Part shown: positions 1-64,000 of the stretch, in pieces
Position numbering within the stretch: the stretch's first letter is position 1
How the letters are laid out: each line of letters starts with the position of its first letter
DNA from: Candidatus Saccharimonadales bacterium
GTDB taxonomy: Bacteria; Patescibacteriota; Saccharimonadia; Saccharimonadales; Saccharimonadaceae
Reading direction: 5' to 3'
Length of the DNA stretch: 64,000 nucleotides
Assembly (NCBI GenBank): GCA_039928925.1
Contig: JBDSSF010000003.1
Coordinates: 124,001 to 188,000 of the forward strand
The notes under the pieces: generated by a model
Seen by the model: only the letters and a program-made list of their open reading frames with translations
Databases searched by the model: none
Told to the model about the DNA's origin: nothing
Translations under genes and position numbers: made by a program

Positions 1-486
1 CGACTGAGTCAATTCTCAAAACCTGTAAACCTCATTAAATTCCGCAGTATGGGCGCAAAATATGGCAAGAAAGACGCGAGCCTTGAATTCATTGATATGG
101 GTCGCCAGGATTTAGCTGATGAGTACACAAAAAACCACAAGGTTGAACATGATCCAAGAATCACTAAATTTGGTAGATTCCTACGAAACACATCACTTGA
201 TGAACTCCCTCAGCTGGTAAATGTATTAAAGGCAGATCTAAGCCTTGTTGGTCCTCGTCCTATTCTGCCCCAGGAGGCGAAGTTCTCACCAAATCGAACA
301 GCACTTCTCCATAGTGTTAAATCTGGTATTACGGGTTTATGGCAAGTGTCTGGAAGAAGCAACTTATCATTCGATGAGCGTATCGAGCTAGAACTTTTCT
401 ATGCACAAAACTGGAGTTTTTGGTTAGATATTAAAATACTCTTTAAAACCATTGGCGTCGTTCTAAATAAAAGAGGTGCGAAGTAG
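1..486 (+). CDS. Initiating sugar-phosphate transferase, C-terminal part
   Basis: The reading frame is open from base 1, so the gene begins before the window; the first ATG at 49 is internal to the conserved KFRSM motif. The visible 161 residues match the C-terminal catalytic domain of bacterial polyprenyl-phosphate sugar-phosphate transferases (WcaJ/WbaP/PglC family). Markers are KFRSM, TKFGRFLRNTSLDELPQL, SLVGPRP and GITGLWQVSGR. These enzymes load the first sugar phosphate onto undecaprenyl phosphate at the inner face of the membrane and so start a surface polysaccharide. The stop codon overlaps the GTG start of the next gene by one base. Substrate specificity cannot be read from this fragment. 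Confidence 0.93.
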   Translation, partial: RLSQFSKPVNLIKFRSMGAKYGKKDASLEFIDMGRQDLADEYTKNHKVEHDPRITKFGRFLRNTSLDELPQLVNVLKADLSLVGPRPILPQEAKFSPNRTALLHSVKSGITGLWQVSGRSNLSFDERIELELFYAQNWSFWLDIKILFKTIGVVLNKRGAK

Positions 487-1604
487 TGGCAAAAGCTCCG
501 AAAATTGCTATCGTTACTGATTGGCTTACCAATATGGGCGGCGCCGAGCCATTACTACTAGAATTACACAATATATATCCAGATGCTCCTATCTATACGT
601 CTGTCTACAACAAAGATGCAATGCCAGCTTTTGATGGCTGTGACGTAAGGACAACCTATCTCCAAAAGCTTTTACCAAAATCACTTCGTTATAAACATGT
701 TCTTTGGCCTGTACTTCGCGCGTTTGCATTTCGCAGGTTAGATCTTAGTGAGTATGACATTATTATAAGCACCGCCAGTGCTGAGGCAAAGTCTGTTAAA
801 AAAAGACCCGATGCGGTTCATATTTGCTACTGCCATACTCCGACACGCTATTACTGGAGTCATTACGAAGAGTTTAAAAATGAGTTTAACTTTGGTCTGC
901 TCACTCCTGTTATTCGACCTTTTATCCCTTCATTCGTAAGATGGATGCGTAAACTTGACCTAGAATCAATTGAGGGTGTGGACTATTTCATTGCAAACTC
1001 AACAGTAACTCAGTCGCGTATAAAAAAATACTATGGTCGGCCGAGTACGATCGTGTATCCACCAGTTGAAACCGCTAAATTTACTCCACCTCCAAAAACT
1101 GACCGTCAAGGTTTTGTAATGTGGGGACGACACGTACCATATAAGCGATTTGATCTAGCTATTAAAGCATGCAATAAGCTTGGCCTACCCTTGAAGGTCA
1201 TTAGTTCAGGTCCTGATACAGATCGACTTAAAAAACTTGCAGGCCCTACTATTACGTTTACTGGACGCGTAAGCGACAAAGAGCTAGTCACTATTGCTCA
1301 GCACAGTAAGGCGTTTCTATTCCCAAACGAAGAGGACTTTGGTATGTCTGCAGTTGAAAGCCTTGCTGCGGGCACACCCGTGGTAGCCTACGCAAAAGGT
1401 GGTGCGCTTGATATAGTTCAAGACGGCGAAACGGGTGTTTTGTTTGACAAGCAAACCGTTGACTCACTCATTGGAGCTATCAAACGACTCGACGACTTTA
1501 CCTTCCTACCCGCAACGCTACATCGTAAATCAAAACGTTTTGATAAAAGTCTATTTGTCACACAGATAAAAAAGATTGTCGGTGACCGTACTACTCGACG
1601 GTAA
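486..1604 (+). CDS. Glycosyltransferase family 4
   Basis: A 372-residue GT-B enzyme. The N-terminal domain starts with KIAIVTDWLTNMGGAE. The C-terminal domain contains WGRHVPYKRFDLAI near residue 213 and the donor-binding E-x7-E region EDFGMSAVESLAAGTPVVAY near residues 283-302, both typical of GT4. It should add a sugar from a nucleotide donor to a lipid-linked glycan in the cytoplasm. The start is GTG, sharing one base with the upstream stop, so the two genes are translationally coupled. Its 3' end overlaps the convergent glmS by 14 bases. Donor and acceptor are unknown. Confidence 0.9.
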   Translation: MAKAPKIAIVTDWLTNMGGAEPLLLELHNIYPDAPIYTSVYNKDAMPAFDGCDVRTTYLQKLLPKSLRYKHVLWPVLRAFAFRRLDLSEYDIIISTASAEAKSVKKRPDAVHICYCHTPTRYYWSHYEEFKNEFNFGLLTPVIRPFIPSFVRWMRKLDLESIEGVDYFIANSTVTQSRIKKYYGRPSTIVYPPVETAKFTPPPKTDRQGFVMWGRHVPYKRFDLAIKACNKLGLPLKVISSGPDTDRLKKLAGPTITFTGRVSDKELVTIAQHSKAFLFPNEEDFGMSAVESLAAGTPVVAYAKGGALDIVQDGETGVLFDKQTVDSLIGAIKRLDDFTFLPATLHRKSKRFDKSLFVTQIKKIVGDRTTRR

Positions 1605-3411
1605 CGCTCTTAGCGAGGTTACGCGGCTGGTCGACGTCGTTACCTCGTGCAACTGCAACGTAGTAAGCGAATAATTGCTGCACGACATTTAATGCCATAG
1701 GCGAAAGGAGATCCAGTTTCGTATCTACTCGAATGACTGTTTCAGCATCAATTTCTTTCTTACTGTTTGTGATTGCAATCACATGACCGCCGCGTGCATT
1801 AATTTCAGAAAGTCCACTAAGTGACTTATCAAATAGCCAGCCTTCGTTAAGAATAATTACTTCAAAAAAACGATCATCTATTAGCGCAATTGGTCCATGC
1901 TTCAGCTCACCCGTCGCATATCCTTCGGCTTGAATATAGCTGATCTCTTTTAATTTAAGCGCGCCTTCAAGTGCGACTGGAAAAGCCGTGTCACGACCTA
2001 AGAAGAGCGCATGCTCATGATGAGCGTATTTTTCTGCAACTGCTTTAATTTCTTCCTGATGCTTTTTAATGACAGATTCAATCTCATCTGGGAGTATGGC
2101 AAGTTCCTCAACATACGCCGCTGTCTCCTGTAAGCTAGCGCCCTTTGATTGGGCTACTTGAATACCAAACATAATCATAGCTGCGGCCTGTGAAGTAAAG
2201 GCTTTTGTACTCGCAACAGATATTTCAGGCCCCGCATGCACATACACACCACCGTCAACTTCACGGGCAATAGTTGAACCAACCGCATTGATAATCCCAA
2301 GCGTTCGTGTACCCCTACGCTTGATCTCTCGAAGGCAAGCGAGTGTATCAGCTGTCTCGCCTGATTGTGAAACAATTAAGGCTACTGTTTCTTCAGGGAG
2401 GTGAAATGATCTGTAGCGAAATTCAGATGCAGTAGCGACGTCAACCGTAAGACCATCAACTAATTTCTCTAAATAATATGATGCGAGTAGGCCAGCGTAA
2501 TATGCAGTACCACAGCCAATAATTGTGACGTGTTTAATTGCCCGTAGTTCATCAATTGACATGTTAAGTCCACCGAGTTTAATGCGTTTTTCATCGAGTA
2601 CAATTCGACCATTTAAAGTAGACCTGAGTGTTTGTGGTTGTTCGCTAATCTCCTTAAGAAGAAAGTGATCATAGCCTTGCTTTTGAATTGCTTGCATATC
2701 AACTTCAATAGTTTCAACTTTTGCAGAGATTGGCTGTGCAGCAAGATCACGGAGTTCAACATTATCTTTTGTACAGATTGCCATTTCACCATCATTGAGA
2801 TAAATTGCCTGTGAAGTATGACCAATGAGTGCCGAGGCATCGCTAGCGATTAACGTCTCGTGTTTGCCAATACCAATAATAAGCGGACTCCCGGATCTTG
2901 CGACGATAACTTCATCAGGCTGTCTCACCGAGACAACGGCAATGCCATACGTACCACTTACAAGTTTCAGAGCCTGCGTAACAGCATCAATGAGACTCGT
3001 TTGATTATCGTAAAATGAATTGATAAGAGCAGCAAGAACCTCAGTATCAGTCTCACTGACAAAAGTATGTTCTTTTAGTTCTGCTTTTAATTCCTTATAG
3101 TTCTCAATAATACCGTTATGAACTAGGTATATATCTCCCGCTTTGTGAGGATGTGCGTTTGCCTCAGAAGGTTCACCGTGAGTTGCCCAACGAGTATGCC
3201 CTATACCTACGGAATCATCTTTTTGATTCGCCTGTAGTTGACTATCAAGTTCGGCTACCTTACCCTTCGATCGAAGCAAGGTCGGATGACCTGATACATC
3301 TAAGGTTACGACACCCGCTGAATCATAACCTCTATATTCAAGACGTCGTAGACCACTAGTCAGTATGCTCTGCGCATTTCTGGTTCCTATATAACCAACA
3401 ATACCGCACAT
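1591..3411 (-). CDS. glmS: Glutamine-fructose-6-phosphate aminotransferase (isomerizing)
   Basis: A full-length 606-residue GlmS. It starts MCGIVGYIG, leaving Cys2 as the N-terminal nucleophile of the glutaminase domain (about 1-220). Two SIS sugar-isomerase domains follow, with SQSGETADT in the first and ELKHGPIALID in the second, and it ends with the classic PRNLAKSVTVE. It makes glucosamine-6-phosphate, the entry to UDP-GlcNAc for peptidoglycan and surface glycans. The gene sits one base downstream of a small nucleotidyltransferase, so the two form an operon read from a promoter near 3929. No glmS ribozyme is possible here because there is no leader. Confidence 0.97.
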   Translation of the reverse strand: MCGIVGYIGTRNAQSILTSGLRRLEYRGYDSAGVVTLDVSGHPTLLRSKGKVAELDSQLQANQKDDSVGIGHTRWATHGEPSEANAHPHKAGDIYLVHNGIIENYKELKAELKEHTFVSETDTEVLAALINSFYDNQTSLIDAVTQALKLVSGTYGIAVVSVRQPDEVIVARSGSPLIIGIGKHETLIASDASALIGHTSQAIYLNDGEMAICTKDNVELRDLAAQPISAKVETIEVDMQAIQKQGYDHFLLKEISEQPQTLRSTLNGRIVLDEKRIKLGGLNMSIDELRAIKHVTIIGCGTAYYAGLLASYYLEKLVDGLTVDVATASEFRYRSFHLPEETVALIVSQSGETADTLACLREIKRRGTRTLGIINAVGSTIAREVDGGVYVHAGPEISVASTKAFTSQAAAMIMFGIQVAQSKGASLQETAAYVEELAILPDEIESVIKKHQEEIKAVAEKYAHHEHALFLGRDTAFPVALEGALKLKEISYIQAEGYATGELKHGPIALIDDRFFEVIILNEGWLFDKSLSGLSEINARGGHVIAITNSKKEIDAETVIRVDTKLDLLSPMALNVVQQLFAYYVAVARGNDVDQPRNLAKSVTVE

Positions 3412-3412
3412 A

Positions 3413-3850
3413 TTATTTACTATGCCCTAATGCTTGATTGATGCGAGTTGATGAATCTGCTTTGTGTGTTCCGCCAACACCAAATATTAGTTCAATTCCG
3501 TAGTGGTGACATACCTCACTTTCAGGAATTGAATTTTCAGAATCTCTGTCACCACCGTTTGCAAATACTAATGTATCTTTAGGATATTTTTTTGCAATTT
3601 TCTGTAGAGTCTTAATGACTGATTGATCATTATCAATGGACACTTCAACTTCGTCGACATACCGAATTGCAGCGATTAATCTCGCCCTGTTTTGCTCACT
3701 TAAGATCACTTTGTCTTTTTTCATCACTTGCTGGATGTCATTATTTACAATAACAATAAGTTTATCGCCCATCTTTGCGCCAGCTTCAATCATATCAAGA
3801 TGTCCACCATGGAGCGGGTTAAAAAAACCACTCTCTATAATAATCTTCAT
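3413..3850 (-). CDS. Cytidylyltransferase-like nucleotidyltransferase
   Basis: A 145-residue protein of the HxGH nucleotidyltransferase superfamily. It begins with a Rossmann strand and the motif GFFNPLHGGH (His14-Gly-Gly-His17), the nucleotide-binding signature of glycerol-3-phosphate cytidylyltransferases and of the adenylyltransferase half of HldE. The C-terminal part has GGTHKADSSTRIN in place of the usual ISTT/S-R helix. A good Shine-Dalgarno (AAGGAGA) lies 5 bases before the ATG. It is the first gene of an operon with glmS, which suggests activation of a sugar or polyol phosphate for the surface polymer. The substrate is unknown. Confidence 0.85.
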   Translation of the reverse strand: MKIIIESGFFNPLHGGHLDMIEAGAKMGDKLIVIVNNDIQQVMKKDKVILSEQNRARLIAAIRYVDEVEVSIDNDQSVIKTLQKIAKKYPKDTLVFANGGDRDSENSIPESEVCHHYGIELIFGVGGTHKADSSTRINQALGHSK

Positions 3851-3923
3851 TGTTTCTCCTTAATTCTTAAATTAATCGCTGGACTTTGAAGACTTACCGC
3901 AAATGGTATGAATCATACTATCT

Positions 3924-3929
3924 ATTATA
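3924..3929 (-). promoter_or_regulatory. -10 box of the nucleotidyltransferase-glmS operon
   Basis: The minus strand reads TATAAT here, predicting a start near 3917 and a leader of about 67 bases with a clear AAGGAGA ribosome site before the ATG at 3850. I see no convincing -35 element. Confidence 0.55.
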
Positions 3930-4018
3930 CGACAATTCAAAGCAGTATTATGGATTAGAGTAACTATATTATTTGTTGTATTATTCACATATATAGTTAT
4001 GTTACTTTTCCACAATAG

Positions 4019-5050
<1,032 letters not shown>

Positions 5051-5053
5051 TTA

Positions 5054-6454
5054 ATGTCTAATATTGAATTCGGAAAAGAACTTAGCATAACTAAAACTTC
5101 TATACCTGGGTTACTTCTCTTCGACCTACCTGTTCACGGTGATGCTCGTGGATGGTTTAAGGAAAACTGGCAGCGAGATAAAATGACCGCACTGGGTCTA
5201 CCTGACTTTGGACCAGTACAAAATAACATTTCATTCAACGATAAGCGCGGTGTAGCACGTGGTATTCACGCTGAACCATGGGATAAATATGTCTCGATAG
5301 CTAATGGAGAGGTGTTTGGATTTTGGGTAGATATTCGTGAAAACAGTAAGACATACGGACAAGTTTTCACTACAAAATTGGATCCAACCAAAGCAATTTA
5401 TGTGCCTGCTGGTGTTGCCAATGGCTACCAGACACTTGAGGATGACACTGTCTATAGCTACCTTGTGAATGACCACTGGTCTTCCGATGCACAATATGCA
5501 TTTGTTAGTATGTTTGATAAGTCACTTGGTATACAATGGCCAATACCGCTTAGCGAATGTGTGATATCCGATAAAGATAAACAGCACCCACTACTTGCCG
5601 ATGTTACACCGCTAAAATCTAAAAAAGTACTCGTAACTGGTTCAAATGGGCAACTTGGACGTGCACTCCGACTTGAATTTCCCAATGCCGAGTTTGTGAC
5701 ACGTGAAGATCTCGATATTACTAATCCTAATATAGTATCTGCCCGCCGTTGGCGTGACTATAATACAATCATCAATGCGGCAGCCTATACTGCTGTTGAT
5801 TTAGCAGAAACAGACGAGGGTCGTGGTCATGCTTGGCTTGCAAACAGTACAGCGGTTGCTAACCTTGCAAAGATTAGTACTGAATTTGGTATTACGTTCG
5901 TCCATATTTCGTCAGACTATGTCTTCGATGGATCTGTAGATATTCACGATGAAGATGAACCATTTACGCCACTTAGTGTGTATGGTCAAACTAAAGCTGC
6001 TGGTGATATCGCCGCGCTCACAACACCTCAACACTTTATTATTCGTACGGGCTGGGTAATTGGTGAGGGTAAGAATTTTGTTCTAACAATGAAGTCCCTT
6101 GCAGATCGTGATATTAAGCCCTCGGTCGTAAATGATCAAATTGGTCGTTTATCCTTCACTAATGATATAGCAAAGGGCATTAAACACCTTTTGGACACAG
6201 GGTCAGCATATGGCACATATAATCTGACTAACGACGGAGATCCAACTAGCTGGGCTGTAGTTGCAAAAGAAGTTTATATACTATCCGGCAAGTCTGCCAG
6301 AAATGTTTCTCCAGTAACGACCATGGAATATTATAAAGAAAAAGAATTTATAGCCCCTCGCCCCTCACAGAGTTTACTGAATCTTGCGAAGATAAAATGT
6401 ACTGGCTTTTTTCCACGAGACTGGAAAGAAGCTCTTAGCGACTACTTAAAGTAG
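5054..6454 (+). CDS. rfbCD: Bifunctional dTDP-4-dehydrorhamnose 3,5-epimerase / reductase
   Basis: A 466-residue fusion. Residues 1 to about 185 form a cupin of the RmlC type, with RGIHAEPWDKYV, GEVFGFWVDIRENSKTYG and IYVPAGVANGYQTLE. Residues 190-466 form an RmlD-type reductase, with VLVTGSNGQLGRAL, INAAAYTAVDLAE, HISSDYVFDG and Y310-x3-K314. Together the two halves complete dTDP-L-rhamnose synthesis from the RfbB product. Such fusions are known in other bacteria. The epimerase half carries the divergent HAEPWDKYV variant in place of the usual HxQ segment, as in other fused members. The gene is coupled to rfbB. Confidence 0.94.
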   Translation: MSNIEFGKELSITKTSIPGLLLFDLPVHGDARGWFKENWQRDKMTALGLPDFGPVQNNISFNDKRGVARGIHAEPWDKYVSIANGEVFGFWVDIRENSKTYGQVFTTKLDPTKAIYVPAGVANGYQTLEDDTVYSYLVNDHWSSDAQYAFVSMFDKSLGIQWPIPLSECVISDKDKQHPLLADVTPLKSKKVLVTGSNGQLGRALRLEFPNAEFVTREDLDITNPNIVSARRWRDYNTIINAAAYTAVDLAETDEGRGHAWLANSTAVANLAKISTEFGITFVHISSDYVFDGSVDIHDEDEPFTPLSVYGQTKAAGDIAALTTPQHFIIRTGWVIGEGKNFVLTMKSLADRDIKPSVVNDQIGRLSFTNDIAKGIKHLLDTGSAYGTYNLTNDGDPTSWAVVAKEVYILSGKSARNVSPVTTMEYYKEKEFIAPRPSQSLLNLAKIKCTGFFPRDWKEALSDYLK

Positions 6455-6527
6455 GCTCACTCCTGTTTTATATCAATCCTGCAACCACTCGGACTGTTTA
6501 TATAAGATGTGGTATATTTGTTGTAGC

Positions 6528-6535
6528 TATATAAT
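6528..6535 (+). promoter_or_regulatory. -10 box before the membrane glycosyltransferase gene
   Basis: TATATAAT ends 12 bases before the ATG at 6548, predicting a very short leader of about five bases. An upstream ATG at 6541 meets a stop after four codons. Confidence 0.45.
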
Positions 6536-6547
6536 GGGGTATGTTAA

Positions 6548-8233
6548 ATGTTTAAACTAAAAAAATATAACGTAATAAAATATTCTATGATAGTAATCAT
6601 AGGCATGTTCATAACCCTAGTAATGGTCCAATCTAGCAAAAGTTTCGTTTTAGATGAAATGGATTTTCCTACAGTATCTAACCAAACAAGCCAGACTGGT
6701 GTACCGATATACTACCATAGCGAGCAAGAACCAAATCATAGCGGTACCTATCACCCAACTCTTTATATTAATCTTCTCGCTGGATTTATACGAATTTTCG
6801 GTTTCAATGAAACGGTCGTTAGGGCATTCGGGCTTATATGTGTTCTCTTGTCTGCTTATCTACTTATCTTAATAATGCGGCTGCTTATCAATAAGGCTTC
6901 GCGATTTGAGCCTTTGTTATTAGGTTTATTTCTACTCAATCCGTACACAATTTCAAATGCGACACTCCCAGATATTGACCCGACTATATTACCTTTAGTT
7001 ATATTGCTATTCATTTATGCATCAATTAGATATGTATTAAATAATCAACTATTTAAAAATAAAACAATCATCGTACTCGGATTGCTTTTTGCACTTGCAC
7101 TATGGGCAAAACTCACCACACCACTAATATTGCCAGTTTTCTTGCTATATCTTAGTTGGATTTCATCAAATAGTATTCGAACGTCACTACTTTTCACGAT
7201 TAAAGTCTTTGTCTTAGGTATAACGACATTTGTATTTACTTATCTTATTTACTGTTTGGCCCTTAAACTATCAATATCATATACCTACACTTTTTTATGG
7301 GCATCATTTACTAAAGGCACAAGCTCAGAAGGCCCACTAATGGGTGTCCTCCATAATCTTACTAACTTTAATTCTTTTGTGTATTGGATAACAATACCTT
7401 TATTCATCGTTTTGGGGGTTGCGACAATAAGCCTATTTGCAAATAAGGCAATCAATGAAAAAGATAAAATAAAAAAATTACTGATTGCAACCGCATTACT
7501 TACGACAATATTTTATATTGGTCTTATGTCACCTTTCGGTGGATATTTTAAATATCCTTTCCCACTATTTGGATTGTTATTGCTATCAATTATATTTATG
7601 TACGACAAGTATTTATTGAAGTTAAAAGTGAACATATGGTATGTTATTATTTCATTCTTAGCTGGCTTCATAATTGAAAAGACATTGTGGGGTGATTCAA
7701 TGTTTCTTGATCACTCTCCTGTTTCGGCAAAGTATATGATTTTATTTGTTTTAATTGCACTAACGTTATACTGGCTTGTCATTAGATCCGAAACAAAGAA
7801 AGTTGCATCAATGTTTTTGATACTTTTAATTTCCTTTTCGATGGGATTCCAATTAAGTATTAGTAGGATCCAAGCTACTGCACCGTACCCTACTAAGTAT
7901 CTATACGGGCAACTTGGTATTGATGACGCAGCGGCTTATATACGTGCCAACACAAATCCAGATGAGGTCATTTGGTCCATGAAAGATGTCGGTCAATATT
8001 CACAACGAAGGCATCAAGAAAGTTACGCTTATTATTTTGATAAGTCTCTCCAAGATGACTTAATACATATGCTAAAGGAGGGGAAAATTCGCTACTATAT
8101 AACAACGACGGGGATTGGTGAGGATAGCATTAGTTACTATAAAAATATTGGAGAAATTTTAAATAAATATGCACAAAAAGAAAAGCAATTTAATAATTTT
8201 GTAATCTACAAAGCAACTGGAGCAACTAAATAA
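6548..8233 (+). CDS. Polytopic GT-C type membrane glycosyltransferase
   Basis: A 561-residue protein with about ten to twelve hydrophobic segments. After the first helix comes an acidic pair in FVLDEMDFP, in the position where ArnT/PMT family enzymes carry their catalytic aspartate. A soluble tail of about 120 residues follows the last helix, with AAYIRANTNPDEVIW and YYITTTG. GT-C enzymes take sugars from polyprenyl-phosphate donors on the outer side of the membrane. Here the DPM-like glycosyltransferase at 8879 could make that donor. The stop overlaps the next start (TAATG). The exact family is uncertain. Confidence 0.75.
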   Translation: MFKLKKYNVIKYSMIVIIGMFITLVMVQSSKSFVLDEMDFPTVSNQTSQTGVPIYYHSEQEPNHSGTYHPTLYINLLAGFIRIFGFNETVVRAFGLICVLLSAYLLILIMRLLINKASRFEPLLLGLFLLNPYTISNATLPDIDPTILPLVILLFIYASIRYVLNNQLFKNKTIIVLGLLFALALWAKLTTPLILPVFLLYLSWISSNSIRTSLLFTIKVFVLGITTFVFTYLIYCLALKLSISYTYTFLWASFTKGTSSEGPLMGVLHNLTNFNSFVYWITIPLFIVLGVATISLFANKAINEKDKIKKLLIATALLTTIFYIGLMSPFGGYFKYPFPLFGLLLLSIIFMYDKYLLKLKVNIWYVIISFLAGFIIEKTLWGDSMFLDHSPVSAKYMILFVLIALTLYWLVIRSETKKVASMFLILLISFSMGFQLSISRIQATAPYPTKYLYGQLGIDDAAAYIRANTNPDEVIWSMKDVGQYSQRRHQESYAYYFDKSLQDDLIHMLKEGKIRYYITTTGIGEDSISYYKNIGEILNKYAQKEKQFNNFVIYKATGATK

Positions 8234-8892
8234 TGCCATCAACTCATGCCAAAAACTATCATAAATCAAGATTTAAATACGACGCAGGACGTTTAAAAGT
8301 CTGGCGTGCTATTAACGAGTATCTCAGTGTGTATATAAATCCAAATGATAGTATTCTTGATCTCGGTACTGGTTATGGTGATTTTATTAATGGTATAGAA
8401 GCAAAAAAGAAATATGCTCTAGATATTGGACCTGATGTTAAGAAATATATGAATAGTGATGTATTTTTTATTAATAAGCCGAGCTATAGTCTGGAAGCAA
8501 TTCCAATGAATTCCCTAAACGTTGTCTTTTCAAGCAATCTTTTCGAACACCTTGATAATGAGGAGTTTGATAAAACCATTAAGGCATTGCTTAAGCGATT
8601 TAAAAAAAATGGTAAGTTAATTCTCATTGGTCCAAATTTTAAATATGCATATAAGGATTACTTTGACGACTACACGCACAAAACTATTTACACTCATATA
8701 TCTCTCGTAGATGCATTGAGAGAGTACGGATTTAGACCAATAAAGATTGTTCCTAAATTTTTGCCACTAACAATGAAGTCTCGTATACCTAAAAGCTACC
8801 TTCTTACTAAAGCTTATTTAAATGCACCCATCAGTCCTTTGGGCAAACAGATGCTGTTAGTTCTTGAGGTGAATAAAAATGGTAAAAAGTAA
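8233..8892 (+). CDS. SAM-dependent methyltransferase
   Basis: A 219-residue class I methyltransferase. Motif I is SILDLGTGYGD near residues 40-50, and the post-II/III region reads VVFSSNLFEHLDNEEFDKTIKALLKRFKKNG-KLILIGPN, as in methyltransferase type 11/12 proteins. The start overlaps the stop of the membrane glycosyltransferase and the 3' end overlaps the next gene by 14 bases. Its place among glycosyltransferases suggests methylation of a sugar or lipid-linked glycan. The substrate cannot be inferred. Confidence 0.85.
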   Translation: MPSTHAKNYHKSRFKYDAGRLKVWRAINEYLSVYINPNDSILDLGTGYGDFINGIEAKKKYALDIGPDVKKYMNSDVFFINKPSYSLEAIPMNSLNVVFSSNLFEHLDNEEFDKTIKALLKRFKKNGKLILIGPNFKYAYKDYFDDYTHKTIYTHISLVDALREYGFRPIKIVPKFLPLTMKSRIPKSYLLTKAYLNAPISPLGKQMLLVLEVNKNGKK

Positions 8893-9601
8893 GAAAGTAA
8901 AGATATCAGTTGTATTACCAACTTACAGTGAGAAAGATTCCATTCGTAAGGTTATCGAGGAATTTCAAGCTACAGGTGTGATAGATGAAATTATTGTAGT
9001 CAATAATAATGCCGTAAAAGGCACATCTAAAGAAGTATCTAAAACAACGGCAATTGAAGTATTTGAGAAAATACCTGGTTACGGATCTGCTATTCAGAGG
9101 GGACTTAAAGAAGCAACTGGTGATTTAATCTTTATCTGTGAACCAGATGATACATTTGTAGCGAATGATGTTCACAAATTTTTATCATACATCGATAATG
9201 TAGATGTTGTTTATGGATCAAGAACCATAAAAAATTTTATTGGAAGTGGTGCTAATATGGGACCATTTCTAAAAAATGGTAATTGGTTTGTGGCAAAAAT
9301 GATGCAAACTCTTTACAGAACAAGCAGCCTATCTGACGTAGGTTGCACTTTTCGTTTACTTAAACGTTCAGCACTTGAGACCATGCAGGATGACTTCCGA
9401 GTTAAAACCGGGTTTTTCGGACCAGAAATGATGTTATTAACGAAACATTACAATATACCCTTTGTTCAAATCCCCATAAGATATAAGGCGCGAGTAGGTG
9501 AATCGAATTACACTGGTAGTTTTATAAAAGCATTCAAATTAGGTGTTGCTATGATCTGGTTTATTCTTACATTTCCATTCTTAGAATATGGCAAAAAATG
9601 A
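8879..9601 (+). CDS. Dolichyl-phosphate-mannose-synthase-like glycosyltransferase (GT2)
   Basis: A 240-residue GT2 enzyme with ISVVLPTYSEKDSIRKVI at the N-terminus, IFICEPDDTF for metal binding, VVYGSRT, and GCTFRLLKRSALE. This layout is typical of DPM1-like polyprenyl-phosphate glycosyltransferases, followed here by one C-terminal hydrophobic segment (AMIWFILTFPFLEYG). GAGGTG lies 7 bases before the ATG. It probably makes an undecaprenyl-phosphate sugar that is flipped by the 9627 protein and used by the GT-C enzyme at 6548. That three-part pathway is an inference from gene order. Confidence 0.85.
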   Translation: MVKSKKVKISVVLPTYSEKDSIRKVIEEFQATGVIDEIIVVNNNAVKGTSKEVSKTTAIEVFEKIPGYGSAIQRGLKEATGDLIFICEPDDTFVANDVHKFLSYIDNVDVVYGSRTIKNFIGSGANMGPFLKNGNWFVAKMMQTLYRTSSLSDVGCTFRLLKRSALETMQDDFRVKTGFFGPEMMLLTKHYNIPFVQIPIRYKARVGESNYTGSFIKAFKLGVAMIWFILTFPFLEYGKK

Positions 9602-9611
9602 CCACTTTTAA

Positions 9612-9626
9612 TGGTAAAATGAAGTA
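9612..9626 (+). promoter_or_regulatory. Extended -10 promoter, leaderless type
   Basis: TGgTAAAAT at 9612-9620 is an extended -10 element whose last base is six bases before the ATG at 9627, so the transcript should begin at or next to the start codon. Confidence 0.55.
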
Positions 9627-9998
9627 ATGCTTATTCCACTTGTGTTTTTTATTAGTATTTTACTTGGCGCGCTCGGTGCAGTAATAATGAAGCTTGGCGT
9701 GACACACTTAGGTCCCATGGAAATCAACTCTGTTGGAAATGTTATAAAATTTGCAATTAGTATACTGTCAGATTTTACAATTTTAGCTGGTATAGGATTA
9801 TACTTTTTATCCGCAATAGCTTGGACGTTTTTACTTACTAGACTTGATGTGAGTTACGTGCAGCCAATATTATCATTGACGTACCTAGCAACACCTATTC
9901 TTGCATTTTTTATAATCGGAGAACACATACCGTTGGTACGATGGCTTGGTATTGCTGTAGTGATTCTTGGTGTGTACATAATTGCAAGAACAGCCTGA
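9627..9998 (+). CDS. Small four-helix DMT/EamA-type transporter (flippase-like)
   Basis: A 123-residue protein with four predicted membrane helices. The last two contain DVSYVQPILSLTYLATPILAF and WLGIAVVILGVYIIA, the signature end of the EamA/SMR superfamily and of ArnE/ArnF-like proteins. In other bacteria such small proteins flip aminoarabinose- or sugar-phosphoundecaprenol. Here it directly follows a DPM-like glycosyltransferase, which supports a flippase role. A multidrug exporter of the SMR type remains possible. Confidence 0.75.
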   Translation: MLIPLVFFISILLGALGAVIMKLGVTHLGPMEINSVGNVIKFAISILSDFTILAGIGLYFLSAIAWTFLLTRLDVSYVQPILSLTYLATPILAFFIIGEHIPLVRWLGIAVVILGVYIIARTA

Positions 9999-10025
9999 CA
10001 CAAAAACTCACTGCCGTCACGTGCG

Positions 10026-10034
10026 TGGTATAAT
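10026..10034 (+). promoter_or_regulatory. Extended -10 promoter of rfbA
   Basis: TGgTATAAT is a full consensus extended -10. It predicts a leader of about 48 bases to the ATG at 10089. That leader includes GGGAG, so this gene has a conventional leader, unlike several neighbours. Confidence 0.65.
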
Positions 10035-10088
10035 ATCCATTAGTTTATATTTCATAGAAAAATATACTTTTAGGGAGTTTATTGTCAA

Positions 10089-10937
10089 ATGAAGGGAATT
10101 ATTTTAGCTGGTGGATCAGGGTCACGTTTATGGCCCATAACCAAAGGTATTAGCAAGCAGCTAATGCCAATATATGATAAGCCGATGATTTATTACCCCT
10201 TAACGACGCTTATGTCGGCAGGGATTAAAGATATACTAATTATAACGACACCCGCTGACCAGTCTCAATTCCAACGCTTACTCGGTAATGGCTCGGATTG
10301 GGGTATTTCACTCACCTATGCCACACAAGCTTCGCCTGATGGTCTTGCACAGGCATTTATTATCGGCGAACAGTTTATTGGTAATGATAAAGTAGCGCTC
10401 GTACTCGGTGATAATATTTTTCATGGTCATAAACTAAGTGAATCATTAAAGAGCTGTATCAATCCTAGCGGTGGTATTGTATTTGCGTATGAAGTTTCTG
10501 ACCCTGAGCGCTATGGAGTTGTTGAGTTCAACGAACATGGACTTGCAATTAGTATTGAAGAAAAACCTGCCTCACCAAAATCTAGCTTTGCTGTTGTTGG
10601 ACTATACTTCTACGATAACGAGGTCGTTGAAATTGCAAAAAATGTTAAACCTAGTTCTCGAGGTGAGCTAGAAATTACCTCGATTAACGAGGAGTATCTT
10701 AGACGCGGCAAACTTGCAGTTACAACACTCGATCAGGGAGACGTATGGCTAGATACCGGTACAATTGAGTCTATGAGCCAAGCAACGGACTATGTGCGTG
10801 TTATTCAAAACCGTACAGGTCTAACTGTCGGTAGCCCAGAGATAATCGCACGTCGTGAAGGTTTTATAACAGATAGTCAGTTAAGAGACCTTGCTGAACC
10901 ACTCAAAAAATCCGGATATGGAAATTACTTGATTTAA
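10089..10937 (+). CDS. rfbA: Glucose-1-phosphate thymidylyltransferase
   Basis: A 282-residue RmlA. It opens with [17 protein letters not shown] and [16 protein letters not shown], the nucleotide- and sugar-1-phosphate-binding signatures. [33 protein letters not shown] and VWLDTGT follow. It makes dTDP-glucose from dTTP and glucose-1-phosphate and feeds rfbB and the rfbCD fusion, so the window encodes the whole dTDP-L-rhamnose pathway. It has its own promoter and is monocistronic as far as can be seen. Confidence 0.96.
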
Positions 10938-10995
10938 AGTATTTTTAGTCATGACTTCAAAATAATGCTCACCAGAACATAGTTATGCTTAGGTG

Positions 10996-11008
10996 TATAA
11001 TATACATA
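10996..11008 (+). promoter_or_regulatory. -10 box that decides the start of the M23-like gene
   Basis: TATAAT at 10996-11001 ends seven bases before the ATG at 11009. It lies between an upstream in-frame ATG (10985) and this one, so the transcript would not include the upstream ATG. I therefore place the start at 11009. Confidence 0.6.
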
Positions 11009-12103
11009 ATGCAGTTAGATAAAAATTACATACCTATTATTTCGATAAAACTTAAGGGATTCCTTGCAATCATATTTGTATATGCTATTGCCTGTTTAAA
11101 TATATCCCCAGCGTATGCTGATTCACCGGGAAATCTTTATCCACCATTTGATATTGGCTCTAGCTGGAATATCTGCCAAGGCTTTGAAAATGCATCCGGA
11201 ACACATAACGGTTCAAGCCACCTAGCACTCGATTTAACAAACTCTGGATGTGATAATGCTGCTACAGGAAGAGTCGTAAGAGCACCGTTCACTGGCTCTG
11301 TATCATGGTATGTTGCAAGTTCGGGTAGTTTATGTGTAACTGCGTTAGACGGTCGTAGTGTGATGATGACCCATATAGATAGTAATCTCACGCCAGGTAC
11401 TCTAGTAGATAATTATCAAGCTGTTGGTAATATTGCAGGACCTGGTCAACGTCAGAATAATGGCGTAGCACACATTCATCTTCAGGCATGGTCATCGCCT
11501 ATGTGCAGTAATAACAATAACCAGATACCATTTGACGCTGCACATAATACTCGGATTTGCGGTGCACCAGATTTTGCAGCTAACGGCCCAAACACATTTA
11601 ATAACGGAATTTGGGGATCAACCCGTTTTATAGCCGACGCATGTAGTACTTCAATCCCACCTGCTAGCCCTTCGGTTTATCGATTCTATAGTCCTATAAC
11701 ACAGCACCACCTATATACAGCTGATGTCAATGAAGTTAATATTTTAAGAACTGATCCTGGTTGGAATTATGAAAACACGGCATATATAGTAAAGTCTACA
11801 AGCGGATGTGCTGCAAATGAATCGGTGTATAGATTCTATAGTGAAAGGTTAAAAGTACACCTCTACACGATGGATGAGAACGAACGCTCAGTCCTGTCAA
11901 CATACCCACCTGACGCATGGAAATATGAAGGTGTTAGTTTCTGCACAGCAAGATCTAGTGAACCATCTACTCGCCCCGTGTACCGTTTCTACAGCGAAGG
12001 ACTCAAGTCACACCTATTCACTGCCGATGAAAACGAGAAGAATGAATTAATGAAACATTTGGATGTATGGCGATACGAAGGAGTTGCCTACTACGTTTAC
12101 TGA
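11009..12103 (+). CDS. Secreted M23-like peptidase with three DUF5648-like repeats
   Basis: About 364 residues from the leaderless start. A signal peptide ends near PAYA. The next 170 residues resemble a LytM/M23 zinc peptidase: GTHNGSSHLALDL supplies H-x3-D, GRVVRAPFTGSVSW forms the barrel strand, and VAHIHLQAW supplies the HxH motif. The final 140 residues are three copies of a 45-residue module with the pattern VYRFYS..L..HLYT.DENE......W.YEGV. These repeats are often found on secreted bacterial proteins and probably bind something outside the cell. It may cut peptidoglycan, its own or that of a host bacterium. Activity is inferred from the zinc ligands only. The last 7 bases overlap the convergent neighbour. 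Confidence 0.75.
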   Translation: MQLDKNYIPIISIKLKGFLAIIFVYAIACLNISPAYADSPGNLYPPFDIGSSWNICQGFENASGTHNGSSHLALDLTNSGCDNAATGRVVRAPFTGSVSWYVASSGSLCVTALDGRSVMMTHIDSNLTPGTLVDNYQAVGNIAGPGQRQNNGVAHIHLQAWSSPMCSNNNNQIPFDAAHNTRICGAPDFAANGPNTFNNGIWGSTRFIADACSTSIPPASPSVYRFYSPITQHHLYTADVNEVNILRTDPGWNYENTAYIVKSTSGCAANESVYRFYSERLKVHLYTMDENERSVLSTYPPDAWKYEGVSFCTARSSEPSTRPVYRFYSEGLKSHLFTADENEKNELMKHLDVWRYEGVAYYVY

Positions 12104-13416
12104 CCATTCCAATTTTGAGCGATCATACCAATACCAGCTACAAGATATGAATCCCAGTCACCGTTTGCAGGTAGACCGGAGACCGTGCCGGTTAAACTAA
12201 AGTTTGCTCCATTTTGTGTTGTACTGTTTGTCCTTGTGGCTCGAAGCCCATAGAAGTTAAAGTCTGTCGTATTCCAAGTACCTGAGAGTCCACAATACTG
12301 AGGACATTGATCTCCAGCTGATATTTGAACATTCTCAACTTTACTGTTCAATGTATCGCCGTTTTTACGAGCGTTTCCTTCCGCACTAAAGAATAGTCTT
12401 GGATCTAAGTGTGTGTGAATGCTTGCAATCGGAGTTCCACTTACATAGTACACAGCAACATCCTCACTTTTCCACCACTTAAGCGTAACGTCTGTTGGGT
12501 TATTACTTGCAGGAGAAAGATACTGGTACGTGAATTGACCATTTTGAACCCTTTCCCATACATAATACGGTGCTCCGCGAGACTCTGGTGCTCCAGTGTC
12601 GCTTTGAATCCCTAACGAAAGAGCATTATTATTGGCGTCATGTACATTTACATAGGATGAGTAACCGGTTCCACTACCATTTTCCGTGAGACGAGCATCG
12701 TAAGTTACATAAGGTGTTCCTTGCGGTACATATATAGGGTCTGCAACTACCGATCCTTGCGAGAAGTTAATACCTTCAAATGTCGTGTCTGCTATATCTC
12801 CAGTGTTTCTCGCGGCACCGAGTAAGGATATCGAGGGATTAGATGCTGCCACAGGATATGGACCTAGAGTCACATTATGATCAACACTAACACTGATACC
12901 TTGTGGTCCCCATTCAACGGTGAATAAATGAGATGTGCCAGTAATCGCATTTGCTGGCCAATAGCCACCTACTGGCTTACCGTTCGCCGAGCCTTCAATC
13001 ATTAAAGTAGGGCTATTAGGTGAAACACCTGGATCTTTGATGAGACCAAAAGCAATAAAATTGTTTGGATCATTCCATAGCTGAACCAGTCCTTTGTAGC
13101 CCGAGCCTGATCCATACGTGCAGGCAGACGGGCAATAAGAACCTTTGAGTACGACGTCCAGTTTTCCTGATGAGCTACCTCTGTAATTTGTTGTTGAACC
13201 TGACTGATAATTAACAGCACCAGTGCCCCATGCGCCACTTGTTGCTCTTCGACCCCATGAGTGTGCAGTGTCATTAAATTGGCCTTTTGTCGCATAGAGA
13301 CCAGGATCCCAGCTATAGGGAGAAATTGCAGTTGTGACGGCATTGACTGGAGCAGAGTAAATAACAATCCCAATTACTGCAACAAATAGGCTTGTAATAA
13401 TCTTTGTAGTTCGCAT
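12097..13416 (-). CDS. Secreted protein with two concanavalin-like lectin/glucanase-fold domains (tentative)
   Basis: I place the start at the ATG at 13416, not 90 bases upstream. From there the protein has a clean signal peptide (MRTTKIITSLFVAVIGIVIYSAPVNA), and a -10 box sits seven bases before it. The mature part, about 410 residues, is rich in Gly, Ser, Thr and Asn and seems to hold two beta-sandwich domains of about 200 residues. Segments such as LVQLWNDPNNFIAFGLI and HLFTVEWGPQGISVSVDH resemble LamG or GH16-like folds. I cannot assign an enzyme activity. It is flanked by other secreted proteins and overlaps the M23-like gene tail to tail. Confidence 0.6.
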   Translation of the reverse strand: MRTTKIITSLFVAVIGIVIYSAPVNAVTTAISPYSWDPGLYATKGQFNDTAHSWGRRATSGAWGTGAVNYQSGSTTNYRGSSSGKLDVVLKGSYCPSACTYGSGSGYKGLVQLWNDPNNFIAFGLIKDPGVSPNSPTLMIEGSANGKPVGGYWPANAITGTSHLFTVEWGPQGISVSVDHNVTLGPYPVAASNPSISLLGAARNTGDIADTTFEGINFSQGSVVADPIYVPQGTPYVTYDARLTENGSGTGYSSYVNVHDANNNALSLGIQSDTGAPESRGAPYYVWERVQNGQFTYQYLSPASNNPTDVTLKWWKSEDVAVYYVSGTPIASIHTHLDPRLFFSAEGNARKNGDTLNSKVENVQISAGDQCPQYCGLSGTWNTTDFNFYGLRATRTNSTTQNGANFSLTGTVSGLPANGDWDSYLVAGIGMIAQNWNGQ

Positions 13417-13423
13417 AAGTATA

Positions 13424-13429
13424 ACTATA
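13424..13429 (-). promoter_or_regulatory. -10 box, leaderless type
   Basis: The minus strand reads TATAGT, ending seven bases before the ATG at 13416. There is no Shine-Dalgarno, so the mRNA should start at the start codon. Confidence 0.5.
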
Positions 13430-13500
13430 CACTTTTTTATAGAAAGTTGCATACTTGTTATGTTTACGTTAAAATATGTATATACAAAAAGGAATAATCC

Positions 13501-14079
13501 ATGCAAATAAAAAAAAGTAAATCAAACAAAAAAGCTTATATCATTATAGTTATTATATTGTTATTGTTAGGTGCAAGCTTATTTACTTATTTTTACATAA
13601 AACAACAATCAGCTAACTCACGCAAAACTCAGTATGGGTCGGAGTCTACAAACCCAACAACAAACGTCCCGACACCGTCCACCGTTCCAACAACAGGTCC
13701 TTCAATAGGTAGCTCTAAGGATGGGTCATCTTCGCCTAGTAATAACGTCGTAATTGATCCGTCTAAAACACCGTCAACACCAGTAGGTACGTTTGTGAGT
13801 AACCATAAACCTAACCTTAATGGCTCACCTGCACCAAACACTATGAATTCTGTTTGTTCGACAACCCCAGGTGCTAGTTGTGTTATTGAATTTACAAAGG
13901 ACAATCAAACATTACTACTCATAGCTAAGACTGCAGATGCAAGTGGTAACGTAACCTGGGATTGGAAATTACAAGATATTGGCCTTACTGCTGGCACATG
14001 GACTGTTACGGCCATAGCAAAGAACGGCTCACTAAGTGCTCAGTCGACTGATCCCACTAAGCTTGAGGTGATGCAGTGA
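13501..14079 (+). CDS. Membrane-anchored Ser/Thr/Pro-rich protein
   Basis: A 192-residue protein with a lysine-rich start, one membrane helix (about residues 12-31) and a low-complexity Ser/Thr/Pro/Asn linker from about 35 to 115. A compact C-terminal domain of about 75 residues follows, with two cysteines (SVCSTTPGASC) and beta-like strands (TWDWKLQDIGLTAGTWTVTA). That domain resembles an immunoglobulin-like fold but I do not recognise the family. AAAAAGGA precedes the ATG by 8 bases. The gene overlaps the next one by four bases (GTGA), so the two are cotranslated. It is probably displayed on the cell surface. Confidence 0.7.
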   Translation: MQIKKSKSNKKAYIIIVIILLLLGASLFTYFYIKQQSANSRKTQYGSESTNPTTNVPTPSTVPTTGPSIGSSKDGSSSPSNNVVIDPSKTPSTPVGTFVSNHKPNLNGSPAPNTMNSVCSTTPGASCVIEFTKDNQTLLLIAKTADASGNVTWDWKLQDIGLTAGTWTVTAIAKNGSLSAQSTDPTKLEVMQ

Positions 14080-15773
14080 AAAAAAAATTCCTGAAAGTTA
14101 GTGTATGCGTTTTAGTCCTAGTGTCAATATTCACTCCTTTGATGTTACTGAATAAGACAGTAGCGGCTAGTCAAAGTGATATTATCAGCGACGGTGTGTT
14201 TGGTAATGAAGATGCGATGAGCGAGGATCAAATCAATAATTTCATTAACGCTTTTTCAGGAAGTTGCCTCAGACCCTCAAACTATCCTGCTGGACTTAGC
14301 CCGGCTACATGGAATGAACCTATAAGCTATACGGTCTACGGAGGTGATGTATCAGCTGCTAGAATTATCTGGAAATCTGCTAAGTTGTACCACATAAATC
14401 CTCAAGTTATTCTTGCTACCCTCGAAAAAGAACAGGGTATAGTTAGTGGAAATGCTCGCTATGGATGTTCTAGGACAGTATATAACTCAGCTATGGGCTA
14501 CAATTGTCCTGACAGTAGTGAAAATGCTTTGAAATCATACCCTAATATTGGTATTGGTGATGATCAGAAAACATGCGTTCAAAGAGAGCAGAACGCAACA
14601 TTTTCGCGTCAAGTAAATCATGCTGCATGGCAGCTAAGTTTTGATGCGCATCGTGCATATGGTGATATATCTTGGCTAGACGATGGCGCAGTAACGTATG
14701 GCGGGTTCATGACTCAAGGTAATCGAGCACGGGTTCAGAATGGTAGTATACAATATTATGATGGGATAGCAAATATTGATGGGACTTCAATCCAAGTAGC
14801 AAATGGGCCTACGGCTGCTCTCTACAACTACACTCCCCACTTTAATAGTTTTGAAACAATATTCACTCGTTGGTTTGGTACGACTCATACAACAAACATA
14901 CCGGGTTGTGATGCTGCGACAAACACCTCACTCTCATGTGTATGGAAGGCGCGTAAGCCTGATGGTTCAGAGGTGATCACAACTTCTTTCGGAGATATAA
15001 ATTACTACGTCAATAACCTAGGATACGGATATGTTGGAATGATATTTCTAAGTCGAAATCAAATTTCGCCCTCCAGTGGTAATATTCCAGTTTATGCAAT
15101 GACCAAATCCAGCGGTGCTACGTTCCTGACAACTAATCTTACAGAATATAATGCACTTTCAGGCTCATTTACTCCAAATGGAATATTATTTTATGCAGAT
15201 CCTGCAAATTCTAATAGCGGCTATTCTGTGTACCGGTTATACAATTCTCAGAATCAACAGCATGTATGGACGACTAGGCCATATGATTACCCTTCTAGCT
15301 ACGTGAGTGAGGGTGTTGTTTTCAGTGCACTCAGTCCTGTTATACAAGAGGTTGCACCAGCACAAGGTCAAAACCTCGTATATCGTTTTAGAAACCTCCC
15401 TAATAACGTCCACTTTTGGACGACTGACGTCAACGAGCGCGACTCAATGATACGTGCCGGATATACGTATGACGGTGTTGGGTGGAAGAGTGTTCAAGGC
15501 CAAACGGGTACCGTAGTCTATAGAATGTATTCTGATGGTCTTAAGCAACACCTTTATACAACTAGTTGGCCGGAAGTACATGATCTTGCGACTAATCATA
15601 ATTGGCAGTATGAGGGTGTTGCGATGTATGCTGCTAGTAACGGTACTCCGGTTTTTCGTCTATACCGTCCACAGACAGGTGAGCATTTTTATACGACTGA
15701 TTCAAATGAGCGTCAATTCCTCATTTCGCAAGGCGTATTTTTAGATGAGGGCATCGCATGGTACCAACCCTAA
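14076..15773 (+). CDS. Secreted lysozyme-like ('hemagglutinin'-type) protein with five DUF5648-like repeats
   Basis: A 565-residue protein from a GTG start. It has a signal peptide (about 1-31) and then a domain of about 230 residues with IWKSAKLYHINPQVILATLEKEQGIV. That motif matches actinobacterial secreted proteins often labelled hemagglutinin, whose fold resembles lytic transglycosylases. The glutamates in LEKEQG are the candidate catalytic residues. Residues about 335-565 hold five repeats of the VYR.Y.......HFYTTD..E.........DEGI.W type, the same module as in the 11009 protein. It overlaps the previous gene by four bases. Peptidoglycan cleavage is inferred, not shown. Confidence 0.75.
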   Translation: MKKKFLKVSVCVLVLVSIFTPLMLLNKTVAASQSDIISDGVFGNEDAMSEDQINNFINAFSGSCLRPSNYPAGLSPATWNEPISYTVYGGDVSAARIIWKSAKLYHINPQVILATLEKEQGIVSGNARYGCSRTVYNSAMGYNCPDSSENALKSYPNIGIGDDQKTCVQREQNATFSRQVNHAAWQLSFDAHRAYGDISWLDDGAVTYGGFMTQGNRARVQNGSIQYYDGIANIDGTSIQVANGPTAALYNYTPHFNSFETIFTRWFGTTHTTNIPGCDAATNTSLSCVWKARKPDGSEVITTSFGDINYYVNNLGYGYVGMIFLSRNQISPSSGNIPVYAMTKSSGATFLTTNLTEYNALSGSFTPNGILFYADPANSNSGYSVYRLYNSQNQQHVWTTRPYDYPSSYVSEGVVFSALSPVIQEVAPAQGQNLVYRFRNLPNNVHFWTTDVNERDSMIRAGYTYDGVGWKSVQGQTGTVVYRMYSDGLKQHLYTTSWPEVHDLATNHNWQYEGVAMYAASNGTPVFRLYRPQTGEHFYTTDSNERQFLISQGVFLDEGIAWYQP

Positions 15774-15778
15774 TCTGA

Positions 15779-17665
15779 TTATTCTTGATTAGTAAGTCTA
15801 ACTTTTTCATCTATTAGAGATTGTTGAAGTGGTATATCGTAAAACGCATCAACTTTTGAAAGATTTTGATTAATGTTTGGGTCATGTTTAACGTATTTTT
15901 TCCACTGTTTAATAAACTTAGCAATGGCAGCATCCATCTCTTTAGTATCACGTTTTGCAAGTTCATCTGGTGCGCCAACTGAAATCGATTCATGGTGTAG
16001 CAGTCGTACGTGTGGTGTATATAAATTTTGATATCCTTTTTCATATATCCTTAAGCAAAGATCAACATCGTTATATGTTATACGATAGCTCTCATCAAAG
16101 CCACCAATTTCATCAAACAAACTTTTCCTTATCATCAAGCAAGCGGCCGTCACTACAGTCATATTGTGTTTCGTGTTGATGTAGAGGTGCTGCGTTTGGC
16201 TCATTTGCTGTTGAAGTGTCATCATTTGGAATGAGTTTGCAGCTACACCGCCAAGTCCAACCCCAACACCTGCATGCTGTATGTGATAGCCGTCAGGATA
16301 GAACAATAGACAGCCGACTGCTCCAATTTCTTTTCGCTGCGCATCACCACCTAGAAGCTGTAGCCAGTCTCGAGTAAGAACCTCTGTATCGTTATTTAGC
16401 ATTAAGATAAGCTTACCCTTCGCCTGCCTTGCACCCTCATTACAACTACGTGCGTAACTAAACGGCTTCTCAAACCAATTTATAACTTTGAAATTATCGT
16501 GTTGAATTTTTACATCATCATAATACTTCCACACTCGCTTGTCTGTGCTGCCCGTATCAACAAGTAGTATTTCGAAATTATCATAAGTTGTCTGATTATA
16601 GATAGATTCAATACATCGCTTCACTACCTTGTATTGGTTAAAGCTAGGTATAACAATTGATATTAATGGGTTATTTCTTAGAGGATATGTCACGTTCCAG
16701 TATCCTGAGTGTTGCTTGTCCTGCTCCACGATCGCATCATCATACCCGCGGCTTCGTAGGTCATCAAGTAGGGCACCTCTCTGTGCATCAAGTACATATG
16801 GCTTCGAGTCTGTACTTTTCGCAGTTGATGCATCGTGAATACGCCAACTGTAACAAACTTTTTGTATATGATGGATCTTAGTTGTTTTTTGGCAAATACG
16901 GAGGTAAAGATCCCAGTCCTGGGCACCGTTGTACTCAGGACGCTCACCACCTATTTCATCATAAAGCGACTTACGTACAACAGTAAAATGCGTAAAGTAA
17001 TTAACGCTATGCATAAAATCAGGATTGAAATCTGGCTTAAAAACATACCCTAGATGATGATGAGAATCTTCAGTAATTTTATCTTCATCTGTGTATATGA
17101 AATCGATATTTTTATCAATATTTAATGATTTAACTGTCTCAAATAGTGCATTTGGCCACAGAATATCATCATGGTCAAATATTCCAACGAATTCACCGCT
17201 TGCAAGCTCAACTGCTTTGTTAGTAGCTCCTGCAATACCGAGGTTTTTTTTCAGAAATGAGTATTTTATACGTTCATCGGTAGTAGCATAAGTCTCAATG
17301 TACTTTCGAACTTCTTTATTTGGTGAATTATCATCGACAATAATTAATTCCCAATTTTCATAAATTTGACCAATAACTGAATCAAGGCATTCTATCAGAA
17401 ATCTCTTGTCAGTATTATAGGTTGGAACGATGATCGAAATCAGAGGCTTATAGGTAAATCCTGTAATTTCTTTCCGACTCTTTGCTATTTCTACAAAATC
17501 TGGAAAGTTTTCCTCAATCCAACGTTCATAGTTATCTTTAACCCTCACACGAAGGTGCGGGGCAATTGCTCGTTTTAATGCATTCTTCAATCTAGGCTGC
17601 TTACTAAGCATTTTCTTTCCTAAAACTATTGAATGATGTGCTGTAGACTTCATGATTTTTTTCAT
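15779..17665 (-). CDS. Glycosyltransferase with two GT2 domains
   Basis: A 628-residue protein. The first GT2 domain, about residues 72-300, has SIIVPTYNTDKRFLIECLDSV, IIVDDNS, GIFDHDDIL and YTDEDKI. The second, about 335-570, has SIVIPSFNQYKVVKRCIESI, LLVDTGSTD and LMLNNDTEV. Double-headed GT2 enzymes of this layout often build repeating polysaccharides by adding two sugars in turn. The C-terminal 50 residues are charged and unassigned. It is convergent with the 14076 gene, five bases apart, and divergent from 17731. Confidence 0.88.
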   Translation of the reverse strand: MKKIMKSTAHHSIVLGKKMLSKQPRLKNALKRAIAPHLRVRVKDNYERWIEENFPDFVEIAKSRKEITGFTYKPLISIIVPTYNTDKRFLIECLDSVIGQIYENWELIIVDDNSPNKEVRKYIETYATTDERIKYSFLKKNLGIAGATNKAVELASGEFVGIFDHDDILWPNALFETVKSLNIDKNIDFIYTDEDKITEDSHHHLGYVFKPDFNPDFMHSVNYFTHFTVVRKSLYDEIGGERPEYNGAQDWDLYLRICQKTTKIHHIQKVCYSWRIHDASTAKSTDSKPYVLDAQRGALLDDLRSRGYDDAIVEQDKQHSGYWNVTYPLRNNPLISIVIPSFNQYKVVKRCIESIYNQTTYDNFEILLVDTGSTDKRVWKYYDDVKIQHDNFKVINWFEKPFSYARSCNEGARQAKGKLILMLNNDTEVLTRDWLQLLGGDAQRKEIGAVGCLLFYPDGYHIQHAGVGVGLGGVAANSFQMMTLQQQMSQTQHLYINTKHNMTVVTAACLMIRKSLFDEIGGFDESYRITYNDVDLCLRIYEKGYQNLYTPHVRLLHHESISVGAPDELAKRDTKEMDAAIAKFIKQWKKYVKHDPNINQNLSKVDAFYDIPLQQSLIDEKVRLTNQE

Positions 17666-17673
17666 CTTACTCT

Positions 17674-17679
17674 ATTGTA
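17674..17679 (-). promoter_or_regulatory. -10 box of the double-GT2 gene
   Basis: The minus strand reads TACAAT, ending eight bases before the ATG at 17665, another leaderless-type arrangement. A divergent -10 box for the next gene lies 38 bases away. Confidence 0.45.
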
Positions 17680-17716
17680 TGTAACTTCGATACTTTATCC
17701 AAACCCAACTATCAGA

Positions 17717-17730
17717 TATACTATGATTAA
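17717..17730 (+). promoter_or_regulatory. -10 box of the 17731 glycosyltransferase, leaderless type
   Basis: TATACT at 17717-17722 ends eight bases before the ATG at 17731. No Shine-Dalgarno is present. Confidence 0.5.
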
Positions 17731-19083
17731 ATGGCAGCATATACTTATCTAGTTGACTCTACATATCCTTCACCTGAAATAATCCAGCGTTTGAATGGTG
17801 TTGTCTCAAGTGCAAAAAAAAATGGCGATGAGCGTGAAATACTTTTTTACGGTGATAATCTCCCCGTAGTTAATGAACATCGTTATATTCGACATATTAC
17901 GGGCTCAAATCAAATCAAATCACTTCAAACTGCCGTTATTACGTCAAGCGGTGAATGGATCATATTCACCACCCTAGAAGCAATACTCACAGAATATAAT
18001 AAAATCGAGGATGATATCAGCCGATATAATGATAAGCTCTTTTTACTGCCAGCAAGCCTTAATTTCTTAGAGAAAAAAATAGGGTTAAGACATCTAAAAA
18101 TGACACCCTACGTTGCTTGTAGAAAAACGTTTATTATCAATTTTATAGATAAGATTGATTCGATAAAACATCTCGTTAGGCTTACTGATCATGAACTAAA
18201 GCTATCCATAATACCCGACTCGCAAGCATCAACACTGAATCCCGTAGTTGATTCTTACACTTTTATGAGGCCATACGTAGCTATATTTAAACGCGGGATT
18301 TATCATATCAAATATCGGGTTGGAGACTATCGTAGAAGAAAACGTGCATATCGTCTCAGCCGTAATGTACTTAGAGTAAAATACTCCAACGACATTCCAG
18401 TATTTATCATTTGTAGGGATCGTGTGACGCCGCTCAAAAAACTAGTAAAGTGGCTTGAGGATGAAAACTTGAAGAACATATTTTTTATAGATAATGCCTC
18501 AACCTATCCTCCGTTATTAGAATACTTTCGTAATTCGCCATATCAAACGATTCGACTTAATGTAAATGCTGGCCATACCGCTCCATGGCAAGAAGGTATA
18601 GTACAGTTATATGCGGCCGATAAACCATTTATAGTTACAGACCCAGATGTGATTCCTTCACAAGAAGCACATGGTGCGGTGAAATTATTTGCACGTCTAC
18701 TAAATGATCACCTTGAAAGAATTAAGGTAGGTTTTGGTCTTCGTATTGATAATTTACCAGATAGCTACGACCTTAAACAACACGTCATATCATGGGAGAA
18801 GCAGTTTTGGGTATCTGAGGTTGAAACTGATGTGTATGATGCAGAAACCGACACTACGTTTGCACTTTATCGTCCTGGGACGCCATACGTTATAGGTCCA
18901 GCACTTCGAACTGGAGGAGTTTTTGTGGCAGAGCATGAGCCATGGTATATTGATAGCAAAAATGTTAACGATGAAGTTAAGTACTATCGTGAACATGCCG
19001 ATAAAATAATCGGATCATGGGGTATTGATGGTAGCGATATCAGTGATACATATGCAGTAAACTCAAGTCATCTGAAACTATAG
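17731..19083 (+). CDS. Glycosyltransferase, GT-A/GT2-like
   Basis: A 450-residue protein. The N-terminal 190 residues look like a degenerate GT2 fold (SSGEWIIFTTLEAILTEYN). The C-terminal 240 residues look like a working GT-A domain: VFIICRDRVTPLKKLVKWLE, IFFIDNAST and VTDPDVIPS, where D-P-D is the likely metal-binding motif. Both strands carry overlapping 3' ends, since it overlaps the convergent 19078 gene by six bases. Substrate is unknown. It shares the region with other polysaccharide enzymes. Confidence 0.75.
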   Translation: MAAYTYLVDSTYPSPEIIQRLNGVVSSAKKNGDEREILFYGDNLPVVNEHRYIRHITGSNQIKSLQTAVITSSGEWIIFTTLEAILTEYNKIEDDISRYNDKLFLLPASLNFLEKKIGLRHLKMTPYVACRKTFIINFIDKIDSIKHLVRLTDHELKLSIIPDSQASTLNPVVDSYTFMRPYVAIFKRGIYHIKYRVGDYRRRKRAYRLSRNVLRVKYSNDIPVFIICRDRVTPLKKLVKWLEDENLKNIFFIDNASTYPPLLEYFRNSPYQTIRLNVNAGHTAPWQEGIVQLYAADKPFIVTDPDVIPSQEAHGAVKLFARLLNDHLERIKVGFGLRIDNLPDSYDLKQHVISWEKQFWVSEVETDVYDAETDTTFALYRPGTPYVIGPALRTGGVFVAEHEPWYIDSKNVNDEVKYYREHADKIIGSWGIDGSDISDTYAVNSSHLKL

Positions 19084-21333
19084 GTCTAATATTTCAGTCA
19101 CACGTTTTTTATAGTTTGCCGGTGAATGTCTACTGAGAACTTTCTTGTTTGACTTATTGATCATTATTTTATCGGAGAATTGATTCGTAGTATAGGCACT
19201 AAGTATCGCTTTTGAATACGCGTTCGCATCGAACTTATCCCTAACAAGAAGTCCATTCACACCATCAATACATTCTGGTATACCGCCGACGTCAGCGGCG
19301 ACTAGATATATGTTACTCGCGCACGCTTCTAGTACTACAAATGGAAGCCCTTCGTTTTTACTCGTTATAAGGTACATGTCATATATATCTACGTCTATCG
19401 ATGAAAAACCATCGTAAGAACCAGCATAATTAATATTTGGGTGAGATTTTATTAAACGCTTAAAGCGGTCGTAGTCGCTGTAATTCTTATCCATAACTCC
19501 ATACACATCAATTGATATGCCATGCGGTTCCAGTACGGCTGCGATTTCTGGTAGTAGATAAGCAAGTTTGTCATCACATAATCGGCTTGCCCATAGTACC
19601 TTACTCGTTTTTTTATATTCAGTTTTTTGTCTTATCTTTGTTTCATATGGAGAATAAAGGACTTTCGTCTTGTCCAGATCAAAGCCGTCTACTAAATGAA
19701 GTTGATGTCTGTAAGCATCTGAGTCTGTTATGAATAGATCAACGCCGTCATAAGCTTCTACGATACCGTTTGAGATAACATTATACAGATAGCCATCCGA
19801 TGTCATATTAAAAGCAAAAGTATGGAGATATATTGAACATCCAGAATCATGTATTACACGGCTATACCTTGTTGCCAGCCTGTAACCTGTCTCGGCATTA
19901 ATAATATTTAGGCGAACAACTCCCCAATGTTGAATAATTCTCAGGATAAATAATTGTAGCTTATTATCGTCGGCATCTGTCAAAAAGTTTTTTGCTTCAA
20001 TACATATGACATTATCCATTTCACTTAAACGACCCAGCCATGGCGATTCCGCATTTATCGTCGTCACAACAAGCACCTTCTCGCCTTTAGAATTCTTACT
20101 TAGTTCTTTGACTAAGTTGATTGCAGCAAGATCAGCACCACCCTTAGTTAGGTGTGGCACAAGAACAATATCACTAATCGACGAATCGATGTTCTCGAGG
20201 CAGAATCGTAAATACATATCACTTACTGCAGATTCGATTGGGTAGGATACAACAGGGAGATTACGTAACATATCCTCAGAACTGCGCACCATAGGTTCAA
20301 ATTTATTAATCTTCCCCCATAGTTCCATAGTCTCTTCATTAAAGCCTATCGATGTGAATCTTTCGGGTATGCGAGTAGTCTCCTTTGTAATCACCGACTG
20401 AGAAATGGATCGACCGTAACGTTGCTTTAATACACTCATTATATTTTTATGCAATGAGTATTGCACAACAGTATAGTGATTAAGGAGTTCGTAATTTTCA
20501 ATCTTTTTCTGTAGCCTCTTAGCGACATACTTTACAGAAATCTTATTTTTTTTCAAAACAACCTTGTCGCTCAAATGGCCATCGCTATTCTGATTCTGTA
20601 GCTTAATAAAATTCTTTGGATAGAATAAATTACTCGGTCTTATAACAGAATCTGATCCTAAATGTGCATTTAGTAAACTTCCATGCTTCTTCCTTCGATA
20701 GAAAAAGATTGTATTGGGTACATTATAGAATTTATAGCCCTGCGCTATTGCCTGACAACTAAAATGCCAATCTTCTGTACCGTAGCCATCTCCAGTTGGC
20801 TCAAACTGAATTTTATTAAGAACTTTATGATGTATGAAGCTTTGCCCTATATAGTAGTTTATTTCAAACATATTTTTAGGTATCTGTTTGAAAGTTTCGT
20901 TATCAAGCTTTTCAACGAGGTAATTATCATTTTCAAATACAAGTAAGTATCGTGGTGAGTATATGCCTGGCTCACTATGTGTTTCAGCAATCGTGAAGGC
21001 TTCATATAGATAGTTTTCAGTGAAAAAATCGTCACCATCAAAGAAAGATATGTAGGTCGAGTCAGATTTACTTGTTAAAAAATTCCTACATTTGCTTATA
21101 TCGGCAAAGCTATTCATATAAACACTAAGTTTAATATCATTATTTTCAACTATAAATGAATTTAATGATTTTATAGTAGTCTCATTAGCATTATCAAGCG
21201 AAATCATACATTCCACTCTTACATTATTATCCCTAGCATACCTGATACCCTCTGCAATCGATGAGAGGGTCTTAAATAGAAGAATACCCTCTCTATGTGC
21301 TGTTACGCAAACTGCGACGTCGTAAGTCTTCAC
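19078..21333 (-). CDS. Bifunctional glycosyltransferase, GT2 plus GT4
   Basis: A 751-residue fusion from a GTG start that shares one base with the stop of the upstream capD-like gene. The N-terminal GT2 domain (about 1-240) has YDVAVCVTAHREGILLFKTL, FFDGDDFFTENYLYE and GTEDWHFSCQAI. The C-terminal half (about 390-751) is GT4-like, with ILVPHLTKGGADLAAINLV, WASRLCDDKLAYLLPEI and the donor-binding ITSKNEGLPFVVLEACASN. The two catalytic centres suggest sequential addition of two sugars. It is the last gene of a leftward operon that starts with the ABC exporter. Confidence 0.85.
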   Translation of the reverse strand: MKTYDVAVCVTAHREGILLFKTLSSIAEGIRYARDNNVRVECMISLDNANETTIKSLNSFIVENNDIKLSVYMNSFADISKCRNFLTSKSDSTYISFFDGDDFFTENYLYEAFTIAETHSEPGIYSPRYLLVFENDNYLVEKLDNETFKQIPKNMFEINYYIGQSFIHHKVLNKIQFEPTGDGYGTEDWHFSCQAIAQGYKFYNVPNTIFFYRRKKHGSLLNAHLGSDSVIRPSNLFYPKNFIKLQNQNSDGHLSDKVVLKKNKISVKYVAKRLQKKIENYELLNHYTVVQYSLHKNIMSVLKQRYGRSISQSVITKETTRIPERFTSIGFNEETMELWGKINKFEPMVRSSEDMLRNLPVVSYPIESAVSDMYLRFCLENIDSSISDIVLVPHLTKGGADLAAINLVKELSKNSKGEKVLVVTTINAESPWLGRLSEMDNVICIEAKNFLTDADDNKLQLFILRIIQHWGVVRLNIINAETGYRLATRYSRVIHDSGCSIYLHTFAFNMTSDGYLYNVISNGIVEAYDGVDLFITDSDAYRHQLHLVDGFDLDKTKVLYSPYETKIRQKTEYKKTSKVLWASRLCDDKLAYLLPEIAAVLEPHGISIDVYGVMDKNYSDYDRFKRLIKSHPNINYAGSYDGFSSIDVDIYDMYLITSKNEGLPFVVLEACASNIYLVAADVGGIPECIDGVNGLLVRDKFDANAYSKAILSAYTTNQFSDKIMINKSNKKVLSRHSPANYKKRVTEILDL

Positions 21334-22784
21334 TAGCTTACCGCCGGCGTATAAGTTTCAACTATCGCCTGTAACCTTTTCTTAATCTGTTCGGAATCAA
21401 GAGTATTGGTTTTTGCAAATATTATCAGGTCGTTAAGATCTTCATTAAATTTTACTTTATCAAAATTCATATAATTTGTCGTTCTAAAAATCTTCTTAAA
21501 TGTTGTGGCTTTCGTTTCTTCCTCCTTCACAAGAACTTCTTCATAGAGCTTCTCGCCAGGTCTGAGCCCAGTGATGTTTATTTTTATTTCCTCATCAGGT
21601 ATATAGCCACGCATTGCGATAAGTGCACGCGCTAAGTCATAGATTTTAATTGATTCACCCATATCAAGTACGAACAAATCATCATTTTCACCCATTACCC
21701 ATGTTTGTAGAATCAGATGAACTGCTTCAGGAATAGTCATGAAGTAACGTGTGATTTCTCTATGTGTGACCGTAACTGGACCACCTTTTTCAATTTGCTT
21801 CTCAAAAAAAGGTATAGCACTACCGTTACTATTAATTACATTCCCAAAACGCACCGCACAGAAAGTAGTTTTATTTTGGGAATTCGCTAATATATGAATG
21901 ATTTTCTCGGCCGTCCGTTTCGTTGCACCCATAATATTTGTCGGGTTCACTGCTTTGTCTGTGGAAATAAGTATGAATTTACTTACTCCATATTTGACTG
22001 CAGCTTCAGCTACGGTCTTTGTACCAAGTATATTATTTTTCACCGCCTCAGTAGCGTTATATTCCATAAGTGGTACATGTTTATAAGCAGCAGCATGAAA
22101 AATTGTCGTCGGTCTGTACATAGACATTACTTCTTCGACTCGACGCTCATCTTTTACATCACCGATAATGAATTCGTAATCTCCATTTGGATTTGTTTCC
22201 AGAAGCTGATTTCTAAGATCAAAAATACCGTTTTCCCACCAATCATAAAATACAACTTTCCTAGCTCCATGTGCTGCCACTTGACGACTAAGCTCTGAGC
22301 CGATAGAACCAGCTGCACCTGTAATAAGTATAGTTTGTGGAAGCGAGAAGTTAGAAATATCCTCCTGGTCTGTTTTAAGTATCTCACCACCAAGCATATC
22401 TTCTGGTTTTACTCGACGAACATACTGCAAATAACTCTCATTAAAGTCTTGTAGCAAAACTTCAGATAGACGGGGAAGGATCTTATAGACGATTTTTAGA
22501 TCAATCGTCTGCTCGATAATATCTCGAATTACCTTTCCGCGCTCAGAAGGTAGGGCGATCAAAATCTCTTCTATTAATTCTGTACGCACGATATTACGAA
22601 TGTCAGAAATACCACCAAGTACTTCTATACCATTTACGGACTTGCCTACGTTATCATCAATGAAGCCGATAATCTCATAACCTGACTGTGGCTCGGAAAG
22701 AATTTCACTGGAGATTAGTTCTCCCGCCTTACCTGCTCCGATAATCAGTATTTTAATTGTGTCGTGTGATCTCATTACCGACAT
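21333..22784 (-). CDS. CapD/PglF-type nucleotide-sugar 4,6-dehydratase (soluble form)
   Basis: A 483-residue protein. It starts with a nucleotide-binding domain (ILIIGAGKAGELISSEIL) and continues with the dehydratase domain: ILITGAAGSIGSELSRQ, FHAAAYKHVPLME, STDKAVNPTNIMGATKR and RFGNVINSNGSAIPFFEKQI. These motifs define the FlaA1/PglF/CapD family, which makes UDP-4-keto-6-deoxy-GlcNAc-type sugars. Many relatives carry four N-terminal membrane helices, and those are absent here. It overlaps its upstream neighbour by ten bases. Product stereochemistry is not predictable. Confidence 0.9.
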   Translation of the reverse strand: MSVMRSHDTIKILIIGAGKAGELISSEILSEPQSGYEIIGFIDDNVGKSVNGIEVLGGISDIRNIVRTELIEEILIALPSERGKVIRDIIEQTIDLKIVYKILPRLSEVLLQDFNESYLQYVRRVKPEDMLGGEILKTDQEDISNFSLPQTILITGAAGSIGSELSRQVAAHGARKVVFYDWWENGIFDLRNQLLETNPNGDYEFIIGDVKDERRVEEVMSMYRPTTIFHAAAYKHVPLMEYNATEAVKNNILGTKTVAEAAVKYGVSKFILISTDKAVNPTNIMGATKRTAEKIIHILANSQNKTTFCAVRFGNVINSNGSAIPFFEKQIEKGGPVTVTHREITRYFMTIPEAVHLILQTWVMGENDDLFVLDMGESIKIYDLARALIAMRGYIPDEEIKINITGLRPGEKLYEEVLVKEEETKATTFKKIFRTTNYMNFDKVKFNEDLNDLIIFAKTNTLDSEQIKKRLQAIVETYTPAVS

Positions 22785-23638
22785 ATCTCCTTTATTGTTT
22801 CACTGAGTGAATATTTTGGTGACCACCCCGTGTCTTTATGTAAAGTCTCAATGTCTGCCTTAGAAGCATAAATAGGTTCGGGCTCACTCATCGTTTCTCT
22901 TATAGACGGTTGTGGTGAAACCTTACATGTATCAATCAACTGATCGACAACTTGCCTATTACTTGTGGGTCTTCCTGAACCTATATTATACACTTTTCCA
23001 GTTGTTTTTACTTCTGCGAGTAGGGTAATGGCATGTGCGACATCACGGATATCAATGTAGTCACGACATGAATCAAGCCTACCAATTTCAATTTCATCAC
23101 GTTCATGTAGCGCCAATTGCTCAAGTTGTGACATTATTCGAGTAATTAAGAATTTCTCACCCATACCTCTGCCAATCGGATTGAATAATCGCACAACAAC
23201 ACAATCTAAATTGTGCACCTTAGCATACTCGAGAGCCTGTTTCGTCTCCTCTATTTTACTCTTACCATAATCCGACGTAGCGCTCAGTGAATGTGATTCA
23301 GACACAGCTTCATCATAGCTTGCTACAGTACCATATTCCGCAGCAGACCCCGTGATAATGATCCGCCTTATATCTAAACCTTTGTTCGAGGCGGCCTTGA
23401 TTATATTGGTGCTAAAAATAATATTCTGATATGCTTTAGGTGAGTTTTCAATAATACCTGCGCAGCTTATAACTACTTCAGGTTGATAACGTAAAATGCA
23501 TAGTAAAACTTGTTTTTCATCAATAAGATCAACTCTTCCGTCCATATTACTGTCAATAGCCTCATGACCACTATCTTTAAGACTCTCGGTAACATACCTA
23601 CCTACAAAACCACTTGATCCGAATACAAGTACTCTCAT
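22775..23638 (-). CDS. NAD-dependent sugar epimerase/dehydratase
   Basis: A 287-residue extended short-chain dehydrogenase with VLVFGSSGFVGRYV at the N-terminus, the active-site region ITGSAAEYG, a YGKSK (Y-x3-K) motif, RLFNPIGRGMGEKFL and RDYIDIRDVAHAI. The overall pattern is closest to GDP-4-keto-6-deoxymannose reductase (Rmd)-like and related epimerases. With the adjacent CapD-like dehydratase it could reduce a 4-keto intermediate. It lies three bases downstream of the methyltransferase-GT4 gene. Confidence 0.85.
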   Translation of the reverse strand: MRVLVFGSSGFVGRYVTESLKDSGHEAIDSNMDGRVDLIDEKQVLLCILRYQPEVVISCAGIIENSPKAYQNIIFSTNIIKAASNKGLDIRRIIITGSAAEYGTVASYDEAVSESHSLSATSDYGKSKIEETKQALEYAKVHNLDCVVVRLFNPIGRGMGEKFLITRIMSQLEQLALHERDEIEIGRLDSCRDYIDIRDVAHAITLLAEVKTTGKVYNIGSGRPTSNRQVVDQLIDTCKVSPQPSIRETMSEPEPIYASKADIETLHKDTGWSPKYSLSETIKEICR

Positions 23639-23641
23639 CGT

Positions 23642-26011
23642 TTACATACCTCTATATAGTTCGAGGTAGTTCTTTTTTAAAATTTTATTGGAAAAGTTTT
23701 TCTCAACCCTATTCCTTGCAAATCTCTTCTGTTTTTGTAGCAGCTTTGGACTTGTTATCACGATTTTTAGTTTATCTAGAATTTCATCAACATTACCCGG
23801 TTTTACTATATAACCACTCTCACCGTCTACTACAACTTCTGAAACAGCACCAACATCGGATGCAATGACAGAAAGCTTCATAGACATAGCTTCAAGGATC
23901 GAGAGTGGAAATCCTTCGATTGATGACGGTAGCACGAAAACGTCACCCGCACTTAGGTAGTGGGCAACTTTGCTTTGGTAACCAAGCAGGGTAATGTTTG
24001 ATGATTCTATAGATTTAATTTGATTTATTATTTGCTGTTTCATAATACCATCACCAATAATAAAAAATTTAACGTGTGGATAAAGCTTTAATTCATTAAT
24101 CTTTTCAGCAACACTTACAAATACATCCGGGTTTTTCTCACCTGATAATCTGCCTACGAAAAATACTGCAACATCTCCGTCAGCAATACCTAGTTCATCC
24201 CTTATAAATTCTCGATTAAAATTAACTGGGTTAAATTCTTTATCCGAGTCGATTCCATTTGATATAACCTCAACTACCGTCGCTTGAGTTGTTTTAGATT
24301 TTATTGATTCTGAAACAGTTTGATTATCTGTAGTATATTTATCGATATAGTGTCTGTATTTTAATGCACCTTCCATGTACGCCGGCACTCGATCATTAAA
24401 TAAAGTCAATATAATCTTAAGGTTTGGATGGCGTTTTTTTAACTCTGGCAACATTTCAAACATAAAACCATTGTGAACAATATGAAGTATGTCTATTTGA
24501 GCAATGTCTATATATCCTGAAATGAACTCTATATATTGACTCGGATCATCGACTATCTTCGTTAGGTGATAGATACTTTCAGTAATTTCTCTGAACTTAT
24601 ATTCCCATTCGTTTTTAGAATCAAGCCCAGTTATAAAGCTAATGTTGCAATCTTTTTTGAGCTCACGACAGTAGTTATAGACAAGTGTTTCCGCACCACC
24701 AAATGTCATCCAAGGCATAGTAATTAGTATGTGCGGTTTTTTATTTCTATGTAGTGCTGGATTATGATCGTTTCTTTTTAGAATTTTCTTTGCTACTTTT
24801 TTACCACTACGAAGTATTGAATGTGTTGCTGTGATTATATTTGAATTACCCGACTTGAACAACCTAGTGTTTAAGGACCTAACAATAGCTTGGTACGCAT
24901 ATATTTTATTTTGCTGACTATCTATTTGGTTCTCATATGCTGCCCTCATACTTTCAATACGAATTTCAGCATATTCCTTTTGCATAAATGCCATAGCCTG
25001 CCAATAAAGAGCGTTGGTTGAAGGTATATGTCTCTCACTTACATTAGTAAGTTGAAGTGCCTTCTCGTATTTTCCTTGGTAAAAAAAGTGGTAAAACCTA
25101 GCAAGTAATAGTGTTTGCTGGTCCCATTTAGTTTCAAAATTTTTTATTACTTTTGAACTTAGCTCAAATCTAGATAATTGATTATAAAAAAGGGAAATAT
25201 AATAGCCTGATTCTTGATTTTGTTTATCAAAGATATTTTTTGATAAATTTGTTATTATTTTTTTTTCAGACCTAACAATACCTTTTTTTGCAAACCCCCA
25301 GAATTCCGATACCCCGTTCACTTCTATTGCTGTAAATGCAAAGTTTCCTTTTCCAAATTTATCAGTTAAAACATTTGTCAGGTTTTCAGTGTCGTAATAT
25401 ATGTAGTGTTCAAGAGAATGACTAAACCAATAATCATCAGGTGTGTATTGTGTAACTGATAATGTTGAAAACACAAAAAAACCGTCATCATTGAGGTGAT
25501 CTACAACATTATCAAGGACAAGACCCGGTCGGTCTGCATGTTCTAATAAATCAAAGGCGGTAATGATATCAAATTTACCAATCTTCTCAGGAAAACTATG
25601 AAGATTTGACTGCAATGACCTTAAACCTTTAGATTTTGCAATGTCTACGACGTCTTGAGAAATTTCAAGACCAACAGTTTCGTATCCTGCTGCTGCAAAT
25701 ATCTCCATTAGCGAACCGTCGGCAGCTCCAAGATCCATATGTCTTCCATTATTTTTAATAAACTGCTTACAAAGGCCAAATTTTCCCAATAGGTTTACCG
25801 CGGGTGATGATAGATAGTTCGTATAGCCGGATCTTGTATCTGATGCTTTTTCGAAATAATCTGCGGTGTATAGATCTTCGGTGTGATCAGCGATTTCTTC
25901 AACCATCATAACGTGACATTTTTCACATCTAATAATCTTATTTCCGTCAGTTCTTTTTGTTACATCGGTAAATCTTAAATTATCACAATACAAACAGCTT
26001 AAAACTTTCAT
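23642..26011 (-). CDS. Methyltransferase-glycosyltransferase (GT4) fusion
   Basis: A 789-residue protein. Residues 1-40 hold two CxxC pairs (CLYCDNLRF... CEKCHVMM), a probable zinc ribbon like that of C-methyltransferases. A SAM-binding domain follows (MDLGAADGSLMEIFAAAGYE, DIITAFDLLEHADRP). A linker of about 190 residues leads to a GT4 domain (about 425-789) with ILITMPWMTFGGAETLVYNY, VFFVGRLSGEKNPDVF and LPSSIEGFPLSILEAMSMK. It probably adds and methylates a sugar on the chain exported by the neighbouring ABC transporter; methyl caps often end such chains. That role is an inference. Confidence 0.85.
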   Translation of the reverse strand: MKVLSCLYCDNLRFTDVTKRTDGNKIIRCEKCHVMMVEEIADHTEDLYTADYFEKASDTRSGYTNYLSSPAVNLLGKFGLCKQFIKNNGRHMDLGAADGSLMEIFAAAGYETVGLEISQDVVDIAKSKGLRSLQSNLHSFPEKIGKFDIITAFDLLEHADRPGLVLDNVVDHLNDDGFFVFSTLSVTQYTPDDYWFSHSLEHYIYYDTENLTNVLTDKFGKGNFAFTAIEVNGVSEFWGFAKKGIVRSEKKIITNLSKNIFDKQNQESGYYISLFYNQLSRFELSSKVIKNFETKWDQQTLLLARFYHFFYQGKYEKALQLTNVSERHIPSTNALYWQAMAFMQKEYAEIRIESMRAAYENQIDSQQNKIYAYQAIVRSLNTRLFKSGNSNIITATHSILRSGKKVAKKILKRNDHNPALHRNKKPHILITMPWMTFGGAETLVYNYCRELKKDCNISFITGLDSKNEWEYKFREITESIYHLTKIVDDPSQYIEFISGYIDIAQIDILHIVHNGFMFEMLPELKKRHPNLKIILTLFNDRVPAYMEGALKYRHYIDKYTTDNQTVSESIKSKTTQATVVEVISNGIDSDKEFNPVNFNREFIRDELGIADGDVAVFFVGRLSGEKNPDVFVSVAEKINELKLYPHVKFFIIGDGIMKQQIINQIKSIESSNITLLGYQSKVAHYLSAGDVFVLPSSIEGFPLSILEAMSMKLSVIASDVGAVSEVVVDGESGYIVKPGNVDEILDKLKIVITSPKLLQKQKRFARNRVEKNFSNKILKKNYLELYRGM

Positions 26012-26013
26012 GG

Positions 26014-27189
26014 TTAATTCTTATTTATCCATTCGTGCTTTAATTCTGTCATGCCACTCCATGTAGGTTTACTGTTCACAATAGTAAATTCTGGACCATT
26101 GTATATCGCGTCAAGGATTTTGCCTTCTTTTTCGAATAGATTTATTTCTAGAAAATATTTACCGCTACCTATATTTAAATCGAGTTGTAATTCTATTTCA
26201 TTTTTTAATTTCCAATCCAAAGGAAGGTTTCCAGTCCTTGAATTAATTCCTGTGATGTGTTCGCCTGTTTGTTTGTAAATATTTATTCCAACACTTTCAA
26301 ATATGGTATTTTGTAAATTTTCCCATATTACCTTTACAATCATAGAGTCATTCGTGTTAAAACGTGATCCGTTTACTATATTTGTTGTTAGGTATTTGGG
26401 TTTAACAGCTTCAACAATATCGGTCTTCTCTTTTGTTTTATCCTCACTCACAGTGTTGATATCAGAATACTTATCTGCAACAAGTCTGGGATTTCCTGAA
26501 CATATAATTTCACCGTCTTTAATAAGTATGGCTTTATTGCAGAACCGACGAACACTACTCATATCATGCGTAACAATTATTACAGTTTGCTTCTTTTTCT
26601 TTAGTGAGTCAAAATAGTCATAACATTTCTGCTGAAAAGCTTCATCGCCGACAGCTAGGACCTCATCCAGTAGAAGTATGTCCGCCCGTGCCCTGATTGC
26701 AATACTAAATGCTAGTCGAACCTGCATACCACTTGAATAGTTTTTTAATCTTTCATCCATGAACTCACCTAATTCTGCAAATTCAACAATACTTTCATAC
26801 ATAGTTTCTATTTCTTTTCGGCTAAAACCAAGTAGAGCACCATTTAAAAAAACGTTTTCTTTACCAGTAAGTTCAGGGTTAAACCCGACGCCTAGTTCTA
26901 TAAAAGGTACAAGGGTACCATTTATTACTACACCGCCCCTGTTTGGTGTGTAGATACCTGCAAGAACTTTTAGTAGTGTACTTTTTCCACTACCATTACG
27001 ACCAACAATACCAAAGAAATCACCTTTTTCAATAGTTAATGATATATTATTTAACGGAGAAAACTCTCTGTACCCACGTCTTCCTTTGATATAATTAATG
27101 AGCTTTTGCTTAAGGCCATTACTGCCTTCAAGTGGTATACGAAAAGTTTTTGATACACCATTTACCTGAATAGCAACTTGATTACTCAT
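26014..27189 (-). CDS. wzt: Polysaccharide ABC exporter ATPase with carbohydrate-binding tail
   Basis: A 391-residue ATPase. The nucleotide-binding domain (about 1-250) has Walker A GRNGSGKSTLLK, the signature YSSGMQVRLAFSIA, Walker B ADILLLDEVLAVGDEA and the switch histidine in VTHDM. Residues about 275-391 form a beta-sandwich like the C-terminal domain of Wzt, which recognises the finished, capped glycan. It pairs with the permease directly upstream, sharing one base. Together they export a complete polysaccharide across the membrane, so the main polymer here is probably made by the ABC-dependent route. Confidence 0.93.
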   Translation of the reverse strand: MSNQVAIQVNGVSKTFRIPLEGSNGLKQKLINYIKGRRGYREFSPLNNISLTIEKGDFFGIVGRNGSGKSTLLKVLAGIYTPNRGGVVINGTLVPFIELGVGFNPELTGKENVFLNGALLGFSRKEIETMYESIVEFAELGEFMDERLKNYSSGMQVRLAFSIAIRARADILLLDEVLAVGDEAFQQKCYDYFDSLKKKKQTVIIVTHDMSSVRRFCNKAILIKDGEIICSGNPRLVADKYSDINTVSEDKTKEKTDIVEAVKPKYLTTNIVNGSRFNTNDSMIVKVIWENLQNTIFESVGINIYKQTGEHITGINSRTGNLPLDWKLKNEIELQLDLNIGSGKYFLEINLFEKEGKILDAIYNGPEFTIVNSKPTWSGMTELKHEWINKN

Positions 27190-28013
27190 TATATATTCTC
27201 CGCAAAATATTTTGAATGTTTCTTGAAATATAATGTACCAAATACAAATACTAGAATAACTATTAGAAAAGGTATTAGAATATAAAAAATATTTGAAAAT
27301 AATGTAAATGGTGTGATTGTTTCTGTTGTGATCAAATAGTATCTCGCATCCTGGATCGCCTGGGCAACTGGATTTAATAATAAAAACTTAGCAGCTATCT
27401 CACTTTTTTCCATAACTATCGAAAGCGGATAGATTATCGGTGTCGCGTAAAAAGCAGCTTGCATAATTATCTCCCAGATATGACTTGTGTCTCGATATTT
27501 CACATTTAAAGCCGACAAAAAGAATGCTAGACCAAGTGCAAATAGATAGATTTCGAATATATATATCGGTAATATTAACGCCGACCAATGAAGCTCAACG
27601 CCATTTACTGCCATAAGTACACCAACTATAACTAGATTTAAAATAAGATTAATGAGTGCAGATATAGTCGTAGATAAGACAATAATATATTTAGGGAAGC
27701 TTATTTTGCGCAGCAAGTCACCTCTACCAACAATTGACCCCATACCCTGACTTGTCGCTTCCGAAAAGAACGTCCATAATACAATACCCAGTAATAGATA
27801 TACTGCATAATGCTCAACTGAACCTAGTTTTATAAGTACACCAAATACAACATACATGATGGCAAATAAAAACAAGGGTTTCAATAAAGACCAGGCATAA
27901 CCGAGTACTGAACCTTGGTAACGGAGTTTAAAATCAGTCACGACCAGTTCGCGTAACAGGATACGATTTCGCCTGCTAATAATATTTGAGATTTTCATAA
28001 GTCTGTAATTCAT
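27189..28013 (-). CDS. wzm: Polysaccharide ABC exporter permease
   Basis: A 274-residue protein with six predicted helices and the ABC-2 signatures ELVVTDFKLRYQGSVLGYAWSLLKPL near the N-terminus and AAFYATPIIYPLSIV in the middle. It forms the channel for the Wzt ATPase. It is the first gene of a leftward operon that runs to 19078. Its start codon is only 20 bases from the divergent start at 28034, so its promoter must lie in or next to the other gene. A second possible start is the ATG at 27998. Confidence 0.93.
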   Translation of the reverse strand: MNYRLMKISNIISRRNRILLRELVVTDFKLRYQGSVLGYAWSLLKPLFLFAIMYVVFGVLIKLGSVEHYAVYLLLGIVLWTFFSEATSQGMGSIVGRGDLLRKISFPKYIIVLSTTISALINLILNLVIVGVLMAVNGVELHWSALILPIYIFEIYLFALGLAFFLSALNVKYRDTSHIWEIIMQAAFYATPIIYPLSIVMEKSEIAAKFLLLNPVAQAIQDARYYLITTETITPFTLFSNIFYILIPFLIVILVFVFGTLYFKKHSKYFAENI

Positions 28014-28033
28014 TATATGATAAAGGGTAGCAT

Positions 28034-29041
28034 ATGAATAGACTTGCGGTTATCGTATTAAATTGGAATGGCATTGACGATACCTTACTTTGTTTTGACT
28101 CGTTATTAAAACAAAGTATTTCAGACTTTAAAATTATTATTATAGACAATGGATCAATCGATAATTCAAAAGACGTACTTCAAAAATTACAAATAAGTAA
28201 TTCGCGTAGGCTAACTGTACTATATAACCCTGTCAACAAAGGATTTGCTGGTGGTGTCAACACCGGTATTAACTGGGTAATAAAAAATGATTACGAGCTC
28301 GTTGCATTATTTAACAACGATGCGGTTGCAGACAGTAATTGGCTTAAGTCACTTGTTGATGAGTCAGGGGACGAAACCGTAGGTATTGTTACAGGCCTGC
28401 TACTCCATGAAGATGGTAAAACGATAGATAGCACTGGAGACTGGTATACAAACTGGGGTCTACCATTCCCTCGCAACAGAAATGAACCAGTTGGCAGCGC
28501 ACCAGATAAACAATTTGTGTTCAGTGGTTCAGGTGGTGCTTCGTTATATAAAACTGAACTACTCAAAGATATTGGCTTATTTGATGAGGATTTCTTTGCC
28601 TACTACGAAGATACTGATGTTAGTTTTCGAACCCAACTAGCTGGTTGGAAGGTTATCTACACACCTAAGGCAGTCGCATACCATAAACAAGGCGCGACAA
28701 GTAATAAAATTCCTGGTTTTGCAGTGTATCAAACATTTAAAAACCTCCCACTTTTATTAATTAAGGACGTCCCTGTTGGTCTCTATTTACCGATCGCGAT
28801 TAGATTCTATTTTGCTTATTGGTTAATGTTTATTAACACTTTTAAACATAGGCGTGGTTGGTCTGCCACTAAGGGAATATTCATGAGTATTGTATTTACT
28901 CCAAGAAAACTCAGGGAAAGATGGCACATTCAACGTGTGAAACGTGTGAAAACGTCTTATATAAAATCTATACTATGGGATGACTTACCTCCTGATCAGA
29001 CCGGTATTCGTAAAGTTCGTAAGATGTTTATAGGTAAGTAA
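28034..29041 (+). CDS. Rhamnosyltransferase-like GT2
   Basis: A 335-residue GT2 enzyme with AVIVLNWNGIDDTLLCFDSLL, IIIIDNGSIDNS, NKGFAGGVNTGI, VALFNNDAV and FAYYEDTDVSFR. This set is shared with the WbbL/RfbF rhamnosyltransferase group. A dTDP-rhamnose donor would fit the pathway encoded upstream. One hydrophobic stretch (LPIAIRFYFAYWLMFINTF) lies in the C-terminal third and may attach it to the membrane. It is followed after two bases by sucC, so the two are likely in one transcript. Confidence 0.85.
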   Translation: MNRLAVIVLNWNGIDDTLLCFDSLLKQSISDFKIIIIDNGSIDNSKDVLQKLQISNSRRLTVLYNPVNKGFAGGVNTGINWVIKNDYELVALFNNDAVADSNWLKSLVDESGDETVGIVTGLLLHEDGKTIDSTGDWYTNWGLPFPRNRNEPVGSAPDKQFVFSGSGGASLYKTELLKDIGLFDEDFFAYYEDTDVSFRTQLAGWKVIYTPKAVAYHKQGATSNKIPGFAVYQTFKNLPLLLIKDVPVGLYLPIAIRFYFAYWLMFINTFKHRRGWSATKGIFMSIVFTPRKLRERWHIQRVKRVKTSYIKSILWDDLPPDQTGIRKVRKMFIGK

Positions 29042-29043
29042 TT

Positions 29044-30114
29044 ATGAGATTATTAGAATACGAAGCAAAAACAATTCTGCGTAACTATAGTATTCCAACG
29101 CCTGACGCCTTAGTTATCACAAAGAGGTTCACTCCTGAGATTTCACTTCCTGTTGTTCTAAAGTCTCAAGTTCCTGTCGGTGGCCGAGGTAAAGCTGGGG
29201 GGGTGGTAAAAGTAGAATCTCCATCTGAGGTGACATCAACGATTGATCGGATTTTTACACTTGATATTAAGGGGTATAAACCAACTGCAATTCTTGCAGA
29301 ACAGACAATAGATATCAAGAGAGAGTTATATATTGCCATACTGATCAATCTCGAGACAGCAACTATACAGCTGATGGCACATACTAATGGTGGAGTGGAA
29401 GTGGAAACACAGACAGGGTTTAAGGTATGGACAGTTGAGACTGGCCGAGCCTCGGCTAATCAAACTGGTGAACAACTTGCTGAGTACTATGAACTCCCAG
29501 ATCAGACATTTGCTTTACAAGATTTAGTAGAGAATCTATATAAATGCTTTGTTGGTTGTGATGCAACGTTACTTGAGATTAACCCTCTTGTGTTAACAGA
29601 TGATAACAAGCTACTCTCGGCTGATTGCAAAATGGAGCTTGATGATATGGCAGCATTTCGCCATCCAGAGTGGAAGTTTGAGAAAACACCAGTTAATACA
29701 AGCTTCGTTGAGCTAGATAATAATGGTAATGTTGCAACGATAGCAAATGGTGCTGGTCTCGCAATGGCAACGGTTGACGCCGTTGCGGCGGCTGGGATGG
29801 TCCCAGCTAATTTTCTCGATATTGGAGGTGGGGCAAATACAGATAGTATACTTCTCGCATTTAATAAAATTGTTGCATTTCCGAATATTCAAGTTATCGT
29901 TATTAATATCTTTGCAGGAATTACAAGGTGTGATGAAGTTGCAAAAGCAATTATTGCTGCGCGGCAAAAAATTAAGGACTTACCCCCACTTTGTATTCGA
30001 CTCGCCGGAACAAATTTCGAAGAAGCTGCTTCATTACTTTCTAGTGAGAATATATCAACACTGGCAACACTTGATGACTGCATTACGAAAGCCAAGGAGC
30101 TTATTTATGAATAG
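29044..30114 (+). CDS. sucC: Succinate-CoA ligase, beta subunit (ATP-grasp)
   Basis: A 356-residue protein, slightly shorter than the usual 385-400. The N-terminal ATP-grasp part has LLEYEAKTILRNYSIPTP, VPVGGRGKAGGV and LLEINPLVLT. The C-terminal ligase-CoA domain has NGAGLAMATVDAV, PANFLDIGGGAN and INIFAGITRCDEVAKAI. These match the SucC layout. With SucD it interconverts succinate, CoA and ATP with succinyl-CoA. No other citric acid cycle gene is visible. It overlaps sucD by eight bases and follows a glycosyltransferase by two, so it is transcribed with surface-glycan genes. Confidence 0.92.
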   Translation: MRLLEYEAKTILRNYSIPTPDALVITKRFTPEISLPVVLKSQVPVGGRGKAGGVVKVESPSEVTSTIDRIFTLDIKGYKPTAILAEQTIDIKRELYIAILINLETATIQLMAHTNGGVEVETQTGFKVWTVETGRASANQTGEQLAEYYELPDQTFALQDLVENLYKCFVGCDATLLEINPLVLTDDNKLLSADCKMELDDMAAFRHPEWKFEKTPVNTSFVELDNNGNVATIANGAGLAMATVDAVAAAGMVPANFLDIGGGANTDSILLAFNKIVAFPNIQVIVINIFAGITRCDEVAKAIIAARQKIKDLPPLCIRLAGTNFEEAASLLSSENISTLATLDDCITKAKELIYE

Positions 30115-30964
30115 TAATATATTCACTGCCAAAAATGTTATTGTCCAAGGTATTACTGGTACACACGGCTCATTTCACACCGCAAGTATGCGAGCTGCGG
30201 GTACATATATAGTTGGTGGTACTTCACCTGGTAAGGCTGGCTTGCTAGTTGATGGTGTACCCGTGTACGATTCAATTGTACAAATACAGAAGGATATCAG
30301 AATTGACATAAGTGTTATTTTTGTTCCAGCACCGCGCGCTAAAGATGCAATAATTGAAGCAATCACCGCAAAAATACCTCTCGTTGTCTGTATAACAGAG
30401 GGTATACCAATTCACGATATGATATCTATAAAGCACCTCATCAATAAATCATCTACTGTGCTCATCGGACCAAATTGCCCTGGAATACTCTTACCTGGCA
30501 ATAATAAAATTGGTATTATTCCAGCACAGATGGGCTTACCTGGATCAGTTGGTATAGTCAGTAGATCAGGGACACTCACTTATGAGGCTGCTGCAGAATT
30601 AACAGCAAGAGGTATTGGACAAAAATATATTATTGGTATCGGAGGTGACAGAATCCGCGGAGCAAGCTTTGTTGATTGTCTCGAGTTATTTCAAAACGAT
30701 CCCGATGTGACATCGATTATTCTTATTGGTGAAATTGGAGGGAGTAGTGAACACGCTGCGGCAACTTATATAAAAGACTGTGTTACAAAACCCGTTTATG
30801 CCTACGTAGCAGGTCATTCAGCACCTATTGGTGTCCAGCTAGGGCATGCTGGTGCAATTCTTGGAGGTGAAGATGAATCTGCCGCCTGTAAGACCAAGGC
30901 ACTAGGTAGCGCTGGCGCCACGACGAGCGATAACCTCCCAGGCCTTATTAGGTCTGTGTCATAG
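30107..30964 (+). CDS. sucD: Succinate-CoA ligase, alpha subunit
   Basis: 285 residues from the ATG at 30107. The frame is open further upstream, but that part is a shadow of sucC. The CoA-binding domain has VIVQGITGTHGSFHT and GGTSPGKAG. The second domain has IGPNCPGILLPG, GIVSRSGTLTYEA and LGHAGAILGG, which holds the catalytic phosphohistidine. All key positions of SucD are kept. It is the last gene before a 92-base gap with a new promoter. Confidence 0.93.
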   Translation: MNSNIFTAKNVIVQGITGTHGSFHTASMRAAGTYIVGGTSPGKAGLLVDGVPVYDSIVQIQKDIRIDISVIFVPAPRAKDAIIEAITAKIPLVVCITEGIPIHDMISIKHLINKSSTVLIGPNCPGILLPGNNKIGIIPAQMGLPGSVGIVSRSGTLTYEAAAELTARGIGQKYIIGIGGDRIRGASFVDCLELFQNDPDVTSIILIGEIGGSSEHAAATYIKDCVTKPVYAYVAGHSAPIGVQLGHAGAILGGEDESAACKTKALGSAGATTSDNLPGLIRSVS

Positions 30965-31040
30965 CATTTCATCATTTCTACTTTTATGAAATTTGTTTAC
31001 TTATTTGTAATATAGCTTACAGATAGCTCTCAATTTCCCA

Positions 31041-31056
31041 TGTTATAATACCACCA
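31041..31056 (+). promoter_or_regulatory. Extended -10 promoter, leaderless type
   Basis: TGtTATAAT at 31041-31049 is a consensus extended -10 whose last base is seven bases before the ATG at 31057. The transcript should start at or next to the ATG, and there is no Shine-Dalgarno. Confidence 0.65.
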
Positions 31057-32007
31057 ATGACAAAACGTAAAAAAATTAGTATTCTCATCCCTGCGTACAA
31101 CGAACAAGAAGTGCTTCGACCACTTTATGAAAGACTTGGCATGCTTGCCGAGAAGACGCCAGATTACGATTTTGAGTTTTTGTTTGTAAATGATGGTAGT
31201 CGTGATAAGACCTTAGAGATTATCGCATCTTATGCCGAAAAAGATGATCGTATTGCGTATATAAATTTATCACGTAACTTTGGTAAAGAAATTGCAATGA
31301 TTGCTGGACTTGATAATGTTTCTGGTGATGCAACCGTTATTATTGATGCAGACTTACAAGATCCACCAGAATTAATCCCTCAAATGATCAAATACTGGGA
31401 AGAGGGATTTGATGATGTATATGCAAAGCGTAAAAGCCGCTCAGGTGAATCATACGCTAAGAAAAAATCATCTGAACTTTTCTATAAAATTCTTCAAAAA
31501 TCAACGAGTGTTCCAATTCAAATTGATACAGGTGATTTTCGCCTTCTTGATAAACGTTGTGTGGAGGCTCTACGTGGATTCCGCGAATCACAACGCTACA
31601 CAAAAGGAATGTTTAGTTGGATTGGATACAAGAAAAAAGAAGTTCTCTATGACCGTGATCCACGTGTTGCTGGTGAGACTAAATGGAACTACTTAAAACT
31701 TATTAATCTTGCTATCGATGGAATTACCTCTTTTACTACTGCACCACTTAAAATTGCATCTGTATTTGGTGTTATAACATCCTTCTTTGCATTTATATAT
31801 ATTATTTATATTGTTATACGTACTATTTTCTTTGGCAGTGATCTTGCTGGATATCCGTCAACAATGGCAGTTATGCTCTTTATAGGTGGTGTCCAATTGT
31901 TATCACTTGGCATTATCGGCGAGTATATTGGACGAATATTCAACGAAACTAAAAATCGACCGTTATATTTCATTGAGGAATTACACAAAAGTGGCGATAA
32001 AAAATAA
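31057..32007 (+). CDS. GtrB/ArnC-like polyprenyl-phosphate glycosyltransferase
   Basis: A 316-residue GT2 enzyme with ISILIPAYNEQEVLRPLYERL, FLFVNDGSRDKTLEII, INLSRNFGKEIAMIAGL and DADLQDPPELIP. Two C-terminal membrane helices (about 230-255 and 270-295) follow. This is the architecture of GtrB, ArnC and DPM-type enzymes that put a sugar on undecaprenyl phosphate. The overlapping GtrA-like gene downstream supports a GtrA/GtrB pair for glucose- or sugar-lipid flipping and side-chain decoration. Confidence 0.9.
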   Translation: MTKRKKISILIPAYNEQEVLRPLYERLGMLAEKTPDYDFEFLFVNDGSRDKTLEIIASYAEKDDRIAYINLSRNFGKEIAMIAGLDNVSGDATVIIDADLQDPPELIPQMIKYWEEGFDDVYAKRKSRSGESYAKKKSSELFYKILQKSTSVPIQIDTGDFRLLDKRCVEALRGFRESQRYTKGMFSWIGYKKKEVLYDRDPRVAGETKWNYLKLINLAIDGITSFTTAPLKIASVFGVITSFFAFIYIIYIVIRTIFFGSDLAGYPSTMAVMLFIGGVQLLSLGIIGEYIGRIFNETKNRPLYFIEELHKSGDKK

Positions 32008-32410
32008 AGGTCAAAAAGGCCGCTTTATAGCTATCGGTGGTATTAATACCCTTATAGATTTTAGTGTTTTATTCTTATTGAAAAGTTTTGGACTACCAGA
32101 GGTTCAAGCAAATATAGTATCGACCACTGCAGCACTTTGCTTTAGTTTTTTCGCTAATAGAAAATTTACATTCAAAGCATCAGATACAAACGTTACTCGT
32201 GAAATAATTTTATTTATAATTGTTTCACTTATTGGTGCTTGGGGTATTCAGTCAGTGGTTATTTCTATTTCTCTCCCTCTTCTTGCGGGTCTTCATTTAT
32301 CAGATTACGTTTCACTATTCATAGCAAAAGTTGCAGCTATTAGTGTAGGACTTATTTGGAATTATTTCATGTATTCACATGTTGTATTTAGAAAAAAGAA
32401 AACATCGTGA
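31991..32410 (+). CDS. GtrA-family small membrane protein
   Basis: 139 residues if translation starts at the GTG at 31991, preceded by GAGG. The open frame continues upstream, but that part overlaps the glycosyltransferase and does not look like protein. Four membrane helices carry the GtrA pattern: GRFIAIGGINTLIDFSVLFLL, SFFANRKFTF and GLIWNYFMYSHVVFR. GtrA proteins are thought to flip polyprenyl-linked sugars made by GtrB partners. It overlaps genes at both ends (17 and 4 bases). Confidence 0.85.
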   Translation: MAIKNKGQKGRFIAIGGINTLIDFSVLFLLKSFGLPEVQANIVSTTAALCFSFFANRKFTFKASDTNVTREIILFIIVSLIGAWGIQSVVISISLPLLAGLHLSDYVSLFIAKVAAISVGLIWNYFMYSHVVFRKKKTS

Positions 32411-33513
32411 AAATAGTTCTTGATACACGAATTATTGAAACATCTACTGGTAGGTATATGCAGCGCCTTCTCGAAAATATTAACGATACTTATGCACTCT
32501 CTGACGGTAATGATTATATTGCATTAATGCCACCTCAACACGTTGATAAATGGCAACAGCGCCTTACTAATATTACTGTTATGGCCGCTGATCAAAAATG
32601 GTATAGTTTTTCTGAGCAATGGTCACTATATAAACAACTACGTGGGCTTAAGCCTGATCTCGTGCATTTTACAATGCCTCAACAGCCCCTTTTATGGGTT
32701 GGGCCTGCGGTCACGACAATTCATGATATGACACTCATACGCTATGATAATATCCGACCAGGTGAAAGCCCAATTATTTATCACATGAAGCAGCGGGTTT
32801 TTCGTATACTACTTCGTATCGTTCTACGACGCGGGGATGCAATTATCACCCCTACTGAATTTGTTCGTCAAGATCTTGGTACGTTTTTCGGTACAAAGTA
32901 CTTAGACAAGATTCACGTAACACCACTCGCTGGTGAAATACCCGAAGTTAAACCAAAACCTTTAAAGGAGTTTATTGGTAAGAAGTATTTGTTTTTTGTT
33001 GGAAATGCTTTTCCCTACAAAAATATTTGGCGCATTATTGATGCATTTAGAGAATTACAGATAAATAATCCTGAGCTGCATCTTCTGCTCGCCGGTAAGA
33101 AGGATGAGTTTTACATACAGCTTGAAAAACGTTGTATCGAAGAAAATATTAATAATGTTCATTTTCTAGGCTTTATATCTGATAGTGAAAAGCGTTGGGC
33201 ACTACAAAATGCACAAGCATTTGTAACCGCGTCTCTCTCTGAAGGATTTTGTATGCCTGTACTTGAAGCTATGATTGAAGGATGTCCTGTTGTTGCAAGT
33301 AATGTCTCCTGCCTTCCTGAAGTCGTTGGCAATGCTGGACTTCTATTTGACCCTTCATCGACAAAGAACCTTGTTTCAATATTAGAGCCGCTTCTTCTAG
33401 ATGATACCCTGAGACAGAGACTTATTAAAAAGGGTTACATTCATGCTCGAAGTTATTCATGGAATCGTATGGTACGACAAGTACATGATATTTATTTGTC
33501 ACTACAGAAATAA
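32407..33513 (+). CDS. Glycosyltransferase family 4
   Basis: A 368-residue GT4 enzyme from a GTG start overlapping the GtrA stop by four bases. Signatures are LVHFTMPQQPLLW, VTTIHDMTLIRY, YLFFVGNAFPYKNIWRIIDAF and the donor site SLSEGFCMPVLEAMIEGCPVVASNVSCLPEV. The motif FCMPVLEAM resembles mannosyl- and rhamnosyltransferases of the WbaZ/MtfB kind, but the specificity is not certain. It ends just before the terminator at 33515. Confidence 0.88.
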   Translation: MKIVLDTRIIETSTGRYMQRLLENINDTYALSDGNDYIALMPPQHVDKWQQRLTNITVMAADQKWYSFSEQWSLYKQLRGLKPDLVHFTMPQQPLLWVGPAVTTIHDMTLIRYDNIRPGESPIIYHMKQRVFRILLRIVLRRGDAIITPTEFVRQDLGTFFGTKYLDKIHVTPLAGEIPEVKPKPLKEFIGKKYLFFVGNAFPYKNIWRIIDAFRELQINNPELHLLLAGKKDEFYIQLEKRCIEENINNVHFLGFISDSEKRWALQNAQAFVTASLSEGFCMPVLEAMIEGCPVVASNVSCLPEVVGNAGLLFDPSSTKNLVSILEPLLLDDTLRQRLIKKGYIHARSYSWNRMVRQVHDIYLSLQK

Positions 33514-33514
33514 T

Positions 33515-33538
33515 AAAAAGTTCTACTAAGAACTTTTT
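33515..33538. terminator. Bidirectional terminator between the GT4 gene and jag
   Basis: AAAAAGTTCT, a four-base loop and AGAACTTTTT form a perfect 10-bp stem with T-rich ends on both strands. It sits exactly between convergent genes and includes the last codons of jag. Confidence 0.8.
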
Positions 33539-33987
33539 TGAGCAATGATAATGCGGCGCTCGCGACCTTCACCTTCGGAGAAAGTTCTAATATCATCATA
33601 TTCACTAGCGACGTGATGAACAATACGACGATCTGCAGCGTTAAGATCAGCAACGTATGAATCACCACTTGTGCGGACGCCTTCAATCCAGCCACGTGCT
33701 GTTTCAGCAAGTTTTTCAGCTCGTAGTTTCTTGTAATCAGCAACGTCTACATTTACACGATTAACAGTTGCTTCGTTGTTACGTAGAGTTGTAGATATAA
33801 GATATTGAATACTACGAAGAGTTTCTGCATTACGGCCTATAAGAAGACTGTTATATTCGCTCGTTGGCACTGATAATTCAATCACCTCTTCTTCACAACT
33901 TGCCGTCACTTCAAGATTAACGCCGAAAAATGAGAGGATATCTTCAAGATATTTTTTTGCAAAATTAATTGATGCTTGTTGATCCAT
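33526..33987 (-). CDS. jag: Jag/KhpB-like KH-R3H RNA-binding protein
   Basis: 153 residues. A KH domain (about 20-75) contains the GxxG-like LLIGRNAETLRSIQYL, and an R3H domain (about 85-150) has R-x3-H in DRRIVHHVASE. The usual N-terminal Jag_N domain is missing, as in other compact genomes. It is translationally coupled to yidC (TAATG) and follows the classic order rpmH-rnpA-yidC-jag. Jag/KhpB proteins bind RNA and influence cell-wall growth in Gram-positive bacteria. Confidence 0.9.
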   Translation of the reverse strand: MDQQASINFAKKYLEDILSFFGVNLEVTASCEEEVIELSVPTSEYNSLLIGRNAETLRSIQYLISTTLRNNEATVNRVNVDVADYKKLRAEKLAETARGWIEGVRTSGDSYVADLNAADRRIVHHVASEYDDIRTFSEGEGRERRIIIAQKSS

Positions 33988-34940
33988 TACTTGCCTCCTT
34001 TTTTACGACTATCCTTAGCAACTATACGAGTAATCGTAGCAGGTTGCGCCACTTTCTCTCGTGCTTTAGCTGTTGCTTTTTTATGAGGCTGCACTATATT
34101 TGCTTCTTTTATATCTGCAATCTGATCCAGTTCAACTCCATCCTTCTTGAGAAGATAGTGTTGTTGAGCAACTGCAACAAGGTTTGAAACTGCGTAGTAA
34201 AGTGCGAGAGCTCCCGGCACGCTGATCATAATAAAGAACATGAAGAATGGAAGTACTTTTACCATCTTACCCATAACAATTGCGTTCATCTCTGATTGGT
34301 TTGCTTGCTTACCATCAGCTGCTTCAGTCATAACATCCCGAAGACGTTTCTTACTCTCGTTTTGAGGCATTGTCTGCTTTGACATAATATACTGAGTACC
34401 TGCAGCGATAACTGCGAGGATAATAAGGACGATATTAACACTACCGTTTGCAAATGCACCCTTTGTTAAGTCAACAACTCCTAGTAGTTTTTCGTTAAAC
34501 TGTTCTGGATGGTGAATGAGTTGCTTGATTGGTTCGATGTTTTCAAGAAAGTCGTAAGTATATTTTGCTACCTGATCACGATTAAGTGTGAAGATCTGTA
34601 TAACATGATAAAGGGCAATGAAGATAGGTAACTGAATAAGTAGTATCCCTATTGATCGGAATGGGCTGACGCCGTGCTTTTTATACAACTCAAGCATTTG
34701 CATGCTTTCAAGCTGTTTATTACCTTTTGTTGCTTTTTTAATCTTCGCCAGTTCAGGCTGAAGTTTTTTCATTGCTTTTGTTTGATGCAGTTGACGCTTA
34801 ACGAGTGGGTACATCGCAAAACGAACAAGAATCGTGAAAAGAATTAAGGCTATGCCAAAATCATGACCAGGAATAATACTATAAAGACCAATTAACAGGT
34901 TAAAGATTGGCTGCACAATCAAGATATCAAAAATATTCAC
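33987..34940 (-). CDS. yidC: Membrane protein insertase YidC
   Basis: A 317-residue YidC/Oxa1 protein of the Gram-positive type, without the large periplasmic domain. Five hydrophobic segments are seen. Marker stretches are ALILFTILVRFAMYPLVKRQ (with the hydrophilic-groove arginine), MQMLELYKKHGVSPF and MFFIMISVPGALALYYAVSNL. The basic tail (KKATAKAREKVAQ... SRKKGGK) should contact ribosomes. It inserts membrane proteins, which here would include the many pilins and VirB6-like proteins. Confidence 0.95.
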   Translation of the reverse strand: MNIFDILIVQPIFNLLIGLYSIIPGHDFGIALILFTILVRFAMYPLVKRQLHQTKAMKKLQPELAKIKKATKGNKQLESMQMLELYKKHGVSPFRSIGILLIQLPIFIALYHVIQIFTLNRDQVAKYTYDFLENIEPIKQLIHHPEQFNEKLLGVVDLTKGAFANGSVNIVLIILAVIAAGTQYIMSKQTMPQNESKKRLRDVMTEAADGKQANQSEMNAIVMGKMVKVLPFFMFFIMISVPGALALYYAVSNLVAVAQQHYLLKKDGVELDQIADIKEANIVQPHKKATAKAREKVAQPATITRIVAKDSRKKGGK

Positions 34941-34987
34941 ACTTAAACTCCAAAACTATTTATAGGTATTATAGCAGTTTTATAGGA

Positions 34988-35335
34988 TTATTTATAGAGG
35001 CTAGCTGACTCGAAAAGCTCACGAATCAACTTCGTTAATTCATCTGATGGTAATGATATTACTTCACTTGAAAATACAAGAATAACGACGTCATAAACAC
35101 CATTAATGCGTTCGTCTTCTTTTCGAATTACTTCATAAATTCGTCGACGAACCTTATTACGCCCGACAGCGCTCTTTAATACTTTTTTACTAATAACGAC
35201 TGAATATCGTGAATTCTTTCGATGTTCATTTGCAGAATATTTAACAGTCACAAGTCGTGACCTGATAGCTTGGCCATTTTTATAGACGTAGCGTAAGCTG
35301 CTATGTCCATGAAATCGGAAAGGGAATGAAAGCAT
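34988..35335 (-). CDS. rnpA: Ribonuclease P protein component
   Basis: 115 residues with the RnpA signature in the middle: SRYSVVISKKVLKSAVGRNKVRRRIYEVIR. The start MLSFPFRFHGHSSLRYVYKNGQ replaces the common R(F/L)xxxxDF region but keeps the pattern. It processes tRNA 5' ends with the RNase P RNA, which is not in this window. It lies between rpmH and yidC as in most bacteria. Confidence 0.94.
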   Translation of the reverse strand: MLSFPFRFHGHSSLRYVYKNGQAIRSRLVTVKYSANEHRKNSRYSVVISKKVLKSAVGRNKVRRRIYEVIRKEDERINGVYDVVILVFSSEVISLPSDELTKLIRELFESASLYK

Positions 35336-35384
35336 ATGTATATTTAAGTATATGGTATTTTGAAGGTTGTTTATAGATATAAAT

Positions 35385-35418
35385 AAAAAATCAGCTCTTT
35401 TTTGTGAGCTGATTTTTT
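35385..35418. terminator. Hairpin between rpmH and rnpA
   Basis: AAAAAATCAGCTC and GAGCTGATTTTTT form a 13-bp perfect stem with an eight-base loop. It begins two bases after the rpmH stop on the minus strand. It may act as an attenuator that makes far more rpmH than rnpA mRNA. Confidence 0.7.
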
Positions 35419-35419
35419 A

Positions 35420-35557
35420 TTAGACGGTCAGTTTTGCGCGACCTTTGATTCGTCGGCGCTTAATAACAGCACGTCCAGCCTTTGTCGAGACACGTGCACG
35501 GAATCCGTGAGTACGCGCGCGGTGGCGGGTGTGGGGTTGGTGGGTTCGTTTTGGCAT
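35420..35557 (-). CDS. rpmH: 50S ribosomal protein L34
   Basis: A 45-residue protein that starts [20 protein letters not shown], continues with [20 protein letters not shown] and ends AKLTV. This is the standard L34 pattern. It lies in a frame in which a longer unrelated open frame (35428-35652) overlaps it. A strong promoter lies directly upstream. Confidence 0.96.
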
Positions 35558-35560
35558 ATC

Positions 35561-35760
35561 TCTAGTATTGTAGCTTTTTTATCTGTTTTTTGCAAGATAT
35601 GCGATTGATGATAATGACTTGTTGTTGTGTAATAATAAAAACTTCTCCACATACATTAACAACTTATCCACATATTTATAGATGACGGTATCACCTGTGG
35701 AAAACTAATACCTCTTACCTGTTTTATGACACGTACTGATTTGGAGTTGTGGAAAACTCA
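35561..35760. other. Putative oriC upstream of dnaA
   Basis: Four DnaA-box-like nonamers are present: TTCTCCACA (35643-35651), the consensus TTATCCACA (35664-35672), and TGTGGAAAA at 35696-35704 and 35748-35756 (reverse-strand boxes). A very AT-rich stretch from about 35561 to 35640 could be the unwinding element. The position between rpmH and dnaA is the classic site. The call is from motifs only, since GC skew was not computed. Confidence 0.65.
35567..35595 (-). promoter_or_regulatory. Strong rpmH promoter
   Basis: On the minus strand TTGCAA (35590-35595), a 17-base spacer and TACAAT (35567-35572) form a near-consensus promoter. The -10 ends nine bases before the ATG, giving a leader of only about two or three bases. 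Confidence 0.7.
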
Positions 35761-35775
35761 GGACGCGATTATACT
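35747..35775 (+). promoter_or_regulatory. dnaA promoter overlapping a DnaA box
   Basis: TTGTGG (35747-35752), 17 bases and TATACT (35770-35775) form a plausible promoter about 45 bases before the dnaA ATG. The -35 overlaps the DnaA-box-like site at 35748-35756, which would allow DnaA to repress its own gene. Confidence 0.5.
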
Positions 35776-35826
35776 AAAGATAATACAAGTTTGAGGTATG
35801 AACAGTGAGAGGATAGGTTTTTCGGT

Positions 35827-37197
35827 ATGGACCGTGGGTTATGGAAAAGTGTACTCGGCGAGATAGAACTATCAGTTTCGCATGCCGCTTTTACAACCTG
35901 GTTTAAGAATACTGAACTTATTAGCACAACCGAAGATGTCTTTACTATTGCAGTCCCAAATATTTTCGCAAAGCGTCAATTTGAAGTAAAATTCAACCAG
36001 CAAATTAAGGATGTTCTTGTAAAAAATGGTGTCTCACCAAAAAAAATCACTTACACCGTTAAAACAATGAATAAAGCGATTGTAAGTCGTGAGATAATCC
36101 AAAATGAGTTACGTGTTGAAGAGCTTGTTTCTAAACCTACGTCAACAACATCATCTTCATTCTCTCGTTCAACTACTCCGAAAAACGGTTTAAATCCGAG
36201 ATACACATTTTCAAACTTCATTGTAGGATCAAGTAATGACCTTGCTTATACGGCCTGTCAGGCTGTTGCATCTCAGCCTGGTACAAAATATAACCCACTC
36301 TTTTTATATGGTGGTGTTGGACTTGGTAAGACTCACCTTATGCAAGCTGTTGGTAATGAGATTGCGCTAAAACAACCAGATGCACGAATTCTATATATTA
36401 GTTCCGAGACATTTGTTAAGGAGTTTCTTGAAAGTATTCGTTTTAAGAAAAAAGGTTTTTCTGATAAATACCGTAATGTTGATGTTCTTATTGTTGATGA
36501 TATGCAGTTCATTGCCGGTAAAGAAAAAACTCAAGAAGAGTTCTTTCATACATTTAACGAACTTCACCAGAATAATAAACAAATTATTATTAGCAGTGAT
36601 AAACCACCAAAGAGCATCCCTACATTAACAGAACGCCTTCGTAGCCGTTTCGAATGGGGTATGTCTATTGATATTCAAATGCCTGATTTTGAAACGAGGT
36701 GCGCTATCATCGCAGCAAAAGCCTCATTATCAGGTGTTGAACTTAGCCGTGACACCGTAGAATATCTTGCAAACACAATAAAGACAAATATTCGTGAACT
36801 TGAGGGTGCGCTTAACCAATTACTTGCATATGCGGAAATGCGTGGTGTCACCCCAGATATCTCAATCGCTGAAGGTTTAATTGGTAACATCCGTGTCTCA
36901 AGACCACAACATCTACTCCCGAAACAAATTATTGAGAAAACAGCTCGGCATTTCCAGATTGATAGTAAAGAGATCTGCAGTCCAAAGAGAGATAAACATA
37001 TTGTTGTACCAAGGCAGATTGCAATGTACTTGCTTCGCAGTGAACTTCATTTAAGTTTTCCAAAGATAGCTGTTGAGCTTGGCCGTAAGGATCACACAAC
37101 AGCAATTCATTCAGTAGAGAAGATTGAAAAAGCTATGAAGTTAGACTTTATGATTCGTGAACAGGTTGCAGAAATTAGAGAAAAGTTATATGCATAG
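35827..37197 (+). CDS. dnaA: Chromosomal replication initiator DnaA
   Basis: 456 residues with all four DnaA domains. Domain I is short (WKSVLGEIELSVSHAAFTTWF), followed by a Ser/Thr-rich linker to about residue 120. The AAA+ domain has Walker A GGVGLGKTHLMQ, Walker B VLIVDDMQF and the initiator region SSDKPPKSIPTLTERLRSRF. The C-terminal DNA-binding domain ends with the signature GRKDHTTAIHSVEKI. It opens the origin and loads the helicase. It leads the operon dnaA-dnaN-recF, with a 275-base gap before dnaN. Confidence 0.98.
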   Translation: MDRGLWKSVLGEIELSVSHAAFTTWFKNTELISTTEDVFTIAVPNIFAKRQFEVKFNQQIKDVLVKNGVSPKKITYTVKTMNKAIVSREIIQNELRVEELVSKPTSTTSSSFSRSTTPKNGLNPRYTFSNFIVGSSNDLAYTACQAVASQPGTKYNPLFLYGGVGLGKTHLMQAVGNEIALKQPDARILYISSETFVKEFLESIRFKKKGFSDKYRNVDVLIVDDMQFIAGKEKTQEEFFHTFNELHQNNKQIIISSDKPPKSIPTLTERLRSRFEWGMSIDIQMPDFETRCAIIAAKASLSGVELSRDTVEYLANTIKTNIRELEGALNQLLAYAEMRGVTPDISIAEGLIGNIRVSRPQHLLPKQIIEKTARHFQIDSKEICSPKRDKHIVVPRQIAMYLLRSELHLSFPKIAVELGRKDHTTAIHSVEKIEKAMKLDFMIREQVAEIREKLYA

Positions 37198-37472
37198 TAC
37201 TTTGATAGATAGTGGACAAACTGTGTACACTCAGAGGAAACAAACCAGTACAACCTGTGTGGTATTGTCCCCAGTAAAGAACGATAGCCTACCTGACAAT
37301 CATAATTGGTCGGACAACCTTGTAGTTATACGAACAGTTGTACGTTACTTACCCTCTGCCCTATCCACATATAAAATATGCAATCTACCTCTTATGAATA
37401 CATTTTTTACCCAGTTTCCACAACGACTACTAATAGCAACTACCAAAGGAAATATTTAAAAAGGAACTAATA
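37198..37472. other. Intergenic region dnaA-dnaN with DnaA-box-like sites
   Basis: Two sites resemble DnaA boxes: CTATCCACA (37361-37369) and GTTTCCACA (37414-37422). This spacer may be a second part of a bipartite origin. No convincing gene is present: one open frame that runs through it is the continuation of a frame inside dnaA. AAGGA lies 8 bases before the dnaN start. Confidence 0.45.
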
Positions 37473-38573
37473 ATGAAACTCTCAGTCACTCAAGAAAATC
37501 TATCAAAAGCACTGACAATAGTAGGACGAGTAGCAAGTAGTAAAACACAACTTCCTATTTTAAGTAACATCCTCCTTCGTACAGATGGTACTCGCCTACT
37601 TATCGCTGCAACAAATTTAGAAATCGCTACAACCCAACATATCGGTGCTAAAATTACCGCCCCAGGTGCAATTACAATACCCGCAAAGCTTGTTGTTGAA
37701 TTTGTCTCTAGTCTTCCAAAAGGAACTGTTGATTTAGAAGTGAAAGACAGCCATCTTAGTATTTCTACAGGTAGTTATAGCTCAACAATCCACGGCGTCA
37801 TTGCTGATGAGTTCCCTGAGCTACCAACAATTGATGAATCAGCATCGGTTCACTACACAATCAATACAACAGATTTTAAACAAGCCGTTTCACAAACAAT
37901 CGTGACGAGCGGTAGTGACAACACTCGTCCTGTCCTGACCGGTGTATTTTGGCACTCATTTGAAGGATATCTCTACCTCGCTGCAACTGATGGCTATAGG
38001 TTATCAGAACGAAAACTTATCGAAACAAAAAGTGAGATTGCCGCAATCATTCCAACAACAACACTTCAAGAAGTACTTCGAACTCTAACAGATGATGTAA
38101 ATGAAATTGATGTATTATTTGATGAGACTCAAGTTAGGTTTAGGATTGGCGAATCAGAAGTGACAAGTCGCCTTATTGACGGTAACTATCCAAATTACAG
38201 ACAACTAATACCTGCAAAATCAGAAACAGAAATTGTTGTTTCAACCAGTGATTTTACAAGAATCACGAAGATTGCTGGACTATTCGCTCGTGAATCTGGT
38301 GGCAGTATTACAATAACAGCAGATAAAGAGAAGCAAAGCTTTGCAATACATTCAATCGCCTCACAGATTGGTGAAAATACGTCACACTCAGATGCGAAGA
38401 TTACCAATGACGGCCAAGTGACATTAAACTCTCGCTATCTTAGTGAGGCACTATCTGTTATTGATGGTGATACAGTTATTTTTGGATTTAGTGGAAAACT
38501 GTCCCCTTGTATCCTTACAACGAAAATAAAAGATGTAACTTATAAACACATTATTATGCCTCTAAAAAGCTAA
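37473..38573 (+). CDS. dnaN: DNA polymerase III beta sliding clamp
   Basis: 366 residues with the three-domain clamp pattern: MKLSVTQENLSKALTIVGRV at the start, LPILSNILLRT, a central GVFWHSFEGYLYLAATDGYRLSE, and the C-terminal LSEALSVIDGDTVIFGFSGKLSPCILT. The end KHIIMPLKS corresponds to the usual YVIMPMR(L). It holds the replicase on DNA. recF follows after one base. Confidence 0.97.
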   Translation: MKLSVTQENLSKALTIVGRVASSKTQLPILSNILLRTDGTRLLIAATNLEIATTQHIGAKITAPGAITIPAKLVVEFVSSLPKGTVDLEVKDSHLSISTGSYSSTIHGVIADEFPELPTIDESASVHYTINTTDFKQAVSQTIVTSGSDNTRPVLTGVFWHSFEGYLYLAATDGYRLSERKLIETKSEIAAIIPTTTLQEVLRTLTDDVNEIDVLFDETQVRFRIGESEVTSRLIDGNYPNYRQLIPAKSETEIVVSTSDFTRITKIAGLFARESGGSITITADKEKQSFAIHSIASQIGENTSHSDAKITNDGQVTLNSRYLSEALSVIDGDTVIFGFSGKLSPCILTTKIKDVTYKHIIMPLKS

Positions 38574-38574
38574 C

Positions 38575-39612
38575 ATGACACTCCTCCGTCGGCTGAAAGT
38601 TCAAAATTTCCGTACCCATCAAGCGATGGATATTACTATTCATGACGGTGTCACCCTTATTACAGGATCAAATGGTAGCGGTAAAACATCACTCATTGAA
38701 GCAATTTATATCGCACTACGCGGATCCTCTTTTCGTGGAGCTGACCTTGACATCGTTCGCCATAGTAGTGAATGGTGGCGGATCGATTTACTAAGCGATG
38801 ATCAGACGACACGGAGTGTTTTGTTTGATTCTTCAAAATCAACTGGCCGTAAACGATTTATCATAGACAGTAAGACGACATACCGCCTTCCGCAAAAGCA
38901 TAAATCTCCCGTTGTATTGTTTGAACCGGATGATCTTCGACTCTTACATGGATCACCAGCACGGCGTCGTTTATTTATAGATAGCTTTATTGGGCAATTA
39001 GACCCCACCTATACGTCAACTCTTCATAAATATGAACGAGGACTCAAGCAGCGCAATAATTTGCTTAAAAAGCCGTACATCGCTGACGATGAACTATTTG
39101 TATGGGATTTGCTACTCAGCGAATATGGGTATGAGATTATTCAAAAAAGAGTTTACTATACTACCCTTCTTCAATCAGAACTAGAGTTAACCTATAATTC
39201 AATTGCACATACTGACGATGAAGTGAAAATACATTACTCACATGACATATCTCAGCAGAAACTTCTCGCAGACCTCCATGATCACCATATGAAAGATAAG
39301 CTACTCGGTAATACGAGTGTCGGACCACACCGTCATGATATTGAATTTATTTTTAATACGATGCCCGCGACAAGTGTTGCATCAAGGGGTGAAATTCGTA
39401 GTATTGTATTAGCACTAAAGTTCCTTGAAGTGAAGATTATCGAAACGAATCTTGGACAAAAACCAATTATTTTACTAGATGACGTCTATAGTGAACTCGA
39501 TGAAACCCGTCGCCATAAGCTCGTCGACAGTATTAGTGAGTATCAGGTAATTATGACAAATACTCACGGTCTGCCAGAGGCAAAGACATATAACCATATT
39601 GAATTAAACTAG
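38575..39612 (+). CDS. recF: DNA replication and repair protein RecF
   Basis: 345 residues. It begins LLRRLKVQNFRTHQAMDITI, followed by Walker A ITGSNGSGKTSLIEAIY. The ABC-like signature is in the region VASRGEIRSIVLALKFLE, with Walker B ILLDDVYSELDETRR. RecF loads RecA at gaps with RecO and RecR. Its stop codon overlaps the convergent neighbour's stop (CTAG). gyrB, which often follows, is not present here. Confidence 0.96.
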   Translation: MTLLRRLKVQNFRTHQAMDITIHDGVTLITGSNGSGKTSLIEAIYIALRGSSFRGADLDIVRHSSEWWRIDLLSDDQTTRSVLFDSSKSTGRKRFIIDSKTTYRLPQKHKSPVVLFEPDDLRLLHGSPARRRLFIDSFIGQLDPTYTSTLHKYERGLKQRNNLLKKPYIADDELFVWDLLLSEYGYEIIQKRVYYTTLLQSELELTYNSIAHTDDEVKIHYSHDISQQKLLADLHDHHMKDKLLGNTSVGPHRHDIEFIFNTMPATSVASRGEIRSIVLALKFLEVKIIETNLGQKPIILLDDVYSELDETRRHKLVDSISEYQVIMTNTHGLPEAKTYNHIELN

Positions 39613-40289
39613 TTTGTTAGTAGTACCGGTAAACCAAGATCGATCGCATTAACTTTACTTAGGACATCGTGAGGAATTTGCGGATAATCTCTTGCAGCTA
39701 AAGTTATTGACGGTGGATTTGTTACAAGAACCCATCCATTCGTTTCTTTTTTCATGACAAATCGGAGACGGTCACGACTTAATGAGTCAGTTCCCGTGTA
39801 GTTGAGTGTGCTTCCAAACCACTCACCATGCTTATATAGACTTCCTTCATTCAGTGAGTAGAGATTCTTTAGATTTGGGCTATCGCGATCAAGAGCAGCA
39901 AGAATTCCGGGGAGCTCTGAGTTTAATTTAGTTGCAAGATATGTATTGTTATAATCAGCAGTAATATTTTCACTTACAGGCGTATCACCAACGATTAGCT
40001 TTGTGGTTGCATCGTTAATATTTTCACCCGTTGGTTTTAGGGTATAAATTCCCTTCTTAAGAGTCATCTCTTTGCCTTGTTGTATAGTTTGATTAAATTC
40101 TCCAAGTCCACTTGATATACCAGACGTTGCATCTCCGTCATAAATGTCTACTTTTTGAATAAGCGTACTATCAAACGTGACAATTACTTTTTGAATGGAA
40201 TTAATATAATTTACATAGATAACGACAGGCGTAATAATAATAACGAGTACAATAACGGCAATAATAATTTTTCGGTATTTATATAACAT
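39609..40289 (-). CDS. Single-pass membrane protein with extracytoplasmic domain
   Basis: 226 residues: a short basic N-terminus, one helix (about 8-27) and an extracytoplasmic domain of about 200 residues. The beta-rich stretch VIVTFDSTLIQKVDIYDGD and the segment KKGIYTLKPTGENIND resemble a PEGA-like surface domain. C-terminal markers are FVMKKETNGWVLVTNPPSITL and DYPQIPHDVL. I do not recognise the family. It is the last gene of the long leftward cluster of secretion genes, two bases after its neighbour, so it is likely an accessory part of that machine. Confidence 0.65.
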   Translation of the reverse strand: MLYKYRKIIIAVIVLVIIITPVVIYVNYINSIQKVIVTFDSTLIQKVDIYDGDATSGISSGLGEFNQTIQQGKEMTLKKGIYTLKPTGENINDATTKLIVGDTPVSENITADYNNTYLATKLNSELPGILAALDRDSPNLKNLYSLNEGSLYKHGEWFGSTLNYTGTDSLSRDRLRFVMKKETNGWVLVTNPPSITLAARDYPQIPHDVLSKVNAIDLGLPVLLTN

Positions 40290-40291
40290 AA

Positions 40292-40657
40292 CTATTTCTC
40301 CAGCGGGTTTTTATAGTCAATAAATTCTATTTTATAGTCCGTTGGATCGTATCCCCAACTCTGTAATTTACCAATTGCAGTATATCTGTAGCGTGGTGAT
40401 GGTGTGCGAATAGTAAGTGTTATTTGATTTGTTGTCTGGCTGTCTGTTTTATAGCTAATATTATAATAAGGATCTTGGTACGGAAGTCGTGAAACAATTG
40501 GGTTATCCGTTAAAAATGAGCTACTCGGATCGATTATAGCGGGTGGTTGTGATTTCATAAGTAACGCCCCCCCGACAATCACAAGTGCAAAAATAATAAG
40601 TATGACCACTGCAATTATTTGCCGGATATATCTATCAATAAATTCTTTTAGTGCCAT
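40292..40657 (-). CDS. Small single-pass membrane protein
   Basis: 121 residues with one N-terminal helix (about 12-33) and an extracytoplasmic domain of about 85 residues that contains NISYKTDSQTTNQITLTIRT. A helix followed by a small beta-rich domain is also how VirB8-like and pseudopilin-like proteins look, but the similarity is only in layout. It lies one base from each neighbour, in the same operon. Function is unknown. Confidence 0.6.
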   Translation of the reverse strand: MALKEFIDRYIRQIIAVVILIIFALVIVGGALLMKSQPPAIIDPSSSFLTDNPIVSRLPYQDPYYNISYKTDSQTTNQITLTIRTPSPRYRYTAIGKLQSWGYDPTDYKIEFIDYKNPLEK

Positions 40658-40658
40658 A

Positions 40659-41147
40659 TTATACCTTTACCGAATTATCATTTTTTAATACTTTTGATTC
40701 ATCATCTTTAATTTCTATAGTAAATTCAGTATCACTAACCATCTTTATAGTTACAAAAATATACTTTGTACTACCAATATCACCAAGCCGCGCTTTAAAA
40801 GTGTAGGTTCGCGAGCTTTTATCAAATAATAAAGACTTTGCGTTGATTGCGACCTGATTATAGGTGTTTTTATATGTATCAGTAACAGTTGCCTGTATGA
40901 CATTTTGTATCTTTTGATATTGAACAGATGATATACCGAGTTTTGTAAGTAAAGCACCTCCGTACACTGGAGTTTGTGGTAACTTTTCACCTGAAGTTAC
41001 ACCGTTTACTGTTATAACAAGACCTGTATCAGGATCAAGCGCATCATATGCAGTTTGATACTTTGCCTGATAAATAAAATACACACCAGTAGCCGCTGCG
41101 ATGAGAAGAAGTATGAGAGCTGTGAGTATGCCGTATTGTTTATTCAT
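40659..41147 (-). CDS. Single-pass membrane protein, secretion-cluster accessory
   Basis: 162 residues: one N-terminal helix (ILTALILLLIAAATGVYFIYQ) followed by an extracytoplasmic domain with ITVNGVTSGEKLPQTP and YIFVTIKMVSDTEFTIEIKD. Ends highly charged. I do not recognise the domain. It is nine bases downstream of the three-domain hydrolase. It and the two proteins after it all share the plan of one helix plus a small outer domain, as VirB8-like scaffold proteins do. Confidence 0.6.
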   Translation of the reverse strand: MNKQYGILTALILLLIAAATGVYFIYQAKYQTAYDALDPDTGLVITVNGVTSGEKLPQTPVYGGALLTKLGISSVQYQKIQNVIQATVTDTYKNTYNQVAINAKSLLFDKSSRTYTFKARLGDIGSTKYIFVTIKMVSDTEFTIEIKDDESKVLKNDNSVKV

Positions 41148-41156
41148 ATATCTTTC

Positions 41157-43535
41157 CTATGGTTTTATTGCTATTGTTGCACTTCGGAATTCTGATGCGC
41201 CGTATATTAGATTTGGGTCCCAGGGCTTCTGGTTATATGCATCAGTACCTTCTGAAGGAGCGGCAGGATCACCGATAAGATATTGGCCGTCTGCTGTTAT
41301 GCCACGAAGAACGATGAAGTGACCACCACTTGTAAATGGTTTTGCTCCAGCTCCACTGACGATAACCATATTTCCGGACTTGAGAGCTGAGTCAATTTTC
41401 AATTTTATGTCTGATGGTGGTGGCGAGTAAGCAAATTGTAATTCACCTTTTACACCCCAGTTGGCGAGAATTTTTGGCATTTCATTTGCGTTATATGGTG
41501 TTGAATTTGCTTTAATCCACTCACCAACAATATAGGGGTTAATCGATTTATCTTTCCAAGTTGCAATTACCATCGCCGGTGATGTAGCGCCACAAGCGTT
41601 ACCAGCGTATGATCCGCCTGAGTATTCTTTCTGTCCCCATTGAGGATCACCTTGACGATAAAAGACGAAGTCACCTGCTGCAACTGCTGGACCCATGCTG
41701 GTTGGTGTTGCTGCTGCACATCCAGAAGCTGAAGCGGCAGTTGGAGTTCCCGCGGCCGTCGGTACTCCGGTTGCAACCGGAGCTTTATCTGCGTAAAGAT
41801 CATAAACTCGCTTTGCTTCTCCACCACGAACAGTTCGGACGGCATCAGGAGTATCACCAGACTCCTCGTATCCACGGAAGTCGTCACTTGGTCCCCTAAT
41901 ATTAGAACCTTTTCGTCCATGAATTGTAATTGCAGCCTCAACAGGATCAGTTTCTGTTTTTAGTACTGCGAGCATTTTTGCCCAGGTTGGACTGTTGAGT
42001 TCCTGCCAGACAAATCCTAACTGACCGCCCATATCGATCATACTGACATTTTTTGACTTTATAAATGCGACAAGTGGATCTTGACGTTCTGGGAATGTCC
42101 ACTGAACGAGTCCAAAACCTGTTCCACTTTGTGGGACGTAATTAGGATCACTCGTTGTGGTACTAGGTTGAACAGCAGCAGGATTTAAACCAGATTCTTG
42201 AACCATATTGCCAATAAAACCAGATGCTTGTGCTAATGTAAGACCATTATTCATAAAGAACGATAGAATCTTTTCGGTATTATCTTTACCGGTGAGTTCG
42301 ATTGATGTTGTTGCTCCCGCTGCAGTACAACAACCACTAGTGGCTGAACTTGTGTCTGTAGAAGCGTCAGAGGCTGCAGGGGTTCCACCGCGGAATTTTA
42401 TTGCATGTTGATAAGCTACTTCAATTTTATCCGTTGAAACCTTTGCAGAGACCGTTTTAATAACCGCCGCAAGATCAGTACTATCAAACAAAGGCATATC
42501 GACACCTGCATTCATAGCTGCAGCGACTGCATCAGGAACACTCATGTTTGTATACTTTGTCATTGGGGTAAGATCATCAGTTGTGATTAGCCCAGCGAAT
42601 CCAATTGTTTCATGGAGGTACGCGATAGCTTCTGGATTGATACTGACAGGCGTACTACCCCACTCATTAATATATCCGTTACTAAGCATGACAGCAGCAC
42701 CGTTTTGATTACCAATAGCTTTGTATGGCTTGAGTTGACCAGCATCTTCCATGGCCTTGAGGCTTTGAGAGGCAGATTTACCTTTGTCTGTATTTTGAGT
42801 AAGATCACCAATACCTGGGAAGTGTTTATACACAGGTTTTACACCACCATCACTAAGTCCTCTGGCAAATGCTCCAGCTTTTTCAGAAATAACGTCAGGA
42901 TTAGTTGACCAGGTACGTTCGGCAATTGTCATAAAACCTTTTGGATTTTGGATATCTAATACAGGAGCGAGATCGATGTTTGCTCCATTAGCCATCATCG
43001 CATCTGCAACTTTTTTACCTTGAATTTCGATTTGCGATGCAGTCATATTCGCACCCATATCTTTAGCTGACGGCATACTTGGAGCAAAACGTGTTACTTT
43101 ACCGCCTTCATCGTCGGCACTAATGAACATTGGCGTACCATTAGATGTATTTAGATCTGTAAAGAATTTTGCATTTAACTTTGAAAAATCTTCGCCGTTA
43201 AAGAATACTCCACCAATTTTAAAATCTTTTACCGCTGTGCTCACAGCATCTGTTTGAGTTGGATCAAAGCCAACAACAAAAGTCTGGGCAATCTTTTGCT
43301 CAGGAGTAATACTTGCAGGTGCTGCTGTTGCGACGCCTGCTGGAGTTGCACTACAGGATTTTGCAGAACGGCTATATGTGAGGATATCATTACCTGCGTA
43401 GAACGCAGGATCATCACCAGTTGACTGTGCATATGAAATGGCTGGTGAGAAAGTTGAAAAAACAAAGGCGCTGATCATAGTGAATATAACGAATCGCTGA
43501 CCAATACGGATAGACTTATTTCGAATTATTCTCAT
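41157..43535 (-). CDS. Three-domain cell-wall hydrolase: GH3 glucosaminidase, lysozyme, C39-like peptidase
   Basis: 792 residues with an N-terminal signal peptide or anchor (about 1-36). Residues about 77-370 are a GH3 domain like NagZ: DDEGG (141-145), KHFPG (237-241) and the nucleophile region TTDDL (318-322). Residues about 415-540 resemble a phage tail lysozyme: ILSFFMNNGLTLAQASGFIG and VQESGLNP, with Glu447 as catalytic candidate. Residues about 622-792 resemble C39-like peptidases: FYRQGDPQWG, ACGATS with Cys648, and GGHFIVL with His739. Ala/Thr/Ser linkers separate the domains. The enzyme could cut both sugar and peptide bonds of peptidoglycan. It overlaps its upstream neighbour by four bases, inside the secretion operon. 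Confidence 0.85.
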   Translation of the reverse strand: MRIIRNKSIRIGQRFVIFTMISAFVFSTFSPAISYAQSTGDDPAFYAGNDILTYSRSAKSCSATPAGVATAAPASITPEQKIAQTFVVGFDPTQTDAVSTAVKDFKIGGVFFNGEDFSKLNAKFFTDLNTSNGTPMFISADDEGGKVTRFAPSMPSAKDMGANMTASQIEIQGKKVADAMMANGANIDLAPVLDIQNPKGFMTIAERTWSTNPDVISEKAGAFARGLSDGGVKPVYKHFPGIGDLTQNTDKGKSASQSLKAMEDAGQLKPYKAIGNQNGAAVMLSNGYINEWGSTPVSINPEAIAYLHETIGFAGLITTDDLTPMTKYTNMSVPDAVAAAMNAGVDMPLFDSTDLAAVIKTVSAKVSTDKIEVAYQHAIKFRGGTPAASDASTDTSSATSGCCTAAGATTSIELTGKDNTEKILSFFMNNGLTLAQASGFIGNMVQESGLNPAAVQPSTTTSDPNYVPQSGTGFGLVQWTFPERQDPLVAFIKSKNVSMIDMGGQLGFVWQELNSPTWAKMLAVLKTETDPVEAAITIHGRKGSNIRGPSDDFRGYEESGDTPDAVRTVRGGEAKRVYDLYADKAPVATGVPTAAGTPTAASASGCAAATPTSMGPAVAAGDFVFYRQGDPQWGQKEYSGGSYAGNACGATSPAMVIATWKDKSINPYIVGEWIKANSTPYNANEMPKILANWGVKGELQFAYSPPPSDIKLKIDSALKSGNMVIVSGAGAKPFTSGGHFIVLRGITADGQYLIGDPAAPSEGTDAYNQKPWDPNLIYGASEFRSATIAIKP

Positions 43536-44020
43536 GATAGTGCAATCCTTACTTCCGGAGGTAGATCGATAGCATCTGGAAATGTTGTTCCAGGTCCCGC
43601 GATAACCTCTAATCCACCAGCAGCTGTTCCGTTATCTTTAATAATTATTTTTGCATCATCAGTCTGTACGGTTGTTAGTCGAATTGTGACAATGTACCAA
43701 GCTTTTATAGGTGAAACAACAGTAAGAATAATATAGTTAGCTTTTCCATTAGATCTAACAAGGGGCTGAGGAGCTGCTTTTATTATAGTACTATTTAGCT
43801 CATCATTTGTACGGTTTGGATACTCGTTAATTTTAATTGGACTATTACCAACCGTTGGAGTGCTCGTAGGAGGTGTAATTTCAGCGGTTGTATCTGGACT
43901 ATTTGAAATAACTGGCGTAACCACCTCTTTCGGCTTCGTGACGACGTACCATATTAAAACCCCACCAACAATAAGTAAAATTACAGTGATAATGATGACA
44001 AACTTATTTTTAATCATCAT
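43532..44020 (-). CDS. Single-pass membrane protein with Pro/Thr-rich stalk
   Basis: 162 residues: one helix (about 7-26), a Pro/Thr/Ser-rich stalk (TPPTSTPTVGNSPIKINEYP) and a small domain with NYIILTVVSPIKAWYIVTIRL. It overlaps both neighbours by four bases, so it is translated together with the NlpC/P60-bearing protein and the three-domain hydrolase. I do not recognise the family. Confidence 0.6.
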   Translation of the reverse strand: MMIKNKFVIIITVILLIVGGVLIWYVVTKPKEVVTPVISNSPDTTAEITPPTSTPTVGNSPIKINEYPNRTNDELNSTIIKAAPQPLVRSNGKANYIILTVVSPIKAWYIVTIRLTTVQTDDAKIIIKDNGTAAGGLEVIAGPGTTFPDAIDLPPEVRIALS

Positions 44021-47000
44021 GATGCTGGTACCGTTGCACCTGGTTTTTTAAATCGAAGAACATGTTCCCATGCTCCCCAGGTTCCACTGGCCGGACCAAC
44101 TTGTTTTGGAAATGCCGTATTATCTGTGTGCGCACCGAATTGCTGGAATTTTTGAGCTGCAACATCATTTGATACAACAATTTCTGTATGCCCAGTACGA
44201 AGAAGGATATCTCCAGGACCTGCTTGAGCTTTTGGTATTTCAGTGAAGTTTGAGTTGCCAAGCATGTTGCCAGTCGCAATATCTCCAACATCCACACCAA
44301 ATGCGTCAAAGATTGACATACGAACAAGACCACTACAATCTACAATAGCGTCTGTTCCAGCCTTAAAGCCACCAGCGTTAAATTTAGCCATGAAGGCTGC
44401 TGCTGTTCCACTATGTCCACCTGCGTATACGTATCCGTAGTCATCAAACTTGAATGAATGACAACTAATCTGGCCAAGATCATCAGCTGGAAGTGTTTTA
44501 CATGCCTCTGGTGCGGTTGCACTAACTGTACTTCCACCAGTTGCAGCTGTTGATGTGCCACCATCCTGTGCGCTTGGATCTGGTTCGGAATCCATACCAT
44601 CATTAATTGGGTTGTCTATATTGTAGACACGGTAATATTTAAATGCTACTGATCCACTTGGCCCATCACCCATACATTCCGTACCAAGTCCAGCACCGTT
44701 GTTATCATCCGCATTATCAGACTCACCCCATCCAGCTGTGCGGTCTGTACATAGTTTCTGCCATGCCTCGTAGTCACTTCCGGCAACTGCTTCGCCAGTA
44801 TCACTATTTATCTGTTGGTTATCAAGCATATAGTTGAGTGCAGTTGACGAGTCCATATTAAGTTCATCAGTTGGAAGAACGTAACGGACATTACAAAATA
44901 CATCGGCATCAATTCCAACATCATCATATCCTGGATCGGGACATTTGCTAAATCTATCTGGATTAAAAACCTGATCAGCACTTGCCTGTGGGATAATACT
45001 ACTAAAAGCTGCACCGAGGAACGATGGAATACTTGTCAGCGCTGCTGCGATACTACCTGTTGACTCAACGATCGTTGGATTTACTTTTCGCACTAAAGAA
45101 CCAAGGAAAGAGTACTGTTTCGTGACATCAAAAGGCGTACTCTTCGCTTCATATGTTTCCATAGCAACATCCTGACTCTTCACTTCATCAGTAATGGCGA
45201 GATATGACTTTAACGAGGCTTTATTAGCAGGTTTAAGACCACGCTGTTTTGCGAAGTCACCCATAAGGGCTCCACCACCTGAAAATGCCGCGTCACCAAC
45301 CGCAACGTTTTTCGTATCAGCCCCAACAACTTTACCAGCAATGATATCAGCAAGCTGGGCCTCTAGGAATGGGGTTGCAAAACCAATTGCAACGGACGCT
45401 CCAACTGTTGCGAACGTAAGTATACCAAATGATCCAACGGCGGATGCAAGTCCTGCAATAAGACCAGCTGTTCGAGCCCACCAACTCTGAACAGTTTTAC
45501 AGGTATTTCTGATATTTTCGCGCGCAATCTTTGGAGTTTTCGCTGTCCCTAGATTTAAGATTCCAGCGATTGTATCCACAACACCCGATAGTGTTCCGAC
45601 AAGTCCACCACCCGTCATAAACTGCTGTGATCTTGAAGTGAGTGTTGGCGCTTCGTTGTATGCAGCTGTTTTATAGCCCGGTGAATCTAAGGCGCTTTTA
45701 CCGTAAAAGGAATTTGATACATCCTTTGTTTGAAGGTTTCCTGTTGTCTTATCAATACCAGTAATACTCGATTCATCAGTTGCTGTTTTATTAAGATCAA
45801 GGTCGGTTAATTTTTTTCCAACATACTCAACATCACCTGGCTTTGCATCCCCTGCTTTAATTGCATCAGCAGTGTTAAAGAATACCATTGCAAACTGTGC
45901 AAGCTGGACGGCACGAGTGATTTTTGCAGCTGCTGCAACTGCCCTCGCTGTGTTATAGACAGTACAAGCTGTGTCTGCATATCCGATAATAGATATTCCC
46001 TTGAGGCCAGATTTAAGGACACCTTCTGTCGCGTGACCTCCAACTTTAGCAGAGTCATTAATACGTCCAACTCCACCAGAGCTATCAGCTATTTCTTTAA
46101 ACTTTGGATTAGGATTTTTATTAGCATCAAGTTCATATACTTTTTCACCTGTTGAATCAGTGTAATATTTCCCTTTTCCATCATTATCATCTTGAACCGG
46201 GCCTTTATCTGTTAGACCCGTAAAGGCCTTGTCACCGGCAGTTGCATTATCGACTGCCTTATTCCGTTCTTCGTCGGTATTACCTACAACTTTTTTGGAT
46301 TTGTCGGTTTTAAACTTCGTATATACTTTTTTAGCAACCGAATCCGAAAATCCAGCAAATTTTGGATTGTACGTTTTTCGAAGTGCACTACGGAGAGCCG
46401 GATCACTTTTTGCTAGTTCAGTGAGATGACCTGGATCAGTTATCTTAACTCCGTCTGGAGTAGATATTCCTGTAATAGTATTTCGACCTGTGAGACCATT
46501 TTTTTCGGTTGTTATGTCTTTAAACCCAGCATTTTTAAATTGCTGAACCTGTTTATCTGACATAGTCGTAAATTTACAACGAATCTTCACGCTACCGCAT
46601 GAACTAAGTTTTGGAGACAAACCACTTAGTCTTGCTTTAAGAACTTTATCCGTACGAAGATCCATTGTCGTAAGTTGATCATTTAAACTTCCACGGAGTG
46701 TTTCACTGAATTGAATTGGTAGTAAAGGAATACTAACGAGCGAAAATAGACCACCACCCCCAAGCAGTGCAGTGACGATAAGTGCCATCGGTCCTTTTTT
46801 CTTCGCAACATTTACAACACCACTAAATCGCCCACCACTATTTTGAGCTGAGTCATTTTTTGTAAATGAATTTTTCCAGCCACCAGCGTTTTCTTCTTGG
46901 TTTTTAGCGGCATCACGGCTACTATTACTATCCTCGTTATCATTTTTACTAATCTTCTTGGTACTAAGCGGCTGACCATCGTGATTTTCAGGATCGTTTG

Positions 47001-47127
47001 CAAATGCTTCAGCTTGATCAACACCACTTTTACTATACGCATCCGGAAACTGTTCCGCAGCATGAAGATTAGCCGGGTTATAGGCTTCGTCTTGCTCCTC
47101 TTTACTATCACTTGTTCTCAGTGCCAT
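44017..47127 (-). CDS. Large secretion-cluster membrane protein with C-terminal NlpC/P60-like domain
   Basis: 1036 residues. A charged cytoplasmic N-terminus (1-110) precedes a membrane helix (about 113-138). A long middle part has further hydrophobic stretches, near KITRAVQLAQFAMVFFNTA and GLIAGLASAVGSFGILTFA. The last 150 residues resemble NlpC/P60: IVDCSGLVRMSIFDAFGV with Cys931 and RTGHTEIVV with His980. It could cleave peptide cross-links where the machine passes through the wall. It starts its own sub-operon: TATAAT on the minus strand (47139-47144) ends eleven bases before the ATG, inside the virB4 stop region. Confidence 0.75.
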   Translation of the reverse strand: MALRTSDSKEEQDEAYNPANLHAAEQFPDAYSKSGVDQAEAFANDPENHDGQPLSTKKISKNDNEDSNSSRDAAKNQEENAGGWKNSFTKNDSAQNSGGRFSGVVNVAKKKGPMALIVTALLGGGGLFSLVSIPLLPIQFSETLRGSLNDQLTTMDLRTDKVLKARLSGLSPKLSSCGSVKIRCKFTTMSDKQVQQFKNAGFKDITTEKNGLTGRNTITGISTPDGVKITDPGHLTELAKSDPALRSALRKTYNPKFAGFSDSVAKKVYTKFKTDKSKKVVGNTDEERNKAVDNATAGDKAFTGLTDKGPVQDDNDGKGKYYTDSTGEKVYELDANKNPNPKFKEIADSSGGVGRINDSAKVGGHATEGVLKSGLKGISIIGYADTACTVYNTARAVAAAAKITRAVQLAQFAMVFFNTADAIKAGDAKPGDVEYVGKKLTDLDLNKTATDESSITGIDKTTGNLQTKDVSNSFYGKSALDSPGYKTAAYNEAPTLTSRSQQFMTGGGLVGTLSGVVDTIAGILNLGTAKTPKIARENIRNTCKTVQSWWARTAGLIAGLASAVGSFGILTFATVGASVAIGFATPFLEAQLADIIAGKVVGADTKNVAVGDAAFSGGGALMGDFAKQRGLKPANKASLKSYLAITDEVKSQDVAMETYEAKSTPFDVTKQYSFLGSLVRKVNPTIVESTGSIAAALTSIPSFLGAAFSSIIPQASADQVFNPDRFSKCPDPGYDDVGIDADVFCNVRYVLPTDELNMDSSTALNYMLDNQQINSDTGEAVAGSDYEAWQKLCTDRTAGWGESDNADDNNGAGLGTECMGDGPSGSVAFKYYRVYNIDNPINDGMDSEPDPSAQDGGTSTAATGGSTVSATAPEACKTLPADDLGQISCHSFKFDDYGYVYAGGHSGTAAAFMAKFNAGGFKAGTDAIVDCSGLVRMSIFDAFGVDVGDIATGNMLGNSNFTEIPKAQAGPGDILLRTGHTEIVVSNDVAAQKFQQFGAHTDNTAFPKQVGPASGTWGAWEHVLRFKKPGATVPAS

Positions 47128-47139
47128 AAATTACTTCTA

Positions 47140-49032
47140 TTATACGCTATATTCGCCAGGGTTCATGTACCCATTATTAGCTACAGGCTCCCCTGAAACC
47201 GGGGCTTTATTTGGCTTAACTGAATCAACAGGATTTGTTGAAATAAGGCTTTGTTCAGTCTGTGAAGGAACAATCTGAATGTGAACATGGTTTTGTCCAG
47301 CGAAGAAGAGGCCCTGCCCGACCGGGAAGTTCGCGAGTCTTTTTCTTTCTTCCTCGGTTAGCTTAAACACGTCAGATAACACATCGACAGCACTTGACGA
47401 TTGCTTTAAAAGAAGCTGCATAGAGGAGTTGGCGACGATTGCACGGCCCATCTTACTTCCCATAAAGTCTTCGACATCTTGTGTGATTGTCGTAAGGCCA
47501 AGGTAGTATTTACGTGCACGCTTTGCGAGACTAAACAGAAAGTTTGCAGAGTCGTCGTATTTCATTAATTGCCACGCCTCGTCGACAATAAGCATACGTT
47601 TTTTCTGAACACTACGCGTAATGTTCCAAATATGTGAGAGGACAATATACATCGCAACTGGTCTAAGCTCGTCTTCAAGATCACGGATATTAAAGACAAC
47701 CATATTATTGTTGATATCGATATTGGATTGCTGAGAGAAGATTCCAGCAAATGTACCAGATGTATATTTACGAAGACGCTGCGCAAGTGCAGGTCCTGTT
47801 CCGCCCATGTGAAGGAGGGTGTCATATAGATCAGAAATAGTTGGCGGTAGTGAGTTATGTGTGAGTGGATCACTCGTGATTCCTGCACGTGCATATGTAT
47901 CAATGAGTCCCTGATCTAGGTCAGCTTCTTCAGCTGGAGTTAATGCAGACATAGCTTGTCCTGCTGCTGTTGTTTGAGTTCCACCAAGCATGAGGCGGAG
48001 TAGTCCATGAAGTGTTACGAGGTTCGCTCGTAGTGCATCATCTGCTTCATCACTATCAATTACACGCGGCAAGTCAAATGGATTGATACGTGTATCTGCA
48101 TTGAGGCTGAGGCGGATATAACTACCACCGACTGCATCACATAGTTTCTGATACTCATTTTCAGGATCGATAATAAGGATTTCTGACCCAACCATCATCG
48201 CTCGTAATGCTTCGAGCTTAATAGTAAAGGATTTACCAGCACCAGATTTCGCGAACACGACCATATTAGCGTTCTCAAGACTGAAACGATCAAAAATAAC
48301 GAGTCCATTATTATGCATATTGATGCCGTAAAGAACACCTTTTTCCTGAGTAAGATCTGCGCTCGTGAATGGGAAGCTGGTACTGATTGCACCAGTGTTC
48401 ATGTTACGACGAATTTGTAGCTGATCACTCATCTGCGGAACGGTACTATTAAGTCCCTGCTCCTGTTGGCTACTAGCAACCTTACTAAATATAAGTTGCT
48501 GACCAAATAACGTTTCGATTTTATGTTGCACGAAGCTGAGTTCATCTAAGCTGTCTGCATATAACGTTACATATAGTCCATAACGGAAGAATCGCTCAGA
48601 ACCAACCTGAAGTTCATCACGAAGCTCTTCAGCGTCCTGTAATGCCGCTTCAAGGCCAGGGTCACGTGTCCTACCCTTTTCATTGTTGATCGACATTGTT
48701 GCTTCGAGTTGCGTCACTTTTTTACGAAGGTTTGACAGCACTACCTGGCTTTCGACAGGATAGATAAACATACTAATATCGAGTACCTCATCAATATTGA
48801 TAAGTGAACTGAGCCATCCTGTATAGATTTGGCGAGGGTATCCATAGATATAGAGAGTTCGGCCGTACTTTGTTCCAAGGCGGAAATGACTTGAATGAAT
48901 TTCCAGACTACTTGGCGCGATAAGATCACGAAGAGTCGTCATACCCTTCAAAAAAGCTGCTTCTATTTCTGCCTGTTCTCTTGCTCGCTGTTGAGCTGCA
49001 ATATCGATTGGATCAAGTTGTTTTTTAGCCAT
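47140..49032 (-). CDS. virB4: VirB4/TraC-family secretion ATPase, motor part
   Basis: 630 residues. The N-terminal 230 residues include the VirB4 region SSHFRLGTKYGRTLYIYGYP. The motor has Walker A FAKSGAGKSFT (SGAGKS at 263-268), IIDPENEYQKL and Walker B MLIVDEAWQLM (about 480-490). C-terminal motifs are KRARKYYLGLTTITQDVEDF and GQGLFFAGQNHVHIQI. It powers pilin or substrate movement on the cytoplasmic face. Its start shares one base with the stop of the preceding gene, which carries a further N-terminal VirB4-like part. Confidence 0.93.
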   Translation of the reverse strand: MAKKQLDPIDIAAQQRAREQAEIEAAFLKGMTTLRDLIAPSSLEIHSSHFRLGTKYGRTLYIYGYPRQIYTGWLSSLINIDEVLDISMFIYPVESQVVLSNLRKKVTQLEATMSINNEKGRTRDPGLEAALQDAEELRDELQVGSERFFRYGLYVTLYADSLDELSFVQHKIETLFGQQLIFSKVASSQQEQGLNSTVPQMSDQLQIRRNMNTGAISTSFPFTSADLTQEKGVLYGINMHNNGLVIFDRFSLENANMVVFAKSGAGKSFTIKLEALRAMMVGSEILIIDPENEYQKLCDAVGGSYIRLSLNADTRINPFDLPRVIDSDEADDALRANLVTLHGLLRLMLGGTQTTAAGQAMSALTPAEEADLDQGLIDTYARAGITSDPLTHNSLPPTISDLYDTLLHMGGTGPALAQRLRKYTSGTFAGIFSQQSNIDINNNMVVFNIRDLEDELRPVAMYIVLSHIWNITRSVQKKRMLIVDEAWQLMKYDDSANFLFSLAKRARKYYLGLTTITQDVEDFMGSKMGRAIVANSSMQLLLKQSSSAVDVLSDVFKLTEEERKRLANFPVGQGLFFAGQNHVHIQIVPSQTEQSLISTNPVDSVKPNKAPVSGEPVANNGYMNPGEYSV

Positions 49033-49871
49033 TACATTGTCTCCTCGCCGGCTTGATTAATTCGAGGTGCTTGACCTTCTCCTTTACGAACATACGTACT
49101 CGTGACAGTTTCAAAGTCACCGAGGGGCTCACGTACTGCAGTGTCAGGGTTGTAAACATTATAGTAAAGCTCACCAAGCTCCTTAGTATTTAACTGTACA
49201 CAGCGAACACCAATTTGGAATAACCCACTCATAACTGAGTCGGTACGGTTTTTGATCTCATCCTTAGCTTTATCGTAGGCAACCTTATCAATTTTTGTTG
49301 CACTTAGGGTTTGTTTTGCAAATACTTTTCCAAAAAAACCCTTTCCCTGTTCGACGATGTTACTAAGATCACCAGCTGGGAAAAATGGTATGACTACAAA
49401 AAAGCTTTTGTCCATAATATTCGCTTCTTGGGATAAGACGTCGATAAAGTTTATATAGTCATCCATGAGGACATTTAGAAGCATGTTATCTTGTGATTTA
49501 CGAATTGCAGATAGACGGTCTATGTATGGGCCGATATCGACACGTTGCGACCTGATAAATATCTGAACTGGAAAATAGAGAGCATTGAGGAAGTTTTGGT
49601 AGCTGAACTCAACACCTTCGCGTTCACGGCTACTCATAAGATCAAAGTTAATTGATTTACATGCGATAACAGATCTGAAACTACCGTCATTCATAATAAC
49701 CATACCATCACGGATTTCTGAGATAAGTAAACTAGTCTGGGTAGAATTCTGCCCAGTTTGCTTTTTGACAGCTACTTCAGGAGCTTTACCAGGTACTGGC
49801 TCTGCTACAGGTTGACTTCCGATGGCTCCAACTGGCACTTGGCCAGGGACGGGTTGATTATTTGGCGGCAC
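49032..49871 (-). CDS. TraC-like protein, VirB4 N-terminal-like domain
   Basis: 279 residues from a GTG start. After a Pro-rich leader (about 1-40), LLISEIRDGMVIMNDGSFRSV and VEFSYQNFLNALYFPVQIFIRSQ match the amino-terminal, non-motor part of TraC/VirB4 proteins. No P-loop is present. It is coupled to the motor gene by a one-base overlap. It may form the part of the hexamer that touches the membrane subunits. Whether this is a split of one ancestral gene or a separate subunit cannot be told from the sequence alone. Confidence 0.8.
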   Translation of the reverse strand: MPPNNQPVPGQVPVGAIGSQPVAEPVPGKAPEVAVKKQTGQNSTQTSLLISEIRDGMVIMNDGSFRSVIACKSINFDLMSSREREGVEFSYQNFLNALYFPVQIFIRSQRVDIGPYIDRLSAIRKSQDNMLLNVLMDDYINFIDVLSQEANIMDKSFFVVIPFFPAGDLSNIVEQGKGFFGKVFAKQTLSATKIDKVAYDKAKDEIKNRTDSVMSGLFQIGVRCVQLNTKELGELYYNVYNPDTAVREPLGDFETVTSTYVRKGEGQAPRINQAGEETM

Positions 49872-49907
49872 GATCTCCCACTCTTCCTACTCTTATCTCT
49901 ACTGTAT

Positions 49908-50930
49908 CTATCGCAGTGAAATTAATACTTCTTCGTCAAGATGTTCTTGTTTTTGACGAATTCGATTAGCCTCATGAGCGATTGTCTCAATAGATAGATC
50001 AGAGTTACTTGCAAGGCTTATTATATCAGGAGATACACGATTCTCGCTAGTGTTTGTTTCAGTAGTCTCAGGCGCTTGAATAACAGGTTGAATTATAGGT
50101 TCTGGAGCTAATTGTTGTTGTGGTTGAGGGACAGGAACTGGTTCAACTGGAGCTTGTCGTGGTTGTGATTGAATAGGCTGGTTATCGCTAAGTGGTCGAA
50201 TAACAGTTTGCTGCATTGAATTCGGATACGGATTAAAAGTAAGATGAGGATCTTGTATATTGGTGGGTGTCTGAGTCAGTGCTGCATACGGATCTGGAAC
50301 GGCGATTTGAACCGGCGCTGGCTGTGCTATAGGCTGCTGGTGCATTTGATTTATCATATCCTGACGTCGCTTTACGTCTGCTTGGCCGATCATTGTGTCA
50401 AAGGATTGAGAAACTTTGGCATTATTATCAAGCACATCTTCTGCCTGTTGAGCTTCAAAAAACATGTCAGTTACCATTGAGTTATCTGGTTCTGTTGGCA
50501 TCGGAACACCACGAACTGCCCAGCCTCCACTATCAACTACGCTTGCGAGGTAAGATAGACGCTTCTCAGCCTCATTTTGAGATATGTTTTTAGTTCGCTG
50601 TACCTCAATAACCTTCGGAGCAGTGATCTCAACAAGGGACTGAATACCATCAGGTTCCCATAGTCGACGACGAGGTTTTAAATAAAATGAGACTATTGCT
50701 GCGAGATAGATTTCCATTGGTTGATCTTTTCTGAGTGGAAGTGCAAGCGCGCCGAAGAACAGGATGATTGGGAGAGGAATAATGGCTAGCGGTATGAATA
50801 GCTGAGAAAGTCCCCACGCAAGTGCGATTGAAATAGCGACGATAATTAAGTATATAAATTGGCGGAAGCTAAACGGGCCGATGAGTTTGTCATCAGCTTC
50901 GACATCTTGAGGTACTTTATAGACCGCCAT
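49908..50930 (-). CDS. PrgI-family (VirB3-like) membrane protein with long tail
   Basis: 340 residues. It begins YKVPQDVEADDKLIGPFSFR, the PrgI signature, followed by two helices (about 25-66) and the conserved EIYLAAIVSFYLKPRRRLW. Residues about 100-340 are a hydrophilic, Gln/Pro-rich cytoplasmic tail with low-complexity stretches, much longer than in typical PrgI proteins of about 120 residues. VirB3-like proteins bind VirB4. It is the gene before the TraC-like one. Confidence 0.88.
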   Translation of the reverse strand: MAVYKVPQDVEADDKLIGPFSFRQFIYLIIVAISIALAWGLSQLFIPLAIIPLPIILFFGALALPLRKDQPMEIYLAAIVSFYLKPRRRLWEPDGIQSLVEITAPKVIEVQRTKNISQNEAEKRLSYLASVVDSGGWAVRGVPMPTEPDNSMVTDMFFEAQQAEDVLDNNAKVSQSFDTMIGQADVKRRQDMINQMHQQPIAQPAPVQIAVPDPYAALTQTPTNIQDPHLTFNPYPNSMQQTVIRPLSDNQPIQSQPRQAPVEPVPVPQPQQQLAPEPIIQPVIQAPETTETNTSENRVSPDIISLASNSDLSIETIAHEANRIRQKQEHLDEEVLISLR

Positions 50931-50939
50931 ATTGCTTAT

Positions 50940-50945
50940 AGTATA
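50940..50945 (-). promoter_or_regulatory. Extended -10 promoter before prgI
   Basis: The minus strand reads TGaTATACT, ending nine bases before the prgI ATG. This overlaps the end of the upstream kinase-like gene, so prgI and its downstream genes may be expressed separately. Confidence 0.45.
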
Positions 50946-51545
50946 TCATTTTGTAGTTAGTGTGGCTGCCACTGTTGCCATAGTTTTTTCAAACCCCATA
51001 TCGGCAATATCAAAACAACGAATACCGTATAATTTACATTGTTTTTGGAGATATTTACCGTATGCTCTATTAAAATATGACCATGCCTGGACATAGTGAA
51101 AATCCTTATCGGGACTTTTTTGAGCACGCGCAACACGTTCAAACTGATCAGGGCTGCTATCTATAACGTATGTGATATGAGCAATATCAGTAACCGTTAA
51201 CGCAAACCTTGGGAGGATGTGTGAACCTTCAAGTAAGAAGTCGCCCTTTGTATCATTAATTTCCTTTTTAATAAATGTTTGGAGCGCCGTTGCCTCATTT
51301 ATGAATAGATTAACGAGTTCATCGGTATTTTCGCTATGCTTCTTCTCCCAGGCTGATCCTCTAAGGCTATCAATAGTGCTCCAAGCAAAAAGTGGATGAC
51401 TACTATCTTTTTCTAGTTGAGACCGTATTTTTTTTCGTATTAAATCAGATGACAGTCGTGTTAAGTTAGTTTCGAGACAAATATTTTTCGCAAGCGTTGT
51501 TTTTCCGCAACGCATTGCTCCGCCAAGAATCTTATTCATAAGCAA
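50946..51545 (-). CDS. P-loop kinase-like protein in the secretion cluster
   Basis: 199 residues. A Walker A motif (GGAMRCGKTTLAK) sits at residues 8-20. DFLLEGSHILPRFALTV and VARAQKSPDKDFHYVQAWSYF follow, which fits AAA/kinase-like proteins related to 2-phosphoglycerate kinase or shikimate kinase folds. ILGGAMRCGKTTLA begins almost at the N-terminus; the second ATG (51539) is also possible. It has no membrane segment. It lies seven bases after the VirB6-like gene and fifteen before prgI. Its substrate and its link to secretion are unknown. Confidence 0.7.
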   Translation of the reverse strand: MLMNKILGGAMRCGKTTLAKNICLETNLTRLSSDLIRKKIRSQLEKDSSHPLFAWSTIDSLRGSAWEKKHSENTDELVNLFINEATALQTFIKKEINDTKGDFLLEGSHILPRFALTVTDIAHITYVIDSSPDQFERVARAQKSPDKDFHYVQAWSYFNRAYGKYLQKQCKLYGIRCFDIADMGFEKTMATVAATLTTK

Positions 51546-51552
51546 GACACTA

Positions 51553-54500
51553 CTAAGGCCTTGTTCTTACAGTAGCACCAGGCCAAATTGGAGTTGTTGT
51601 TGGTGCTGGAGCCGTAGCGACGGTTGGTGGTGCTGTAGGTACTGTATATGGATTTGAAGGTGTTGGTGCTGGCGTTGGTGCTGGACCAGTACGAACGGTA
51701 GGTGTATTTGATGGTGGAGGGTTTGTTCCTGGCACAGGACCTGGAGGAGTAGGGCTAGGTGTAGCACTATTAGCAATTGCTTGCAAAGCTTTCTTTCCGT
51801 CAGTGCCAATGGTTGAATTAAGTTTTTCGTTTGCAAGTACTGCTGTTGCAGTTTCGGCACTTATACCACCTGAATTTCCAGCTGCTGTGATCGCATCTGC
51901 TGTTTGACCAGCAATTTGTTCATGAGAGAGCCCACCCCAAGTACCTGCCTTGCCGCTAGTCTCATCGAGCTTTGTATTTTGTGTATCTCTGGACCACGCA
52001 TCCATACCCGCGTCACGTCCTTTTAAGTTTGAATTTGAAATATCTCTCCGAATAGATTCTCCAACCGCTCCAGTAGGGTTTATTGCTGGAACAATAGCGC
52101 CAGTGGCAGGATCAATCGTGTCTGTAAACGTATTTCTTAACTTGCTAAGACCCTTTGCTCCAGTTTGATTTGCTAAAATACTTGTAGCTGCACGAGCTTT
52201 AGTTGACGCTTCTTCCCTGACAGACTCTGATTTTGTAGAGTCGTTTGCTATTGCAACAGAATCCCTAAGCGCTTTAACCGCACCATCAACAAGTTGATCA
52301 GGAGCGAGTCTTGCTTTAAGGAGGAATTCTTCATTTTCGATCTTTTCTTTGTCAATTTTATTTAATTGTGCTTGAGCTCTTGCTTGATATCCGGTAGCAT
52401 TCTGCCCAGCCACACTTTTTGCAAAATCTCTATTTGTTACAGCTTCTTTAAGTATTTCTTCGTTTTGAAGGTGTTTGAATTGTTCATCGCGGCCGCTTCT
52501 TTGTGCGTTTATCTTATTGCGTCGCCTGATAGCTCCAGCACGTCCAATCATTGAAGGTCCACCGTTCATCGCACGAATACCTCGACTATTTTTTGAATCT
52601 GCTTTAAAGTTTGCAGCTCCCTTTTTCATGCGATCAAACGGACCTCTGTTTGGATTATTCACAAATGCACCAACTTTACCGAGTACTCCACCGGCAGCCT
52701 TCATAATAAGTGGAGTCAGAGCAAGAGGTATGATTGAAACGAGCGCACCCATAACTTGGATAGCAAGCTTTAATCCTTCTTTGGTACCGGCTGGCACGGT
52801 AGTCATGATGACAGTTGATGCGAGTGATGCCGCACCAAACACAAGACCTATAATTGGGTACATAAGTAACATCGTTTGAAGTAGGCTCCGCCACTTTTTA
52901 AACATAGATTCTGTGTTTGGTAGTAAAAACGCAACAAATGCAAGAGGAGAAATAACAATTAACAGGACTACTAACGCCTGACGAACGGTTAACACAATAA
53001 AAACAGTTACAATAGCAATCAAGGCTATTATAAGTGCCGGAAGAAGTGCAGATAGTCCCACGAAAAGCGCTCCAACTCCAACCGCAACTCCCGCAAGGAC
53101 ACCTCCCGCTATACCAGACCATCCTTTACCAGTTGCACCACTCGAGAACTGTGCGCTAACTGGTGCAATATTTGCATTTATGTTTTTAAAAACTCCATAG
53201 ACAGATGTACCAACAATATTTGATACATCGACCGCAATTGAACATATCCAAAACGATATATTTACCAATATTGCTGCTGCGACTAACCTTGGAAGCATCT
53301 TTTTGATACCGTAGTTACTAACACCAAAACTAGTTATTTGTGAAAAAATAATGATCAAAAAGACTATAACAAATGCAACATTCGCAAAGTTACGCATGAC
53401 ACCCCAAGTGTCATAAATAGTGGTATTATCTCCTGTCCATAAAACTGGCTGAATAGTTAATAGTGCCGATACGACAGTGTATGCGGCATCTACAATTTTT
53501 GCCATGAAATCAACAACAGGACACAATATCCATCCAATACCATCTACAACACAGGATGTCGTGTCTTTTGCACCACCAGCGGCAGGTGCTACGATAGTAC
53601 CGTCAGCTCCTCCCGCAGCTTTTTCTCGACCAAAGACACACGCGACATTTCCTGGACTCTGATCTGGATTTGAGGGATAGGTTTTATTACAAAAAGCAGC
53701 ATCTGTTTTGTTTTTAAAACCCGCATCGCATGCTGCCAGGTCCGCTGGAACTCCTTTATACTGGTCTAGACAGCTTACAGGCTTGTGAGTAGCGAACCAA
53801 GTCACATATGCATCAATATTTTTATCAATAAGATTATCTTTTATAGAATTGGTTGCGTCTGACGGTTTATTACAATATGGATTGTAGCCTTGACCATCCT
53901 CTTGACCGAAGGTTGCCATCGAAGTGTCTGAAAGGTTAACATCAGGTTTAGTTTTATATAACCAAGCCTCTTTTACACCCAGATCATTAACAATAGTTAC
54001 CGAAAGACCAGTAGATTTCTCATCCGTTGTAGCTTGTGAGAATGGCTTAACTCTATCAGCGCACCTTGCCTCAAATTGTTTTATACCTATATAGTATGAA
54101 AGATATCCTGGATCACCGTGGTTTCCTGCACCACCAAAGTACTTTATTTCAATAGCTTTCTTAACAGACGTTACCTTATCTGCAGTTTGATCGATCTTGA
54201 GATCACTTGTACTTGGCCCTGTGCATTCACTTTTATCAACTCTTGATACACCAGCACCCTTCATAATGTCACAGTAAGCCTCAAGCTTACCAGTGTAACC
54301 ATAGAGCTGCACTGCCGAGCTTATAAAGCCCGCATCGTCACAATTCACAAGTCCTTCGCTTGAACCAATGTAGCCAATAGACACACCCGTCCCTGTATTG
54401 AACCATGATCCGCTCACGACGTCAGTTGTGCTTATAGGGCTTTTAGCAGACGCATTAGCAAAGCAAGCTGTCAGAGCTCTGTAATATAAAAAAGCTTTTG

Positions 54501-54627
54501 CTTGGTCGTCGATTGGAGCTGTGTCAGCAGGACTAGCTAAAGCTGGGTTTGCGATAGAAACAGTACTGATAATTGTAGATACAACCATTAGTAATGCCAA
54601 TAATGAATACTTGATTTTTGTCTTCAT
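51553..54627 (-). CDS. VirB6-like polytopic protein with extended C-terminus (copy B)
   Basis: About 1024 residues from the ATG at 54627, which has AAGG at proper spacing and a signal peptide ending near PALA; two more ATGs lie just upstream. Residues about 30-370 are extracytoplasmic, with many cysteines. From about 410 to 670 are several helices with FANVAFVIVFLIIIFSQIT, NYGIKKMLPRLVAAAILVNIS and AVDVSNIVG, and SPLAFVAFLLPNTESMFKKW as a conserved loop. The tail (about 680-1024) is charged and coiled, ending in a Pro/Thr-rich region. The core matches the 57138 protein, so the two are paralogues. VirB6/TrbL proteins form the inner-membrane channel. Confidence 0.85.
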   Translation of the reverse strand: MKTKIKYSLLALLMVVSTIISTVSIANPALASPADTAPIDDQAKAFLYYRALTACFANASAKSPISTTDVVSGSWFNTGTGVSIGYIGSSEGLVNCDDAGFISSAVQLYGYTGKLEAYCDIMKGAGVSRVDKSECTGPSTSDLKIDQTADKVTSVKKAIEIKYFGGAGNHGDPGYLSYYIGIKQFEARCADRVKPFSQATTDEKSTGLSVTIVNDLGVKEAWLYKTKPDVNLSDTSMATFGQEDGQGYNPYCNKPSDATNSIKDNLIDKNIDAYVTWFATHKPVSCLDQYKGVPADLAACDAGFKNKTDAAFCNKTYPSNPDQSPGNVACVFGREKAAGGADGTIVAPAAGGAKDTTSCVVDGIGWILCPVVDFMAKIVDAAYTVVSALLTIQPVLWTGDNTTIYDTWGVMRNFANVAFVIVFLIIIFSQITSFGVSNYGIKKMLPRLVAAAILVNISFWICSIAVDVSNIVGTSVYGVFKNINANIAPVSAQFSSGATGKGWSGIAGGVLAGVAVGVGALFVGLSALLPALIIALIAIVTVFIVLTVRQALVVLLIVISPLAFVAFLLPNTESMFKKWRSLLQTMLLMYPIIGLVFGAASLASTVIMTTVPAGTKEGLKLAIQVMGALVSIIPLALTPLIMKAAGGVLGKVGAFVNNPNRGPFDRMKKGAANFKADSKNSRGIRAMNGGPSMIGRAGAIRRRNKINAQRSGRDEQFKHLQNEEILKEAVTNRDFAKSVAGQNATGYQARAQAQLNKIDKEKIENEEFLLKARLAPDQLVDGAVKALRDSVAIANDSTKSESVREEASTKARAATSILANQTGAKGLSKLRNTFTDTIDPATGAIVPAINPTGAVGESIRRDISNSNLKGRDAGMDAWSRDTQNTKLDETSGKAGTWGGLSHEQIAGQTADAITAAGNSGGISAETATAVLANEKLNSTIGTDGKKALQAIANSATPSPTPPGPVPGTNPPPSNTPTVRTGPAPTPAPTPSNPYTVPTAPPTVATAPAPTTTPIWPGATVRTRP

Positions 54628-54668
54628 GTTCATAAACCTTATGATTACATTTAACAACACCCGGGACT

Positions 54669-54696
54669 AAAATACCAGCCCTGTGTGGGGCTGGTA
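54669..54696 (-). terminator. Terminator after the 54719 gene
   Basis: On the minus strand TACCAGCCC, a six-base loop and GGGCTGGTA form a 9-bp GC-rich stem followed by TTTT. It lies 22 bases past the stop at 54719 and separates that gene from the VirB6-like gene. Confidence 0.7.
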
Positions 54697-54718
54697 AATA
54701 TGAGTTAAGATGTAAGTT

Positions 54719-55942
54719 TTACTGAACTTGAGTACCAAACAATGAGAGAATATATTCTTCCTCACCAGTCATAGGATTTTTGATGATGTAAGCTGTATAT
54801 CTTCGCATCTCATGTCCACCAGCGTCTGGAATGATGTCGTTATAAACTTCATCACCGTGTCCTTGAGTACCATCTGCACCTTCTGTATATGTTATGGTAG
54901 GATCTTGCATTACAGTATCGACAGTAAAGGTGTGTTGAGTTTTAAAGTCAAAGGCATTATATTCAGCAAGTTTTTCTCCAAATAAAGTGTCAGCTGCACT
55001 GTCGAATGCGAGTCCAAGAATTACAGCACCTGCATCTTTATCTTTCGCACCTACAGAATATGCAGTTGCTTCTACTAGCGCCTGATGTAGAATTTTTGTC
55101 TGACCTTTACTGGTTGATGTAATATTTTCTGCATCAGTAATATCTGGTGCAAGGCGTGGGTATGCGCTTTTGGCGCTTTCAAGAGCTGGTCCTACATTAT
55201 TTTCATATAAGTACGCAGCATATTCTAGGAAAGCGCTACCCTTATCTGCTTCGGTGCTGTTTTGAAATGTTGAGTATACTTCTTTTTGGAAAGTAAGCGC
55301 ATCCATTTCGGCCCAGTTCTTTTCACTAAGTTTACTGAATGACTCTTGCTTATCAGCGGGAAGTTTATCCCAAAGCCCACCTTTTACGGGACCGGTTTCT
55401 GAGCCGTTTGGTTTAGTTGTTACTTCAGGACTACTAGGACTTATCGTGGTAGGTCCTTTGTCGCCGCTTACTACAGGCGCTACTTCACTCGCTGTAGTTG
55501 GAGTGATACTAATACTTGTTGTACCTTGATCGATAGTTGTTGGAATAACATTGCCCGGGTTAGCTGGTGAACTCGCAACAGGTTGAGTATTAGTTGGAGC
55601 AGCAGAGCTGCTAAACGCCTGTTTAGCGACGAAAGTGCCACCAACAAGAACTGCTAGGCCAGCACCAAGCGCACCAAGCTTTGCTTTTAATGAGAAGCCT
55701 TTTTTCTCCTGTTTGTTACGAAGTGCTTCAACTGCCTGACGAGCAGCGGCCTGCTCCTCAGGAGTTACGGGTGCGTAACCCTCACCAGGAGTACCTGGAA
55801 TGTTGCCAGTTAGGTTATATTGACCCTCTGCTACATAAAGTGGAGTATTGTCATATTCGTTTGTAGGTTTTTCACCACCAATTAAATCACCAGCGTGAGG
55901 TGTTTTAATGTTTCGTGGATCTTCAGGGTTCATCATGACCAT
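54719..55942 (-). CDS. Membrane protein with Thr/Ser/Pro-rich stalk and outer domain
   Basis: 407 residues. The cytoplasmic N-terminal 88 residues carry NIKTPHAGDLIGGEKPTNEY and an EEQAAARQAVEALRNKQEKK helix. One membrane helix (about 89-110) follows, then a Thr/Ser/Pro/Val stalk to about 190. A folded outer domain of about 210 residues has WAEMDALTFQKEVYSTFQ and RRYTAYIIKNPMTGEEEYIL. I do not recognise the family. It is monocistronic, with its own promoter and terminator, between the two VirB6-like genes. Confidence 0.65.
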   Translation of the reverse strand: MVMMNPEDPRNIKTPHAGDLIGGEKPTNEYDNTPLYVAEGQYNLTGNIPGTPGEGYAPVTPEEQAAARQAVEALRNKQEKKGFSLKAKLGALGAGLAVLVGGTFVAKQAFSSSAAPTNTQPVASSPANPGNVIPTTIDQGTTSISITPTTASEVAPVVSGDKGPTTISPSSPEVTTKPNGSETGPVKGGLWDKLPADKQESFSKLSEKNWAEMDALTFQKEVYSTFQNSTEADKGSAFLEYAAYLYENNVGPALESAKSAYPRLAPDITDAENITSTSKGQTKILHQALVEATAYSVGAKDKDAGAVILGLAFDSAADTLFGEKLAEYNAFDFKTQHTFTVDTVMQDPTITYTEGADGTQGHGDEVYNDIIPDAGGHEMRRYTAYIIKNPMTGEEEYILSLFGTQVQ

Positions 55943-55998
55943 GGCTTATTTTTCCCTTGTGCGCTTACTTGGGCACGTAATAATGTGGTAATGCTTTT

Positions 55999-56027
55999 AC
56001 TATACACTAAATTTTCATAAAAAGCAA
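55999..56027 (-). promoter_or_regulatory. Promoter of the 54719 gene
   Basis: On the minus strand TTGCTT (56022-56027), 17 bases and TATAGT (55999-56004) form a good promoter. The leader is about 50 bases and holds AAGGG before the ATG at 55942. Confidence 0.6.
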
Positions 56028-56040
56028 TAGTCTTAATGAT

Positions 56041-56057
56041 ATGTCAAGAATTGACAT
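56041..56057. repeat. Palindromic operator-like site
   Basis: ATGTCAAGAATTGACAT is a perfect 7-bp inverted repeat with a three-base centre. It starts 14 bases upstream of the -35 element of the 54719 promoter, a position typical for an activator or repressor site. Confidence 0.45.
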
Positions 56058-56087
56058 TGGTCGTGATGCTTCTTTTACTTGGCGTTC

Positions 56088-56109
56088 AAAAAAAACACGC
56101 ATAACGTGT
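56088..56109 (-). terminator. Terminator after the GC-rich gene
   Basis: On the minus strand a 5-bp stem ACACG/CGTGT with a five-base loop is followed by eight T residues. It lies about 80 bases beyond the stop at 56190. Confidence 0.55.
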
Positions 56110-56145
56110 AGATAGTGTGGATGTGCCAACCAGATCATATCACCC

Positions 56146-56185
56146 ACACCCGATCCACAGGACTGCTGCCCTGTGGATCGGGTGT
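56146..56185. repeat. Long GC-rich hairpin after the GC-rich gene
   Basis: ACACCCGATCCACAG (56146-56160) and CTGTGGATCGGGTGT (56171-56185) pair perfectly over 15 bases, extendable by one, around a ten-base loop. It begins four bases after the stop of the 56190 gene. There is no T tract on the minus strand, so it may protect the mRNA 3' end or be a composite terminator with the next hairpin. Confidence 0.75.
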
Positions 56186-56189
56186 TTCT

Positions 56190-56735
56190 TCAGGTGGCTG
56201 CCTTGACTGAAGCTTCCCAAGCTTCTACGAGTTCGGCAATTTCTGCCTCGTATTCGGCTCGATCCTTATCTGGCAACATCTTGGCGAGGTCTCGTGCAAG
56301 ACCGATCGCGAGATGAGCGCCAGTTTTGCTTCCATCCTCATGGGGGACATAGGAGACTGCATCGATCTCTCCGCAGACGAGATTTCCGTCTGTCATGATC
56401 GAGATGCCAGAGTTACTGGCGAGAGCCCAGGAGATGAACGCCTTGCCCTTGATCGTGATGCGGCGGAAGTTCGGCAGTGAGTTGGGGTAGCTTTGAAGCT
56501 CGAGCTCCTCAGCTACTAGCGGACACATCTCGTTGATGAGAGGCACAAGGCCACTCGTCAAGGTGAGGTTCGGCTCGTCTGCCCTTGCCTTCAACTCCTC
56601 GGTACGTCTCCGGATGATCTCGTCCGGCGTTGAACCGGGCTTGGAGGGTGGTGGTACATGGAGTAGGGCGGCGGCAACGATTGCGATGACTACAACCACC
56701 AGGACGATGATGAGTATGAGGAACCCAGGATCCAT
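56190..56735 (-). CDS. GC-rich single-pass membrane protein, probably foreign
   Basis: 181 residues: an N-terminal helix of Ile/Val/Ala (about 4-27), a Pro-rich turn and a soluble domain. That domain contains TLTSGLVPLINEMCPLVAEE, FRRITIKGKAFISWALASN, VCGEIDAVSYVPHEDGSKTG and a Glu-rich final helix. I do not recognise it. AAAGG lies 8 bases before the ATG. Base composition is unlike the rest: 38 of 60 bases are G or C at 56581-56640, and 35 of 60 at 56641-56700, against 20 of 60 at 55081-55140. This suggests recent transfer from a GC-richer genome. Confidence 0.75.
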   Translation of the reverse strand: MDPGFLILIIVLVVVVIAIVAAALLHVPPPSKPGSTPDEIIRRRTEELKARADEPNLTLTSGLVPLINEMCPLVAEELELQSYPNSLPNFRRITIKGKAFISWALASNSGISIMTDGNLVCGEIDAVSYVPHEDGSKTGAHLAIGLARDLAKMLPDKDRAEYEAEIAELVEAWEASVKAAT

Positions 56736-57137
56736 AAGATTACCTTTCTAGGTATTGTTTCCGACATGCTGGTGCACGTTCGGCGTAAAGCAGTTGGCCA
56801 TTGTTGATATGATCTGGTTGTGAATGTTCACATTGGCCAGAGTATACCTCATGGTTTGTGATAAATATATTTTAACATCTTTGAATATATTTATCAATAG
56901 TCATGCATCCAAATACGAGCAAATTATAGTGATTAGTAACGCAAATACTAGCATCGAATACATTATAAACAACACCACACACCTTTTTGCTGGGCGAACA
57001 GTAAGTTCATATACCTAGTGTTGAACGACTACAATCTAATTATGAAGGATCTTGGGTGCCGGAAGTGATACTTAATCTCTCGACAAGTGAGTGTCATATT
57101 TTTATAATTAAGCAATGTTAGCCAGTTAATACAGTGA
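56736..57137. other. Gene-free stretch between the GC-rich gene and the VirB6-like gene
   Basis: About 400 bases. The first 80 bases are still GC-balanced and belong to the leader of the GC-rich gene. The rest is AT-rich. A 64-codon plus-strand frame at 56824 has no ribosome site and no protein-like pattern, so I do not call it. No clear hairpin or promoter is visible, although the minus-strand gene at 57138 must end here. Confidence 0.5.
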
Positions 57138-59750
57138 CTAAGGAGTTGCTCGGAACGTTTCGAGGACTTGACGAGCACTCGCACTTGATCCCTGGCTAAG
57201 TGTTGGATTTGCCAATATGCGATCAGCACTGTATTGAAGTTCTTTTCGATTGGCAGTAAACTTACTTAACTCGACAGGGTCGGTAATTTTGAGAGCCAGT
57301 TTGTCGTCGAATAGTTTCTTTATACCACCAGCATCCATTTTAGCAAGAACCTCGTCTTTAATCTTACCTTCAACAATATTGAAGATAGCAGCTTTGTCGA
57401 GATCAAACGTACCTTGCGAAACATCATTGATAGACTTTGATCCAAAGTAGACAGCTTTGCCTGCAAGATTATTTTGAGGTATTGCATCGGAAATGGAAGT
57501 ACGATAGTCATATGTTTTACCAGTCCGTGCAACTCCATTTTCAACAACAGTCTTAGCTGATTCCTCGATGATTTTTTGTATGTCTCCAAAAGCACCTGTT
57601 CTAAGTTGCGTATCAATAGCCGCTTCACGTGTGAAGTTATCGTCACCTTTAAAGGTGTAACTTGTTCCGTCGTCGCGCGTGACACTGTAGTCATTACCGA
57701 GTGCTAATTCTTGGTAGCCACCAGATCCAGGGTTGAAATGCTTGAGGAGTTCATTCTTTTCGGCAATATTCGTACCATATTGCTTACGCTTCGTAGCAAT
57801 TGCTGCTGCAAGTGAGGACTCTGCACCTCCTTCACCAGCAATACCTCCCGCCACGGTTCGCAAAGCATCGCTATGCATAAGCGCTTCAGCAAACTCGTCT
57901 TTTTGTATCTCCTGTGCTTCATGAAGTTGACGGGCGTGGATTTGAGTATCCTGCGTGAGTGCGCGAGCGCGCAGGGCATTTTGAGCTAAATAAGCTGGTG
58001 TCACATTTATTGGCGTGACTGCGGTACGCATATTTTCCCATTGTACTTCTGCTTTTGCTTTTGAAACATCTACGTCAAGCTTTGCAACACGTAGATTTGT
58101 TTCTGCGACTTGAACTTTGACATTTCCAACTCGCATATCATTGAATGCTTTTTCTGTAATTGCATCCGCTGCTTCTTTATTCATACTCGCGTATGAAAGT
58201 GCATGACTTGCGTTACGGTAGCCAGTATCACCCGCTACGTGAGCCTCAGCTGCGGTTTCGTGTGCTTTTTTCCATTGTTGTTCACGGCTGTGCTTCGTAT
58301 GCTTTGCCTGAGCACCTCTACGAAGGAACTGGCGTCCATTTGCTGATGTGCCAAGAGCACGTGCTTTATGGAGATCTGAACGTTCTTTACCCCAGTTACG
58401 AGTACGATCAACGAAGCCTTTTTTAGGATTATTAACCATACCGGCGATACGACCGAGCAGTGAACCGCTTAATTTAATGAGGAGCGGTGTGATAACAACC
58501 GGTGCGATCTGTACGATCATACCTAGGATAACAACGAGAAGTGAGTCAGCGTTTTGAATAATTGCAGTTCCAGCAAGTTGTGCTCCGCCAAATACAATTG
58601 AGAACATCGGGAATAACACCAACATTGTAGTGAAGAGTTCTCGCCATTTATTAAACATTTTCTCGGTATTTGGTAATAGGAACGCGACAAATGCGAGTGG
58701 AGAAAGAACGATGAGAATAGTAATAATTGCTTGTCTTGCTGCAAGAATAAGAACAGCAACAACGATCGCGAGCACAACAAGCGCAAGCGCCGGAAGAAGA
58801 AGATAGATAGCGGATGCAAAACTACCACCAGTCGCAGCAAGTGCACCATGCCCAGCTATAACACCTGCGCCTAGAACGGTCGCACCGGAAAGAACAGCAC
58901 CGGTAATGACCTGCCAGCTAGTGATATGCCAGCCGTTGCCACTTGGTCCAACCAGTTGATCACGAATCCCGAGGAACACATCTTGGATGGAGTATCCAAG
59001 AATGTTTGATACATCGACTGCAACAGCACAGATCCAATATGATATGTTGACCAAAATGGCTGCAACAATAAGTCGTGGAAGTAACTTTTTGATACCGTAG
59101 TTAGTCATGATTCCACCAGTGATCTGTGAGTAAATAAGTACGAGGAATGCAATGACAAAGGCCACGTTTGCAAAACTCTGCATGACCGTCCAGGCCTTAT
59201 AAAGAGGAGTATCTTGACTTGATTCAATAGGACGCACGACGAGGAAACTGCTTAAAATGCCAAAAAGCCAGTCCATTCCCTTTGCGAGGAAATTTGTGAC
59301 TGGACAGATGATATAGCCAATTCCATCAACTGCACAACTAGTTGTGTTATTACTAGCGGAAGTTTGAGGTGTTATATTAATTTTTGTTACGGACGATGGC
59401 TTACTGTACACATCCGGTGGAGTGAAATCGTAATTAACGTACGACGCAGACGATTCCTTACCTGGATCTAATCCAGGTGCAAAATAGATGAAGTACGCTT
59501 TACGCTGTACCTGAACAGTACCGACAGGTGCCGGATCTGTGTACACGTACAGCTTACTTTTAGGGGTAATTTTGTGACTATCGGTTGCAACCGAATCGAT
59601 AGGACCAGAGTAAGTTTTACCATCGTAGTTGATTGACTGACCACTCCAGGTTGCATCTGCAGGTGCAGCATGCGCAGGTTGAGCTGTAAAAAGGATACCA
59701 GAAAGGATAGCCATGACAGCCGCCAAGACAAAAACAAACAATAATCGCAT
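57138..59750 (-). CDS. VirB6-like polytopic protein (copy A)
   Basis: 870 residues. I start at the ATG at 59750, which has AGGGG eight bases upstream and a signal peptide (MRLLFVFVLAAVMAILSGIL...PAHA); the open frame reaches 126 bases further but looks like leader. A short outer domain (about 30-170) precedes helices at about 185-435. These contain FANVAFVIAFLVLIYSQIT, NYGIKKLLPRLIVAAILVNIS, AVDVSNILG and SPLAFVAFLLPNTEKMFNKW. The C-terminal 430 residues are charged, alpha-helical and probably cytoplasmic. It is the first gene of the leftward secretion cluster and shares its core with the 51553 protein. Confidence 0.87.
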   Translation of the reverse strand: MRLLFVFVLAAVMAILSGILFTAQPAHAAPADATWSGQSINYDGKTYSGPIDSVATDSHKITPKSKLYVYTDPAPVGTVQVQRKAYFIYFAPGLDPGKESSASYVNYDFTPPDVYSKPSSVTKINITPQTSASNNTTSCAVDGIGYIICPVTNFLAKGMDWLFGILSSFLVVRPIESSQDTPLYKAWTVMQSFANVAFVIAFLVLIYSQITGGIMTNYGIKKLLPRLIVAAILVNISYWICAVAVDVSNILGYSIQDVFLGIRDQLVGPSGNGWHITSWQVITGAVLSGATVLGAGVIAGHGALAATGGSFASAIYLLLPALALVVLAIVVAVLILAARQAIITILIVLSPLAFVAFLLPNTEKMFNKWRELFTTMLVLFPMFSIVFGGAQLAGTAIIQNADSLLVVILGMIVQIAPVVITPLLIKLSGSLLGRIAGMVNNPKKGFVDRTRNWGKERSDLHKARALGTSANGRQFLRRGAQAKHTKHSREQQWKKAHETAAEAHVAGDTGYRNASHALSYASMNKEAADAITEKAFNDMRVGNVKVQVAETNLRVAKLDVDVSKAKAEVQWENMRTAVTPINVTPAYLAQNALRARALTQDTQIHARQLHEAQEIQKDEFAEALMHSDALRTVAGGIAGEGGAESSLAAAIATKRKQYGTNIAEKNELLKHFNPGSGGYQELALGNDYSVTRDDGTSYTFKGDDNFTREAAIDTQLRTGAFGDIQKIIEESAKTVVENGVARTGKTYDYRTSISDAIPQNNLAGKAVYFGSKSINDVSQGTFDLDKAAIFNIVEGKIKDEVLAKMDAGGIKKLFDDKLALKITDPVELSKFTANRKELQYSADRILANPTLSQGSSASARQVLETFRATP

Positions 59751-59799
59751 AGAGTTACCCCTATGCGAGATGTAATTCTTTACGTCCCACATATTTCCG

Positions 59800-59828
59800 A
59801 TAATATCACTATATGTCATAAAAGTCAA
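59800..59828 (-). promoter_or_regulatory. Promoter of the leftward secretion cluster
   Basis: On the minus strand TTGACT (59823-59828), a 17-base spacer and TATTAT (59800-59805) form a good promoter, about 43 bases before the ATG at 59750. It is back to back with the pilin promoter region. Confidence 0.6.
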
Positions 59829-59882
59829 TACCACTAAAGGTTTTTCGCCACCTATAATGGTATCAAATAATTGCACGTTGTC

Positions 59883-59888
59883 TATACT
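59883..59888 (+). promoter_or_regulatory. Candidate -10 box of the pilin operon
   Basis: TATACT predicts a start near 59895 and a leader of about 34 bases. A second possibility, TATAGA at 59918-59923, would give an almost leaderless transcript to the ATG at 59929. I cannot choose between them. Confidence 0.4.
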
Positions 59889-59928
59889 GTTGCCAAGTAT
59901 GCACTTTTGTCGTACATTATAGATAGTT

Positions 59929-60324
59929 ATGAGCCTAAAACAAACAATAAGGACATTAGTATTTGGGACACTTACACTGGGGGCTATTAGTTTAGCTGCT
60001 GGAGCCTCGCCAGTTGCCGCACAGTCAACATGTGGACAAGCAAAGACAGCAATTATTAGTTGTGATCAAAAAGACAGCGGTGGTTACAAGCATAGTGGCG
60101 TTTGGGGTCTTCTTCTTACGGCTATTAACATCATGACTGCTGGTATTGGTATTCTTGCTGTCGGTGCTATTGCCTACGGCGCAGTACTCTATACAACTGC
60201 CGGTGGAAGCAGTGAACAGACTAAAAAAGCAATTACAATTATTACAAACACAGTCATAGGACTTGTTTGCTTCCTACTAATGTGGGCAATTCTTAATTAT
60301 CTTGTTCCTGGAGGGATATTTTAG
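59929..60324 (+). CDS. T4SS pilin-like protein 1
   Basis: 131 residues. A signal peptide (about 1-31, ending PVAAQ) is followed by two cysteines (STCGQAKTAIISC). Two helices come next (LLLTAINIMTAGIGILAVGAIAYGAVL and VIGLVCFLLMWAILNYLV), joined by YTTAGGSSEQTKKAITI. This hairpin plan matches VirB2/TrbC-like pilins. It differs from the other copies in the cysteine pair and a longer loop. The next gene starts on its last stop base. It probably polymerises or forms part of a pilus or channel. Confidence 0.8.
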   Translation: MSLKQTIRTLVFGTLTLGAISLAAGASPVAAQSTCGQAKTAIISCDQKDSGGYKHSGVWGLLLTAINIMTAGIGILAVGAIAYGAVLYTTAGGSSEQTKKAITIITNTVIGLVCFLLMWAILNYLVPGGIF

Positions 60325-61028
60325 TGAAAACACCAATAAAAAATTTAATATTCGGGCTCCTATTCGTAGCTACCAGTGGTGGTGCCCTTCTTACCACTGC
60401 GTTTCCACAGCCGGTTGCCGCGGCCGCAAACGAATGTGACGGTAATTTTTTCGGTATTCCAGCTTGGTATAACGGCCTTGCTGCGAAAAAGGACAACAGA
60501 TGCCAAGTAACTGCACCAGCGACTGGTCAGACCGGACTACCTAACTTTATTTGGCATATTGCACTTAATGTTGTTCAGATCATACTTACTGTTGCTGGAT
60601 ACCTTGCGGCCGTCTTTATTATTGTTGGTGGGTTTAAGTACATTACAAGTGCTGGGTCTGCGGATGCATCGGCAAAGGCAAGAAAAACGATTATGAATGC
60701 TGTAGTTGGACTTGTTATATCTATATTCTCCGTCGCTATTGTAAATGTCGTGACAGGTACTATCGCTGGTACTGTCGATCCTGCAACCGGCATTCCAAAG
60801 TCTACAGCGGATGCGGCAACACTTTCGGCTATTCTTAATACAGTTTATTTCTGGGCGGGTATTATCTCAGTAGTTATGATAATTATCGGTGGACTTCTCT
60901 ACACGATATCTGGTGGCAACTCCAGTAATATTACGAAGGCAAAAGATACAATTATATATTCTGTCGTTGGTCTTGTTGTTGTTATAATGGCATTTGCACT
61001 TACGCAAGTAGTAATAGGAAGGTTTTAA
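60324..61028 (+). CDS. Tandem double pilin-like protein 2
   Basis: 234 residues from a GTG start with GGAGGG eight bases upstream. After a signal peptide (to about residue 34) come two pilin modules in a row. The first has NVVQIILTVAGYLAAVFIIVGGFKYITSAG and AVVGLVISIFSVAIVNVV. The second has AGIISVVMIIIGGLLYTISGG and SVVGLVVVIMAFALTQVVIG. Each module is the two-helix hairpin of the neighbouring pilins, so this looks like an in-frame duplication. Linker VTGTIAGTVDPATGIPKS joins them. Confidence 0.82.
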   Translation: MKTPIKNLIFGLLFVATSGGALLTTAFPQPVAAAANECDGNFFGIPAWYNGLAAKKDNRCQVTAPATGQTGLPNFIWHIALNVVQIILTVAGYLAAVFIIVGGFKYITSAGSADASAKARKTIMNAVVGLVISIFSVAIVNVVTGTIAGTVDPATGIPKSTADAATLSAILNTVYFWAGIISVVMIIIGGLLYTISGGNSSNITKAKDTIIYSVVGLVVVIMAFALTQVVIGRF

Positions 61029-61031
61029 AAT

Positions 61032-61400
61032 ATGAAACGAATCAAACAATATATTATGGCCATAGCATTTTTTGTCACGGTGGCTCTTGGTGCTGCTATG
61101 CCAGTCAGTGCAGTAAACGTATTTAATGGCTGTACGGCTGATCCAGGATCAACAGTTTGTTCGGCGGCGGGAACAGACAAAGCAGATAGTATGATAAAAA
61201 TTGTAATCAACACTCTTATTTACGCTATTGGTATTGCATCTGTTATTATGATCATCATTGGAGGTCTCCGGTATACCCTTTCAGGGGGCGATAGTTCATC
61301 AACAAAAGGTGCAAAGGATACGATCCTTTATGCGGTGATAGGTCTAGTCATTTCTATTATGTCGTTTGCAATTGTAAACTTTGTTGTCGGTAGATTTTAA
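61032..61400 (+). CDS. T4SS pilin-like protein 3
   Basis: 122 residues: signal peptide (to about 28), a short outer segment with two cysteines (NGCTADPGSTVC), and the hairpin IYAIGIASVIMIIIGGLRYT - SGGDSSSTKGAKDTIL - AVIGLVISIMSFAIVNFVVG. It lies three bases after gene 2 and has AAGG nine bases before the ATG. Confidence 0.85.
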   Translation: MKRIKQYIMAIAFFVTVALGAAMPVSAVNVFNGCTADPGSTVCSAAGTDKADSMIKIVINTLIYAIGIASVIMIIIGGLRYTLSGGDSSSTKGAKDTILYAVIGLVISIMSFAIVNFVVGRF

Positions 61401-61424
61401 ATAAAAGTTATGAAAAGGAGAATT

Positions 61425-61865
61425 ATGAAACGTATACAAACAATCATTATCAGCCTGGTCGCTGTCGTCGGCATTGGTACAACAGGGATTGTACTATCAC
61501 CACAAATGTCTTATGCAGCGCCTGGGGATATTGCACAAAAGCCAGCGGATGTGGCCGCAGACAAGGCAGCGGCAGCTGACTCGCCAACGGATCAAATTAC
61601 AAAGGGGGTAACAAATGTTGGCCCATCAAACACCGGCACACTTGATGGTGGTATTAAAAATACAATTAATGTACTACTCTACATCATTGGTATTGCAGCG
61701 GTAATTATGATCGTGATCGGCGGACTACGCTATGTTCTATCTGGTGGTGACAGTTCGGCGACGAAAGGTGCTAAAGATACGATCCTATACGCAGTTGTGG
61801 GCCTCGTTATAGCTATTATTGCCTTTGCTATTGTGAACTTTGTAGTCACATCATTTAAGCCGTAA
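61425..61865 (+). CDS. T4SS pilin-like protein 4
   Basis: 146 residues from the ATG at 61425, which has AAAAGGAGA directly upstream; an ATG at 61410 overlaps that ribosome site. Signal peptide ends near SYAA, then a hydrophilic segment of about 45 residues, then the hairpin LYIIGIAAVIMIVIGGLRYV - SGGDSSATKGAKDTIL - AVVGLVIAIIAFAIVNFVV. It is nearly the same as protein 3 in the membrane part but lacks its cysteines. Confidence 0.87.
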   Translation: MKRIQTIIISLVAVVGIGTTGIVLSPQMSYAAPGDIAQKPADVAADKAAAADSPTDQITKGVTNVGPSNTGTLDGGIKNTINVLLYIIGIAAVIMIVIGGLRYVLSGGDSSATKGAKDTILYAVVGLVIAIIAFAIVNFVVTSFKP

Positions 61866-61918
61866 TACTACTTACGTAGGTGTGAAGTAAAATTGCTATT
61901 AACAAATAGACGCCAATC

Positions 61919-61927
61919 TGGTATAAA
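61919..61927 (+). promoter_or_regulatory. Extended -10 promoter of the last pilin gene
   Basis: TGgTATAAA gives pilin 5 its own promoter, with a leader of about 27 bases that contains AAAGGA. A separate promoter would allow this pilin to be made in larger amounts. Confidence 0.55.
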
Positions 61928-61960
61928 CTAAAGAGAGTAAATCCTAAGAAAGGAACTAAA

Positions 61961-62365
61961 ATGAAAATTACATTTAAGAAATTAGCGCAGAGCCTTCTGC
62001 TGGTCCCAGTTATCGCCCTTGGTGTTAGCTTGGCACTTCCGGCATTTGCACCAACAACAGCAAACGCAGCATTCAATGGTGGTATCGAAAACGGCGCCAG
62101 CGAAGCAAAAGGAACAGGTCAGCAAAATAATCTTGATGGCACAGACGGTGTATTTAAAACAGTAACAAACGTAATGCTTTACATCATCGGTGCTGTATCA
62201 GTCATCATGTTGATTATCGGTGGCATCCGATACGTTGTATCTGGTGGTGAAAGTAGTGCTGTATCTGGTGCGAAGAATACAATTCTTTACGCTGTTATCG
62301 GTATTATCGTTGCGCTGATTGCATATGCTCTTGTTAACTTCGTTATCACAAGCTTCAAACAATAA
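61961..62365 (+). CDS. T4SS pilin-like protein 5 (probable major pilin)
   Basis: 134 residues: signal peptide ending near ANAA, a Gly/Asn/Glu-rich segment, and the hairpin LYIIGAVSVIMLIIGGIRYV - SGGESSAVSGAKNTIL - AVIGIIVALIAYALVNFVI. It has its own promoter, a good ribosome site and a strong terminator, so it may be the most abundant pilin. That ranking is inferred only from the signals. Confidence 0.87.
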   Translation: MKITFKKLAQSLLLVPVIALGVSLALPAFAPTTANAAFNGGIENGASEAKGTGQQNNLDGTDGVFKTVTNVMLYIIGAVSVIMLIIGGIRYVVSGGESSAVSGAKNTILYAVIGIIVALIAYALVNFVITSFKQ

Positions 62366-62389
62366 TAGAACTCAGTATAATTAACACTC

Positions 62390-62420
62390 AATAGCCCCCT
62401 CTTTACTATAGGGGGCTATT
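62390..62420 (+). terminator. Terminator of the pilin gene
   Basis: AATAGCCCCCT and AGGGGGCTATT form an 11-bp GC-rich stem with a nine-base loop, 25 bases after the pilin stop. It is followed by CTAGTATT, so the T tract is weak. Confidence 0.7.
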
Positions 62421-62450
62421 CTAGTATTAAAATCTACATATGTGCTTGCA

Positions 62451-62487
62451 TATAAAATAGCCTGCAATTGATGCAGGCTATTTTATA
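62451..62487. terminator. Bidirectional terminator between pilin 5 and hsp20
   Basis: TATAAAATAGCCTGCA and TGCAGGCTATTTTATA pair perfectly over 16 bases around a five-base loop, with T-rich ends in both directions. It ends 13 bases before the hsp20 stop. Confidence 0.85.
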
Positions 62488-62499
62488 TGAGCTAGATGA

Positions 62500-62973
62500 T
62501 TACTGAATTGTAATCTTTTTAGCTTGTTCTTGTTTTACTTTACTAAAGCTAATGGTGAGGACGCCGTCTTTAAGGACTGCTTCAACTTCATCTTCTTTAA
62601 CGGCAACAGGAAGTGCTAGTGTACGGCTAAACTCGCCCCAATAACATTCTTGGATGTGCCAATTAGTTGCATCAGTGTCATCACCACTACTAAGAGTACC
62701 GCTAATTGTCAAAATACCATCGCTGATACTAACATCAAGTTCCTCTTTATTCACACCTGCGGTGCGGGCTTTAACGACTAATCGTTCATCTGTTTCATAT
62801 ACATCAACTGCGAGTTGACCTGGGAAATCATCTTCTGATTCTTCCCATGTGTTGTTATCAGCTACGGGTGCGGCTGACGGGCTATTCTGTTGTACTGTTA
62901 GATCATCATCGGATAAAAACGCGGCTGCGAGTTCATCTTCGATCAAGAGATCATCATTTTGTTTCCGGGCCAT
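62500..62973 (-). CDS. Hsp20/alpha-crystallin small heat-shock protein
   Basis: 157 residues from the ATG at 62973. An ATG twelve bases upstream lies within the GGAGG ribosome site, so it is not used. The alpha-crystallin domain (about 55-157) shows LAVDVYETDERLVVKARTAG, VSISDGILTISG, and GEFSRTLALPVAV with EAVLKDGVLTISF. An acidic N-terminal arm of about 50 residues precedes it. It holds unfolding proteins in the cytoplasm. Two TATACT -10-like boxes (63020-63025 and 63038-63043, minus strand) are 18 bases apart upstream. Confidence 0.92.
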   Translation of the reverse strand: MARKQNDDLLIEDELAAAFLSDDDLTVQQNSPSAAPVADNNTWEESEDDFPGQLAVDVYETDERLVVKARTAGVNKEELDVSISDGILTISGTLSSGDDTDATNWHIQECYWGEFSRTLALPVAVKEDEVEAVLKDGVLTISFSKVKQEQAKKITIQ

Positions 62974-63385
62974 GATATCCTCCACTTTCTCTAGGCACTA
63001 TTGACAAGTAGTCTCTTACAGTATAACGGAGCTATGCAGTATAATCAATGAAACAGGGTGCTTAAACGTAAAAAACACAATGGTAGAGTGGCTATTGTTG
63101 ATTACTGCCTTACACTACTGTTGTTTAGACCATAAAAATGGTCCTGAAGATATGATAATTGTAAACATAACATCATTTGGAAGTTTTTTGCTTATGTATT
63201 TTCTAAATATAATCCACAGATCAGAAAAGTGTTTGATATAGATTTATAAATCATTATTACTGAACATATACTCCTTACTGCAAATGTAGAAGAAAAATAG
63301 ATTATCCATAGCTTATGAATAAGTAGTGGTTTTATTGATCTACGCACACCGTCAATATAGGCGGTACTATATACCGTTACAATTG
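62974..63385. other. Intergenic stretch between hsp20 and tRNA-Ser
   Basis: About 410 bases without a convincing gene. The first 75 bases hold the hsp20 leader and its two TATACT boxes. The rest is AT-rich. A plus-strand frame at 63326 runs through the tRNA and is not coding. No CIRCE element is seen. Confidence 0.6.
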
Positions 63386-63406
63386 TGGTACAATTTATGT
63401 TGTACC
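63386..63406 (+). promoter_or_regulatory. tRNA-Ser promoter within an inverted repeat
   Basis: TGgTACAAT (63386-63394) is an extended -10 about 18 bases before the mature tRNA. It overlaps an inverted repeat, GGTACAA (63387-63393) and TTGTACC (63400-63406), which spans the probable start site. Confidence 0.55.
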
Positions 63407-63412
63407 TTCTTT

Positions 63413-63500
63413 GGAGAGGTGACCGAGCGGTTTAAGGTACTTGTCTTGAAAACAAGCGTGGGGCAACTCACCGCGAGTTCGAATCTCGCCCTCTCCGCCA
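63413..63500 (+). tRNA. tRNA-Ser (anticodon TGA)
   Basis: 88 bases with CCA encoded. The acceptor arm GGAGAGG pairs with CCTCTCC. A D-loop, the anticodon stem CTTGT/ACAAG with loop CTTGAAA (anticodon TGA), a long variable arm GTGGGGCAACTCAC and the T-arm CGAGTTCGAATCTCG are all seen. The long variable arm is typical of class II tRNA-Ser. Confidence 0.96.
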
Positions 63501-63502
63501 GA

Positions 63503-63537
63503 ATTAGTATACGACCATCAAATGGTCGTATACTAAT
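63503..63537. terminator. Long hairpin after tRNA-Ser
   Basis: ATTAGTATACGACCAT and ATGGTCGTATACTAAT pair perfectly over 16 bases around a three-base loop, three bases after the tRNA. No U tract follows on the plus strand. It sits between convergent transcripts and probably terminates or processes both. Confidence 0.75.
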
Positions 63538-63550
63538 ACGTTGATATTAT

Positions 63551-64000
63551 TTATTTCTCAAGAAGAACATAGCCATTTGCATCGCTGACAACTTTCCACC
63601 CAGATTTCTTCAGCTGGTAAGGCACGCCAATTATCCTGTCATCGTGCGCGACAAGTGCACAGGTTATATTATAAGTTCGAAACTGTTCATTACGAAATAC
63701 TGAGTCGTTGAGTATTTTTAAGTAGTCAGTCATATATTTATGCCCGTTACCTTCCCAGCTTGGCATACGGCCATCAATGTATACTTTTTGTGTTGGTAGT
63801 TTCCAGATGAAATATCCACCAGACTCGTATGTGTTAAAAAGATTACCTGAGCAAGGGTGCGCGGTCAAATATGCAACCGCACTACGCGGGTATGCCTCTT
63901 CTCTATCGAGAGGACCATTATATATGTCATAAAGACTCCAGGCTGATATAAGAGAAATGATACCAATGATAAGCCAAATAACCTTACGCTTAGGAAGATC
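63551..64000 (-). CDS. Membrane protein, C-terminal part
   Basis: The frame is open to the window edge (149 residues visible, start missing); the first in-frame initiator-like codon is a TTG at 63868 inside the protein. It begins with a membrane helix (VIWLIIGIISLISAWSLY), then AVAYLTAHPCSGNLFNTYESGGYFIWKLP, VYIDGRMPSWEG and a small C-terminal domain (KKSGWKVVSDANGYVLLEK). This matches the soluble tail of polytopic GT-C-like membrane proteins, where the phrase FN-YE-GGY-IWKLP-YIDGR recurs. The reaction is unknown. Confidence 0.7.
   Translation of the reverse strand, partial: DLPKRKVIWLIIGIISLISAWSLYDIYNGPLDREEAYPRSAVAYLTAHPCSGNLFNTYESGGYFIWKLPTQKVYIDGRMPSWEGNGHKYMTDYLKILNDSVFRNEQFRTYNITCALVAHDDRIIGVPYQLKKSGWKVVSDANGYVLLEK

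Follow-up and report, generated by a model that had tools for sequence, protein, structure and literature searches.

Wall hydrolases of the VirB1/PrgK type accompany T4SS machines, and a gene of Saccharimonadales raises the question of whose wall such an enzyme is adapted to, that of the bacterium itself or that of its host. The window (the whole 64,000-nucleotide stretch of DNA analyzed here, carried by a genome of about 985 kb) contains a single intact ORF for a 792-aa exported wall hydrolase with three Pfam-recognized modules in VirB1/PrgK-type position (41157..43535). Features given below in this dotted form lie on the minus strand. The organism is a probable epibiont, judging from its relatives.

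Domain organization of the hydrolase

The start of the hydrolase gene overlaps the stop of the upstream gene by 4 bp (ATGA). Its product has just one hydrophobic segment, residues 15–33, which forms part of a Sec signal peptide (residues 1–36; 43428..43535) with a cleavage site predicted by eye between SYA and Q. The first module, residues 79–371 (42423..43301), is a NagZ-like GH3 N-terminal domain (PF00933, E 4e-45), the fold of which superimposes on 4yyf with a TM score of 0.85 (Foldseek, AF2 model). The second, residues 414–581 (41793..42296), is a phage-tail lysozyme; Phage_lysozyme2 (PF18013) matches residues 418–539 with an E of 6e-25 and 88.4 bits against a curated cut-off of 28.2, and the module boundaries are those of our own HMM. 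The third, residues 625–758 (41262..41663), is a C39-like cysteine peptidase (Peptidase_C39_2, PF13529; E 2.4e-9, 38.3 bits against a cut-off of 24) with the aligned triad C648/H739/D756.

In the PDB, sequence matches are LpqI and further NagZ-type GH3 proteins, together with phi29 gp13, which matches the lysozyme module (3csr, E 4e-5). The two lysozyme modules are homologous; phi29 gp13, however, belongs to a phage tail and carries a metallopeptidase domain, unlike the window hydrolase. The AF2 model, which rests on a 23-sequence alignment, contains three confident domains separated by two disordered linkers with pLDDT <50, residues 388–409 (42309..42374) and 586–621 (41673..41780). Thus, Pfam and AF2 bear out the original prediction that GH3, phage-tail lysozyme and C39-like domains are joined here by flexible linkers.

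Catalytic residues

The expectation that catalytic residues would be visible in each domain holds for the lysozyme and the C39-like peptidase, but for GH3 only as regards the nucleophile. All 34 homologues compared have the lysozyme catalytic Glu447 (42195..42197) and also Gln478. Cys648 and His739 of the C39-like module are present in all six homologues compared, and Asp756 in most. The GH3 module has both the TIM barrel and the Asp nucleophile of NagZ-type enzymes (Asp320 in TTDDL, 42576..42578, invariant in the alignment). Its acid/base loop, however, reads KHFPGIGDLTQNTDKG, compared with KHFPGHGxxxxDSHxG in NagZ/LpqI; in the alignment with LpqI and relatives, Asn248-Thr249-Asp250 (42786..42794) takes the place of the D-S-H found elsewhere, and the NagZ-type Asp-His dyad is therefore missing.

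NagZ enzymes are characterized by this dyad, and LpqI is exo-acting and not an autolysin (PMC6572805). Because the dyad is absent, activity of the GH3 module is uncertain, and since its relative LpqI is in addition exo-acting, a role of GH3 as a wall cutter appears doubtful from its sequence. Chance decay was rejected as the simplest view, because the Asn-[Ser/Thr]-Asp form recurs across fusions, free GH3s and outside GH3s. It is common to the three GH3-lysozyme proteins described below and to free Saccharibacterial GH3s, and of the 80 closest GH3 loci from other organisms an Asn-x-Asp loop is found in 21 (18 of them Actinomycetota; one of the loops is Asn-Pro-Asp).

The exo-acting, recycling character of NagZ/LpqI enzymes (PMC6572805) would suit a scavenging role, in which fragments of wall are digested as a source of nutrients. 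The window GH3 shares fold and nucleophile with these N-acetylglucosaminidases and differs from them in lacking the Asp-His dyad and in being part of a secreted fusion. Most orthologous hydrolases have no GH3 at all, and the position of the gene is tied to virB4. A nutritional function is, in our opinion, very improbable.

Comparison with known VirB1-type enzymes

The assumption that ordinary VirB1-type enzymes have a single domain is refuted by the literature: the VirB1 proteins of Gram-positive systems contain two or three, as in PrgK (LytM-MUR-CHAP) and TraG (SLT-CHAP) (PMC11323569, PMC12857230). In PrgK, the active domain has the phi29 gp13/phage-tail lysozyme fold and the other two are degenerate or regulatory; no cutting was seen with these flanking domains, which restrain the muramidase, and PrgK binds PrgL (PMC11323569). 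The lack of cutting by the PrgK flanking domains argues against reading the three domains of the window hydrolase as three active cutters.

With PrgK (pCF10, DELTA class) the window hydrolase shares three extracellular wall modules, a Gram-positive-type T4SS, a central muramidase of phage-tail lysozyme fold and a C-terminus of cysteine-peptidase type. It differs in having GH3 and C39 in place of LytM and CHAP, and a signal peptide only, where PrgK has a TM helix and an intracellular domain; with its single hydrophobic segment and neither LytM nor CHAP, it falls outside the DELTA class. Analogously, Tn916 Orf14 and pIP501 TraG (BETA/ALPHA class) share the combination of a glycan cutter with a peptidase in a Gram-positive T4SS, and Orf14, like the window hydrolase, is without an intracellular domain (PMC12857230), but they contain neither GH3 nor C39. 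The peptidase and lysozyme homologues of Southlakia epibionticum ML1 resemble the window hydrolase in position, occupying the same place in a Saccharibacterial T4SS (PMC12102498, PMC10633639).

Multidomain VirB1 enzymes and a lysozyme near Saccharibacterial virB4 are, then, already known. Module exchange at the hydrolase position, the shared tag and the recruitment of GH3, all presented below, were not found described in the searchable literature, outside which most subscription papers lie.

The T4SS neighborhood

The placement of the hydrolase within a T4SS cluster is confirmed by the presence of PrgI and a CD1110-family VirB4, and its operon position near virB4/virB6 is that of a VirB1-type enzyme. 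Upstream of the hydrolase and transcribed the same way, the cluster contains a polytopic membrane protein (51553..54660), probably VirB6-like given its 7 hydrophobic segments and without a Pfam match; PrgI (VirB3-like; 49908..50930, PF12666, E 4e-12); a TrsD/VirB4 N-terminal half (49032..49871, NF041427 of NCBIfam, E 9e-7); and the CD1110-family VirB4 ATPase (47140..49032, NF045971 of NCBIfam, E 7e-110). A small AAA/kinase-like P-loop protein is encoded between PrgI and the VirB6-like gene (50946–51545). Next to virB4 lies B6N (44017..47127), a 1036-aa membrane protein with a C-terminal NlpC/P60-like peptidase at residues 886–1020. The Pfam NLPC_P60 match in the window is weak; B6N was recognized by position and HMM, in 51 ORFs altogether. 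Between B6N and the hydrolase is a 162-aa single-TM protein (43532..44020; ORF and hydrophobicity), which has a 164-aa TM counterpart in the same place in genome G475.

On its other side, the hydrolase gene is adjoined by another 162-aa single-TM protein (40659..41147; ORF and hydrophobicity), for which HMM family comparison found no relative. HMM families further identify a 121-aa ortholog (40292..40657) of a TM protein of about 210 aa located 3' of the hydrolase in relatives, and a conserved downstream TM protein of 226 aa (39609..40289), the homologues of which have a PEGA-like beta domain with a weak Pfam PEGA match. The AF2 model of the 226-aa protein is confident (pLDDT 91.5), and a structure search with it yielded no VirB8 match. 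Its identification as VirB8 thus gains no support from structure, and the docking partner expected for the hydrolase was not found. Conserved single-TM proteins of this kind (39609–40657; PEGA-like in homologues) come after the hydrolase in most loci and are candidates for a docking or wall-spanning part.

Just past the end of the cluster are dnaA, dnaN and a recF-like gene (35827–39612). Patescibacteria are known to have T4SS genes beside dnaA, and the T4SS of S. epibionticum is essential (PMC12102498, PMC10633639). A second and distant VirB4, 40% identical, is encoded in the same genome as the window (G000:C1:62748-64403), with a small M23 peptidase (62149–62445) beside it.

A conserved slot with variable contents

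About 50 virB4 loci of Saccharimonadales were surveyed. The succession virB4 - B6N - hydrolase is found almost throughout, with about 40 loci showing it, and the arrangement from PrgI through the split VirB4 and B6N to the hydrolase is retained across Saccharimonadales. The gene 3' of B6N has wall-hydrolase domains in nearly all classified cases, and the slot nearly always belongs to an exported wall hydrolase. The contents of this slot are lysozyme combined with C39, NlpC-like, CHAP, M23, VanY or Amidase_3 domains, with or without GDSL or GH3; the other families of the order have proteins of the Glucosaminidase, SLT, PlyCA-like or Amidase_2 type there. By hand tally, about 37 proteins represent about 20 module combinations. 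Because the same slot holds so many other combinations, the three domains of the window cannot be viewed as a unique invention; the conserved position of the slot matters more than the three-module fusion.

The hydrolase is single-copy in most loci. The C-terminal peptidase of B6N is also swapped, being NlpC in the window, M23 in several close relatives and VanY in G287. Several loci have further peculiarities. In G015 and G251 (L103, L134) the B6N-hydrolase pair is repeated in tandem, giving two pairs, and one contig of G034 (L097) carries B6N twice, with a wall hydrolase after each copy, so that the pair looks like a cassette that duplicates. B6N of G020 (L092:10324-14895) has 1523 aa, with Exo_endo_phos nuclease-like domains and M23, and the slot protein L111:7242-9497 combines a Beta-lactamase2-like domain with CHAP.

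The part of the hydrolase that remains constant is a short tag. In most Saccharimonadaceae hydrolases a motif like FYSgNDILFYDP, with a consensus of approximately D..FYSgN[DN]ILFYDP, immediately follows the signal peptide; hydrolases of other families of the order have only a vague version of it. The tag of the window, GDDPAFYAGNDILTYSRS (residues 40–57; 43365..43418), scores 26.2 bits with a PWM trained on other loci, the window being left out, a score reached by none of 872 control ORFs. The best-scoring controls include genes from the same slot of other loci (L097, L109, L122).

With its constant N-terminal tag and the variable modules after it, the hydrolase recalls polymorphic toxins, and TM7x is reported to have an early host-killing phase (PMC10768705). 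The hydrolase could accordingly be imagined as a lytic toxin directed against the host, which the T4SS would release or inject, instead of a part of the machine. It has a Sec signal peptide, however, and its gene belongs to the core operon and is single-copy in most loci, with no immunity gene recognized. Moreover, the peptidase and lysozyme homologues directly 3' of virB4 in S. epibionticum are essential for epibiotic growth (PMC12102498). We consider a secreted effector improbable for these reasons.

Rarity of the fusion and origin of GH3

The three-domain order proved rare in relatives; the GH3-lysozyme order is kept in at least two other genomes of the family, and it is reversed in one genome elsewhere. 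In Saccharimonadaceae, PF18013 is present in 213 of 295 genomes and GH3 in 38 of 295; both occur in one frame in at least three genomes (the window, G251 and G475) among the matches listed. The order in G475 (L173:1578-2827) is as in the window, namely a protein ending in CHAP, the 164-aa TM protein and the GH3-lysozyme protein, the last of which is cut by the contig end. G049, from another family, has the reverse order lysozyme-GDSL-GH3-Amidase_3. No such fusion was seen in the 80 GH3 loci from other organisms considered above. Fusions of all three modules were also sought in 50,697 phage records, none of which matches over most of the query. An Enterococcus plasmid lysozyme was considered as a candidate T4SS neighbor; its region is broken by IS elements and gives no information on this point.

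In the GH3 tree, the GH3s of the GH3-lysozyme proteins form one clade (support 99) within a mostly actinobacterial group. The GH3 of G049 has retained the His loop and lies apart from this clade, close to mycobacterial LpqI, and therefore represents a second, independent recruitment. Thus, on the evidence of trees and loops, GH3 was joined at least twice, each time from an actinobacterial-type GH3 lineage.

Tempo of evolution

An indication of the wall concerned comes from comparing the window with five close genomes. VirB4 is 91–92% identical in these comparisons and PrgI 56–68%, while B6N is 28–32% identical and the lysozyme module 23–40%; in most of the five, the peptidase belongs to another family. 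Two penicillin-binding proteins, enzymes of own-wall synthesis, are 67–75% identical.

In the lysozyme tree the window, G034, G009 and one G251 copy group together (99/98), whereas G034 is elsewhere in the VirB4 tree, with G027 (97). Furthermore, a single clade is rejected for the lysozymes of the three same-order fusions (AU p 0.003), whereas their GH3s do form one. This disagreement of lysozyme, VirB4 and GH3 trees points to recombination of modules; the evidence is good but not conclusive, because the alignment behind the lysozyme trees has about 176 columns and the branches are long.

These rates bear on the most serious alternative, a VirB1-type enzyme of the ordinary kind, which would trim no wall but that of the epibiont, for T4SS assembly, its module diversity being neutral tinkering as in Gram-positive conjugation systems. 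VirB1 enzymes of Gram-positive T4SSs do already vary in architecture (PMC12857230), the gene lies within the assembly cluster, and the protein has a signal peptide and no recognizable T4SS secretion signal. The own-wall synthesis enzymes, however, have retained much more identity than a hydrolase at 23–40% with changing modules, so the wall of the epibiont is unlikely to have changed that much. We regard service to the own wall alone as rather unlikely. Relaxed constraint, a change of the own wall, or pressure from phages or immunity on a protein at the surface might likewise account for the fast turnover.

Functional implications

The reading that we favor, with some confidence, is that the hydrolase is the VirB1/PrgK-slot wall enzyme of the chromosomal T4SS of a Saccharimonadales epibiont, adapted most likely to the wall of the host besides its own. 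The host wall is the most likely target of adaptation because exchange of the modules far outpaces change in the ATPase and in the own wall-synthesis enzymes. A changing external wall is thus the likelier selective agent, and the hydrolase is plausibly tuned to it; opening of the host wall fits the fast turnover of modules beside a nearly frozen VirB4.

In the proposed mechanism, the hydrolase would leave the cell by Sec and be held at the T4SS, perhaps through the short post-signal tag. The lysozyme module would cut the glycan backbone and the C39-like module the stem peptides, and the two kinds of cuts together may open a hole for the secretion conduit, as suggested by the conserved catalytic residues and by PrgK. 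The GH3 module, from an actinobacterial-type lineage and with its Asn-x-Asp acid/base loop, is most likely accessory: a putative exo-glycosidase, or a wall-binding or regulatory domain. The wall met in this way would most likely be that of the host at the contact site, in addition to that of the epibiont.

A bolder extension, which we put forward tentatively as a possibility and not as the expected outcome, is that the hydrolase and the peptidase end of B6N constitute a polymorphic cassette, in which the constant tag docks on a nearly invariant T4SS and exchanged modules, some of them actinobacterial, set the host range. If it is true, the hydrolase would be a host-range determinant, setting which host wall the epibiont passes, and the type of module is predicted to follow the type of host wall. 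The T4SS of Saccharibacteria is essential, and a conserved slot for interchangeable wall-cutting modules is a concrete candidate for how these bacteria may cross the wall of their actinobacterial hosts.
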